Part shown: positions 1 to 64,000 of the stretch, piece after piece | How positions within the stretch are numbered: position 1 is the first letter of the stretch | How the letters are laid out: each line of letters begins with the position of its first letter | NCBI RefSeq assembly: GCF_963678975.1 | Contig: NC_089275.1 | Coordinates: 36,246,819 to 36,310,818 of the forward strand | From: Dysidea avara | Taxonomy: Eukaryota; Porifera; Demospongiae; Dictyoceratida; Dysideidae | Direction of reading: 5' to 3' | DNA: 64,000 nucleotides | Program-made: the position numbers and the translations under genes | The notes under the pieces: model-generated | What the model was told of the DNA's origin: nothing | Databases searched by the model: none | What the model saw: only the letters and a program-made list of their open reading frames with translations

Positions 1-97
1 CTGCTTGTTACTGGTTACAATAGTAACAGAGTAACAACCATGTTAATATCCTTGTGTGCACCTATGAATACTACCAACTGCATAACATCAAACAACA

Positions 98-1866
98 GTG
101 GGTAACAGCAGGCAACAGAGGGTAACAGCAGGCAACAGTGGGTAACAGCAGGCAACAGTGGGTAACACCAGGCAACAGAAGGTAACAGTGGACAACTGAG
201 GGTAACAGCAGGCAACAGTGGGTAACAGCAAGCAACAGTGGGTAACAGCAGGCAACAGTGGGTAACAGCAGGCAACAGTGGGTAACAGCAGGCAACACAG
301 GGTAACAGTGGGCAACTGAGGGTAACAGCAGGCAACAGTGGGTAACAGCAGGCAACACAGGGTAACAGTGGGCAACTGAGGGTAACAGCAGGCAACAGTG
401 GGTAACAGCAGGCAACTGAGGGTAACAGCAGGCAACAGTGGGTAACAGCAGGCAACAGTGGGTAACAGCAGGCAACTGAGGGTAACAGCAGGCAACAGTG
501 GGTAACAGCAGGCAACAGTGGGTAACAGCAGGCAACAGAGGGTAACAGCAGGCAACAGAGGGTAACAGCAGGCAACTGTGGGTAACAGCAGGCAACACAG
601 GGTAACAGCAGTATCAGTGGGTAAAAGCAGACAACAGTGGGTAACAGCAGGCAACAGTGGGTAACAGCAGGCAACAGTGGGTAACAGTGGGTAACAGCAG
701 GCAACAGTGGGTAACAGCAGGCAACTGAGGGTAACAGCAGGCAACAGAGGGTAACAGTGGGTAACAGCAGGCAACAGTGGGTAACAGCAGGCAACTGAGG
801 GTAACAGCAGGCAACAGAGGGTAACAGCAGGCAACAGTGGGTAACAGCAGGCAACAGAGGGTAACAGCAGGCAACACAGGGTAACAGCAGTATCAGTGGG
901 TAACAGCAGGCAACAGTGGGTAACAGCAGGCAACAGTGGGTAACAGCAGGCAACAGTGGGCAACAGCAGGCAACAGCGGGTAACAGTGGGTAACACCAGA
1001 CAACAGTGGGTAACAGCAGGCAACAGTGGGTAACAGCAGGCAACAGAGGGTAACAGCAGGCAACACAGGGTAACAGCAGTATCAGTGGGTAACAGCAGGC
1101 AACAGTGGGTAACAGCAGGCAACAGTGGGTAACAGCAGGCAACAGTGGGCAACAGCAGGCAACAGCGGGTAACAGTGGGTAACACCAGACAACAGTGGGT
1201 AACAGCAGGCAACAGAGGATAACAGCAGGCAACAGTGGGTAACAGCAGGCAACTGTGGGTAACAGCAGGCAACACAGGGTAACAGCAGTATCAGTGGGTA
1301 ACAGCAGGCAACAGAGGGTAACAGCAGGCAACAGTGGGTAACAGCAGGCAACAGTGGGTAACAGCAGGCAACAGTGGGTAACAGCAGGCAACAGTGGGTA
1401 ACGGCAGGCAACAGTGGGTAACAGCAGGCAACAGTGGGTAACAGCAGGCAACTATGGGTAATGGCAGGCAACAGAGGGTAACAGCAGGCAACAGTGGGTA
1501 ACAGCAGGCAACTGTGGGTAACGGCAGGCAACAGAGGGTAACAGCAGGCAACAGTAGGTAACAGCAGGCAACTATGGGTAACAGCAGTATCAGTGGGTAA
1601 CAGCAGGCAACAGTGGGTAACAGCAGGCAAAAGTGGGTAACAGCAGGTAACAGTGGGTAACAGCAGGCGACAGTGCCATGGGTAACAGAGGGTAACAGCA
1701 GGCAACAGTGGGTAACAGCAGGCAACAGAGGGTAACAGCAGGCAACAGTGGGTAACAGCAGGCAACAGAGGGTAACAGTTGATAACAGCAGGCAACAGAA
1801 GTTAACAGTGTGTAACAGCAGGCAACAGTGGGCAACAACAGGTAACAGAGGGTAAAAGCAGGCAAC
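98..1866. repeat. 20-bp minisatellite array, copy 1
   Basis: About 1.77 kb of head-to-tail 20-bp units reading GGTAACAGCAGGCAACAGTG on the plus strand, each made of two related 10-bp halves. Common variants end in CAGAG, CTGAG or ACACAG, and some units are only a 10-bp half. A marker unit with 'cagtatcagtggg' recurs near 605, 890, 1078, 1285 and 1588. A block around 954 recurs near 1145, so a higher-order period of about 190-210 bp is superimposed. The minus strand carries few stops in any frame, so long spurious ORFs with a 20-residue repeat appear in all three. The same unit occurs inverted at 24315-25769. Confidence 0.97.
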
Positions 1867-3894
1867 AATGGTCTAAGTTCATACCTGGGAGCAATACAAT
1901 ATTTCCTGATTAGAAAATTAGTGGTTAAGCTCTCCTAGTTTCCAATCGATTTACCACTGTTATATATTAGTAAAATTTGTAGCCAATAACAAATAGCACA
2001 TATATACTTGAATAATGCGTTATCAATTTTGAAGCAGCTAATAAGGTGTTGAAAAAAAATTAACATCAGGGGTTGATTTATGGTGGGGTATGCTTGGGAT
2101 GCTGGACCATTCCTTCAAGATTACTACTATGACATAGCAGGGAAGACAGTACAAAGCATAGGTGCAATTACGTGTTAAAAACATACAATGCAGAAGAACG
2201 GTTAATTTTTCTATACTTATGGAGGAGACATCCTTAAAATGATTCATTTTTTAGTATATAAGGACCAAATTAAGTATAAAATCAAAAATTCTAACAAAAC
2301 AGTCATGCATAATGAACATCTAATAGCAATTTCATCAACTATATAATTGCAGTGGAAACAATTTCTTGCTTCTATTATCTTTTTGTTCCCACCATCCTGT
2401 CACGTCAAATCTAAACTTTTCATAAAGACCTAGTCTATAAAAACCGGGCATGTGGGTACACATATATCAGATGCATAGCTTATCTTTGTGGCACAGCCAC
2501 CAGACATTTTACCCTCTAATAAGAATGTAGATGGCTTTTTAAGTCAGTTTACAGAATGTATAATATGTTATTCTACATGATCTTATAATCGTATTATGTG
2601 GAGTTATAGTTGTAGTTACAGTACATGGAGTTCCAATCCACGTATAATCCTATTACATACGTGAGCTGAGTTACATGTGACTCTTTGCCAACATGGTCAA
2701 CTATATTATGCATTTTATTACCTTTCAGACTAAGCAAGATTCCAAAGCAAACTTATGTACATGTATGCTTGCAATAAGTGCGCAATAGAAATGTCAGTAC
2801 CTTGCATTAGTTTTTATGTTGCATCATTATAACACGCCATACTCAGTATTAATTTATGTATTTGCTGTCTAACTATGGACTTTACCTGCAATTACATCAC
2901 AAGTATAAAATTGGCTGCCATAGTTGTGGATGTGCTTAACAATTTGTATGGGCAATTATGGGAATTGGACAACTATATATGTCTCAGAAGATATCAAGCT
3001 CTAACCGACAGGTATGGCCATATGTAGAGACACTGTAATCCAAACAATTTTCGAAAGATACTTAAATGTATTCCCAAGATCCCTAGTGCCTGCTACTATC
3101 GTTAATATTTTATGCTAAATCGATTTACACATCAAACATGTATGGATCAAACTTTTCTTCTGTACCAGTAGTTATATTAGTGATCTGAGTTACACATGAC
3201 TACAGTAACTGTAGTTTAATACCTTTCAGGCCAAACAAGATTCCAAAGCAATCATTAATGCTTTAACTGTATTCAGTCCTCTAGGATATTATCAAGAGTT
3301 AACTTGTGATGCTATACTTTAAATCTTTGCTTCCAAATTGTTACTAAATTCAATGCTAGAAAGAGTATTTTAAAAAATTACTTGAAGGCATACCTCCAGA
3401 CCCTGGATAGCCATGGAGCTTGCTCTACTAGCATGCTTAGTATGCTTTGCACATGCATCCACTGTATTAGTATCAACCAGTTAGATACCCCATTAAATTT
3501 TGCTCCAGTTAGCACTCCTCCTAGGGTCTGCCCTTGAATGTATACTTCATAAATTTGGGCTCTGATTACATGACTCCAACATGATGTATATACAATTTCT
3601 ACACAACAGTTTCTGAAAAAAAAAAGTTAAGTGCTCAGCTGATAATATGCATAAGCACAGTAAATCTGTATGGACACTCGATAAACAAGCTATATAATAC
3701 TGAGTATTTATAGTTGATTTATTATGATCCTTGTTCACCAAGCTTTGCATGTATGTCTACCATATTGAACTCTAGTTCTCTACAACCATTGCAATCATAA
3801 TTTATGAATTGGTGTCATACTGCACATGTATACAATTTCATAAATAAATACACTGTCATACAAACACTACCAAATAATTACACTACTAATCACA
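1867..3894. other. Non-coding AT-rich stretch right of array 1
   Basis: No coding region can be supported here. Around 2435-2455 is a fragment resembling one end of the GTGACC-type MITEs found elsewhere (a 'ccgggcatgtgggtacac' core). Around 2885-3020 is a segment similar to 17155-17300: both contain 'attacatcac', 'gaagatatc' and 'gctctaac' followed by 'acaggtatgg'. It may be a 5' piece of a dispersed element. The rest shows nothing recognisable. Confidence 0.5.
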
Positions 3895-6847
3895 TCAATT
3901 GTCAGTTGTCTTTGGCTTTGGAGCCACAACTCTTAATCCATTAGCATAGCAATAAGAAATATATTTGTTGCGACGCTTTATCATTCGGTGTAAAAAGAAA
4001 TGAAAATGTGTCTTTGGCATGGCACAAAGTATCTTCTTAAAGCGGCTCAACCATGCAAATGTTTGCTCACATGCCATCGTATTCAAATCTGGTTTAGCTT
4101 TACGTAGGTTTTCTGAGCTATACTTCTGTTTACAGGAAGCATCACGATGATTTTTCATATGGAAATCATCAATAACTTTGTTCACATCTAACCAAATATA
4201 TTTCAAGTCATTTGGTAGTGGTAGTGGTAAGCGAGAAACTCGCAAATTATTGAGGTGACACATATTATCATAAGATATGGTCAGTGTTTTCCAAGCATCT
4301 CGACCTTTAGTTCCAAACTGGCACACTAGCCACATCACCACTAACATGAAAACTTGAGCTGGACCCTCCGACCTACAAACAAAATAACAGTAACTACGTA
4401 ATATGTGACCAGATTTGTAAAAAGAACACCTTTTCCACACATTGACATGTCAGTAAACAACTGCTACTTCTCTGCACTGGCGGTATGAAAATAAATTAGG
4501 TTTAATCATGGAAAATAGAAAACAAATTTCAGCATTGATACAAAAGTTACAAAGTTTTAAAGTTCACAAAATGGGTCAATTGTATGTGGAAAAGTAGTAA
4601 CTTTTTGCAAATACGGTCACATTTTATACAATAACAGCATTTTGACAGCTACCATGTGTGTACAAAGTATCAAGGGATGATAACCCCCATGTTACGCCTC
4701 TGGTGCTGTAGTAATGTTTTAATAGGATTCCCTGCAAAAGTGATATGCACCACTAAAATGTTTTGTCTAAATACCCCTTGGAATTAAAATAAGCAAGAAA
4801 GGTCACCAACTTAGTATATCTAAATCATATGCAGCTCTACAACAAGAAAAGATGACAACCCGGATTTTCCTCTGCCTGTTTGATCAATGATCCTAAGTTA
4901 GAGGCTCATAGATGCAACAAACGGCCACCATTTCAGGCCACAATGAGTGGCATGTACCCATTCTAGTTACAAAGAGTGTCTGCCTTCTGTGTTTTGCCTT
5001 TCTTCTTGCATAGATACCTGCCCTACCAGCAGGACCATCTAGCACATTCTAACATAATGTCCTTCTACTAAATCATTATGTACAGTAGCACAGAATTATA
5101 GTGAATCACAACATTCCAGTTATTGAAGTTCTGTGATGTGCATGCTTACTGTATGTGTTTGAATTTTTTTAATCTTACCTGTACAATGGTTGCCATCTTT
5201 CTATATGGCCTCCAGCACCAACACAAAACCATGTTCCTCTTGTCCACTTCTGTAGTGTGCCAGGTTTTTCTCCTGTGTCCTTGTTACATGTAGTTTTTGT
5301 TGCTGTCACTTCTTCAGTCTGGTCCACTGCTTTGGCAAATTCAGCATAGCTTTTAATACCAGAATCAGTTCCTGGATATTAAATTAATTTTATAATACAT
5401 TTGGCCATTTAAGGCTACACATGGTATATCATAGTGCATTCACAGGTGTATTCACAGGTGTATTCACACACTATACTCATTATCATGTATAGGGAATTGA
5501 GGCACACACTAACATTAATGATATCTTATAAATATTTATCCTAAAAGTGATTGGCAGAGCAGCAAGGTAAACCACAAATTCCTACATTGTATTTTGACCT
5601 TTATTTGAAAAATATTTTAACAAGCAAGAAAGTGAAGTCTGTAAATTGGAATTTAGGGTTTATTTTGCCACTTCAATAATTGCTTCTTTTTTGTTGCCTT
5701 TCAGGGTCAGATGTGTAGCTACTTGTATAGGCATCTAAGGCAGCTGCCTCACCAAATTTTGGGTGGTTCAGTGAATTGACAAACTAAATAATCTGTCATT
5801 TTATATGTATTCAAAATTTTCATAAACTTTTAATGAGCTATGCTATCTAGTTTACCCGAAATAATGCTGAGGGAAGACCGCAGAAGTAATTCCAGATAGG
5901 CTCAGAGGTTTTAAGTTGTCATACAAGATCAATATACCCTAATAGAGCAGTCTGTCTCATCAATTTAAAAAATTCTGGTTACATCCTTATTTTAGTTTTT
6001 CATTCCTTTTTAATGATTGTTCTAATAGAATGACTGCTAAAGTCGTGTTATGGCAACTGCTTCACTAGGGTGTATCATTCTTATGTAATAATCTGGATTA
6101 AACTCTCTATTGAAGTATGATTAATATTTGACAACTTTCGTCATAAATTTTAAATTCACTGAAGCCAAGCAATTTATGTAGCTAGAGTTGTACCTTCTGC
6201 ATATGTATACTTTTAATCTAGGTATCTCAATAATTATCTACACTATTATCATGTGTACCTAGTTGATGGAAACTGGTTAATTTGTTGTATGGCTTACCCC
6301 ATACAGGAAAACGGAGAAAGCCAGGAACAAAAATAGTATCAGACCTAAAATTTACTTTGCTTTCAACTAAGAGTAAATTACTGGGACTCGATGTAAATAT
6401 GGAAATTATGTCACGTGTCATTTAGCTTCTAGTCTTTCAACTGCTATACTTACCTAGATTCTAAAATCAACTTATTTAGTTTTGGATAATTTTAATATTT
6501 CAAATTCAAGAATGCCTCAAGTGAAAACTTGTTGATGGTTGTGATAAGTGATAGATGGTTGTATTCAGTTTTTTATTTGAAATGGTTTTGTTATTAAGGA
6601 TTTGACTATATTTGTTTTGACTGCTATTAATGCTTTAAAAATCCTACCATCTTTTAATGTTGGTGCAAAAGCAACTATATGGGGTTGCAGATCCCATGTT
6701 GAAAAATTTTAAAAATCCATGGGAAAAGTTGTGGCATAGAGATTTTTAATAATTTTAGTATCAATTTGAATTCTAAAACTTCTACAGCTTCTAGGGGTGC
6801 AACATAGGTGCAACTCCCAGACTCGTTTGAAATTTATTTATTTACAG

Positions 6848-6881
<34 letters not shown>

Positions 6882-9800
6882 CAATGTTCATGCTGTCCCA
6901 CCTGTATGTCTGGTCTAGAATTGCCAGTGTTTGACATCATGAGTTGTATAAACAATGCTAATTTACACAGTACATTTAAGTCAACAGAACAGAATGATTA
7001 TGTTATTGACATGCATAGGATAGACCTGTCCAGCCCACAACAAATATGCTTGCAGCACCTTTGCATATGGTGGGACGCCTGTTTCACACATTACAGCTCA
7101 GTCTAAAACATTCCAGAACATCATTTACATGTAGTACTTTGTCAATAACAAGTTATCTTGTTTATCGGCAAGTTACATTACTTAATGCTTTGTCACCTAC
7201 CCACCAACCCTACTACTTCAGTCAAAAGAAAAAACTCAACCTTTCAGTGATTGACAACTGACATGGGATCCCAGTTTGGAGGGGCACAGTGTTTATTGCT
7301 TAAATTAACAGTAATTCTCAAGGAGATGACGATCTCTCAAGGGGAGCAATTTTAATAAAGATATTGCTGCAGCAACATCATCCCACCTCCTTTGCCTAAG
7401 AGATTTCACATGCCCCAGTGAAGTCCTGGGCTTGTCCAATTTATCACCAAGTTAGCTTAATTACATAAGCCATAACCATGCAATAGTTTTACTGGCCTGC
7501 CTAGGATGCATGTGAGATTGTGATGCTTGCGTGGATGATGTCATTTGGGTCAGGGGCTAAAATAGCTACTTTTAACAACTAGCCCAACTCGAAACCAGAG
7601 GGAGAGAGAGGTGCTATATTACACAAAGGCATAACCAGAAGGTGTGTGTGTGTTTACAACTACAACAAAAAGTACTGGTAGCAGGGGTCTGGGGGCCCAG
7701 CTGTTGAAAGACTTTGAGCATTTTTATAGTACAAAAGTCAACTTGTTTCGACTTTTTATTTTATTGAGGATGTGCCAAACACATGCACCCTAGTGCATGA
7801 TCATTATATGTGAGTCTATTAATTTCATTCTAATACTGCAGACTACAGTATGTAGCATGTGTAAACTCACCCCTATATGATAGATGCAGGTCAGGTTTGC
7901 TACACGGTTAGGGACCCGCCGATTATGCTCATAATTTTACCTATTATGCTATGCTGCACTGCTCAAAAATTTACCTATTATGCTTAAATATATGCTCAAT
8001 ACTTACCCATTATGCTCAAATTATGCCTAATTATTTATGCTTCAGTTCCCATGCTCTAGTAATAATTTCCAATTAATGGATAAATAATAAGTGGCTGAAG
8101 CACAAACTTACTTGTCAAAATGCATATCACAGAAAAGATTTATATACTCTAATAGAACAGTCAGTTATATGATTGTTCTATTAGAGTTACTGACTGTTCT
8201 ATTAGAGTATATCGATCTTTTTGTGATAGCTATTTTGATAAGCAAGAATTCATATTATTACACAAATATTCTACCTATTATGCTAGCATTATGCTCAATG
8301 CTTTCAGACAGCTATTATGCTCATAATTATGCCAGCATAATCGGCGGGTCCCTATACACGGTTTATATAAACTGTTAATACAATAAACTTGAATGATTTG
8401 TTGAAAATAGTTATTTTGAGATTGGGTATTTTTAAAGTGAAATGTTATTTACAGTAAACTTTAATGATCTGTGCTAATTTAGCCTCACATGTACATTTTA
8501 CAACTAGCCTATTCATCATTTACAACTAGCCAAAGGTCAGTTATAACTAGCTTTTTGGCCACAAATAGACCCCTTTTTTGCCACTGATTTGGGTACTCAC
8601 ATGTGGCTAGTATATGAAGGTGATGAACTATATGTAAATAAGGAAAGGAGTAGTAAGTCTAGTAAAAAGTAATAATGTTCAAGCATGTATGCAAGAAACT
8701 ACCAATGTATCATGAAGAGTTTAATAACAAAAACTAAAGACAGCATTACAATGACATACCCTGACATATTGCAGCTGATTGAACTGATACACCAACATTC
8801 CCTGAAAAACATTGAACATGTTTTTTGAAGTTGATATATTCTTTTAACGTCACAGGAACACCTTTCTTCTTCATCACCTCAGAGTGCTCAGAGCAAAAGG
8901 CATTTCCAGGTAGAGGTCCATTGGAGCATGTTTTAACATAATTTAGATTGTTGGAAAATGCATCTTCGCTTTTATCAACATCAAACATGCATACAGGGTA
9001 GTGCAATTTCCAATTTCCATCAATGGCCCACAATTCTCCACATCCTACAGTTGAAAAATATGTGCTATATACATTAAACCAAATGCATACTGATATATTT
9101 CTGACCTCGTTTTTTGCATTCATCAGAGCAATTTTCATGTTTATAAACTGAATTGGCCCTTTTTATGTCTACTTCTTCCATGTAATTTTCTTGGGCTTGG
9201 GGGTCCACTGAAAATATAACTACGGCGATTCTCTTCAGACAATTCTTTTTCGATTTGATGTGTCCACCAAGCACTTGCTACACTCTTGCGGTGCAGAAGC
9301 TGACTAGTCTGTTGCTCTTGGGAGTCATCTGAACATATGTTAAAAGGTTACAAATTGACGAATGACTGAAAGTAAGTGCAATATAACAATAAGATAGAAG
9401 TTATAGAGTCCTATGAAAATCGTAGGATATATTCATTAATGTAAGTACATATGTGATGTAGTGGTGACAAAACCTAGAGGGTCTATTGCCTAGTGTGTGG
9501 TTGGAACTATATAATCTATATACATATACTGTATGCCACGCATATTCCACTATATCTTCTTACATACGTATGCTAGAGTATCCACCATACATATCTAAAT
9601 TTGATACGTTTACAACCATTTTACACAGTTTTTTTAATCGATGCTCACTGCATGTATCAGGAAAGCTCAATTTTATAGTGGCAAGAGTGGGTGGAAGGGT
9701 GGTATGACATTTTACAAGCATAAAAATTAAAGCACCATTTTGGGAATCGGTATGGATAAGCCAAGTTATGAGCCAATTAGTACTCAAAACCAGCAACTCA

Positions 9801-12783
9801 ATATTTAACACCATGAAACTGTACAGCCACACAGCCATCTCTTAGTTGACATATAAGTCCCAGGCAAATGGAGACCTCACACACTGAACTTATTACTTTA
9901 TATATATTATTATTAAAATGTGACCGGGCCTGCAAAACACAGGGCGTGTGGCCACATAAACTTTGCTCACTTTTTATAACTTTGCTGACTCATAATTTCT
10001 TCTGTCATTTGGCTATGGCTAAGCAATGTTCATCACTTATTGTGAATTTAACTGGTAATGTAATGCAAGTTACAGAATGAAAATATTCTCTTCCAGCACT
10101 GAGATATGTTTTGTTCTGTGATGAGATTAGTGCATGCCAACATGCCCAATTTTCGCAGGTCCGGTCAGATATTTTATTTCATGTATTCATTATGTAAAGC
10201 ATGACGGTAAATTCTACACATACATTAAGCTCCAACTGTTTTGGAGATATATATACCAGTATAATTGTCCTTACAATTTTATTTCACAGGGTTCCATTAT
10301 AATATTTTATTAACAGAGGATGCCCAAAATTTCTAGGGAATGCTTTCAGACCTTTAGAATGCCTGTTCCTACTGGCTCATTGTCAATGTCGCAGAGCTTA
10401 CACTACTGTCTCCAACACTGAGCCAGTTGACCAAGCTGCTCACATCTGTCAACAACACAGCAGCACCAATCAACCGATTTTTGTCCACGTTGCTACCCCA
10501 ACTGCTATACTATTCTGGACAACTGCTGCAGCTTAACTGACCATGCAACTGGCCCCAGCCAACCAGGCTGCAGTTGGCCACGGTTTACAGCCAACTCACA
10601 TCACCAACTGGTTACTTGACTGACTCAACCTACTGTATGATTATAGTTTTCAACTGTAGTTGTGAAGTAAGAACCAATCTCCTAGGCTTAACTTTGTCAT
10701 TGTCACAGCAGCTTCTTCACATATGCATCGTTCACTACTCACTCAGTGGTGGGGAGTACTGTGGCAACCAGCTACCAGGTATTAGCATTTGCTTACATCA
10801 AGAAGCCATTGAAGCCTATATCTTCACATTATAGACCCAAATTTCTAGTAATGGTTCTGGTTTTCACAATGAGTTCCAGTGAAAATCTATATACCACAGG
10901 AACTTGAGAGTTTGAAGCGAGGACCTGTTAAGTACACCAGTCTGCATTGATTGGGTGTTGCTGAAACATACACTGTATTTGCTATGTGAGGTAGCTCAAA
11001 TCAGGCAAAATGTTTCATGCTGATCAAAATGGTACAAAATGGACCACCACTGTAAGTCACCTTATACGTACTGTAGTTAAACAACACAGATGCATACTGG
11101 TGCTGTTAATTTTCACTGAACAACTGATTAAATGATTGGAGATCATTGAAACTCTAATAATCGATAATACTAATTGATAATTGGCTTCCAAAAGTTTTAC
11201 TGAAATGCACACCTATATTTGAAATTTTTAGTAGCTGTAAGAGCATGCTGAACAAGCTTATCACGATAAACTTAGCAAATCAGGTCTCAGCTATTTCATG
11301 TTTTTATCAATAAAGAATAGTTTAGCATACTCTGGCACAGATTTACTGTTTAAGAATTGCAGCTTGATAGTAAGTATTTAATTGTACCGATTAACTGATT
11401 ATGAACAATTATTTATGACCAATTAATTGGAGATACATTCCGTAGCTGCACAGCGCCAATGTACAAACAAATCATGTTACTATACTGTGTTAACATACCT
11501 ACTGCATTTGCTCTCAAGTTTACACTGTTGTATTTCTTCAGAAAATACTATAAATTAATATAATTGCAGTTATTGGTTTCCCTCATCCGCTCGTTGTATA
11601 CTTCTGCAGATCCTTCAAAGCTTGTCCAGCAATGATGCCTGCATAATAATACAGTGTGCATTAAATTGTGCTAGCAATAATGAACTGCAGAAGCTACAAT
11701 ACTTCACATACAATTCAAATTTTCCAATCACATTTTTATACTGTACATATACAAAAGATTAAACTTTGGTTGGTTTTAAAGTATAGTCATGAAATAGCTA
11801 CGTACTGTGAAATAATGTGACACATATTAAAGTTCATTTTGTGGAATACTAGTAAATTCATTGGTAAGTTTAAGGCTCTGTTTGCTTAAATATACCGCAC
11901 ATAATCATACTTGTTTAAAATATACAAACGCACATTTGCACATTTGAGCTAGAGAACACAGCACACAAGCTAAGACAATTCACATATAATTTTTGAATAA
12001 CACTGTATTGCCATGGTCAGCAAATTTACATGCAGGATTAACATAGCATGTGGACCCATAAACTAGTTACATAACTAGTGAAAGGTAGAATTTGTAATGT
12101 ACAGCTTGATAACTTACCCAGCTGAAGCCCATTTTTCACACAGAGCTCTTTCGATATAGCAAACATTAGATGCTTTTACCAGGTCATTTTCATTGTCATA
12201 AAATCTGTATGAAACATGTACAATCAAGTATCTAGTATCATGATAGCTCACACTCTAACCTGTATCCACCAAAAGTATCTCCACCAAATGAGTCGTACCT
12301 GTAGTTGATACCACATGACTTACATCTTAAAATAATCTTCTGGGCTGGGACAGGGCCACTAATCATATAACAGATAACAGTAATTGGATTGTGGTTGATA
12401 TGCAGTGTTGATGAGCATTGCAGATATTCAGTACACTTAGGGCCAAGAAACTTGTTAACTGGTTTACCAAGTTTCATTGTTGCCTATAAAAGATTCATAT
12501 CTGACATTTATTTAAAAGCACAAACTGATACTTACCTCCCACAGGATTCTTTCTGATGGCTTTCCACAAAGTTCTTTGGTGACAGATGGCAATGCATCAG
12601 CTTCTGCTAACAACTGGTTGATAGTAGAGACTTCATAACTTGTTGAAAAAATTGAATTCATTATGGTGCAAATGAGAGCAGCTCTGTGATGCTTGTAGGT
12701 TGTCGGCACATGTTGTGAAAGCTGAATGAGCAAAGTTGCTTGATCAAATTGTCCATTTTCCATTGAACCCAGTAGAAGCTTTT
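3895..12783 (-). CDS. KDZ (Zisupton/Kyakuja-Dileera) type transposase, multi-exon
   Basis: Eight exons with matching splice phases: 12783-12536, 12483-12260, 12204-12118, 11638-11499, 9328-9106, 9044-8760, 5371-5179 and 4372-3895 (TGA stop). Exon 2 has a Cys-rich CxC-like zinc site (GPKCTEYLQC ... RCKSCG). Exons 3-4 carry NVCYIERALCEKW and CWTSFEG, typical of KDZ proteins. Exon 6 has GELWAIDGNWKL and AFCSEH. Exon 8 has YDNMCHL, a DDFHMKNH segment and NTMACEQTFAWLSRFKK. The probable acidic catalytic residues are the Asp of IDGNW, the Asp of YDN and the Glu of CEQ. Read without extra introns, exon 4 has an in-frame TAG and exon 5 shifts frame. A 54-nt GT-AG intron starting at GTATAC and a 76-nt one starting at GTAGTT would repair both, so the gene may be intact. 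The true start exon lies upstream of 12783 and was not found. The longest intron (5372-8759) holds a hAT MITE. The product would act in the nucleus on its own transposon ends. Confidence 0.85.
4405..4620. mobile_element. GTGACC-type MITE
   Basis: Terminal inverted repeats: the left end reads GTGACCAGATTTGTAAAAAG and the right end, reversed, reads GTGACCGTATTTGCAAAAAG. Both continue into a CTTTTCCACA core. Flanks are ATAT on the left and ATTT on the right, close to the AWWT 4-bp duplication seen for the family. It sits in the last intron of the KDZ gene, about 30 bp from the acceptor of the final exon. Confidence 0.8.
6849..6880. repeat. (TA)n microsatellite
   Basis: Sixteen uninterrupted TA dinucleotides, inside the long KDZ intron. 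Confidence 0.97.
7909..8354. mobile_element. hAT-type MITE with perfect 8-bp target duplication
   Basis: The 446-bp element starts TAGGGACCCGCCGATTATGC and ends with the exact reverse complement. It is flanked by a perfect 8-bp duplication TACACGGT (7901-7908 and 8355-8362). An 8-bp duplication and a TAGGG end are hAT hallmarks. Inside, short 'attatgct' motifs recur and there is an inverted pair of 'actctaatagaacagtca' (8148-8210). No transposase is encoded, so it would be non-autonomous. The intact ends suggest a young copy. Confidence 0.93.
9329..11498. other. Intron of the KDZ gene, including a CAG/CTG-rich patch
   Basis: Apart from the MITE at 9920-10168 this intron shows no recognisable gene. 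The stretch 10320-10830 is less AT-rich than its surroundings, with many 'caactg' and 'cagctt' motifs. An 86-residue plus-strand ORF at 10574-10834 has no domain I recognise. I cannot say whether this is an exonised or foreign segment. Confidence 0.45.
9920..10168. mobile_element. GTGACCGGGCC-type MITE
   Basis: The left end reads GTGACCGGGCCTGCAAAACA. The right end is its imperfect reverse complement ('cgcaggtccggtca'). Length is about 249 bp, like the copies at 22956, 42879 and 59612. It lies in the intron between KDZ exons 4 and 5. Confidence 0.85.
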
Positions 12784-13441
12784 CTGAGAAATGGAAATAA
12801 AATGTAATGATGTCTCCTGGCCTCACTGGTATTTATATAACTTATAATTAATCAGATCTGTGATGTCAACGGGCCAGGCAGAGGAGACTAGACACACATC
12901 ATAGCCCTTACATAATGACAAAGTGATCATGAGTAGCAATTTCCTATGAGCAAACCACGGACAGTAGTGATGGTTTACACAGCTCTTATTGTTTTTCTTT
13001 TAGCTTATAGCTTTACACTGAACTTTTTCAATAAAGGATAAAATTAGCAACAAACAATTTAATTATATTTAAGTCTAAATGATGAAAATTAAAGGCTTTG
13101 TGATTATTGCTATATAGTAAGCAGTTGGCTTTTGCAGTAATATCTGAGCTAAACCATCAGCATGCATTAGCATGCAGGTATTCCATGAGCTAAAACTGTA
13201 TAATTACCTTGCTAGTTACAGACCCATGCTATAATGTACATAGATTAACACTACTCTATCATGTAGGCTGCTTATCTTCACTGTTTAATTGCAGTGCATA
13301 GTAATGAGTTAAACACAAAACCTAATGGTGTATGTTGTGATTTATATACCAGTGTATGCACAAGAACATAAGCTAATCTATCCCAGAACAGCACATGGGA
13401 CAAACACAAAGTAGATCAATATGTCTTTTTGTCCAACTCAG
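12784..13441. other. Gap between the divergent KDZ and PHD genes
   Basis: This about 0.66-kb stretch separates the most 5' KDZ exon found (minus strand) from the first recognised exon of the PHD gene (plus strand). Missing 5' exons and promoters of one or both genes could lie here or farther away. No TATA box or initiator stands out. Confidence 0.4.
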
Positions 13442-14398
13442 CATTGCCTGTGCTGATAAATTGTGGATACAAATGCTGGTTGATATGGGTGGGATTGATA
13501 TATCGTTTGAGGTTAACACACTGGTACGTAAACACACTAAAGTTATTGTGGTTTTTTTTTCAGGAATGTAGCTCACCAATATGTTTTGAGGGCTCCATGC
13601 CAGGGCTGAAAACTGTAGGCCAAAACGTTGGTAGGTAAAACTGTAGTATAAAGGTGCTATCAAGAGAATGAGGAACTTCTTGATATGGGCATGGGTCATA
13701 TAAGTAAAAGGTATTCTCTCTACAGTTAAGTGGTGAACATTATGAAATATTCATGGGTGAACATTATGAAATATTCATGAGTGTCCAGATCAAGCACCAA
13801 ACTATTGACAAGAACTTAGCTCTATTTTTCCATAAATCTTTTCCTAAACCATGTTCTATGCACTTACCAGGGCTTATTGAATTATAGCCGGTGACATAAA
13901 TAATTATCTCAGCTTTGCCTTGGTAATTATTGACATCATCTCACTGGTGACATAAATAATTATCTCAGCTTTGCCTTGGTAATTATTGACATCATCTCAG
14001 GTTTTTAAATTGTCTAAAACACCTACTACGAGTGTCTAACTATTACTTGGACACTGTGTCTAATCTCCACTTTGAATATAATTATGATTAATCTATGTTT
14101 ATGGTTTAACTGTACTCTATGTTATGTGCTACATGAAATTCACTGATTTTGTGTGCTAATGTGAAACTGGATCGTCTAATATTCTAATGTAGGCTCTTCA
14201 AAAAGGAAAAAGAAGAGAGGCAAAGTTGAGCCATCAAAGGATATTTGTCCTTCGGATTATTGCAAACGTAAAGGAAAGAAGCTTGCAATGATGTGCTGCA
14301 ATGGTTGCGACCAGTGGTTTCACTGTGTCTGCCTGTCTACAACAATACGAGAAGCACAAAAGCTTCCATCATGGTACTGCCCTATGTGCAAACAATAA
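13442..14398 (+). CDS. PHD-finger protein, 3' exons
   Basis: Three exons with consistent phases: 13442-13523 (acceptor AACTCAG, donor GTACGT), 13564-13630 (acceptor TTTTCAG, donor GTAGGT) and 14193-14398 (acceptor AATGTAG, TAA stop). The last exon encodes a Lys/Arg-rich linker (SSKRKKKRGK), then a C-terminal PHD finger: CPSDYC, MMCCNGCDQWFHCVC and WYCPMC supply the C4-H-C3 zinc ligands. PHD fingers usually read histone H3 tails, and are also found fused to or encoded beside transposases. Earlier exons were not recognised, so the start is unknown. The gene runs divergently from the KDZ gene about 0.7 kb away. It could be a host chromatin gene or a second gene of the same element. Confidence 0.75.
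13733..13780. repeat. 24-bp direct duplication
   Basis: Two tandem copies of a 24-bp unit beginning GTGAACATTATGAAATATTC, inside the PHD gene's last intron. Confidence 0.9.
13891..14000. repeat. 56-bp tandem duplication
   Basis: Two adjacent, almost identical copies of a 56-bp unit starting GTGACATAAATAATTATCTC (13891 and 13947), inside the PHD gene's last intron. Confidence 0.92.
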
Positions 14399-17351
14399 TA
14401 GTTATAACAGTTAATAGTTATAATAGTTATTTGTTTGTATTTTGCTAATCAAGTAATGGTCTGCATTAAACATAGAATGACTGTACCGGATAGTTTGTTC
14501 TTACCTGGCCTGGGGAGAATAGCACTTAGCGGTAAACAAGATTCATACTGTTTTAAACTCACTTTCCAGATCTCAAAGGGTTTCAAGTACTTAACAAAAT
14601 AAGGGTATGTAAATGGAAAGCCTTACAAATTATTAAACAGTATTGATAAAACATCTGTATATCAGGATTTGTATTTATAAAACAGTTGATATCTATCTGC
14701 ATAGTGCATGATAAGCCAATTGAAATGTAGGGTTTAACCATGTTGATATCATTTACCAGACATTCTTAAAATAGTTTAGGCATCCCCATGCACTACATGC
14801 AAGTAGCATAGTCCATGTTGTATTGTAAATATACAATGGATTAATCATATGCTCAGTGTGCTTTATTTGGAGGAAATGAGAATTTATGCTGGTACTATGA
14901 ACCAGTGTTTAATCTAGGGTTGTTAGGAGGGGAAGTTTTCCCCTCAGTTTCCCTCTCTAAAATTGGAGTGATAACTACCCAGGGGCACTGTTTATATACA
15001 AAATGATGTCAGAAGTGCTCCCAAGTTGATTTTTAGATACCGAGTTTAAATAAATAAATTATCCTTGGCACGCATTGGACAAGTGTAAAAATGTTGTTAG
15101 TTTTGGTCTATTTTTCAGACATGTTAGTTTGTGGTGGCCAGTGAACTCCAAAAATGATGGGCAGTGTGTGATAGCTATCACACAGACATTAACTTGGACA
15201 CCCCCAAAGTTCCTAACCCCCCCAACAGAGAACTGTCCTAGATTAAACACTGCTATGAACAATACATGAAAGTGCATTGCATGGGTGATTTTTTATCTCA
15301 GAATTAAATCCATTCAGCTACTAAGAATGTTATAATCGTACAATCAATTATGCATGCAGTTAAAAATCACACCAACATTAAAATTTAAAAGATACCCTCT
15401 GGTTGACACATACAAGGATCAAATTGTATATAGCTACATACAACTTTTCTCAAAACATCTTAACTACTAATACTCTCAAATTATAAAGGTCTCCATCCTT
15501 TACCAAGCTATATCAGCTTGTACAGTATGCGAAACAAATGTTACTTGTTCACAAGCCATTCTTTTCTGCCAGTAGAATAAGCACTGTACTATCCTGTCCT
15601 CCCTCCCCCCCCCCCCCTAATTAAGCTCCCTAACAATGCTTCTAGATTCACCCCTGCATACTTGTCAAGCATTGATATAGCTTCTTCAAACGTAACACAT
15701 GCTTTGATATGATTATCATGAAGAGCAGAATTAAATTCTTCTAAAATCTTGTAACAACCACAGCTTGGCTGATATCATTCTCTTCTTTTGTCTTGCATTG
15801 AATAATATGATGTTTTAATTCAATCTAGAAGTACAGCATATTTCAAACTGAAGCAACAACATTTGTGCTCTTAAGTAAATCTGTTAAGATAACTTTATCA
15901 GTGCATAAACATATAGAAAGACTGCGATGCCTGGTTATGGCCAGTTTACCGTTGTTGTTATTTCCTAACTTGCTCTAGTATTGCCATCAATTAAAAATAA
16001 GAATTATATAGTCAGTTGTATCATGAGTACCTGGTGGCCTGGGGTCAAATGGGAAAACAGTCTATCTAGCTGTATAATGAAAGAATCCCTGTTGCTAGTA
16101 AGGGAAGCAAATATTTATTCTTGTCTCTCTTAGTGGTGTTCAGACTGTTGTGAAACTTTTGAGCTCTACAGTCCCTTCCCATTACTCCTGCACAATCCTT
16201 CTGCAGGTTGTTATCTCAGGATTTTCCTGCATCAACACAGAGTACATGAGTGGTGCTCAGACATCCCAGTGGGCAGCAATAAGCATGTTTAGCATGGCTT
16301 TGCTGTACAACAACAGTTTCTTAAAATTTCATAAAGCTTGAATAGTTTCTTTCCTTAAGCACATGATGTTACTTGCCATAAAATAATTAAATGGCCATTG
16401 TCTTCTTCCTCGATCACTTTAATTTGGTTTGCTCACCACCAATCTGAGAACTTGTGTAAGCCTGTTTAGTGCCTGCCTGATACCATTGCAAATTTTTGTT
16501 ATGGATTTCTAAAGTGACATGCATAAAACCTTTTTACCAGGCAGCACTGAAAATATCAAGTGTACAATAGTGATTGGGGTGGAACACTGTGGTCAATGCA
16601 CTATATTATCTAGCAAAACTCCACACAGTGTAACCAAAACCTATATACTGGAATATATTATAAACTACATATGGAATATAAATCACAAGGGTTACTAGTC
16701 TGGTCTGTTACATCAAAATTTGACAAAAATCGTGATACGCTGGTCCAAAGCACTAAACTTGGTACAATTACTCCTAAGCATACATGAAGTGATGCCCGAA
16801 GGGGTGCCACCCCGGATTTTACCTTCGGTGACCTTTACAGCCATTTTTTGCCTAAAATTGGTCGTTTTTGTGTTTATCTCCCTTAGGAAATCACTGCATG
16901 GAATTAAGCTTACAGATCTTACTTAAAGAAACAGTTTGGTCTTTGTTTGGAGTCAATAGCATGGTTAAGCACTATATCAGTCCTGCTAATTGGTCCGCCC
17001 ACGCATTTAATTAAATAATAGAAAAGAGTTCATTTTCATGTTTTACTAGTAATGGTTCAAGTGTAATGTTAGATAGGCATGTATTCCCCACTACCCAAAC
17101 TTTAGTGGTTTCCTGTTGCTATGGGAACCTATTAATATGACCTATTAGCTTTATCTACAATTACATCACGAGCATTAAAATGGCATCTGTATTGGGGGAC
17201 TTCAATATTTTCGAGTACAGACGCCTATGGAAACAAAAACTTTGATCGATCATATCTTAACCGGGAAAGAAGATATCGAGCTCTAACAAACAGGTATGGT
17301 TATAGATTAGTGGTTATTGTGATTATAGCGATTATTAAACAGGTATGGTTG
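14399..17351. other. Gene-poor stretch
   Basis: No gene is supported. A homopolymeric C-rich tract lies at 15601-15617. The stretch 16786-16930 contains 'ggtgacctttacag', shared with the inverted repeat arms at about 28.05 and 37.96 kb. The stretch 17155-17300 resembles 2885-3020 and immediately precedes the decayed transposon ORF at 17352. Short ORFs here look random. Confidence 0.5.
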
Positions 17352-18238
17352 CAGGTACATATGGCTAATTTCTCAGAGTTCCTTAGAGACACTGCCAATA
17401 AAAGTGAATTTTTTGAATTTTTGACACAGAAAGTGTCTAAACGTGACTACCCCAATGGAAAGGAAGTATACATCACTTCAGGTCAGTTCAACATGATGTT
17501 TCAATGCACATGTTCTATTTTCAATAGGAAATTGGTCATTTTCAAGGGAAGTAACCAGTTCATATGATAATTATTAGCTTCATCTGCCAAAGTCTTGGTG
17601 AACAAACAAACCAGCCTTACCTTTTTATCATGCATTTACAGGGTGTGACACCACCTCACAGCTTCTTGGTAAAGGGAAAAAATCTGCGTGGGAATCCTGG
17701 AAAGCTTATCCAGAAGTTACAAAAGCAATTCTTTATGCAGCAGAGCATCCTTTCCAGGTGTTACAACCAGGCACTCCAGCATTTAAGATATTAGAACGAT
17801 ATATGTGTGTGTGTTATATGATAAAACCACACCATTATACTCTGTGAATGAAGCAAGAAAGAATTTTCTGCAAAAGAGCAAAGACAATAGAGACTATTCC
17901 TCCAACAGGTATAACAATGTTTTTAGTATTTCTTTTATTAATTTTTTTTTGAAATTGTGTGCTCTATACTACAACACACTAACAGAATGCTGTATCAGGC
18001 AAGCATAAGGACAGCATGCCTGCAGTCCATTGAAGGAATTCAATCCCCAGAAGGATTTGGGTGGATAAGGCATGAGAGTTCATGGATGCCGGTATGGACA
18101 TTGCTTCCAGAAGTGGCAAAAGCAAGCCAATAATTGATCAAGTGTGGATGTAAAGCTGAGCCTCTGTGCTCAAGGAAGTGCAAGTGTCATGATGCAGGCC
18201 TCCCTTGCACTGCTCTTTACCAATACAGTGGAAATTGT
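17352..18238 (+). pseudogene. Decayed transposon ORF (TGCDT/LERY family), copy 2
   Basis: Fragments in order match the 36.4-37.7 kb copy: FSEFLRDTANKSEFFEFL (from about 17362), CDTTSQLLGKGKKSAWESW (from 17644), an ILERYMCVLYDKTT block, VNEARKNF, then IKCGCKAEPLCSRKCKCHD and CTALYQYSGNC at the end. The reading frame breaks at a (GT)n run near 17802-17812 (two extra bases relative to the protein frame), and a TAA stop at 18131 precedes the Cys-rich tail. The EADTR/TVDTD middle is missing or spliced. The family is common in cnidarian and sponge genomes. I do not know its transposon superfamily. Confidence 0.75.
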
Positions 18239-20744
18239 CTGAGTTTATATATAGGCCAAACCCAGCAAGCTAGTATAATTATTAATTTATCTTTAATTTT
18301 AGCGACTTTTAATTTGTTCAACTGCTTTATGTTCCTTTCCAGAAAAACTTGCATTTATGTAATTGTGTTACTAAACCTACTTACCAGAGGTTGTGGACTA
18401 CCTAGATGTAAATAATACATAGTCTCACTACTCTTTGATATTAAAAATTGAACATTATAATAACAGTAAATTTTGTAGGTTTTATTTTTGCGATCGATCA
18501 TACAAAGGGGTGCCAGGTGATTTGAACATGGCACCCCTTCTGAAATCATTTCATACACCATAAGGAATCACTGTACCAAATCTGGTTCTTTGGGCCAGGG
18601 TGTCAAGATCAAAACTGTAACAGACTGGACTAACTGAACTGTTATCGTACATTCAATTGTAAGACTACAGAAGCCTTTTTGATCAAATGACAATATTTTT
18701 CTATGTGGCATATAGGACAAAAGGTTTACTAAGTTCTTTCCTATACATTTGAAGGTTACAAAGGTTTACAGTGACAAAAGGCTTTTTATTTTTTAAAGCA
18801 ATATAATTTATCCTTGTGCATGTGAAACATAGATTAAAAGGGTCACTAGGCTATTTCTCATACATTTGACAGTTACAAAAGGTACAAAGTATTTTAAAAG
18901 CAGTATATAGTAGATTAAAAGACTTACTGGGCTCTTTCTCATACATTCAAAAGTTACAGTAGTTAAAAGCAGCCGGCAGTATTTCTCTATGTAGAGTGAT
19001 GATATACAATGAAACCCTAGGAAGGACACCATCAGAGAATTTATTCTTGTCCTTTTCAATATGTGTCCTTTGTTGAAGGTGCATGTACAAAATACTGTTA
19101 AGATTAATTGGGACCCAAGTTAGAGGTTGTCATCAGTTCAGGGATGTCCTTTTAGAGGGGTTCCACTGTAGGTTACAAGCCACGCTGTAACACTTTAATA
19201 TATCAAAGACCCCACACTATACTGTTGTGACTGTAAAGGTGTTGTACCAACTGCAGTGTACATAAAAGGTATGCCGGGATAATATGGGTTTTAAAGTGTG
19301 TTTGAAAAGGTACTGCAGTCCACAGCTACTGTATAAATAGCCTTAACTCCGGACCAAATGCTTAGAGATCTACCAGGCAATTCAAGGAGTTTCTCCCTGT
19401 GATTTACATAATTATTACAGATGGAGACCAGCACACAGCAATGTTTCCTCGCATAATTATATTAGTGAAGTAGCATAGCATAACAATTGTGCATTTTTTG
19501 TGATGCAAGCATCAAATATTGGTACAGAGATGTATAGACAATCCCATAAGGAACAAATCTGGATATATTTGGATGCTGTATACCATGCCTCCTTCAATGA
19601 ACTCTGCCCACTGTTGTTGCATACTAATATTAAATTGGGAATCGAGGCTTTGTAAAGGTGGAAATGGGTTTTAAAACTTCTTCCTTTGTGATGTAACCTG
19701 GATATTGGGCATCCCCATTTGACAAACCCCATCCACTTGGCTAAACTTATTCTTCATAATGTAGTAATACACTGATGTAGGTTTAATGCATTTTAGGCCA
19801 TAGAGTTGAGTTCCCAGTGAAGATATTACATTACCAGCATAACATTACTATACAACCTTTAGGTGTGTACTCACTTCTGTTTTCATGTAATCTAGTTCAT
19901 GCACTGAGTAAATACCACTTATTCAATTCTGGAGATGATCTAATCATGAGGAAAATTGTCTTTATTGAACTAGAGCACTGAATACTGATGGTGTACATTT
20001 TGGACATGTGGTATCCTTTTAAATGTACCTGGATACCTCAACTGAGCTGGTTTCATTGTTGTTGTTTTTTTGTTCTGGATCGCACTGATTATGCTCACTG
20101 GATTCTTGTTCATCTGAAAGATATTGCTATCTTTTATGGATAACAAGACTGTTGTTTAATATTGCAATTAATGAATGAAGTGCATCGACAAAAGAATGTT
20201 CTAATAAAAAAATATACAGAAGTAATTGATTTAATATCAAGGTGCTCTACAATATACAATATGCAGGTGTAGATGTATCTAGAATGGTAGATGTATCTAG
20301 AATGGTAAAAGAGCTTCACAAAAGCCTGATTCCTTTTCCCATGTTGTTCAAACAAAATGCAGGCAATGCCTACCAGTGCAGCAGTATAGTAAAAGTACCT
20401 TTACCTATAAAATGGAAAATCAACCATATGAGCACATTTGATACCTAAAATATTTAATAACCAAGCAACAAACTTTATTGTGCACATCTGTTTGGTAATG
20501 ATTGCAAGACATTCTAAATGCCTTAAATTACAAGAAAACTTATGAAATGTTTTTCAACTGCACCATGCTCTCCTCGGAATCCCAATAAACACAATGGTTC
20601 CAATTATTTCACATGTGCCCACAAGAATGGTTTTCCAAAATGTGGTCACATATATAGTGTTAGAACTCACCTACCTATTATAATAAGTTGGTATCCACCT
20701 TCATCATAAACTATCATGAGAACCCCATGTTATAATTATATCTG
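18239..20744. other. Gene-poor stretch with degenerate repeats
   Basis: Nothing codes recognisably. A degenerate tandem repeat lies at 18715-18990 and two adjacent 18-bp copies of 'gtagatgtatctagaatg' at 20268-20303. 'aggggttccactgta' at about 19155 looks like one end of a CAGTGGAACC-type (mariner/pogo-like) element. From about 20400 to 20660 is a degenerate MITE ending in 'ttttccaaaatgtggtcaca', related to 51008-51259. Confidence 0.5.
18715..18990. repeat. Degenerate tandem repeat, roughly three units
   Basis: Three diverged copies of a unit containing 'ctatttctcatacatt' followed by 'gttacaaa' and then a T/A-rich spacer with 'aaaagcagtat'. Spacing is about 80-125 bp. Confidence 0.6.
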
Positions 20745-21310
20745 TGGCAAAGCAAACCTCAATCTTGGATTTTTGAAAATAAATTTATATATTCTCAAAT
20801 CCAACTTGTACCAGCAACTACTGTTACCTTCTATCAACACTGCTCAGCCATCTGGGATCATCATCACCAAACTATAATTCACAAACTAGAAATGATCCAA
20901 CATCGAGCTGCAAGATTTGTCCTTAATGAACCCCAACACAAATCTAGATAGTGTTTCAGACATTTTGAACTACCTAAAATGGCAAAGTTTGGAAAGTATA
21001 TAAGAGACGAAACGCGAGATTTGTATTAATGTTTAAGATTGTGAGAAACTAGTGATGCCGCCAAATCATTGTTTACCTCAATGACCTCCTCTGTCATATT
21101 CTTGTTCAAACAATTCCCTCAAGTTTACACAGCTCCAATCCAGAATTAGTCTATACAAGTACTCATTCCTACCAAGGACAATCATAGACTGGAACAACTT
21201 AACAATAGACAATACGCACACAACAAATATTGACACTTTTAAGGATGCTATAGATAAGCTAAAGCATTGTGATTTGTAATGGTGGGCTTTACTAATTGAA
21301 TTTTAAATAA
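20745..21310 (+). mobile_element. 5'-truncated non-LTR retrotransposon (LINE) tail
   Basis: One frame encodes CSAIWDHHHQTIIHKLEMI followed by QHRAARFVLNE, the conserved segment near the C-terminus of CR1/Jockey/I-like reverse-transcriptase ORFs (usually W-D-P-H, then K-L-E-x-x-Q-R-R-A-A-R-F). Downstream come remnants of the usual end: 'tactcattcctaccaagg' and 'gactggaacaactta' (WN-L in these families). Frameshifts and stops interrupt it. The 3' end runs into AATAAATAAAAC. It lacks the endonuclease and most of the RT, so it is a dead copy. Confidence 0.8.
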
Positions 21311-21937
21311 ATAAAACAGTCAGGTACATCAAACTTATTGTGCACTTTGATAAAAGCACAATAATTCGTTCACAAGTAGATTAATACTTAATGATCATTT
21401 TTGGATATGTAATAACACTTATAATGACTATGGTAACAGTCTACAAAATGGCGGCCATGAAACTATATCATTTTTAATCAAAACAGCATTTATATAATTA
21501 GTCCTTAAAATCTTAATAAAAATAGGAGGCTCCAGAGATTTTGGTGGCCACTGTCAAATCCAGTCTTTTTGTGAAGCCATAGATCTGAAGTTGAGACCAA
21601 AGTAAAACTCATTCAACACTTGTGCTGTAAAGCCTTAATAAATAAATAAATAATAAATGAAGGTCTCAAAAACACTATCCTCTTTCAGCTCTTATTTCTC
21701 ATTACTTTATGAATCAAATTACTACTATATATATATATCGTATAACCTGGTTTAGTGCAAGCATAGATCAGTGGGGTAGAAGATCTATGGTGCAAGTGAA
21801 GTATATTATTGATAAGATAAAACCTCTAGCTATTAGGTGACTGCTCCGTTTTATTTGCTTTACTGGTTTCAGAAACCCCCTGATGCTACCCCTGTACTCC
21901 AACAATCCGGGTATGATGAAAACCGCTGAAAATAGTT

Positions 21938-22193
21938 GTGACCAGATTTCAGAAAACCAATCTTAATGTCATATTTGAAATACACAGAATTACATGATAC
22001 ATTGTGTCCTCATTATAGTGGAGTTATATATACACCCGCTGAACTATTTCACATTATTTCCTGTAATTCAAGGTACTAATTACACATTCTAATCACTAAG
22101 ATGCTGATTGGAAGTTAAAGGTTCTTTATTTTGGTTATAAATATTTTAAGAAGTCAAATTTACATTATAACTGATTTTCCAAAATCTGGTCAC
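21938..22193. mobile_element. GTGACCAGATTT-type MITE
   Basis: The left end GTGACCAGATTTCAGAAAAC pairs with the reversed right end GTGACCAGATTTTGGAAAAT. Length is 256 bp. Flanks AGTT and ATTT only partly match a 4-bp duplication, so it is probably older than the other copies. Confidence 0.8.
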
Positions 22194-22955
22194 ATTTATG
22201 AGCTAAGTGGAGTATATTTTCAGAAGCTATACTCTAATAAAGCAGTCAACTGTACTCTAATAGAGCATAGAGATAAATGAAGTACATTTTTACATTGAGC
22301 AAAAAAATGTACAGTAAGAATGCTTCAAGATCAGATGCCATGTATATAGTTGGTTCAACTAGGTGTGAATTTGACAGGGGTAGTTTCCGGAGTTTATGGA
22401 AACCCCTTTGGGGTTAGCTCACCTCAGAGTATCTGTACTACCATTAGATAATCTGTTATTAGGTAATAGCTATTATAATTGTGCTGTTCTTTGTTTAACA
22501 GTAGCTATCTTCCTCCCAATACAGTAGTGAATTCAAGGAGAGTACAGGGGGCATGTGTCCCCTTCCTTTTTCCATCCTCAGTCCTATAGTTTCATCCCAT
22601 AATTGTACAAATGAAGTTTCTTAAAAGGCTGAGGTACTCTAAGACAGCAGTCAGTTAATTACTCTAATAGAATGTTTACTGGAGGAAACACTATAAGAAT
22701 CCTGTACATTTATTGCTACTTTTGAGGCTTTTATATCCATCATCATTCCATGGGTATGCTTTTACAGTAACTCACGGCTATAGGGTTTTTTGTAAGTAAA
22801 GCACACATGGTTCTTTGCATGCTATATAATAATTATTGTACTGTGTTTTATTGCGATTTATCTCAGTTACCTCAGTTAGTCTTATACAGTAACTGATACC
22901 TAATATACACCAAACTTTATTTCTTGCTTTAAGCCCATCCAAGATGTATATATTT
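22194..22955. other. Non-coding stretch with dispersed motif copies
   Basis: Contains three or four copies of the dispersed 'tactctaatagarcagtca' motif or near variants (about 22228, 22250, 22640 and 22665). No gene recognised. Confidence 0.5.
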
Positions 22956-23206
22956 GTGACCAGGCCTGCAAAAAACGGGCATATGGGCACAAACTACACC
23001 TTGTTACAAAACAAGACGTCTCAGTGCTGGAGTAGATTATTTTCATTCTGTAAATTGCAATACACAGCCAATTAAATTCTCCATAATAGCTGCAAATAGC
23101 ATTGCCATAGCCATCTCGTGGTGGAAATTACAAGTCATAAAAGTTATAAAAAGTAGACGAATTGTATGTGCCCATGCACATGCCCTGTATTCGCAGGCCC
23201 GGTCAC
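22956..23206. mobile_element. GTGACC/AGGCCTGC-type MITE
   Basis: The left end GTGACCAGGCCTGCAAAAAA and the reversed right end GTGACCGGGCCTGCGAATAC form inverted repeats that extend through 'gggcat' and 'gggcaca'. The flanking 4-bp duplication ATTT is exact (22952-22955 and 23207-23210). Confidence 0.92.
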
Positions 23207-23717
23207 ATTTTATACAAACAATATTGTCTTAGTTTTCCTTCCCTGTAGTACCAGGTCAAGTGACTTTAAGCTATATCACAAAGATCATCTACCACTCAAT
23301 GTTGCAAACAATGAATATTTTGTCAGAATCTGCATACACAAGGCATCTATAAAAAGATTTGACTGCATGGTTTACATGATAATTGTTAGATGATAATCAC
23401 TAATCAGTTAGTATGTCAGAAGCTCTAAAACTTATTGTATAGCTATTGTATAGTTTTAAACACTCAGCTTTTAAAGTTTAATGTGAATTGAAGTTTCGGA
23501 AAGTGAGAGATTACAACCTTGTCAGTGGCTGGGGGCTGCACCCACAGATCCCTGCTTATCAGCATAACTAGAAATCGCTTCTAAAAATCCTACATCTGCC
23601 CTTGTTATATATATTATGCTGCTATAGTCAGCAGTTGCTAGGTATGTAAAGCTGAGTAACAACAAGAAATACACTTATACCATGATCATGCACTTCACTT
23701 GGGTGCATGCATGTAGC

Positions 23718-24290
23718 ACGCCATCATAACAGATGCATTTAAATGCTCAAGATTTTTCAGCACCTGAGGGCTGTTTATAGACAGAGTTCCCTCTGAAAAA
23801 TCCCGGCTACACACCTGTTCACCAAGTTAGTCTAAAATAGAAAAAAGGATTGCCAATCAGGGGACAAAGTCATACCCAAAATTACATTTGACACCTAGTT
23901 CTCATCAGATACCATGATACAGCTGTTTAATTAATATAATTAGCTTTTGTGATTGTGCAATAATCTAGTCTACTTTAAAATTCATAAACAATAAGGTGTT
24001 GATGCCTCACGCCCCTCATAAAAGATGCATTAAAATGCTCAAGATTTGTCACCACCTGAGGGTTGTGTATTGTAAGTTATTTTTGATAGACAGAGCTCCT
24101 TCTGAAAAACCCTGGCTACAAACCTAATTGAAAAAGGATTGCCAGTCAGGAAACAAAGACATATCCAAAGTTACATTAGACACCTAGCTACAATCAGATA
24201 CAATGGCACAGCTGTTTAATTATCTTTGTAATTGTGCACTAATGTAGTCTACTTTAAAATTAATAAGCAATAAGGTGCAGATGCCCAGGT
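23718..24290. repeat. About 291-bp tandem duplication abutting minisatellite array 2
   Basis: Two diverged direct copies (starting at 23718 and 24009) share 'gatgcatt', 'aaatgctcaagattt', 'cacctgaggg', 'aaaaggattgcca' and 'cagctgtttaatta'. The second copy runs up to 'ataaggtgcagatgcc', just before the 20-bp array. No coding content recognised. Confidence 0.85.
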
Positions 24291-24314
24291 GTGAATATTA
24301 TAAAAGCATTTCAT

Positions 24315-25769
24315 GTTGCCTGCTGTTACCCTCTGTTGCCTGCTGTTACCCTCTGTTGCCTGCTGCTACCCACTGTTACCCTCTGTTGCCTGCTGTTACC
24401 CACTGTTGCCTGCTGTTACCTACTGTTGCCTGCTGTTACCCTCTGTTGCCTGCTGTTACCCACTGTTGCCTGCTGTTACCTACTGTTGCCTGCTGTTACC
24501 CTCTGTTGCCTGCTGTTACCCACTGTTGCCTGCTGTTACCCACTGTTGCCTGCTGTTACCCACTGTTACCCTCTGTTGGCTGCTGTTACCCACTGTTGCC
24601 TGCTGTTACCCACTGTTGCCTGCTGTTACCCACTGTTGCCTGCTGTTACCCACTGTTGCCTGCTGTTACCCACTGTTGCCTGCTGTTGCCCACTGTTGCT
24701 TGCTGTTACCTTCTGTTACCTACTGTTGCCTGCTGTTACCCACTGTTGCCTGCTGTTACCCTCTGTTGCCTGCTGTTACCCACTGTTGCCTGCTGTTATC
24801 CACTGTTGCCTGCTGTTGCCCACTGTTGCTTGCTGTTACCCTCTGTTGCCTGCTGTTACCCACTGTTGCCTGCTGTTACCCACTGTTGCCTACTGTTGCT
24901 TGCTGTTACCCTCTGTTGCCTGCTGCTACCCACTGTTACCCTCTGTTGCCTGCTGTTACCCACTGTTACCCTCTGTTGGCTGCTGTTACCCACTGTTGCT
25001 TGCTGTTACCCACTGTTGCCTGCTGTTACCCTCTGTTGCCTGCTGCTACCCACTGTTGCCTGCTGTTACCCACTGTTGCCTGCTGTTACCCACTGTTACC
25101 CTCTGTTGCCTGCTGTTACCCACTGTTGCCTGCTGTTATCCACTGTTGCCTGCTGTTGCCCACTGTTACTTGCTGTTACCCTCTGTTGCCTGCTGCTACC
25201 CACTGTTACCCTCTGTTGCCTTCTAGCGCTGTTACCCACTGTTACCCTCTGTTGCTTGCTGTTACCCACTGTTGCCTGCTGTTACCCACTGTTGCCTGCT
25301 GTTACCCACTGTTGCCTGCTGTTACCCACTGTTGCCTGCTGTTACCCTCTGTTGGCTGCTGTTACCCACTGTTGCTTGCTGTTACCCACTGTTGCCTGCT
25401 GTTACCCACTGTTGGCTGCTGTTACCCTCTGTTGCCTGCTGTTACCCTCTGTTGCCTGCTGCTACCCACTGTTACCCTCTGTTGCCTGCTGTTACCCACT
25501 GTTGCCTGCTGTTACCCACTGTTGCCTGCTGTTACCCTCTGTTGCCTGCTGTTACCCACTATTGCCTGCTGTTACCCACTGTTGCCTGCTGTTACCCACT
25601 GTTACCCTCTGTTGGCTGCTGTTACCCACTGTTACCTGCTGTTACCCACTGTTGCCTGCTGTTACCCACTATTGCCTGCTGTTACCCTCTGTTGCCTGCT
25701 GCTACCCACTGTTGCCTGCTGTTACCCTCTGTTGCCTGCTGTTACCCACTGTTGCCTGCTGTTACCTGT
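24315..25769. repeat. 20-bp minisatellite array, copy 2 (inverted relative to copy 1)
   Basis: About 1.45 kb of units reading CACTGTTGCCTGCTGTTACC, the reverse complement of the array at 98-1866. Units alternate CACTG and CTCTG ends, with 'ttggctgctg' and 'gctgctaccc' variants spaced in higher-order blocks. Three overlapping plus-strand frames stay open (311-531 residues) because the unit lacks stops. All three encode the same circular permutation of a Leu/Cys/Pro 20-mer, so they are not evidence of a protein. Confidence 0.97.
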
Positions 25770-25880
25770 TGTAAGCACTTTGTTGATCCCTGCCCTTATA
25801 TTCCTGCATGCGATTAATCCTCTGTTGCCTTGTTATCTCCGTAACTGGTATCACTTGCTCCATTTCCACATTGCTATACC

Positions 25881-26135
25881 TCATTTTGAGCCAGGTCTAC
25901 CAAGGTAGTGTTTTCCCTCAGTAGTGATTTGAATGCCAGTGTCTGTAAAAATTGAATGTGCCTGCACAACATGCTCCTCCTTAACAATCAGAAATGTTTT
26001 GGATGAGTTAACAAAATAGCCATATTGGGGTCCAATATCACATAACATATCCCACCAGGATCTCAAATTAGTAAGAAGACCTGCTGCTGCAGCATCATCC
26101 GCATACCACACCTGCTTAATATGGACTAGTCTCAA
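25881..26135 (-). pseudogene. Reverse-transcriptase fragment (YADD)
   Basis: This 84-residue ORF contains QVWYADDAAAAG near its start (the RT catalytic box, with two of the metal-binding aspartates), then LRSWWDMLCDIGP, GYFVNSSKTFLIV and a GIQITTEGKHYLG segment. That order (YADD, WW-D, GYF-N-SKT-LIV) occurs in retroelement RTs of invertebrates. The upstream palm and fingers, RNase H or endonuclease parts are absent, so it is a dead fragment. It sits about 110 bp beyond minisatellite array 2. The retroelement class is uncertain. Confidence 0.8.
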
Positions 26136-26353
26136 GATCTGGGCGGCACTATTGTTCCACCTATTAGGTATGCGGTCTCAAAGTTTAAACAAACAGCCTC
26201 GTGATTTCCGCTAGTAGATGTAGTGGTAACGCCTCTACATTTAAACCCGTTAAAACGTAAACTACACTTCACATCGTCAAGGCCACAGCGTTTTAAACTT
26301 GCGTTTGCGAGACAGAAAGGCTAGCTATACGTGTCTACACTGACTCACACAGA

Positions 26354-26722
26354 ATGGTAACTTATGCCATTGGCAGAGTACGTACTGGTCATCCCAATGC
26401 CAAATTGATAAAGAGATTAAAGCGAAGTATTGGTCAGTATAGCCGAGGTGCTAAAGCTGAGTATATTGGGAAAACTAGCGGAGAAGACGGCGCAGCTGCA
26501 ATGGCATCACGTTACGATGACGAAAAAAAAAAATGGAAGATTAATACAATGACATTATTGTATAAGAGCAAAAGTGCAGACAACGCTGATAAAGTTGAAC
26601 GGAAATTAGTAGACTACAGCAGAAAAGAACATGCTATCTCCAAGAACTCAATGGCTGGTGGAACTGGAAGAGAACCAGATGGTGCTGACTTTTACTATGT
26701 GTATGCCGCATATCGTCGCTGA
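26354..26722 (+). CDS. Small intronless protein, possibly GIY-YIG-like
   Basis: A 122-residue ORF with its own ATG and a TGA at 26720. It shows a basic N-terminus (residues 8-32 rich in R and K), then AEYIGKTSG (about 35-43), an Arg at 53, LLYKSKSADNADKVERKLVDY (about 69-89), then NSMAGGTGR (about 98-106) and YYVYAAYRR at the end. The Y-IG-T, R, A-x-x-x-E and N pattern recalls a compact GIY-YIG nuclease fold. That is inference from motif order, not a firm match. The upstream 190 bp is relatively rich in CG dinucleotides, which would suit a promoter. The frame is intact and codon content looks real compared with its surroundings. Confidence 0.55.
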   Translation: MVTYAIGRVRTGHPNAKLIKRLKRSIGQYSRGAKAEYIGKTSGEDGAAAMASRYDDEKKKWKINTMTLLYKSKSADNADKVERKLVDYSRKEHAISKNSMAGGTGREPDGADFYYVYAAYRR

Positions 26723-26995
26723 GAAGAAAGCTTAGCCTGATGAATTTCATACTTTTGTAGGTGTACTGACTAAACTTTATTATAACTAGTATAATTATAT
26801 AACATACAGTATGATAGTACTGTAAAGTATGGACATCAAAGGTGTGGGGGCGATCCATGGTATAATATAACCCAAAACCTGCCACAATTTTTCCTCACAA
26901 CAGCATGACAGGGTAAATCTATTGGTTGGGTAAAACCAAGCTCAAAGTGTTTTCAGATCAATCCAAAACCTTTCTGTCAAGTTCCTATAGACTGC

Positions 26996-27259
<264 letters not shown>

Positions 27260-27954
27260 CTACTATATAGTCGATGGAAGGGATTTTCCTTACAAGTAAG
27301 TCGATTGTGTACAAAAAATAGGAAGCAATAAATAGAAGCAAGATCACGTGATTACAAAAGTACCACGTAGCATTGGTGACAAGGAGTAAAGGATAAGAAG
27401 TGGTATAACTCTTCCAGGATAGTGGGATGGACAGTTATCATTTGGATTAACTTGTAACTATCAGTGTGGTGAAAACTTGGATCAGAGGCGAGGTAGCCTA
27501 GGCATTAGCACCCACCTAGCCTTGTAGATACTACATAGAGATAATTTAAGCGGTATGGAATACTTATTCAGTTAGCAATTGTTTCCTTTTTTGTATCTAG
27601 GCGGAAAAGTCAGTGGCACTATAGATTATATAATAGACACTGTTACCTTGATTAGAAGCACAAGTATCAGGGGTGGATCTAGGATTTATAAAAGGGGGGG
27701 CCTAACTCAAGGCACTAGTCTCTTGGGTAGAGGTATACAAAGCACACTTCCCAGCATGCTTCCCAGCATGCTTTGCATGCTGGAACTAAGGGGATCTGGG
27801 GGCATGCCTCCACAGGAAAATTTTGAAAAATAGTTGCTAAAGTATTGCAATTTGGAGACATTTCCACATAAAATTCATAATATAATATATTTTCTGCCTG
27901 TAGATATTTATATACTACCTTTAGATTAATAGTAGAGCAGCATAGCTAGCAAAA
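27260..27954. other. Non-coding stretch
   Basis: No gene recognised. About 27668-27790 has a GC-richer repeat-like patch, with 'ggtggatctaggattta', a G run and repeated 'ccagcatgctt', of the kind seen in dispersed elements. Confidence 0.4.
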
Positions 27955-28230
27955 ATGAGCAAATTGTGCACTTTTTGAAGAAAGTATAAAACTTTGCACA
28001 TAGTTTCTACAGACCATGAAGAGTTTTTTTAGATATAGAGCCATCGCAGATTTGACCTTTGGTGACCTTTACAATCACTTTTGTGTGCAAAACATTGTAT
28101 TTCTGCAATTAAACTACATAACATTACTACCCGAAATGGGATGCCAAATGAAAGCTCTTGCTTTAAGGAATACACTGGTACTTGAATCAAGTTCATACCA
28201 TAATTTGGTCAAAAGTTATAACTGATTAAA
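27955..28230 (+). repeat. Dispersed repeat, left arm of an inverted pair
   Basis: Contains 'gtgcactttttgaagaaag', 'ccatcgcagatttgacc', 'ggtgacctttac' and 'ttgctttaaggaatacac'. The reverse complement occurs at 37790-38066. Both copies are non-coding. The right copy lies directly downstream of the transposon ORF pseudogene, so the repeat may be that element's 3' region. Confidence 0.85.
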
Positions 28231-28314
28231 GTTAAAATTACCTGACTCAGTGTAAAATTATTATATACAACAGGGATGTAAGAATATATCTAATTTGTAT
28301 CAAGACACACGGTA

Positions 28315-29080
28315 GTGTGTCGTGCTGCCCAAGAAGCCGGCGTGCCACCTGTGAGTATATTAACAGGAAGAAAGAAAACGCAATTTTCACACCTATGTAG
28401 CTCTGTGATCCCTAATCCGATTGGAACCAAATTTGCTGGAGAGATGCCGGCCAGTAAGGGGAGTCTACACACCAAATTTGAAGAAAATCGCTCCAGCCAT
28501 TTCCGAGATACGAGCGAACAAAATTTCGTTTTAATTTCTTCGTTTTTTTTTCTTCTTCTACTTCTTCATTTCGCACATTTCGCAAAATCCGCCATAAAAC
28601 ACGAATGCGTGCTCGGATCGGGCTGAAATTTGGCACACTTAAAGGGCTCATTAAGGCGGATCTGTGTACCAACTTTGGTAGGAATCCGATGAACATTCAC
28701 GGAGTTATGACCGTTTATTTGCGTAAAATAAGGTCGAAGGTCTGTCACGCCTACAAGGTAAACTCCTTTGAGGAATCAGTTGAAAATTGCTGTGTAGATG
28801 GAGCAACCATCGTAGGAGTGCCTTTTTGTGGTTTGAAAGGAATCGGGATAAAGACCACGGAGATATGACACAAACCCCCACCTTTGTCAAAATTACGCGA
28901 TCGATTTTTATGAATAAAAAACTATTAGTTTTCGTGTCTACCAGGCAAACCGCTTAGAGCAATGAGCTAAAAGTCAGTATGTAGCTGGAATAATCATCAT
29001 AGAAAGTCCTTGCAGTAGTACAGAAGAATCCGAGCACAAACCACTGAGTTATGATTCGAAAGGCAACTACGTGTAGCAAA
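28315..29080. repeat. CpG-containing dispersed-repeat-like segment
   Basis: Richer in CG than its neighbours. It holds several overlapping short ORFs on both strands and phrases such as 'ccgattggaaccaaatttg' and 'ttccgagatacgagcg'. The lack of one dominant frame argues for a non-coding or decayed repeat. I could not assign a family. It ends near 29095 with a copy of the 'gatactctaatagaacagtca' motif. Confidence 0.4.
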
Positions 29081-30249
29081 TGCGAGATCGGGATACTCTA
29101 ATAGAACAGTCACCCTAATAAAGCATTCAGCTGCATTTATAATTTACTCAATTATATTACATTGCAAATATTCTGTAGGGAATTCAGTTACAAACAAGTC
29201 ACCCTGTAGTCAGATCAGCCAGAAGAAGGTACCTAATAGAGAGTTCAGCTACAAAGAAACCATCATGTAGAGAGTTCAGCTCAAACAAATTGCCCTGTAG
29301 AGAGATTAGCTAGAAGATTTTACCATGTAGAGAGTTCAGTTACAAAGAAGCAATCATGCAAAGTGTTCAGCTACAAACAAATCACCCAGTAGAAAGTTCC
29401 GCTATGAACAGATCACACTGTAGAGAGTTCAGTTAGAAACAAGTCACATTGTAGAGAGATCACCTAGAAGAAGTAACCTTGTAGAGAGTTCAGCTACAAA
29501 GAAACCACCATGTAAGAGAGTTCAGCTGCAAACAAATCACCTGTAGAGAGTTCAGCAGGAACAAGTCACCCTGTACAGAGATCAGCAAGAAACAAGTCAC
29601 CCTGTAGAGAATTCAGCTACAAATAAATCACCCTGTAAAAAGATCAGCTAGAAGAAGTTACTTTGTAGAGAGTTCAGCTACAAAGAAACCAGAGTTCAGC
29701 TGCAAACAAATCACCTGTAGAGAGTTCAGCTAGAAACAAGTCACCCTGTAGATAGATCAGCTAGAAGAAGTCACTTTGTAGAGAGTTCAGCTACAAAGAA
29801 ACCACCATGTAAGAGAGTTCAGCTAGGAACAAGTCACCCTGTACAGAGATCAGCTAGAAACAAGTCATCCTGTAGAGAGTTCAGCTAGAAGAAGTTACAT
29901 TGTAGAGAGTTCAGCTACAAAGAAACTACCATGTAGATAGTTCAGCTGCAAACAAATCGCCCTGTAGAGAATTCAGCTACAAACAAATCACCCTGTAGAA
30001 AGATCAGCTAGGAGAAGTTACCTTGTAGAGAGTTCAGCTACAAACAAATCACCCTATAGAGAGTTCAGCTAGAAACAAGTCACCCTGTAGAGAGATCAGC
30101 TAGAAACAAGTCACCCGTAGAGAGTTCAGCTAGAAGAAGTTACATTGTAGAGAGTTCAGCTACAAAGAAACTACCATGTAGAGAGTTCAGCAGCAAACAA
30201 ATCGCCCTGTAGAGAATTCAGCTACAAACATATCACCCTATAGAAAGAT

Positions 30250-30698
30250 TAGGGATGCGGCAATTATGCTGGCATAATTTCGAGCATAATGGGTATGTGT
30301 GGGAATCAGGAATTATGCTAGCATTTTGAGGTGATTATAAAGCTTCAACAGTAGGAAAATCTGCAGACTGCACATTCCGTTAAAAAAATCGAGATACTCT
30401 AATAGAGCAGTCAGAAACTCTAATAGAACATTCACTGAGTATTATTTACTCTAATAAAGCAGTCACGTTGACATGAAATACTTTAATACAGCAACTAGCT
30501 AAAGAATTCAAGACTATTTAAAGCTTAAACATCAATAATAAAAATGGTCTGATACAGCAATATACTGGCATTAGTAGCCAATTATGGTGGCATAATTTTG
30601 GGAATAATGGGCAATTCTCCAAAGCATAATAGGTGATTTTTTGAGCACTGCTCAAAAGCATAATGCTCGATTTTTGGAGCATAACAGCCTCGTGTCTA
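30250..30698. mobile_element. hAT-type MITE in satellite, copy a
   Basis: The 449-bp insertion has ends TAGGGATGCGGCAATTATGC and, reversed, TAGACACGAGGCTGTTATGC. It is flanked by the perfect 8-bp duplication AGAAAGAT (30242-30249 and 30699-30706), which is satellite sequence. It carries internal copies of the 'actctaatagagcagtca' motif. Confidence 0.93.
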
Positions 30699-32992
30699 AG
30701 AAAGATCAGCTAGAAGAAGTTACCTTGTAGAGAGTTCAGCTACAAACAAATCACCCTGTAGAGGGTTCAGCTACAAACAAGTCACCCTGTAGAGAGTTCA
30801 GCTAGAAGAAGTTACATTGTAGAGAGTTCTTCTACAAAGAAACTACCATGTGGAGAGTTCAGCAGCAAACAAATTGCCCTGTAGAGAATTCAGCTACAGA
30901 CAAATCACCTTGTGGAAAGATCAGCTAGAAGAAGTTACCTTGTAGAGAATTCAGCTACAAACAAATCACCCTTTAGAGAGTTCAGCTAGAAACAAGTCAC
31001 CTTGTAGAGAGATCAGCTAGAAACAAGTCACCCTGTAGAGAGTTCAGCTAGAAGAAGTTACATTGTAGAGAGTTCAGCTACAAAGAAACTACCATGTAGA
31101 GAGTTCAGCTACAAACAAATCACCCTGTAGAAAGATCAGCTAGAATAAGTTACCTTGTAGAGAGTTCAGCTACAAACAAATCACCCTGTAGAGAGTTCAG
31201 ATAGAAACAAGTCACCCTTTAGAGAGTTCAGCTAGAAGAAATTACATTGCAGAGAGTTCAGCTACAAAGAAACTACCATGTAGAGAGTTCAGCTGTGAAC
31301 AAATTGCCGTGTAGAGACAAACAAATCACCCTGTAGAAAGATCAGCTAGAAGAAGTTACCTTGTAGAGAGTTCAGCTACAAACAAATCACCCTGTAGAGG
31401 GTTCAACTACAAACAAGTCACCCTGTAGAGAGTTCAGCTAGAAGAAGTTACATTGTAGAGAGTTCAGCTACAAAGAAACTACCATGTGGAGAGTTCAGCA
31501 GCAAACAAATTGCCCTGTAGAGAATTCAGCTACAGACAAATCACCTTGTGGAAAGATCAGCTAGAAGAAGTTACCTTGTAGAGAATTCAGCTACAAACAA
31601 ATCACCCTTTAGAGAGTTCAGCTAGAAACAAGTCACCCTGTAGAGAGATCAGCTAGAAACAAGTCACCCTGTAGAGAGTTCAGCTAGAAGAAGTTACATT
31701 GTAGAGAGTTCAGCTACAAAGAAACTACCATGTAGAGAGTTCAGCTACAAACAAATCACCCTGTAGAAAGATCAGCTAGAAGAAGTTACCTTGTAGAGAG
31801 TTCAGCTACAAACAAATCACCCTGTAGAGAGTTCAGATAGAAACAAGTCACCCTTTAGAGAGTTCAGCTAGAAGAAATTACATTGTAGAGAGTTCAGCTA
31901 CAAAGAAACTACCATGTAGAGAGTTCAGCTGTGAACAAATTGCCGTGTAGAGACAAACAAATCACCCTGTAGAAAGATCAGCTAGAAGAAGTTACCTTGT
32001 AGAGAGTTTAGCTACAAACAAATCACCCTGTAGAGGGTTCAACTACAAACATATTACCCTGTAGAGAGTTCAGCTAGAAGAAGTTACATTGTAGAGAGTT
32101 CAGCTACAAAGAAACTACCATGTAGAGAGTTCAGCTGCAAATAAATTGCCCTGTAGAGAATTCAGCTACAAACAAATCACCCTGTAGAAAGATCAGCTAG
32201 AAGAAGTTACCTTGTAGAGAGTTCAGCTACAAACAAATCACCCTGTAGAGAGTTCAGCTAGAAACAAGTCACCCTGTAGAGAGTTCAGCTAGAAGAAATT
32301 ACAATGCAGAGAGTTCAGCTACAAAGAAACTACCATGTAGAGAGTTCAGCTGCAAACAAATTGCCCTGTAGAGAATTCAGCTACAAACAAATCACCCTGT
32401 AGAAAGATCAGCTAGAAGAAGTTACCTTGTAGAGAGTTCAGCTACAAACAAATCACCCTGTAGAGAGTTCAGCTAGAAACAAGTCACCCTGTAGAGAGAT
32501 CAGCTAGAAGAAGTCACTTTGTAGAGAGTTCAGCTACAAAGAAACCACCATGTAAGAGAGTTCAGCTAGGAACAAGTCACCCTGTACAGAGATCAGCTAG
32601 AAACAAGTCATCCTGTAGAGAGTTCAGCTAGAAGAAGTTACATTGTAGAGAGTTCAGCTACAAAGAAACTACCATGTAGATAGTTCAGCTGCAAACAAAT
32701 CGCCCTGTAGAGAATTCAGCTACAAACAAATCACCCTGTAGAAAGATCAGCTAGGAGAAGTTACCTTGTAGAGAGTTCAGCTACAAACAAATCACCCTAT
32801 AGAGAGTTCAGCTAGAAACAAGTCACCCTGTAGAGAGATCAGCTAGAAACAAGTCACCCGTAGAGAGTTCAGCTAGAAGAAGTTACATTGTAGAGAGTTC
32901 AGCTACAAAGAAACTACCATGTAGAGAGTTCAGCAGCAAACAAATCGCCCTGTAGAGAATTCAGCTACAAACATATCACCCTATAGAAAGAT

Positions 32993-33441
32993 TAGGGATG
33001 CGGCAATTATGCTGGCATAATTTCGAGCATAATGGGTATGTGTGGGAATCAGGAATTATGCTAGCATTTTGAGGTGATTATAAAGCTTCAACAGTAGGAA
33101 AATCTGCAGACTGCACATTCCGTTAAAAAAATCGAGATACTCTAATAGAGCAGTCAGAAACTCTAATAGAACATTCACTGAGTATTATTTACTCTAATAA
33201 AGCAGTCACGTTGACATGAAATACTTTAATACAGCAACTAGCTAAAGAATTCAAGACTATTTAAAGCTTAAACATCAATAATAAAAATGGTCTGATACAG
33301 CAATATACTGGCATTAGTAGCCAATTATGGTGGCATAATTTTGGGAATAATGGGCAATTCTCCAAAGCATAATAGGTGATTTTTTGAGCACTGCTCAAAA
33401 GCATAATGCTCGATTTTTGGAGCATAACAGCCTCGTGTCTA
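32993..33441. mobile_element. hAT-type MITE in satellite, copy b
   Basis: Same ends, same 8-bp AGAAAGAT duplication and apparently the same sequence as copy a, exactly 2743 bp downstream. It was therefore copied with the satellite block, not inserted independently. Confidence 0.93.
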
Positions 33442-35626
33442 AGAAAGATCAGCTAGAAGAAGTTACCTTGTAGAGAGTTCAGCTACAAACAAATCACCCT
33501 GTAGAGGGTTCAGCTACAAACAAGTCACCCTGTAGAGAGTTCAGCTAGAAGAAGTTACATTGTAGAGAGTTCTTCTACAAAGAAACTACCATGTGGAGAG
33601 TTCAGCAGCAAACAAATTGCCCTGTAGAGAATTCAGCTACAGACAAATCACCTTGTGGAAAGATCAGCTAGAAGAAGTTACCTTGTAGAGAATTCAGCTA
33701 CAAACAAATCACCCTTTAGAGAGTTCAGCTAGAAACAAGTCACCTTGTAGAGAGATCAGCTAGAAACAAGTCACCCTGTAGAGAGTTCAGCTAGAAGAAG
33801 TTACATTGTAGAGAGTTCAGCTACAAAGAAACTACCATGTAGAGAGTTCAGCTACAAACAAATCACCCTGTAGAAAGATCAGCTAGAATAAGTTACCTTG
33901 TAGAGAGTTCAGCTACAAACAAATCACCCTGTAGAGAGTTCAGATAGAAACAAGTCACCCTTTAGAGAGTTCAGCTAGAAGAAATTACATTGCAGAGAGT
34001 TCAGCTACAAAGAAACTACCATGTAGAGAGTTCAGCTGTGAACAAATTGCCGTGTAGAGACAAACAAATCACCCTGTAGAAAGATCAGCTAGAAGAAGTT
34101 ACCTTGTAGAGAGTTCAGCTACAAACAAATCACCCTGTAGAGGGTTCAACTACAAACAAGTCACCCTGTAGAGAGTTCAGCTAGAAGAAGTTACATTGTA
34201 GAGAGTTCAGCTACAAAGAAACTACCATGTGGAGAGTTCAGCAGCAAACAAATTGCCCTGTAGAGAATTCAGCTACAGACAAATCACCTTGTGGAAAGAT
34301 CAGCTAGAAGAAGTTACCTTGTAGAGAATTCAGCTACAAACAAATCACCCTTTAGAGAGTTCAGCTAGAAACAAGTCACCCTGTAGAGAGATCAGCTAGA
34401 AACAAGTCACCCTGTAGAGAGTTCAGCTAGAAGAAGTTACATTGTAGAGAGTTCAGCTACAAAGAAACTACCATGTAGAGAGTTCAGCTACAAACAAATC
34501 ACCCTGTAGAAAGATCAGCTAGAAGAAGTTACCTTGTAGAGAGTTCAGCTACAAACAAATCACCCTGTAGAGAGTTCAGATAGAAACAAGTCACCCTTTA
34601 GAGAGTTCAGCTAGAAGAAATTACATTGTAGAGAGTTCAGCTACAAAGAAACTACCATGTAGAGAGTTCAGCTGTGAACAAATTGCCGTGTAGAGACAAA
34701 CAAATCACCCTGTAGAAAGATCAGCTAGAAGAAGTTACCTTGTAGAGAGTTTAGCTACAAACAAATCACCCTGTAGAGGGTTCAACTACAAACATATTAC
34801 CCTGTAGAGAGTTCAGCTAGAAGAAGTTACATTGTAGAGAGTTCAGCTACAAAGAAACTACCATGTAGAGAGTTCAGCTGCAAATAAATTGCCCTGTAGA
34901 GAATTCAGCTACAAACAAATCACCCTGTAGAAAGATCAGCTAGAAGAAGTTACCTTGTAGAGAGTTCAGCTACAAACAAATCACCCTGTAGAGAGTTCAG
35001 CTAGAAACAAGTCACCCTGTAGAGAGTTCAGCTAGAAGAAATTACAATGCAGAGAGTTCAGCTACAAAGAAACTACCATGTAGAGAGTTCAGCTGCAAAC
35101 AAATTGCCCTGTAGAGAATTCAGCTACAAACAAATCACCCTGTAGAAAGATCAGCTAGAAGAAGTTACCTTGTAGAGAGTTCAGCTACAAACAAATCACC
35201 CTGTAGAGAGTTCAGCTAGAAACACGTCACCCTATAGAGAGATCAGCTAGAAACAAGCCACCCGTAGAGAGTTCAGCTAGAATGAAGTTACATTGTAGAG
35301 AGTTCAGCTACAAAGAAACTACCATGTAGAGAGTTCAGCAGTTTAGCTGCAAACAAATCGCCCTGTAGAGAATTCAGCTACAAACAAATCACCCTGTAGA
35401 AAAATCAGCTAGAAGAAGTTACCTTGTAGAGAGTTCAGCTACAAACAAATCACCCTGTATAGAGTTCAGCTACAAACAAGTCATCCGGTAGAGAAATAAG
35501 CTAGAAGGATCACCTTGTAGAGAGGTCAGCTACAAAGAAATCACCCTGCTTCATCTTTTCTTCTTCCTGTAGTAAAGAAAAAATGACAGGTTAAAAAGCC
35601 CTAAATACAAATACAAAAAGAAGTGA

Positions 35627-35958
35627 AATCTAATCCAAAACAGCCAAGCTGTAAAAAAAGAGTGCGGCCCTGAGAAAGGCTATGGTGAAAAAAGATGTGA
35701 AATCCAAGGTGGCGGCCAAGAAATGGCTGTGATGGTAGGTTAATGGTAAAAATTTTAATAACAACAATTCAGGTGAATTTTGTGCCAATTGACCAAGCGG
35801 CACCAAATTCACCTGAATTGTCGTTATTAAAATTTTTACCATTAACCTACCATTACAACCATTTCTTGGCCGCCACCTTGGATTTCACATCTTTTTTCAC
35901 CATAGCCTTTCTCAGGGCCGCACTCTTTTTTTACAGCTTGGCTGTTTTGGATTAGATT
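35627..35958. mobile_element. Foldback element (near-perfect palindrome)
   Basis: Arms of about 155-165 bp: AATCTAATCCAAAACAGCCA on the left recurs reversed at the right end (35939-35958). The arms stay nearly identical through 'gtgcggccctgag' and 'ccaaggtggcggccaag' up to a short loop near 35790-35800. The two strands each show an almost identical 70-residue ORF, a simple consequence of the palindrome. Diverged relatives of one arm ('atttcttggctgccacctt', 'ccgcactcttt') lie near 43320-43340, 60970-60990 and 61255-61290. Confidence 0.93.
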
Positions 35959-36058
35959 GTATATAAAGCAGCCCTTATAGGAGGCTGCTTCACTTTTATC
36001 AAGGAGTTCACAGTAGAAAGGAAGACTCTTGTTATAGCTATCACATTAAAAAGTTAAG

Positions 36059-36437
36059 TGTCAAATAAACAAATTTGCTTGTCATGTCATGTTGTGGTCA
36101 TGTTGTGGTCACAACATGACAAGTATGCAAATTAGTTTTCAGCAGCTATGCTGTAAAGTATCACTTAACTACATTTTTTTGTTTGCTAGTCTTTAAATGG
36201 AATCTTAGTGGCCACATGGTAAGTGAAATCAGCTGATTTAGCAGTACGTATATGTATGCAAGTGTTATGCAAAACTGTTCTGTTTCTAGCTATTATTTAA
36301 AGAAACACTTACCTGTTTGCTGGTCATTAAATGGAACTTTAGTAACCATATGGCAAGTGAAATTGCTGTTTTAAATACAAGTGTTACCCAAAAATGCTCT
36401 GTTTTCCTAACTGAAATTGTAGTTTCCATTACTGGCA
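36059..36437. other. Spacer between foldback element and transposon ORF
   Basis: Contains a small imperfect palindrome at about 36078-36125 ('cttgtcatgt...acatgacaag' around 'gttgtggtcac'). Two related stretches, 36185-36240 and 36315-36365, share 'tttgctgg/agtc' and 'aaatggaa'. No gene here. Confidence 0.45.
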
Positions 36438-37749
36438 TTATGGCAAAGAACTATGCAATAGTAGATGCTTCAGTTCCTAGACCCAAGGAACCTTGCATTA
36501 CAAATTGGACTCTCTGTGTCCTTTGCCAAGAGGATACTAATGCAGCCTTGCAATGTCCAGCAAAATCAAAAGACCATCAGTTGGAAGTGGTTACAAATCA
36601 CTGGCCAAGCATTTAATGCAGTTTCAATCTCTTGGGCACAAACCAATGGCCATTGATGTTGACAGCCCAGAGAGTGGATGTTGTTTGGGATGAATACATT
36701 GTAAATAGTTTAAAAGATGTGACCAGACAAAAGAGAGGCAAAGGAATTCGAAGAAGAGTAGCATCTACCACTCATCTCCCTAAAAACTGGAGAGACTTTC
36801 TTCGGGTGGACGAGAAAAAAACAGAATTATTCAACTTTTTGTCACAACAAATACAACTGATGAGGGAAAGGTGATCTATGCAACTAATGGGAAGATAGTT
36901 TTGAGCACATATGATGCTGATGTGACAGAGCTTTCCCCCTGCTCACACGAAGAAGCACACACACGTCTTCTACTGCATGCAAGAGATGCTGTGCAGAAAG
37001 GACACAAAAAATTGTGCATACCTACAGTAGATACAGATGTTGTAATCCTGGTAATCGCTATGTTTAGTCAGATTAATCCGGATGAGCTGTGGTTAGCATT
37101 TGGTAGTAAATTACATTTCAGGTATATACCAGTTCATGAAGTTGTCAGGGGATTGGATCCAGTGATATGCAAAACTTTGCCAGCTTTTCATGCATTTACT
37201 GGATGTGACACAGTTTCAGCATTTGGAGGACGAGGGGAAAAGACAGCCTGGAGTGTGTGGAAAGTATTTCCTGATATCACTGAAGCATTTGAAGACCTCA
37301 TGCTCATGGAAGACAACATTAGTGACTTGTTCTTGTCATTATTGGAGCGATTTGTAGTGGTGCTGTATGATTGGACCAGTGACCTTCTAACGGTCAAAGA
37401 TGCTAGGAAACGGTTATTTACACAGAAGTCAAGAAGCCTGGAGAACATACCACCAACACAAGCAGCACTCAAGCAACATATTAAGAGGGAAAGCTACCAA
37501 GCACATTGCTGGAGTATGACAGTAATTCAGATTCCGGAACTCCCTAGTCCAGCAGAATGGGAGTGGTGGAAGGATGCTACAGGGTGGCATCTACTATGGA
37601 CCACACTCCCAGAAGCTTCACAATGTTGTTATGAACTGATACGCTGTGCATGCAAGAAAGGGTGCACTGCAAGGTGCAAATGTGTCAAGGCTACTTTAAA
37701 GTGCACTCTACTCTGCTCCTGCTCTGGAGAATGTGAAAGACAGACATAG
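36438..37749 (+). pseudogene. Transposon ORF of the SHEEA/TVDTD/FTGCDT family, copy 1
   Basis: An N-terminal piece (NWTLCVLCQED) is followed, after a frame change, by GYKSLAKHLMQF. A second block starts QRVDVVWDEY and continues RGKGIRRRV and NWRDFLRVDEKKTELF. One more frame change near 36855-36870 leads into the long 292-residue frame: CSHEEAHTRLLLHARDA, TVDTDVVIL, HAFTGCDTVSAFGGRG, LERFVVVLYDWTS, IPPTQAALKQH, then a Cys-rich tail (CACKKGCTARCKC, CTLLCSCSGEC) and TAG. Clustered acidic residues in E-A-x-T-R and TVDTD resemble a PIN/FEN-like nuclease core, which is my inference. The part between the N-terminal piece and QRVDVVW is shorter than in full members, so it is internally deleted as well as frameshifted. 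Confidence 0.85.
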
Positions 37750-37789
37750 TTAATTTGATGTATAATTGATAAAAAGATTTAATCAAATG

Positions 37790-38066
37790 TTTGAAGTGTT
37801 ATAACTTGAGAACAGAATAAGGTATGAGCTTAATTCAAGCACCAGTGTATTCTTTAAAGCAAGCACTTGCATTTGGTATCCCATTAAGGTAGTTTTGATT
37901 ACAATTTATGTACTATAATTGCAGAAATACAATATTTTGTACACAAATGTGATCGTAAAGGTCACCAAAGGTCAAATCTGCGATGGCTCCATATCCAAAA
38001 AAACTCTTCATGATCTGTTGAAACTATGTACAAAATTTCATACTTTCTTCAAAAAGTGCACAATAT
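37790..38066 (-). repeat. Dispersed repeat, right arm of the inverted pair
   Basis: Reverse-complement copy of 27955-28230, sharing 'ggtcaccaaaggtcaaatc', 'atggctccatatcc' and 'cttcaaaaagtgcaca'. It starts about 40 bp after the stop of the transposon ORF and ends about 20 bp before the truncated FReD start at 38089. Confidence 0.85.
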
Positions 38067-38088
38067 CTTAGATACGCCTCTCTACTAT

Positions 38089-38200
38089 TATAATAGTAGT
38101 CATTGTAGACTAGCCAACACTGATCAACTCTAGTTCACTACTACAATAATTGACTGTGAACTGTTGAAAGTACATGAAACATGTTGTACTTTATACTGTT
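38089..38200 (-). pseudogene. FReD promoter and first codons only
   Basis: From 38104 leftward only about five codons of the family's start (M-T-T-I-I) remain, then the sequence jumps to unrelated repeat. Upstream is the conserved family 5' region: 'gactagccaacactgatcaac', 'actacaataattgactgtg' and a TATAAAG at 38189-38195. In the duplicated block at 48.3 kb this promoter drives the intact gene at 47568-48326, so the body of this copy was lost at a breakpoint inside the signal peptide. Confidence 0.85.
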
Positions 38201-39478
38201 CTGTATTTCCTAATAAGGATACTATAATGAGTAGATATATCCTAATATGGTAATCACTGTGACAAAATATCTCAAGTTCAGGTAGGTAACAAAGTGTGTA
38301 GTGTAAGCTATTCATTATATCAACCACAGATAATTAATTTATACAAACCACCTATATACCTACAGATATACCTACACACTTTCACACAATAATGTTAGGC
38401 TATACCCTTAACAGTATACATTCCTGTACATATTTGTACTCATACAGTTTCATGGTTTCCTGATACAGACATGAGGTTATTATGATATGCTTTTGATCAG
38501 CTACAGTTCTTACATTTTATGTTTTTGCTACTACGCAAAATTTTGCCACCATCTTCGGTCATGAAGTTCCGGGATTAATAGTGTTCTGCTCTTTTAGCTG
38601 GTTGTTATATTAGAGTAATTCATTACAATCGTTTTATGTGACTGCTTTATTATTAAATTTTGTGTGATGTTCTATTATAGTATCTCGAATATTAAATGAA
38701 ATTGTGCAAATTGCTTACAGTTAATACTTTATAACTGCTTCAAAATTCCAGCATAGTTCCCTATACCCACACACACCTATGTATAATTCTCATAAAGTAT
38801 TCTATTCTGTGAATGTTATCTAACTAGAGACCTGTGAGAATGCTAAAGCCTGTGAATACAGGGAGTCAGAAACATGTAACTAATTTCATGCTTGCGTAAT
38901 CACTCCATCCATAGTTCAGTATCATATCATTGCTGGAATTCTTGGTAAATTTTCAAGTGACTCAGAATAATTATATTATGCGCAGCTGTAAGAGAGATGT
39001 CAATTGTGATTAAATGTAATCTGAATGAAATGTACTGTATTGTCAGCTCCATTATATATATTACAGGCTGTAATGCTGACTCTAGCTTTTAGGCAGGAGA
39101 AGTCTTCAGTGTATGACAAAGTGACAAAGAGTATTCACAGCATAATTCGTATACAAATACTGCCTGTATATATTCCTTTGGTATGCTCGACAAAATCACA
39201 CCACAGGCCCCAATACTGAATAGCATTGGAGTCATTTAAAGATTTGTGGCCCATTTTCTCTCGTTATAGGGATTATTTTCTTCCAATACTGACTAGAGAC
39301 AGAGTTTGTATAGGTAGTATTGGAACACTATTTTTGCTGTGGTTGTTGCTCAAAATTAAAGCTACTTACAAAGTGTGGAGACAATCTTGACTTCAAGGAG
39401 GGAATCATAGATGAGCTCTTCAAATTTACATGAAATGTGATTCATGGGGTAGCTCTATGGTGAGGCTCAAGCTAATAA
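38201..39478. other. Non-coding flank inside duplication copy 1
   Basis: No gene recognised. Collinear with about 48430-49555 in copy 2. It holds variants of the 'ttattagagtaattcat' and 'gttctattatagtatctcg' motif pair near 38608 and 38670. Confidence 0.5.
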
Positions 39479-39504
39479 GTGAAAGGCAATGTAAAAAGTT
39501 ATTT

Positions 39505-39895
39505 ATTTGTTCATTTGTCCTCTTCCAGATGCAGACTGTTTGTGCCAGTACTTACTTCGCACAAAGTACTTAGCATATCTAGTGCTCCACTCATCATTGA
39601 AGCATCACCCTTCACCAATTTGACATGGCTGAGAGCTGGCAAGCTGTCCTGTTCGACATACTCTTCCCAATCTTCCAGCTGCACAATTACCAACACCAGC
39701 CCGGAACCAGAAAGAGATGAGGAAGATGAATGTAAGGAGAATGATGAAGATGAGAGAAGGGAAGGAGAATGAATGAATGTAAGGAGAATGATGAAGATGA
39801 GAGAAGGGAAGAGATGAGAGAAGAGAATGAATGTAAGGAGAATGATGAAGATGAGAGAAGGGAAGATTCATCTGACCCAGACTTTAATAAACAGA
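39505..39895. other. Exon-like segment with acidic minisatellite, copy 1
   Basis: On the minus strand one frame reads EDWEEYVEQDSLPALSH followed by VKLVKGDASMM. On the plus strand 'gaaagagatgaggaagatgaatg' reads as an acidic tail (DEEDECKENDED). From 39728 to 39860 a unit containing 'gaatgtaaggagaatgatg' is repeated about three times, which breaks the acidic frame present in copy 2. Whether either strand is a real exon cannot be decided here. Confidence 0.35.
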
Positions 39896-39948
39896 GTGTT
39901 CTGATTCTGAATAAATGAGATGTTGTAATATTGTATACTAATTACAGT

Positions 39949-40130
39949 GGAACCTCAGTTATCCAGACCCCACTTATCCAGATTCTTGGTTAACTGAACT
40001 AAGGGAATAACTGCTCTGTTAGAGTACAGTGAATGTTCTATTAGGGTATTTGAAAATACTGATAATTTTAAAGAGATCTTTATGATATTTTAAGCTATTT
40101 AAGCACAGTTTCAGAGATACCATATTAATA
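39949..40130. mobile_element. Mariner/pogo-like MITE, right end deleted
   Basis: Begins TA-CAGTGGAACCTCAGTTATC like the complete copy at 49921-50170, but the right terminal repeat is missing: sequence after 'cacagtttcagagata' joins directly to 'ttaatactgctgg'. Contains 'ctctgttagagtacagtgaatgttctattag', a variant of the dispersed motif pair. Confidence 0.8.
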
Positions 40131-40463
40131 CTGCTGGATAGCACCTATTATTACTTTGAGTTTTAGAGTTTTAATGACATCATAGCACCAACATGATGTC
40201 AGAATCCTGATGGGTGACTTGCTTAGAAAAGTGTCCTTGTTTAATATTTTAGCTATCATAAGTCAAAAATTGGTTTGCTGGTGGCTGTTTTAAATTCTAC
40301 CCTCTTGGCAAAAGAATGCCGGCATTTTTGGAAGGGACCTGGGAGCTAAATTTTTAGAAAATGTCTCTAGAACTCAATTCTACCATCAAAACATGTTAGC
40401 CAAGCCAGAGGATGCATGGTCATGGAATTGGCATTTTTGACCCTACTACAATTATGATAAATT

Positions 40464-40765
40464 GTGACTGAATTTTGGAAAATGCATTTCAGCACATTAA
40501 ATATTTAGTTTTGAAATTCCTACCCATGGGTAGAATAAACCATAGATACCTTGGATTACAAGGAAAGCTTAGAAATATTTTTAAAATGTTTTCTGCTGTT
40601 AACAGCACAATGCTATATAGTTTCAAAAATTCTAACTGTTTAGGTGTAACCATGCAAGCATTCATAATATATTATATAGCAAGAATTCATAATACACCTC
40701 CCTATATACTGCATAATTATGAACTCTTGGTGCTACCATAAGGGTAATTTTCCAAAATTCAGTCA
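40464..40765. mobile_element. GTGACTGAATTTTGG-type MITE
   Basis: Ends GTGACTGAATTTTGGAAAAT and, reversed, ATGACTGAATTTTGGAAAAT. About 302 bp. It is the uninterrupted counterpart of 50767-51312 in duplication copy 2, and it preserves the empty sites of two later insertions. Confidence 0.85.
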
Positions 40766-41773
40766 TGTTCATAATGACCAAAAGTCACTGACCTCTAGTA
40801 TTCCACTAAGTGAATTACAAATCGTCCAGAGTACTCATTGACCTTGAACTTGTCAATGATAACATACACAAGAGAACAAGCTAGGGTAATAGTATACATA
40901 TGTGTACAAGAAAGCTGAAAAACAGCCATCCATTGGCTGATTGCTGTCTCCCTGAATAAAATTTTGAGTTGTTTTCTTACCTTTACACAATTGATTGTCA
41001 CTAAAAGTGAAAGCCTAATAACAATGCATGTTAACAATTAATGTTTACTGCATTATTAAATTTAGTTTTACTCTTGCAAAGCCATGCAGACCACTTGTAT
41101 GTGGTACATATATACTGTACAGAGACTACACTGTATCACAGGGATTATTGTATCTGTAGAAAATCAATAATACAAAATCTACCTATTATGCTAGCATTAT
41201 TCTTCATGGGCACAACAATATTAAATTTTACTCCAAATTGAAATAGTTCTTTAAGAATATTTTAGTAATGTTAATAGGTGTGTTTTGTTTGCAGGGCATA
41301 GCTGAAGAACTGTGTCAGCTGATGCTGCCTCCCTGTTAAAATAACATATTTAAAACTGAAGCACCTAGTAACTATGCTGGCAAAATAGACTGGTTACTTA
41401 ATGCGTAGGGTAAACTTGCAAGCAGACTGGGCTGACCGGAGGGAAGGAGCATTATAAGTATAAAGGACAAATAGTGCACTCAGTTGTCTGAATGTTTGTA
41501 CCCAGGGTGGCCACTACACCCCAATAATTAATTATTTGTCTAATGGCACACATTTTAACAACAAAATTAATTATGTGACACAGTGATGCATACTGGATCG
41601 ATGTACAAGTTTATGTGTATTAAATTATGTGATTATTTTATTTAACAATACAATGATTACAAGAAATCAATGGCTAATGGACACAAAATTATCACTCTCT
41701 TAAATGTCAAACTAAAATTAACACCTATAACGCACACATATTAATATGGAATGTTTTTAGCATAGATTATCAG
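40766..41773. other. 3' flank of the FReD gene at 41774
   Basis: No second gene recognised. A minus-strand AATAAA at 41637-41642, about 130 bp past the FReD stop, is a candidate polyadenylation signal. Confidence 0.45.
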
Positions 41774-42529
41774 TTAGCGATTTTTACAATTCAGTGGTCT
41801 GATTTTCATTTCCATAAATGGTAGAGCTAGCCCCTGACTATTGAGGTATATTGCATTCTTTGCATTGTAGTAACTATGTGCTCTGATTAGGCTACACCTT
41901 TTGTACCACCAGCCACCGTTATTATCCCAAATTGCACAATTGTCTACTGACAAGTCATTGTCACGATCACGTGAAGTAAAGTTCATGTTGTTCAATCCAT
42001 GATAGTGTCCATTATCATTAAATGGATCACTGAGTCCAACACTATCAGACCTTGATATGGTCAGTCGATACTGATCCTCTGCTGGTCCTACTGAAAACTG
42101 CTTGTAATGAAGATAAGATTTTGTTCCATTAGATAACTGATAGTCTATTCGAAGCTCCCAATTTGCATGACTAGTGTAACAGTGAATAGATCTTAACCCA
42201 AGCCAAAATTCTCCATCAAGGCTACCAAATCCATCTTCATATTCCACCCAATCTCTGTTTGTGAAATCGACACTTTCATCTTGCCTCCTCTCAATGATAG
42301 TCCATCCTCCTCCTCCTGAGGTAGTATCACAATATACTCTAGTATTGGAGTCTTTTACTCCACAGAAGTTATTAATAGTGTAGACTCCTGAACTCTTTAC
42401 ATTGTAGTTGTTGTTATTGTAGCCGAGACAACAACAGTTATCAATAGGTCCACCATTTGTTTGACATTCTCCATCAACTAGCACTATTCCTAGACTAACT
42501 AGTATTACTAGTGTTATAATAGTAGTCAT
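41774..42529 (-). CDS. Secreted fibrinogen-related-domain lectin, gene A
   Basis: Intact single-exon gene, 251 residues. Residues 1-20 form a hydrophobic signal peptide ending VLVDG. Residues 22-56 are a short stem with [10 protein letters not shown]. The FReD covers about 57-248: [19 protein letters not shown] (66-84), [19 protein letters not shown] (94-112), WELRIDY (124-130), a DRDND calcium-site motif (188-192), NCA and GGWWYKRC (198-212), and the end LPFMEMKIRPLNC. Family FReDs bind acetylated or other glycans through a pocket in the C-terminal half and act as soluble recognition lectins (ficolins, tachylectins, FREPs). The start is fixed by the signal peptide and the conserved upstream TATA region. 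It heads duplication copy 1. Its counterpart at 52290-53031 is broken. Confidence 0.95.
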   Translation of the reverse strand: MTTIITLVILVSLGIVLVDGECQTNGGPIDNCCCLGYNNNNYNVKSSGVYTINNFCGVKDSNTRVYCDTTSGGGGWTIIERRQDESVDFTNRDWVEYEDGFGSLDGEFWLGLRSIHCYTSHANWELRIDYQLSNGTKSYLHYKQFSVGPAEDQYRLTISRSDSVGLSDPFNDNGHYHGLNNMNFTSRDRDNDLSVDNCAIWDNNGGWWYKRCSLIRAHSYYNAKNAIYLNSQGLALPFMEMKIRPLNCKNR

Positions 42530-42640
42530 TGTAGACTAGCCAACACTGATCAACTCTAGTTCACTACTACAATAATTGACTTTGAACTGCTGAAAGTACA
42601 TGAGAGTTGTATTGTTTTTATACCCTTCCATGTTTCCTAA
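42530..42640 (-). promoter_or_regulatory. FReD gene A promoter with TATA box
   Basis: TATAAAAA on the minus strand at 42615-42622, about 90 bp upstream of the ATG. It sits in a block conserved in every family member: 'cattgtagactagccaac' next to the ATG, then 'actacaataattgact' and 'gaaagtacatgagag'. A start site about 30 bp inside it would give a 5' UTR of roughly 60 nt. Confidence 0.7.
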
Positions 42641-42878
42641 CAAGGAAAAGCTACATGAGTATATAGTTCAAATATCCTATTATGGTGATTATAGTAGCTG
42701 TTTACCATATTAGGTACATGCAGTAAAAGTCTGGTGTGGTATTAGCTTAGACAATCAACTGTCTTCTATGTCAATCATGGAGCTGTAATGATATTCATCA
42801 TGTATAAGCTACTTACTTATATACACACGTAATACTGTCACACATATTAGTGACCTGTGCTTGTGCATGTCTATATAT

Positions 42879-43127
42879 GTGACCGGGCATACGAAAACAG
42901 GGCATGTGGGCACAAACTACACCCAATCACTCTTCAGGTCATATCTCAGTAATGGAATAGTATTTTTGCATTCTGTAACCTGCATCATGATGCCACTTAG
43001 ATGCGTACGAAGAACTGAAAATTGCAATACCATAGCGTAATGATACAAAAAGTTATGAGTAATTAAAGTGTGAAAAAGTAGGCAAAAATCATGTGCCCAC
43101 ATGCCCTATTATCGCAGGCCCGGTCAC
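42879..43127. mobile_element. GTGACCGGGC-type MITE
   Basis: The left end GTGACCGGGCATACGAAAAC pairs with the reversed right end GTGACCGGGCCTGCGATAAT. The 4-bp duplication ATAT is exact (42875-42878 and 43128-43131). It is absent from duplication copy 2, where this interval is replaced by a hAT element. Confidence 0.92.
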
Positions 43128-43971
43128 ATATGTACATACTGTCAGTCAGTACTTTGTAGTGTCAGTAGATTTGACCATGTATTGGTACTAGCCAGGAATT
43201 TGTATATTATGTCATATTTTGCCACTTTGACTGCTATTTCTAACCAAAAAGTTTTTTGTTGCCTTTTGGGCCACAATGGTACTATAAAATTATTGTCAGT
43301 TGACATAATATCATTGCAGTCATTTCTTGGCTGCCACCTTTGATACTGTATTTCACTCAGTAGCTACTTCATCATTTTCTTGTTGTATAGTGTAATTCTT
43401 GTAATTGTTTTGTCTGTTATAATCCTCTTACTTGTCGTACTAAATTACACTTATAAGTTTATGTGTATGTATTTTGTTATGGCACTTAAACAGGCTATAC
43501 AGCAGGCTCTATGCCTTTGTGTACACATGTTGTTGACAAAATTGGATAATATAACTGTCTATATATACACTATTACACATCTTTTTGATACTAGCCTATA
43601 TTTGGAAGGCCATGCGCCTTTTAATGCCTTTGCTGTTTTTGATTATTAGTTGCAAAATAGGAATGTATACTTCTGGCTACATATTAGTTGATGTTATAAC
43701 GATATGTACTAATCAGTGCCAGTGAACTGTCAGACATTCTGGGGAGCTAGTGTTCTTCCCAATCCCCTGGCTGCCAGAAATTCTATCTCTCTCCCCATCA
43801 ATGCCATCATTCAAAATTTTCTACTACCATTGATACATTAAGATGAAAAAAAAAGGTGTAAAGTATATAATTTAGTTGGCTATACATACATAGCTATATA
43901 TAATAAGCATGTGTATTTCAACAGCCTATTAATGTGTATATACAACAAGGAAATAATACATATTTGTGAAA
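43128..43971. other. Spacer between FReD genes A and B
   Basis: Contains a diverged relative of one arm of the 35.6-kb foldback element (about 43250-43345) and, from 43450, sequence collinear with 53845-54360. No gene recognised. Confidence 0.5.
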
Positions 43972-44716
43972 TTAGTTACTGCTACAATTCAGCAGTCTAA
44001 TTTTGATCTCCATAAATGGTAGGGCATGCCACTGACCATTGAGTACAACTGTGCGGCCATAATTATAGGCACTATCAAGCCGAATGTAAGTACAGGATCT
44101 CAACCACCCTCCACCATCACCATGTGCACAATTGCCAGTTGACAGGTCATTGTCAAGATCACGAGAAGAAAATTTCATACCAGTCAATGGATGGTCACTA
44201 ACAAATGGATCAGTCAGTCCAACACTATCAAATCCTGATATGTTTAGTCGGTACTGATCCTCAGCTGGTCCTATTGCAAACTGTCTGTAGTGAAGATAAG
44301 ATCTTGTTCCATTAGATAACTGATAGTCTATTCGAAGCTCCCAACTTCCTTGGTTGGTAAGGCAGTGCATGCATGGATCTTAATCCAAGCCAAAATTCTC
44401 CATGAAAGTTTCCAAATCCATCTTCATATTCTACCCAATCTCTACCTCTATATTCAACCCTTCCATCTCTTCTCATCTGGATGACAGTCCATCCTCCTCC
44501 TCCTGAGGTAGTATCACAATATACTCTAGCATTGGAACATTTCACTTCGCAGAAGTTACCAATGGTGTAGACTCCTGAACTCTTTTTATTGTAGTTGTTG
44601 TTATTGTAGCCAAGACAACAATAGTTGTCAATAGGTCCACCATTTGTTTGACATTCTCCATCAACTAGCACTATTCCTAGACTAACTAGAACTACTAGTG
44701 TTATAATAGTAGTCAT
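43972..44716 (-). pseudogene. FReD lectin gene B, broken by a 4-bp insertion
   Basis: The first 115 or so residues match gene A (signal peptide, Cys stem, [25 protein letters not shown]), then the frame is lost at 44368-44374, where CATG is duplicated relative to the sister copy at 54.4 kb. The second frame resumes at [18 protein letters not shown] and runs to the C-terminus. The later half has RDLDND where most members have RDRDND, GGGWLRSC instead of GGWW, and a different pocket sequence from gene A. Because it is a single short duplication, a sequencing error or a very recent null allele are both possible. The promoter is intact. Confidence 0.9.
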
Positions 44717-44830
44717 TGTAACTAGCCAGCACTGATTAACTCTATTTCACTACTACAATAGTTGACTGTGAACTGTTGAAAGTAACTATGTGAGAGTTGT
44801 GGTGCTTTTATACTGTTGTGTATTTCCTAA
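44717..44830 (-). promoter_or_regulatory. FReD gene B promoter with TATA box
   Basis: TATAAAA (minus strand) at 44806-44812, about 90-96 bp upstream of the ATG, with the same flanking block as gene A. Confidence 0.65.
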
Positions 44831-46077
44831 TGAGGACACTGTATTAACAGGTTGTAATGAGTAGATATATTCTAATATGGCAATGACAGTGATGAAATAT
44901 CTATTTAAGGCAAAGTTCAGTTAGGTGATAAAGTGTATACTGTTAACTATTCACTATATCGACCACAGATACATGTACAGTAATTAGTTTATACAAGCCA
45001 CCTATTTAATAATTATTATACTACAGATATACCTACACACTTTCACACAGTAATGTTAGGCTATACCCTTGACGGTATACATTACTGTACACATTTGTAC
45101 ACATACAGTATTTGGTTTCCTGATTCGGTTCAGTATAGAACTGTGGTTATTATGGTAATAAAATTAAGTATTACATAGCAGCTAGTGCTTACTTACATAT
45201 ATTTTTTGAGAAATATTACTACCCAAAGATTATACCACGATCTTTGGATAACAGGCATAGTTGAACGTTTTAATAAAGTAATTTAAAAAACAACAACACA
45301 TGACTGGAGTTGTGTCAACTTTTTCACTGTAAAACTGAAGGGACTATCATCGTCAAGCTTCATTCACATACTAACGCTGCCATGGCACCCTTGAAATGAT
45401 AACGGCACCCCTTCAGGCCAGTCAGACATCTCGTAGTAGTGTTTTTTCCTGGCTGTAAGACCAATTTTGTCAGACTGGGCCACATTTCAGTTTCAAATAT
45501 AATTATAGTCATCTATTCTATTAACTGGTACAGTAATTCATTATAATCAATTTATGTGACTATATTATTAATGTTGTGACAGTTCTATTAGAATTTCTTA
45601 GTGTATTTCAATTTTTAAATGAGATTGTGCAAATTGCTTATACTGTTATACGCTAATAACTGCTTCAAAATTCCAGCATAGTTCCCTATAATATAAGCCC
45701 ACTCACATCTACATATAATTCTCATAAAAGGTTTCTATTTTGTGAATGCTATCCCACTGACACTAGATAGGAACCTGTGAGAAGACAGCCTGTGGATACA
45801 GGGGGTCAGAAGCATGTGCGTAATTAAAATGTGAGAATTATGCTGGCATACAAATTGCCTCATTAATAATTCAGCATTATATCATTGCTGAAATTCTTGG
45901 AATTTGTTAAGTGGCTCAAAATAATTGTACCATGTGCAGGCGTAAGAGATATGTCAACTGTGATTAAATGTAATCATCCTAGAATGAAATTATACTGCAC
46001 AATAAACAATTAATTGATACATTATAGCAGGCTGAAGCCATGTGGATGAGGAGTGTTTGTGCAAGTGTACTCTAGTC
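44831..46077. other. Non-coding spacer, duplicated
   Basis: Collinear with 55195-56432. It contains 'catggcacccttgaaatgataacggcacccctt' and a pair of 'ctattaa'/'gttctattagaatttct' motifs near 45515-45600. No gene recognised. Confidence 0.5.
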
Positions 46078-46517
46078 TAGGGATGTGGCAATTATGCTGG
46101 CATAATTTTGAGCATAAAAGGTATGTGTGGGAATCAGGGATTATGCTAGCATTTTGAGGTGATTATAAAACTTTAGCAGTAGGAAAATCTGCAGATTGCA
46201 CAATACTGTTAAAAAAGATTGAGATACTCTAATAGAGCACTCAGAAACTCTACTAGAACAGTCACTGAAAATATTAAAGCAGTCACATTGAAATGAAATA
46301 TTCTAATACAACAGCCAGCTAAAGAATTGAAGACTATTTGAAGCTTAAACATCAGTGAAAATGGTGTGATATGGCAATAAACCACAGCATTATTAGCCAA
46401 TTATGATGGCATAATTTTGGGAATAATGGGCAATTCTCAAAAGCATAATTGGTGATTTTTTGAGCACTGTTCAAAAGCATAATGCTCAATTTTTGGAGCA
46501 TAATAGCCTCATGCCTA
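46078..46517. mobile_element. hAT-type MITE, duplication copy 1
   Basis: Ends TAGGGATGTGGCAATTATGC and, reversed, TAGGCATGAGGCTATTATGC. Flanked by CTCTAGTC and CTCCAGTC (one mismatch in 8 bp). Orthologous to the insertion at 56433, so it predates the segmental duplication. Confidence 0.9.
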
Positions 46518-46590
46518 CTCCAGTCATGCATATACGTACCCTATAAGTAGGAGCCTAGTTCATGCAGGTTCTTTTGTATCAAGTTGTATG

Positions 46591-47567
46591 ATGTTTCACT
46601 TCCTATAAGGCCACTTCAACTAATTTTCTTGTTTCTCGGACCCGACCGACCCACAAAATTTGTAAATGAAATGTTTTTGTTCATTTTTAAAGATCACGTG
46701 TTCGATCACGTGAGTTTGTGGGGTCAATGTATTGTTAGCCATCCATATCTGCTATGTGTGGGGCGAGCTTGGTTATTACAAGAAGAGTTGTAAAAGCAGA
46801 CTATGGATGTACGTTTGGTCATTTAGAAGTACTAACCATAACTAATAGTTTGTTATCAAACGCCGTGGTTACACGCATTGCCATAACTTCAGTTTAAAAA
46901 TTATTATTGCCACCAATTATTATTTTATTTATACCTACCTACCGACCCACTTTTACTTAATTTCAGTCCAAGAAACAAAAGATTTAATTGAAATGGCCTA
47001 ACCTTGATGTTCAAGTTGCAAAGAGTGTATTATTAAAATAATGCACACTTCCTACCAACATGGTTTTTCATCTCCAGAAAGTCTTGACGTTATAGCTATT
47101 ATGAAGCGCTGGGCAAAATATCTCAAGGTGGAAAATGGCCTATAGCTAGGATGTTGATGTCTACTGTCTTTCAGTATGGCAACCCAGACTATCTCTTGCA
47201 CAATGATCTTCTTCATATGTATATACCGTAATTTTCTTTTTTTTTTCGTTGTAAAATAATTTTCGTATGCAAGTACTTGTACGAAAATTTCTTTTGCATA
47301 AGATCGAACTACTCTAATAGAACAGTCATTCGCGTAAATCATACAAAATTATTTTACACGAAAATTTATATCACGAAATTTTTTTTGCTCGGAAATAAAG
47401 CGAATTACGGTAATTACAAAAATGATAAGTAATACAAATGATGTAAAAATTACAGAAACAAAAAAAATCGAAATGCACAAGATACTTGTGTAAAATTAAT
47501 ATGCATGCATAATTCACAGTAAGTCTGTACTAGTCTACTACAGTCAAAAATTGTGTGCAGAATGAAG
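46591..47567. other. Spacer between duplication copies
   Basis: Single-copy relative to the duplication. Apart from the MITE at 47226-47410 it contains 'gaccgaccca' phrases around 46640 and, inverted, 46945, suggesting another inverted-repeat element (about 46590-47000, with 'aggccattt/aactaatt' at the ends). No gene recognised. Confidence 0.45.
47226..47410. mobile_element. Mariner-like MITE with TA target site
   Basis: Ends CCGTAATTTTCTTTTTTTT and, reversed, CCGTAATTCGCTTTATTTC, flanked by TA on both sides. Internal subterminal inverted segments ('aaaataattttcgta' and 'aaaattattttacacg') suggest a folded structure, with a copy of 'ctactctaatagaacagtcat' in the middle. Confidence 0.85.
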
Positions 47568-48326
47568 TCACTGGTCACAATTTAGTGGTCTAATTTTAAT
47601 CTCCACAAATGGTAGAGCATAATACTGACGATTGATTTTTACTGTGTAGCTATAATTGTAGTCATTATTGAGCATTATTTCACCACATGATCTGTGCCAC
47701 CATCCACCACGATGTTGTGCACAGTTTCTAGACCACAAGTCATTGTCACGATCATGAGAAGAAAATTTCATGCCATTCATAGAACCATATGTACTAAATG
47801 GATCGGACAGTTCAACACTATCAAATCCTGATATACTTAGTAGATACTGGTTCTCAGCTGGTCCTACTGAAAACTGATTGTAGTGAAGAAAAGATTGTGT
47901 TCCATTAGTAAAATTAAAGTCAATACGTAGTTCCCACCTTCCATTACTAGTCAGACAATGTATGGAACGTAGTCCATACCAAAATTCTCCTGTAAGATCA
48001 CCAAATCCTTCTTCATATTCTACCCAGCCTCTTTGCTTAAAGTCAACACTTCCATCTTGTCTCCTCTGAATAACGGTCCATCCTCCACCAGCAGTAAGAG
48101 TGTCACAGTAGACTTTAGTGAGTGTTGATTGACAGTTTCCACAGAAATTCTTCATATCATACACTTTAGGCTTGTTAACAACTGAACTGAATTTAGAATG
48201 ACCAAATCCAAGATTGCAGCAGTTCTCAATTGGATCATTATCACGAATTATACAATCATTACCATCAGCATCAACTAGCACTATTTTTATACTAACTAGA
48301 ATTACTAGTGTTATAATAGTAGTCAT
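47568..48326 (-). CDS. Secreted fibrinogen-related-domain lectin, gene C
   Basis: Intact single exon, 252 residues. Signal peptide 1-20, then a stem differing from A/B (GNDCIIRDNDPIENCCNLGF, 22-41) with two extra cysteines at FCGNCQS (61-67). The FReD follows: [17 protein letters not shown] (80-96), WVEYEEGFGDLTGEFWYGL (101-119), WELRIDFNFTNGT with two N-glycosylation sequons (131-143), SHDRDND (190-196), NCA, GGWWHRSC (207-214), LPFVEIKIRPLNC at the end. Closest relative in the window is gene G: about nine in ten residues match through residue 165, but only about half after that. It belongs to duplication copy 2. The matching gene in copy 1 has been lost except for its promoter. Confidence 0.95.
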   Translation of the reverse strand: MTTIITLVILVSIKIVLVDADGNDCIIRDNDPIENCCNLGFGHSKFSSVVNKPKVYDMKNFCGNCQSTLTKVYCDTLTAGGGWTVIQRRQDGSVDFKQRGWVEYEEGFGDLTGEFWYGLRSIHCLTSNGRWELRIDFNFTNGTQSFLHYNQFSVGPAENQYLLSISGFDSVELSDPFSTYGSMNGMKFSSHDRDNDLWSRNCAQHRGGWWHRSCGEIMLNNDYNYSYTVKINRQYYALPFVEIKIRPLNCDQ

Positions 48327-48430
48327 TGTAGACTAGCCAACACTGATCAACTCTAGTTCACTACTACAATAATTGACTGTGAACTGTTAAAAATAGATGA
48401 TAGTTGTAGTGTTTTTATACTATTGTGTAT
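48327..48430 (-). promoter_or_regulatory. FReD gene C promoter with TATA box
   Basis: TATAAAAA (minus strand) at 48412-48419, about 90 bp upstream of the ATG, in the conserved family block. It is the intact counterpart of the orphan promoter at 38.1-38.2 kb. Confidence 0.65.
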
Positions 48431-49584
48431 TTCCTAATAAGGACACACTGCACTGTAACAACCTGTAATGAGTAGATATATCCTAATATGGTAAATACAG
48501 TGATGAAACATCTATTTAGGTGACAAGCGTACAATGTTAACTAACTATTCACTATATCAACCACAGATAATTAGTTTATACAAACTACCTATATACCTAC
48601 AGATATACCTACACACTTTCACACAATAATGTTAGGCTATACCTTGACAGCATAGATTACTGTACATATTTGTACACATACAGTTTTCCATGTATATGGT
48701 TTCCTGATTCAGTTCAGTATAGACATGAGGTAAGTATGATATGCTTTTGATCAACTATAGTTCTTACTTTTTATGCTTTTGCTACTACACAAAATTTTGC
48801 CACCATCTTCGGTAAATAATATTAGCCTGTATTACACCATTAATAATAAAGTTCCAGCTTTAAATAGTCTTCTGTTCTTTTAGCTGGTTGTTATATTAGA
48901 GTAATTCATTATGATCATTTTATGTGACAGCTATGTGTGACTGTTCTATTACAGTATCTCGAATTTTAAATAACAGTTAATACTTTATAATTGCTTCAAA
49001 ATTCCAGCATATATAACTATTTTTTTAGTTCCCTATACCCACACACACACACCTACATCTAATTCTTATAAAAGTATTCTATCTGTGAATGTTATCCCAC
49101 TAGGGTCTTGTGAGAAGGCTAAAGCCTGTGAATACAGGGAGTCAGAAACATATGCATGTAACTAAAACATGCTGGCGTAATCACTTCATCCATAGTTCAG
49201 TATCATATTATTGCTGGAATTCTTGGTAATTTGTCAAATGGCTTAAAATATAATTATATTATGCGCAGCTGTAAGAGAGATGTCATGTAATCTGAATGAA
49301 ATGTACTACATTGTCAGCTCCATTATATATTATATTACAGGCTGTAATGCTGACTCTAGTTTTTAGGTAGGAGGAGTCTTCAGTGTATGACAAAGTGGCA
49401 AAGAGTGTTAATGTTGTTGCTCAAAAGCTACTGGAGACAATCGTGACTTCAAGGAGGGGACCATAGATGAGTTCTTCAAATTTACATGATATTTTATTTA
49501 TGGGGATATTAACAAAAGTAGCTCTATAATAAGGTTCAAGCTGATAAGTGAAAGACAATGAAAATAGTCATTTATTTGATCATT
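48431..49584. other. Non-coding flank inside duplication copy 2
   Basis: Collinear with 38.2-39.5 kb. It carries variants of the dispersed motif near 48895 and 48940. No gene recognised. Confidence 0.45.
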
Positions 49585-49892
49585 TGTCTTCCTCCGATGC
49601 AGATTGTTTGTGCCAGCATTTACTTTTCATACAAAGTACTTAGCATATCTAGTTCTCCATCCATCATTGAAGCATCACCCTTCACCAATTTGACGTGGCT
49701 GAGAGCTGGTAAGCCATCCTGTTCGACATACTCTTCCCACTCTTCCAGCACATTTACCAACACCAGCCCTTGGGGCACCAGAAAGAGGTGAAGAAGACGA
49801 ATGTAAGGATAATGATGAAGATACGTTAGACGAGAGAAGGGAAGATTCATCTGACCCAGAATTTAGTGAAACAGAGTGTTCTGATAATAAAT
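49585..49892. other. Exon-like segment with acidic tail, copy 2
   Basis: On the plus strand a frame ends GAPERGEEDECKDNDED followed by SSDPEFSETECSDNK and a TGA at about 49890, an acidic C-terminal tail uninterrupted here. On the minus strand the overlapping frame reads EEWEEYVEQDGLPALSH and KLVKGDASMM, as in copy 1. Between copies both strands keep open frames. The acidic plus-strand tail is the better coding candidate, but no splice model is secure. Confidence 0.35.
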
Positions 49893-49920
49893 GAGATGTT
49901 GTAATATTGTATACTAATTA

Positions 49921-50170
49921 CAGTGGAACCTCAGTTATCTTGACCCCACTTATCAGATTCTTTGTTAACTGAACTATGGGAATGACTGCTCTACTAGAAT
50001 ACAGTGACTGTTCTATTAGGGTATTTGAAATACTAATAATTTTAAAGAGATCATCTTTATGATAGTTTAAGCTATTTATGCACAGTTTCAGAGATATGGA
50101 CTTTTCAGACTTATGGACTACACCTGGTCCCAAGGGGTTTGGATACATGTATATAACCAAGGTTCCACTG
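49921..50170. mobile_element. Mariner/pogo-like MITE, complete
   Basis: Ends CAGTGGAACCTCAGTTATC and, reversed, CAGTGGAACCTTGGTTATA, with TA on both sides (49919-49920 and 50171-50172). The 250-bp element has no ORF. The CAGTGGAACC end is typical of Tc1/mariner-pogo non-autonomous families. Confidence 0.93.
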
Positions 50171-50525
50171 TACTGTATCAAAATAATAATATTGCTGGAT
50201 AGCACCTATTATTACTTTGAGGTTTAGAGTTTTAATGACATCATAGCACCAAAAATGATGCCAGAATCAGAATCCTGATGGGTGACTTGCTTAGAAAAGT
50301 GTCCTCATTTAAGATTTTAGCTATCATAGTAAAAATTGTACATGTTTTGCTGGTGGCTGTTTTAAATTCTAACCCTGGCAAAAATGCTGGCATTTTTTGT
50401 GAGGGACCTGGGAGCAAAATTTTTAGAAAATGTCTCTAGAACTCAATTCTACCACCAAAATGTTAGTCAGAGGATGCATGGTCATAGAATTGACATTTTT
50501 AACCCTACTACAATTATGATAAATT

Positions 50526-50762
50526 GTGACTGGATTTGCGAAAAGGGGTCTTCCACACACATCCAATTTGCCAACTTCGACAATTCATAACTTCAGACCA
50601 GAAAAAGCTATTGACTTGAAATTTGGTCAGACGTGAGAACCAATATAGCTTAGAAGATGGTGAAAATTTCACATTAATAGGTTACTTGGATGCTAAGTTA
50701 TGGTCTCCCAAGTTTACAAAATTGAATTTGTGTGGAAGACCCCTTTTCGCAAATCTGGCCAC
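50526..50762. mobile_element. GTGACTGG-type MITE with paralogous empty site
   Basis: Inverted ends GTGACTGGATTTGCGAAAAG and, reversed, GTGGCCAGATTTGCGAAAAG, continuing through 'gggtcttccacaca'. The 4-bp duplication AATT is exact (50522-50525 and 50763-50766). In duplication copy 1 the same site reads GATAAATTGTGACTG with a single AATT (40460-40463), which proves the insertion and the 4-bp duplication. Confidence 0.96.
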
Positions 50763-50766
50763 AATT

Positions 50767-51312
50767 GTGACTGAAATTGGAAAATGCATTCAGCACATTA
50801 AATACTTAGTTTTGAAATTCCTACTTACGTATTTAGGGTAGAATAAACCATGATACCTTGAATTACAAGAAAAGCTTTAGAAATATGTTTAAAATGTTTT
50901 TTGATATTACAGCACCATGCTAGTTTCAAAAATTCTAATTGTTTAGGTGCAACCAAGCATTCATAAGATATATAGCAAGAGTTCATAACATACCTCCCTA
51001 TGTATGTGTGACCGAATTTTGGAAAATCACCCATATGGGCACATTTGACACCAAAAATATTTAGTGATCAAACAGCAAGCTTTATGGTGCAAATCTACTT
51101 GTTAATAGTTTAAAGCCATTCTCAATACCTTAAATTACAAGAATATTATCGAAATATATTTTTAAAACTGTGTCCTGCTCTTATTAGCAACCCATTAAAC
51201 ATGAAACTTCTAATTATTTCATGCACACACATATGGATGATTTTCCAAAATTCAGTCACATATTATGAACTCTTGACACTACCATAACGGCACTTTTCCA
51301 AAATTCAGTCGC
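50767..51312. mobile_element. GTGACTGAA-type MITE interrupted by another MITE
   Basis: Counterpart of 40464-40765. It begins GTGACTGAAATTGG and ends 'ttttccaaaattcagtcgc'. A second element (51008-51259) is inserted inside it. Confidence 0.85.
51008..51259. mobile_element. Nested GTGACCGAATTTTGG-type MITE
   Basis: Ends GTGACCGAATTTTGGAAAAT and, reversed, GTGACTGAATTTTGGAAAAT. Flanks ATGT and ATAT approximate a 4-bp duplication. Copy 1 of the segmental duplication lacks it (about 40705, 'ctatatactgcataattatg'), so it inserted after the duplication. Confidence 0.9.
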
Positions 51313-52289
51313 AATTATATTGACCAAAAGTCACTGACCTCTAGTATTCTACTAGTGAATTACAGATCATCCAGAGTACTCATGGACCTTCTCGATGTTA
51401 CAAAGTCAAGCTAGGGTAATGGTGTACATACATATAATGTACTTACAAGAATGCTGAAAAAATACCATCCATTGGCTGATTGCTGTCTCCCTGAATAAAA
51501 TTTGAGTTGCTTTGAGTAATTCTTAATTTTACACACTTGATTGCCACTAAAAGTTGTCTCTTTGAAAGCCTAATAACAATGCATGTTAACAATTAGTGTT
51601 TACTGCATTATTAAATTTAGTTTTACTCTTACAAAGCCATGTAGACCACTTGTATGTGGTACGTATATACGTACACGAGACTACACTGTATCACGGGGAT
51701 TATTGTATTTGCAGAAAATCAATAATACAAAATCTACCTATTATGCTAGCATTATTCTTCATGAGCACAACAATATTAAATTTTACTCAATATTGAAATA
51801 GTTATTTAAGAATATTTTAGTAATGTTAATAGGTGTGTTTGTTTGCAGAGCATGGCTGATGCTACTTCCCTGTTAAAATAACAATTTAACTAACTATGCT
51901 GGCAAAATAGCTATAGACTGGTTACTTAATGCATAGGCTGAGGTTGCAAGCAGACTGTGCTGACCAGAGGGAAGGAGCATTATAAGTATAAAGGACAAAT
52001 AGTGCACTCAGTTGTCTGAATGTATGCACCGCTACACCCCAATAATTAACTATTTGTCTAACTACAATAGCGCACATTTCAGCAACAAAATTATGTGACA
52101 CAGTGATGCATACTGGATCAATGTACAAGTTTATGTGTATTAAGTTATGTGATTATTGCATTTAACAATACAATGATTACAAGCAACCAATAGTTAATGG
52201 ACACAAAATTATCACTCTCTTAAATGCCTAACTAAAATTAACACCTAACGCACGCACATTATAATATGGAATGTTTTTAGCACAGATTA
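51313..52289. other. Non-coding spacer, duplicated
   Basis: Collinear with 40.77-41.77 kb. Short ORFs (for example 51596-51796) are conserved between copies only as nucleotide identity, with frame changes. No gene recognised. Confidence 0.45.
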
Positions 52290-53031
52290 TCAGTTAGTGA
52301 TTTTACAATTCAGTGGTCTGATTTTAATTTCCATAAATGGTAGAGCAAGCCACTGACCATTGAGGTATATTGCATCCTTTGCATTGTAGTAACTATGTGC
52401 TATGATTGCACTACACCTTTTGTACCACCATCCACCATTATTATTCCAAATTGCACAACTGTCTGCTGACAAGTCATTGTCACGATCACGTGAAGTAAAG
52501 TTCGTGTTGTTCAATCCATGATAGTGTCTATTATCAATAAATGGATCACTGAGTCCAACACTATTAGACCCTGATATGGTCAGTCGATACTGATCCTCTG
52601 CTGGTCCTATTGCAAACTGTTTGTAATGAAGATAATTGTTCCATTGGATAGCTGATAGTCTATTTGAAGCTCCCAATTTGTATGACTAGTGTAAAAGTGA
52701 ATAGATTTTAACCCAAGCCAAAATTCTCCATCAAGGCTACCAAATCCATCTTCATATTCCACCCAATCTCTGTTTGTGAAATCAACACTTCCATCTTGTC
52801 TCCTCTCAATGATAGTCCATCCTCCTCCTCCTGAGGTAGTATCACAATATACTCTAGTATTGGAGTCTTTTATTCCACAGAAGTTACCAATAATGTAGAC
52901 TCCTGAACTCTTTATAGTTGTTAGCCAAGACAACAACAGTTATCAATAGGTCCACCATTTGTTTGACATTCTCCATCAACTAGCACTATTCCTAGACTAA
53001 CTAGTATTACTAGTGTTATAATAGTAGTCAT
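52290..53031 (-). pseudogene. FReD lectin gene D, two frame-breaking deletions
   Basis: Sister of gene A. The start and signal peptide (from 53031) are intact up to CCCLG. A 13-nt deletion near 52915-52920 then removes the NNNNY stretch and creates an immediate TAA. A second, 4-nt deletion near 52634 breaks the frame after QLSNGT. The rest of the FReD is well preserved (RDRDND, GGWWYKRC, LPFMEIKIRPLNC). The two deletions do not compensate. The good preservation indicates recent loss after duplication. Confidence 0.92.
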
Positions 53032-53125
53032 TGTAGACTAGCCAATACTGGTTCACTACTACAATAATAATTGACTTTGAACTGCTGAAAGTGCATGAGA
53101 GTTGTATTGTTTTTATACCCTTCCA
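53032..53125 (-). promoter_or_regulatory. FReD gene D promoter with TATA box
   Basis: TATAAAAA (minus strand) at 53110-53117, about 80 bp upstream of the ATG. The block next to the ATG is about 13 bp shorter than in gene A ('gccaatactggttcac'). Confidence 0.6.
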
Positions 53126-53317
53126 TGTTTCCTAACAAGGAAAAGCTACATGAGTATATAGTTCTAATATCCTATTATGGTGATTATAGTAGCTGTTTAC
53201 CATATTAGGTACATGCAGTAAAACTCAGATGTGGCATTAGCTTAGACAATCAACTGTCTTCTACGTCAATCATGGAGCTGTAATGATATTCATCATGTAT
53301 AAGCTACTTACTATAAG

Positions 53318-53841
53318 CAGTGTTGGGAGTAACGCGTTACTTATGTAACGCGTTACGTATTATTATTACTTTTGTGGTAACAAAGTAATATAACGAAATA
53401 CGCTATGAAAACAGGTAATATAACGCAAGATACTTTACTTACAAACGTAACGCGTTACCTAAGTAATATAATTACTGTAACGAGTCTAATATGACGAAAT
53501 ATTATTACTAAAAGTAACGAAGTTACTAATCTCGTTAGTAATCCTCTGAGTAACGTCGAACCACAATGAAGTAACGAGGCCTACTGAATGAAGCTTATTC
53601 ACTAGCTTCTTACTTATAACCAAGATTTGCACATTGTCCAACAACGCAATCATGTCACGTGATAAGGTGGTAGTTTCACACGTGACAGCTTAAGGCTGTG
53701 GACACAAAGTAATATAATATGTAATAATATTACAGCTTATTTTATTTTATGGGTAATATGTAACTGTAACTAAATAGTTCTGTTGCAAGTAATATGTAAT
53801 ATTTAACTAGTTACTTTTACAAAGTAACTTGCCCAACACTG
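53318..53841. mobile_element. hAT-type MITE (CAGTGTTGGG ends)
   Basis: A 524-bp element starting CAGTGTTGGGAGTAACGCGT and ending 'aagtaacttgcccaacactg'. The flanking octamers ACTATAAG and GTTATAAG are imperfect copies of an 8-bp duplication. CAGTGTTGGG ends rich in GTAAC repeats are common in animal hAT non-autonomous elements. It is absent from copy 1, where 'cttataag' occurs once at the right junction (about 43450). About 0.6 kb of neighbouring sequence has also gone. Confidence 0.88.
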
Positions 53842-54363
53842 GTTATAAGTTTATGTGTATGTATTTTGTTATGGCACTTAAACAGGCTATACAGCAGGCT
53901 CTATGCCTTTGTGTACACATGTTATAGACAAAATTGGATAATATAACTGTCTATATAATACACTATTACACATCTTTTTGATACTAGCCTATATTTGGAA
54001 AGCCACATGCCTTTTAATGCCTTTGCTGTTTTTGATTATTAGTTGCGAAATAGGAATGTATACTTCTGGCTACATATTAGTTGATGTTATAGCGATATGT
54101 ACTAATTAGTGCCAGTGAACTGTCAGACATTCTGGGGAGCTAGTGTTCTTCCCAATCCCCTGGCTGCCAGAAATTCTATCTCTCTCCCCATCAATGCCAT
54201 CATTCAAAATTTTCCACTACCATTGATACATTAAGATGAAAACAAAGGTGTAAACTATATAATTTAGTTGGCTATACATACATAGCTATCTATAATAAGC
54301 ATGTGTATTTCAACAGCCTATTAATGTGTATATACAACAAGGAAATAGTACGTATTTGTGAAA

Positions 54364-55095
54364 TTAGTTACTGCTACAATTCAGCAGTCTAATTTTGATC
54401 TCCATAAATGGTAGGGCATGCCACTGACCATTGAGTAAAATTGTGCGGCCATAATTGTAGGCACTATTAAGCCGAATGTAAGTACAGGATCTCAACCACC
54501 CTCCACCATCACCACGTGCACAATTGCCAGTTGACAGGTCATTGTCACGATCACGAGAAGAAAATTTCATACCAGTCAATGGATGGCCACTAACAAATGG
54601 ATCAGTCAGTCCAACACTATCAAATCCTGATAGTTTAGTCGGTACTGATCATCAGCTGGTCCTATAGCAAACTGTCTGTAGTGAAGATAAGATATTAGAT
54701 AACTGATAGTCTATTCGAAGCTCCCAACTTCCTTGGTTGGTAAGGCAGTACATGGATCTTAATCCAAGCCAAAATTCTCCATGAAGATTTCCAAATTCAT
54801 CTTCATATTCTACCCAATCTCTGCCTCTAAATTCAACACTTCCATCTCTTCTCCTCTGGATGACAGTCCATCCTCCTCCTCCTGAGGTAGTATCACAATA
54901 TACTCTAGCATTGGAACATTTCACTCCGCAGAAGTTACCAATGGTGTAGACTCCTGAACTCTTTACATTGTAGTTGTTGTTATTGTAGCCAAGACAACAA
55001 CAGTTGTCAATAGGTCCACCATTTGTTTGACATTCTCCATCAACTAGCACTATTCCTAGACTAACTAGAACTACTAGTGTTACAATGGTAGTCAT
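54364..55095 (-). pseudogene. FReD lectin gene E, frameshifted
   Basis: Sister of gene B and free of B's CATG insertion (it reads [22 protein letters not shown]). It has its own lesions: an 8-nt deletion near 54690 removes the NGTRS codons, and a 2-nt deletion near 54630 hits the SGFDS segment. The frame resumes at MTGMKFSSRDRDND and reaches LPFMEIKIRLLNC. B and E thus carry different, complementary breaks, so the ancestor was intact at the time of duplication. Confidence 0.92.
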
Positions 55096-55200
55096 TGTAA
55101 ATAGCCAGCACTGATTAACTCTATTTCACTACTGCAATAATTTACTGTGAAGTGTTGAAAGTAACTATGTGAGAGTTGTGGTACTTTTATACTGTTGTGT
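55096..55200 (-). promoter_or_regulatory. FReD gene E promoter with TATA box
   Basis: TATAAAA (minus strand) at 55185-55191, about 90-96 bp upstream of the ATG, as in gene B. Confidence 0.6.
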
Positions 55201-56432
55201 ATTTCCTAATGAGGACACTGTATTAACAAGTTGTAATGAGTAGATATATCCTAATATGGTAATCACCGTGATGAAATATCTATTTAAGGCAAAGTTCAGT
55301 TAGGTGACAAAGTGTATACTGTTAACTATTTCACTATATCGACCACAGATACATGTACAGTAATTAGTTTATACAAGCCACCTATTTAATAATTATTATA
55401 CTACAGATATACCTACACACTTTCACACAGTAATGTTAGGCTATACCCTTGACAGTATACATTACTGTACACATTTGTACACATGCAGTATTTGGTTTCC
55501 TGATTCGGTTCAGTATAGAACTGTGGTTATTATGGTAATAAAATTAAGTATTACGTAGTAGCTAGTGCTTACTTACATATATGTTTTGAGAAATATTACT
55601 ACCCAAAGATTATACCACGATCTTTGGACAACAGGCATAGTTGAACGTTTTAATAAAGTAATTTAAAAACAACAACACATGACTGGAATTGTGTCAACTT
55701 TTTCACTGTAAAACTGAAGGGACTATCATCGTCAAGCTTCATTCACATACTAACGCTGCCATGGCACCCTTGAAATGATAACGGCACCCCTTCAGGCCAG
55801 TCAGACATCTCGTAGTAGTGTTTTTTCCTGGCTGTAAGACCAATTTTGTCAGACTGGGCCACATTTCAGTTTCAAATATAATTATAGTCATCTATTCTAT
55901 TAACTGGTACAGTAATTCATTATAATCATTTATGTGACTATATTATTAATGTTGTGACAGTTCTATTAGAATTTCTTAGTGTATTTCAATTTTTAAATGA
56001 GATTGTGCAAATTGCTTATACTGTTATACGCTTATAACTGCTTCAAAATTCCAGCATAGTTCCCTATAATATAAGCCCACTCACATCTGCATATAATTCT
56101 CATAAAAGGTTTCTATTTTGTGAATGCTATCCCACTGACACTATATAGGAACCTGTGAGAAGACAGCCTGTGGATACAGGGGGTCAGAAGCATGTACGTA
56201 ATTAAAATGTGAGAATTATGTTGGCATACAAATTGCCTCATTAATAATTCAGCATTATTTGTTAAGTAGCTCAAAATAGTTGTACCATGTGCAGGTGTAA
56301 GAGATATGTCAACTGTGATTAAATGTAATCATCCTAGAATGAAATTATACTGCACAGTAAACAATTAATTGATACATTATAGCAGGCTGAAGCCATGTGG
56401 ATGAGGAGTGTTTGTGCAAGTGTACTCCAGTC
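55201..56432. other. Non-coding spacer, duplicated
   Basis: Collinear with 44.83-46.08 kb and very similar to it. No gene recognised. Confidence 0.45.
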
Positions 56433-56869
56433 TAGGGATGTGGCAATTACGCTGGCATAATTTTGAGCATAATAGGTATGTGTGGGAATCAGGGATTATG
56501 CTAGCATTTTGAGGTGATTATAAAACTTTAGCAGTAGGAAAATCTGCAGATTGCACAATACTGTTAAAAAAGATTGAGATACTATAATAGAGCAGTCAGA
56601 AACTCTACTAGAACAGTCACTGAAAATATTAAAGCAGTCACATTGAAATGAAATATTCTAATACAACAGCCAGCTAAAGAATTGAAGACTATTTGAAGCT
56701 TAAACATCAGTGAAAATGGTGTGATATGGCAATAAACCAGCATTATTAGCCAATATGATGGCATAATTTTGGGAATAATGGGCAATTCTCAAAAGCATAA
56801 TAGGTGATTTTTTGAGCACTGCTCAAAAGCATAATGCTCAATTTTTGGAGCATAATAGCCTCATGCCTA
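56433..56869. mobile_element. hAT-type MITE, duplication copy 2
   Basis: Same element as 46078-46517. The 8-bp duplication CTCCAGTC is perfect here (56425-56432 and 56870-56877). Confidence 0.92.
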
Positions 56870-56948
56870 CTCCAGTCTTGCATATACGTACCCTATAAGT
56901 AGGAGCCTAGTTCATGCAGGTTCTTTTGTATCAAGTTGTATGATGTGT

Positions 56949-57560
56949 CCACATTTCAGTGTGCTGTTTAATATGAGATTTATTTATCAAAACTTTACAG
57001 TGGTATGAGTTGTATGTTACTGTCAACCATTTTGTTTCAGTATAGCTATTTGGTCATTATACGTAATGTAGGACACTGTTTAATATTTTGTTTTATGTGC
57101 TGTGTTTTTTTGTTTAAGTAGCTATGCTTTTAGCAGTTTTCTATGGCTATGCTCAGGCAATTATTAGCTTGAAAAGTCACCAATCTTATAATGGAAATGA
57201 TGGATATAAGCCTGAGTGGAGGACAAGAAACAGAGAATTTGGAGTGACCTTACTGCATATAGCTGTTAAGTGATTGGAAGCTGCAGAAATAATTGGATCT
57301 ACTTGTAAAGTAATCACGTATGCAGTAATAGATGTACCATATATAAGTGTGTGGTCCATGCAAAGTTGTGCAAATAACGACCTATAATGAATTAATGATA
57401 ATGATGTATTAACGATAATGATATAATAATGATATAATATATTCCAGTGTGCTGTGTGCTATTTATTATGAGAATTAAAACTTTACAGTGGTATGACTTG
57501 TATGGTACTGTCAACTATTTTGGTTGAAGCGTTAGCTATTACGGCATATTAAAGAACATG
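56949..57560. repeat. Direct repeat pair about 500 bp apart
   Basis: 56949-57070 and 57446-57560 share 'cagtgtgctgt', 'aaaactttacagtggtatga', 'ttgtat', 'tactgtcaac' and 'attttg'. They could be the ends of a small unrecognised element or a local duplication. No coding content. Confidence 0.6.
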
Positions 57561-59611
57561 AAATGAGGGTGAATTTTATGTGTGAATCAACTGAGTATAG
57601 ACGTTTGGGCATTTAGACCCAGTTGTTAAACGGGCTTGTCACTTATAGTATTCATCCCAGTCATTTAGTTCATAATGCATTTGATGAGCAGGGTGGTAAT
57701 CGTGGTTAATAATTAATATTCAAAATAATAAGTCATAATTATTTTGTGCAATCACTTTTATGTAATCAAAGCCCACTGTGTTATTTACTAGCAATTCATT
57801 CAAATATTATTTACTTTGAAGTTATCCTAACGATAGGACTGCTTATAACTAAGTCAAGCTTCATGGGTACTATCTGTGACTTTAGAGTAATAGTAATAGA
57901 TTTGGTGAAGAATTATTGCATGCAGACTGTGGCACATCAGAACAATTTTCAGTATTGTAGCCAGTCTCTCACCCTCATGTTCACATGAATCAGTGTCCCA
58001 AATTTTGCGTACATACATACCTAAATACACAAATCAGTTTCACAACTTTGTGGAGTCTTCTTTGCTGCAACAATGAAGATACATTGCCAAACTAATTACT
58101 CTAACCTTTGTTATAATATTATAATACATCTGAATGTGGTTACAACTTTATGATAACTATAATAGGTATATTATGGTATAATACAGTACAGTATTGAAAA
58201 GTTTAAGTCATGAATCAGTGGTAATAATGACACCTCAGTATCTACCAGTACATCTGATAGTACCATCCATGGTTACATTAAGCTAGTTATAGGATCATGT
58301 GTTATATTGAAGGATATTCACTGTTCTTGTTGGCAAATATTAGGCATAATATGTGCTTGGCTTATATATATGCTAGTTTAACTTCTTACTTGTGAAATGT
58401 ATGTCACCCTAATAGAGCAGCCGGGTAGTCAAAGACATGGCTGTTTATTAGAGTATGTTATGAAATGATATTTTAACTAGCCAAACATTACTACATAATA
58501 TCTCCATAATATTGACATTTCTTGTCAGAATCAAGCATATTAGGCAGAGTTTTAGCACTACACCATGAATAGGTAAAATCAAAAGCAAAATGGGTTAGTT
58601 GGTTCTCAATTAGGTTGATGTTTATACAGACTCAAGCAATGCTATGACCTCTTGTATAAGGAATGGGACTTAGTGTAATAAGTTTGACCAGTTAACATTT
58701 TAGTATAACTGTTCAAACGTTAGTTAATAAGTGTGAATAAGATTTATGGATTTAAAAAAAAATCTTTTTCATAGTAGAACAAGCTTAACTTTTATGCACT
58801 GCAGCTGTACATATATATGTGTTTCCTTAGCTATATAAATTATAGCTATACACAGTGCATCTAGGTCACATATATACACATGCAGGTCTTGCACTGGAAA
58901 TGAACAATTTGAGAGTCTGTAAAATCCTTTGTACAGAACATTTCTGGAATTCTTCTTGCACTGACAGTAGGTTTATCACAGTGTAAGCAAGGCTTTAGTG
59001 ATGTCCAGACCATCTTTCTCAATCTCAACTTGCAAGGCTGCCAGAAATTAAGTGTCCATTGTATACTCAAAAACTACACCATAGACTGGAGTGCTATGCC
59101 AGTGTAATGCTAACACATTAGATGGATATTTCAAACTTTGGAGCTTCCAAGATTATTTATAGATATCATGGGATATATTAATGGATATTCCAAGTTTATT
59201 TTAAGAAATGTTGCTAACCTAGGAGCATAATGTGAGCATAATGGGAACACTGAAGAGCATAATAGACAAAAAGTTTGGAAAATTTCTGAAAGCATTTTGA
59301 GCGAAATATTGAACATATTTGACTCAGGCCTACCCATATGGTTATGCACAAAACAATTAGAATTTTTCATATCTAGCATACTGCTGTATTATATAGTAGA
59401 ATGTATATTTCAAAATTTTTCTATTAATTCAAGGTATTTAATGGTTTATTCCACCCACAAGTGGGTAGAAATTGAGAATGAAATGCTCCATTTGGAAACT
59501 AAACATTTAATGTGTCAAATGTTCCCATATGGGTGATTTTCCATGTATGCTACATCCATTATTTGTAGAAAACTGATAATACAAAATCTAACTTTAATGC
59601 TAGCATTATTT
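57561..59611. other. Gene-poor stretch
   Basis: No gene supported. 58405-58460 holds an inverted pair of the dispersed motif ('caccctaatagagcag' and 'ctgtttattagagta'). 59225-59300 contains fragments of the hAT MITE interior ('gagcataatgtgagcataatggg'). 59400-59545 resembles half of the 40464-40765 MITE. The 80-residue ORF at 57746-57988 and the 69-residue ORF at 58861-59070 have no recognisable domain. Confidence 0.45.
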
Positions 59612-59860
59612 GTGACTGGGCCTGCAAAAATAGAGCATGTGGGCACATGACTTTTGCCTACTTTTTCAAACTTTCATCACTCATAACGTATTGTACCATT
59701 ATGCTATAGCAATGCAATTTTTAATTCTTTGCAAGCATTAAACTGGTTTTCTGATGCAAGTTACAGACTGCAAATATTCGGTTCCAATACTGAGATATGA
59801 CCTGTAGAGTGACGGGGTGTAGTTTGTGCTCACATGCCCTGTTTTTGCAGGCCCAGTCAC
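59612..59860. mobile_element. GTGACTGGGCC-type MITE
   Basis: The left end GTGACTGGGCCTGCAAAAAT pairs with the reversed right end GTGACTGGGCCTGCAAAAAC. Exact 4-bp duplication ATTT (59608-59611 and 59861-59864). Very similar ends suggest a young copy. Confidence 0.94.
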
Positions 59861-60044
59861 ATTTCATGATTCAAAAGCACCTATTATTCTCAAATAAGTA
59901 ATGTGATTATTACATAGCATTTCAAGCAAACAATTGCAGAAAGATTGATATGATGCTCACAAAATCACCACTCTCATAAATTTCATACTAAAGTTAACAC
60001 ATAAAGTACACATAACATGGATTGCTATTAACACAGATTATCAG

Positions 60045-60571
60045 CTAGTGACTTTTACAATTCAGTGGTCTGATTTTCATTTCCATAAATGGTAGAGCAA
60101 GCCCCTGACCATTGAGGTGTATTGCATCCTTTACATTGTAGTAACTATGTGCTCTGATTAGGCTACACCTTCTGTACCACCATCCACCATTATTATTCCA
60201 AATCACACAACTGCCTTCTGCTGACAAGTCTTTATCACAATCACATGAAGTAAAGTTCATATTGTTCAATCCATGATAGTATCCATTATCATTAAGTGGA
60301 TCACAGAGTCCAACACTATCAAACCCTGATATGGTCAATCAATACTGATCTTCTGCTGGTCCTACTGCAAACTGTTTGTAATGAAGATAAGATAGTCTAT
60401 TCGAAGCTCCAAATTTACATGACTGGTGTAGCAGTGAATAGATCTTAACCCAAGCCAAAATTTTCCATCAAGGCTATCAAATCCATCTTAATATTCCACC
60501 CAAATCAACACTTCCATCTTGTCTCCTCTCAATGTTAGTCCATCTTCCTCCTCCTGAGATAGTATCACAAT
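60045..60571 (-). pseudogene. FReD lectin gene F, 5'-deleted and decayed
   Basis: Related to genes A/D. The C-terminal 97 residues are open (SGFDSVGLCDPL, GGWWYRRC, LPFMEMKIRPLNC), but the calcium-site motif has changed from DRDND to CDCDKD. Upstream, TGA replaces an Arg codon before LTISG, and deletions occur near 60395 and 60500. The signal peptide, stem and first part of the FReD are missing: at about 60571 the YCDT segment joins directly to the family 5' UTR ('tactacaataatcgactgtg'). It is the most decayed member, so this locus is older than the 8.5-kb duplication. Confidence 0.9.
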
Positions 60572-61290
60572 ACTACAATAATCGACTGTGAATTGTTGAA
60601 TGTACATGAGAGTTGTATGTTTATATCCTTCCATGTTTCCTAACGAAGAAAAAGCTACATTTTATTGAGTAGTTCAAATACTGTAACTACATATAGTAGC
60701 TGTTTATAATCAGTAATGAGGTTCATCATGTATAAACTACTTACTTATATACACACACACTGTGCATGTGCATGTCTATATAATGTACATACAGTCATAG
60801 AATCACATGTCAATGTCACTTGACAGTGTCATATATTACTACTAGGGAGTTTGCATAATAACATTATGTCATTTTGCCACTTTGACTGCTATTTCTAACT
60901 AAAGAGTTATTTTTGTTGCTTTTTGGGCCACAATGATATTATATTGTCAGTTGACATAATATCATTGCAGTCATTTCTTGGCTGCCACCTTTGATACTGT
61001 ATTTCATTCTGTACTAGTCGTTTTCTGTTGTATAATAGCAATTTTTCAATTTTTTACAAATGTTTTGTCTGTTGTGTAATTCTTTTACCTGTGGTGTTAA
61101 ATTGTATTCATGCGTATGTGCATATATGTACTTTGTTTTTGGGAACACATTAGCAGGCTATATGCCTTTTGTGTACACATGTCATTGATAAGAATGAATA
61201 ATCTATATCTGTTATGATACACATCTTTTTCATACTAGCCAATATTTAAGAAAGCCGCACTCTTTATTAATATATATCTTGGCTGTTTTG
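60572..61290. repeat. Diverged upstream region of gene F
   Basis: Shares order and sequence with 42580-43620 upstream of gene A, including 'tatatccttccatgtttcctaac', the 'attgtcagttgacataatatcattgcagtc' stretch and a foldback-arm relative at 60970-61290. It lacks the GTGACC MITE found at 42879. It supports an older, third duplication of the A-type unit. Confidence 0.75.
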
Positions 61291-62195
61291 ATTAGTTAGT
61301 GTTTGTATGTGAAAGGCTATATAAATCATATATTTTTACATGTATCTCTTTATAAACCCAAATAGCAAGGGAAGACCAGTTATATTTTGTTTCTGTGAGT
61401 AGTTGAATTAAATAACTTGAATGACTCAAAATGCACCAACTTTCTTAGTCTGCATGCCTCTAACTACATATTTACTAACTCAAAAGTTTCTGTATAGGCT
61501 AGATTCAGCCCAGAATCTTTAATGGTTTCAAGGAAAACAGTTAGTACTGTAAACTGTGTGGACAAATAATGCTTAATTTGCTTATCTAAGCTTAGCATGT
61601 TTCTTTTCTGAATACATGTTCTACTTATAGACAGCTACGAGACTGCAGAAATCAGTTTAACTATTCACAATCCACAGACAATGTTACTCAATTTTGGGAA
61701 TAAAATGTATAGCATACAAACACGTCTATCATCAAGTTAGCTAAATCTTAATAGTCTATGAAAATCAATGGCAGATCCAAGATGTCCCTCCCCTCTTTCC
61801 TCCTTTTGTGGAGGAGCCATACTTCTTTGCAAACTATTAAACCTTCTCAGGCCAAAATCAATTTACACTGTATGACTGTTTGAGTGTGTGAGTGTACACA
61901 TGTATGTATGTAATTCAATCTGAAAATCATATAAATATTTATATTGGTACGTAGCAGCAACAACTTTGGAGAGTATGGGTTGACAATGTGTTGTGCATAC
62001 TTGCTGTATGGCTATTCCTTCACAAACACAAAACAAAGCAAAACTGTACAGGTATTTTTATGGTGAATGTAAGGCTTATACATCGCAAAGGTAGAAGCAA
62101 ATAATTGAAATATGTGTACATATGCAAGTATGTCTTAGACTATTAGAATACAATGCACGCAAAACTATTTTTGCGAAATATATTTACATGTATAG
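61291..62195. other. Gene-poor spacer before gene G's 3' end
   Basis: No gene recognised. The 3' UTR of gene G presumably runs into its right end. No clear AATAAA was assigned. Confidence 0.4.
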
Positions 62196-62966
62196 TCAAC
62201 TCCTGTAGCAATTCAGTGGTCTAATTTTCATTTCCATAAAGGGGAGATGATGCCATTGATGATTAATATACATTGTATATTTGCTGCCATAGACAAAATG
62301 AGGTCTAACTACACTGCATGCTCTGTGCCACCATGGACCATGATAAGCTGCACAATTAGAACGAGAATGTAAGTCATTGTCACGATCATTTGTGGTGAAT
62401 TTCATGTTATTCAGGATGTGATTTCTATCATACATAAATGGATCTGTCAATGCAACACCATCATATCCTGATATACTCAATTGATACTGATTCTCAGATG
62501 ATGCTACAGAAAACTGTTTGTATGACAGATAAGATTGTGTTCCATTGGTAAAATTAATATCAATACGTAGCTCCCACCTTCCAATACTAGTCAAACAATG
62601 TATGGAATGTAGTCCATACCAAAATTCTCCTGTAAGATCACCAAATCCTTCTTCATATTCTACCCAACCTCTGTTGAAAAAGTCAACACTTCCATCTTGT
62701 CTCCTCTGAATAACAGTCCATCCTCCACCGGCAGTAAGAGTGTCACAGTATACTTTAGTAAGTGTTGATTGACAGTTTCCACAGAAATTCTTCACATCAT
62801 ACACTTTGGGCTTGTTAACAACTGAACTGAATTTAGAATAACTAAATCCAAGATTGCAGCAGTTCTCAATTGGATCATTATCACGAATTATACAATCATT
62901 ACCATCAGCTTCAACTAGTACTATTCCTAGACTAACTAAAACTACTAGTGTTATAATAGTAGTCAT
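62196..62966 (-). CDS. Secreted fibrinogen-related-domain lectin, gene G
   Basis: Intact single exon, 256 residues. Signal peptide 1-20, C-type stem (DGNDCIIRDNDPIENCC, FCGNCQS) and FReD with [43 protein letters not shown] sequons, NDRDND, a one-residue insertion at SRSNCA, GPWWHRAC, and the end LPFMEMKIRPLNC. The C-terminal third differs strongly from gene C (for example MYDRNHILNNMKF, VVRPHFVYGSKYTMYINHQWHH), with GPWW in place of GGWW. It is the most upstream gene of the array. Homology to the gene C locus extends to about 63370. Confidence 0.95.
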   Translation of the reverse strand: MTTIITLVVLVSLGIVLVEADGNDCIIRDNDPIENCCNLGFSYSKFSSVVNKPKVYDVKNFCGNCQSTLTKVYCDTLTAGGGWTVIQRRQDGSVDFFNRGWVEYEEGFGDLTGEFWYGLHSIHCLTSIGRWELRIDINFTNGTQSYLSYKQFSVASSENQYQLSISGYDGVALTDPFMYDRNHILNNMKFTTNDRDNDLHSRSNCAAYHGPWWHRACSVVRPHFVYGSKYTMYINHQWHHLPFMEMKIRPLNCYRS

Positions 62967-63060
62967 TGTAGACTAGTCAACACTGATCAACTCTAGTTCA
63001 CTACTATAATAATTGACTGTGAACTGTTGAAAGTACATGAGAGATTTTATACTGTTGTGT
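62967..63060 (-). promoter_or_regulatory. FReD gene G promoter with TATA box
   Basis: TATAAAA (minus strand) at 63045-63051, about 80-85 bp upstream of the ATG, in the conserved block ('gactagtcaacactgatcaac'). Confidence 0.65.
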
Positions 63061-64000
63061 ACTTCCTAATAAGGACACACTACACTTTAACATCCTGTAA
63101 TGAGTATATAGATATATCCTAATATGGTTATCACAGTAATGAAGGATGAAGTTCAGTTAGGTGACAAAGTGTACAATGTTAACTATTTACTATATCAACC
63201 ACAGATAATTAGTTTATACAAACCACCTATATACCTACAGATATACCTCACACTTTCACACAATAATGTTAGGCTATATACCCTTGACAGTATACATTAC
63301 TGTACATATTTGCACTGCACACATACAGTTTTCCATGTATATATAATAATGGTTTCCTGATTCAGTTCAACATACCTCGCACACCGCCAGAGAGTATCTC
63401 TCTGGGGCTGACCAGCAGTAAAGCAACTGCCATGAAGACATATAATGGCTGAGTGCAAAAGGAAAAATGGCAATCTGCAACAAATAAAAGAGATGACAAA
63501 ATCATAATTATTTCTGGCTAGTCGTTTGTATGTAATTTTTGTTTGTTTGTTCATTCCACCTAAAGCAGAAAACACAAGAGGTGCGAATGATGCCCTCTCT
63601 GTTTCATGAAAACGTTGTACATATGTTCCTCATTTCTCTCAGTAATGTGATGAAAACAGCTGGCAGAAGAAGTGCAATGATTTGTGGATGCCAACAGATT
63701 GAAAACATAAACATCAAAGAAAACGTGTTGATGGTGAACACCCCTGAAAGTTTGAGCTCTCACATCCAAGCGAGTACCACATTCATTGCTTACAGAGCAA
63801 TGAAAGAATCATTCATTGGTAACAGGCTGCAAACTATTTTCAGTGGCTACATTAGGACACACTGACACATTTCTGACATTAATTGGGCTGTAAGGACTCT
63901 GATCTCATTATGATATCTAGTTGGATAACTGCCATGTGAGCAAGTAAAGGCATGCTCAACTAAAAGTAAAGGTCAGCCATATTGAAGACAAACTGCATCT
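63061..64000. other. End of the FReD array and unique flank
   Basis: 63061-63370 is collinear with the upstream region of gene C (48420-48730). After 'gattcagttca' the sequence is unique. A plus-strand 108-residue ORF (63539-63865) contains AGRRSAMICGCQQIENINIKENV. I recognise no domain, and it may be a non-coding transcript or chance. Confidence 0.4.

Follow-up and report, generated by a model that had tools for sequence, protein, structure and literature searches.

Does a sponge genome hold an intact KDZ transposase gene, from which two apparent lesions are spliced out as exceptionally short introns? The question is raised by a 64,000-nucleotide stretch of Dysidea avara DNA (hereafter the window), in which a first-pass annotation had described, at positions 3895-12783, a possibly intact KDZ gene with two predicted mini-introns. 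The eight in-phase exons of that description are borne out. Delineated by domain matches and exon joining, the gene extends on the minus strand from 12763 to 3895, with exons 1 to 4 at 12763-12536, 12483-12260, 12204-12118 and 11638-11499, and exons 5 to 8 at 9328-9106, 9044-8760, 5371-5179 and 4372-3895. All seven introns exhibit GT-AG boundaries. The landmarks IDGNW, AFCSEH, YDNMCHL and CEQTF are present, and the CxC-like zinc site noticed earlier corresponds to exon 2 (12483-12260), which by itself scores 27.3 bits against CxC5 (cut-off 26.9) and carries the initial part of this zinc cluster. The KDZ identity holds in a profile search, the check that the first-pass annotation had proposed: joined exons 6-8 score 28.4 bits against PF18758 (KDZ, Pfam; curated cut-off 26.6), exon 8 alone 26.5 bits, just below the cut-off. 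The gene thus exhibits both a KDZ domain above cut-off and the associated CxC zinc cluster that characterize the superfamily. The D of YDNMC and the E of EQTF, which we take to be catalytic residues of the KDZ transposase, are invariant in 12 aligned loci (from 30 cut out, some of them near-duplicates). The exon structure and the domain matches argue for a real KDZ gene of eight exons, predicted to encode a CxC5 cluster and a KDZ domain.

The Dysidea avara genome (550.8 Mb in 108 contigs) was searched with the protein sequence of exons 6-8, the resulting counts being lower bounds. At least 82 matches were obtained, including seven places where the last exon is 96-100% identical (one of these seven matches is split in two, the smaller piece showing 88%). 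Besides the window copy, six other copies (designated C5, C8, C4b, C7, C9a and C9b) are near-identical to it, with 98-99% identity over 5.5 kb. The KDZ model itself finds 39 places in the genome, from which the family of the window copy is absent and among which more distant relatives are present; relatives at 55-60% identity (e.g. C13:5428274, C3:1183048 and C6:16065323) score 28.6-33.0 bits with this model. The joined transposase frame is open in one of the seven copies (C9a, 617 aa) and broken in the other six. As the lesions lie at different places in these six, the decay has been independent. At the end of exon 5, C8 lacks one base, a lesion of its own; C7 has lost an AG acceptor besides suffering frame lesions. 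Across the segment of 5.5 kb common to the seven copies (4411 gap-free columns), pairwise distances range from 0.22 to 1.37%, and the window copy has 39 private substitutions against 4-13 in each of the others. By this measure the window copy is the most decayed of the seven.

The interval first annotated is only part of a larger feature, which spans window -41 to 25899 on the minus strand. Its portion inside the window is 1..25899, with the 5' terminus at 25899; its 3' terminus lies 42 bases left of the window, at window -41 (L052:9959), for a total of 25,941 bp. All seven copies share one 3' end sequence, beyond which the flanks are unrelated. Genome searches returned eight full-length ends and four partial matches for a 140-base query from the 3' end, and eight 5' ends and two partial matches for a 135-base query from the 5' end. 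Comparison of termini places the 5' terminal inverted repeat of the window copy at 25860..25899 (minus strand). The termini of C9a, an element of 29,963 bp (C9:11730116 to 11760078), are imperfect inverted repeats, equal at 28 of 41 positions and at 16 of 18 in their core. Subtraction of terminus coordinates gives lengths of 25.9 kb for the window copy, 29.6 kb for C5, 30.0 kb for C9a, 33.9 kb for C4b, 37.4 kb for C9b, 37.6 kb for C7 and 47.0 kb for C8. Exact 8-bp target-site duplications flank five of the seven copies; at the termini of the window copy and of C8 a duplication was sought and none was found, the flanks not matching. The terminal repeats and target-site duplication that the first-pass annotation had proposed to look for in paralogous loci, both of them known from members of the superfamily, accordingly exist in the family, the duplication being missing from the window copy itself. 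Most simply, the latter is a rearranged or recombined copy. Two orphan ends without a KDZ exon 6-8 match beside them were also observed, a 5' end at C1:8894589, 5.6 kb inward of which lies a PHD exon, and a 3' end of the same family at C8:28850128. Adjoining the 5' end of the window copy, positions 25900-26140 (minus strand) exhibit a translation resembling a reverse transcriptase remnant (YADD-like, by eye); if this remnant is real, the KDZ element landed in it.

The two lesions noticed at the outset are real: an in-frame nonsense codon TAG in exon 4 (11550-11548, minus strand) and, in exon 5, a run of C lengthened by one base (9203-9199, minus strand). Real too are the GT-AG stretches supposed to remove them, one of 54 nt (11601-11548) ending at the TAG and one of 76 nt (9223-9148) containing the expanded C run, and removal of each restores the frame. 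Both lesions are private to the window copy (one of seven copies). At the exon 4 site the six other copies all have a sense codon, and at the exon 5 site they all have four C where the window copy has five, so that each of them codes continuously across both sites. Lesion-free copies of exactly this kind had been named by the first-pass annotation as an observation that would refute its introns. Apart from the lesions, the window copy is nearly unchanged in both supposed intron stretches. The diverged relatives L067, L068 and L069 (40-56% identity) encode recognisable protein, with the same residues, across the supposed introns, the 54-nt stretch being coding in L067 and L068 and the 76-nt stretch in L067 and L069; L067 has a stop between the two stretches, perhaps an intron. 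In the protein of C9a, whose exons 1-4 match CxC5 (PF18718) with 60.2 bits, this match extends to residue 196 and thereby covers the first four residues of the 54-nt stretch, the excision of which would remove the end of the match.

How much weight the restored frames deserve was estimated by a control on the open exons of C9a, in which a TAG was set at every codon, or one base was duplicated at nearly every position, and rescue was scored when some GT-AG stretch of 39-121 nt left an open exon. Such pseudo-introns rescued 525 of the 611 TAGs so placed and 1693 of the 1806 one-base insertions, the second count being generous as short stop-free shifted pieces were scored as rescued. A TAG itself provides the AG of a pseudo-intron. 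Frame rescue by a GT-AG stretch is therefore expected by chance, and as a clue to mini-introns it carries little weight. The GT-AG ends and restored frames of both stretches thus do little for the idea of an intact gene splicing out its TAG and frameshift; the comparison with the sister copies refutes it, and together with the diverged relatives, the extent of the CxC5 match and the chance of rescue leads us to reject it as extremely improbable. A host gene domesticated from a KDZ transposase would account for a gene of several spliced exons whose boundaries are conserved among the copies (except the lost C7 acceptor), but it is at odds with the dispersal of seven nearly identical copies that share their termini, with the 8-bp duplications of five of them, and with lesions in six, the broken window frame included. 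We reject this reading as well, its probability being practically nil. The KDZ gene of the window, once thought possibly intact, is broken by its private TAG and one-base insertion. It lacks the open reading frame that an intact autonomous KDZ gene needs, and the alignments of its copies mark it as a pseudogene, the lesions of which would be ordinary mutations. The window copy is thus almost certainly a dead and rearranged member of a family of giant cut-and-paste transposons of the KDZ superfamily, with plain mutations, not introns, in its exons.

Further rearrangements of the window copy are apparent from its alignment with C9a. About 10.9 kb is missing at a deletion junction (13890..13999) where a 56-bp unit occurs twice. 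Window positions 13942-15654 match C9a about 10.9 kb further on, and beyond 15654 the match continues, with gaps, up to 25899. Position 13889, the first common alignment break, was considered as an end of the element and rejected because C9a shows the deletion junction there. A later insert of 445 bp (7910..8354) with exact 21-bp terminal inverted repeats is absent from all six other copies, and the alignments flanking it overlap by 9 bp; pieces related to it are located at 30250-30434, 32993-33177, 46075-46264 and 56430-56619. In the comparison with C9a only, 6.5 kb of the window copy (17317..23879) is absent from the matching place. Positions 16729-18609 exhibit 81-bp imperfect inverted ends (74%) around a coding-like sequence on the plus strand with a Cys-rich end (by eye); this may represent a small nested DNA transposon, ~1.9 kb long. 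Elsewhere in the window, a small plus-strand ORF (26355-26720) has a start resembling, by eye, the GIY-YIG nuclease motif (YIGK), and 29173-35548 is occupied by a large array with a basic unit of 31 bp and higher periods of 61, 92, 123 and 215. A stretch of 3.1 kb is found twice, at 43451-46597 and 53843-56949, with 96% identity and a spacing of 10.4 kb, within a cluster of related segments (65-88%) from 38 to 63 kb.

The family carries a second gene, divergent to the KDZ gene. The sole part of it found in the window copy is the last exon, encoding a PHD finger (14195..14395, plus strand); its ATPase part is missing at the junction 13890..13999. C9a carries the gene in the stretch deleted from the window copy, and its exons there exhibit Walker A (GTGKST) and Walker B (VVDD) motifs; GTGK(S/T)T and VDD are present in both copies covering that region of the alignment. 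C9a further exhibits at least 18 tandem repeated exons of 46-64 nt, each with its own splice sites and encoding a Pro/Thr/Ser-rich unit (~11.6-9.0 kb; L049, L053). Such small exons may allow the length of the protein to vary. The last exon of C9a encodes a PHD finger scoring 36 bits (PF00628, cut-off 24), and the PHD exon is found in all seven copies and in three further places, with 89-99% identity. Judging from order, strand and splice sites, the ATPase exons, the repeated exons and the PHD exon would belong to one transcript. The reading frame of one ATPase exon differs between C9a on the one hand and C4b, C7 and C9b on the other; the copy with the open transposase is thus probably not intact in both genes.

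Neither Pfam nor NCBIfam gives the ATPase part a match above its curated cut-off, and nothing convincing is found in PHROGs or the PDB. The weak matches, considered for naming the protein and rejected, were nSTAND3 (0.014), COE1_DBD (0.024), DUF5906 (0.029), RNA_helicase (0.076) and AAA_22 (0.16); an NCBIfam best of 0.02; in PHROGs, phrog_25314 of unknown function (0.0014), clamp loaders (0.024 and 0.016) and DNA primases (0.14 and 0.25); and in the PDB, none with one sequence and only L-lactate dehydrogenase (0.031) with a profile. No named transposition ATPase is among the weak PHROGs and PDB matches, nor any sequence similarity of the TnsC, MuB or IstB kind. The product of the second gene is predicted to be a P-loop ATPase, a class assigned by its Walker motifs.

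A query with the ATPase gave 75 matches, which were grouped into 20 loci. A divergent KDZ cluster accompanies 14 of them, six in the family of the window copy and eight in diverged subfamilies with an ATPase identity of about 33-50% (two of the eight pairs, separated by ~50 kb on C6, possibly represent a single duplicated locus). The gap between ATPase and KDZ genes is below 15 kb in 12 of the 14 divergent pairs, and 27 and 56 kb in the other two; an ATPase locus would have any KDZ cluster within 80 kb by chance with a probability of ~1%. The place C2:38119839-38148897 combines, within 30 kb, a related terminus, a PHD exon (94%) and ATPase exons (74-88%) without a KDZ exon 6-8 match; it may belong to a sister family or be a copy from which the transposase was lost.

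The ends of the element are marked by a satellite of 20 bp. About 90 units lie just inside the 3' end of the window copy (93..1871, plus strand), and about 76 units of the same satellite, in the opposite orientation, just inside the 5' end (24314..25766, minus strand); C9a likewise has 20-bp arrays in opposite orientation inside both of its ends.

The second gene and the arrays each invite a rival reading. The ATPase-PHD gene may be captured cargo: giant transposons of the brown alga Ectocarpus, those of the KDZ superfamily included, carry extra genes mostly of unknown function, according to passages of PMC12477816, and in Dysidea avara a divergent KDZ partner is lacking at six of the 20 ATPase loci, and among 35 KDZ clusters there are 20 (the window copy one of them, by deletion) without an ATPase inside a distance of 80 kb. 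However, the same divergent layout is found at 14 ATPase loci, and its recurrence at eight loci of diverged subfamilies is not expected from capture in one family; we regard cargo as a possibility of some weight, though on balance an unlikely one. As for the arrays, a simple 20-bp satellite is able to expand anywhere, and an independent genomic satellite could have come to lie at both ends by chance. Against this, the 3' array separates the transposase from the common 3' terminus in all seven copies, and the 5' array separates the second gene from the 5' terminus in the two copies in which it was read (the window copy and C9a), which makes a chance placement very unlikely. The arrays may instead have a role in end recognition or silencing.

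Several known elements invite comparison. Zisupton was reportedly described by Bohne et al. in 2012 as 'recently active in fish'. In PMC12730594, Zisupton and a Dileera family are given 8-bp duplications, and Zisupton shares with the present family its place in the KDZ group, its terminal inverted repeats and its 8-bp duplications. Kyakuja of Laccaria, also of the KDZ group, has 7-bp duplications and no terminal inverted repeats in the same source (PMC12730594), in contrast to the 8-bp duplications and imperfect repeats of the present family. KDZ1-KDZ3 of Cryptococcus neoformans, as described in PMC12810828, are ~9-11 kb long, with CxC1, terminal repeats of 139-241 bp and duplications of 8 bp (KDZ1) or 4-8 bp (KDZ2, KDZ3). 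They resemble the Dysidea avara family in combining a KDZ transposase and a CxC cluster with terminal inverted repeats and duplications of up to 8 bp, and differ from it in their smaller size, in their terminal repeats and in having CxC1 in place of CxC5. Comparable in size are the KDZ elements of up to 30.3 kb among the giant families of Ectocarpus (PMC12477816); most of these families have nested insertions and many have extra genes, and their transposases are often pseudogenised. They belong to the same superfamily and size class and show the same decay, in a different host, and the relevant passages mention neither an ATPase-PHD partner nor mirror arrays at their ends. The same passages cite a KDZ element of 31.7 kb in Chlamydomonas reinhardtii, again of this size class, that was seen to move. 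Given these algal elements, the size, cargo and decay of a giant KDZ transposon are not new (PMC12477816, as far as those passages go). A limited search of open-licence PMC full text found neither a divergent ATPase-PHD partner nor mirror satellite ends of KDZ elements; the text of a giant transposon review (PMC6431247) is without KDZ, Zisupton and PHD, and one paper, PMC7641404, matched KDZ, transposon, ATPase and PHD together.

On the available alignments, the family appears to be composed of an eight-exon transposase gene, a divergent ATPase-PHD gene, imperfect terminal repeats and kilobase-size mirror arrays. Its transposase would most likely bind the ends and insert the element via an 8-bp staggered cut; the 8-bp duplications are observed, and a DDE-type cut-and-paste chemistry would be expected from the KDZ family. 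The ATPase-PHD protein would most likely assist target choice or the assembly of the end complex. The window copy is predicted to make neither protein, having two breaks in its transposase and most of the second gene gone. In prokaryotes, Tn7 (TnsC), Mu (MuB) and IS21 (IstB) encode a transposase and a P-loop ATPase together. No PHD finger is known from these ATPase partners, and the likeness to the second gene is a possible analogy, no sequence link having been found. A more specific model may be put forward as a speculation of rather low probability. In it, KDZ transposase and P-loop ATPase-PHD protein would form a two-component transposon with ATP-dependent target capture guided by histone marks, and the mirror arrays would be multi-site landing pads for transposase or ATPase, letting an element of 30 kb synapse.

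The claim of unusual mini-introns is thereby removed, and the control demonstrates how easily GT-AG pairs explain away damage in a coding sequence. In its place, a giant KDZ family is located in the Dysidea avara genome, with its termini, its target duplications and little divergence between its copies. With an ATPase-PHD gene retained next to diverged KDZ genes, KDZ transposition becomes a candidate for a two-component system.
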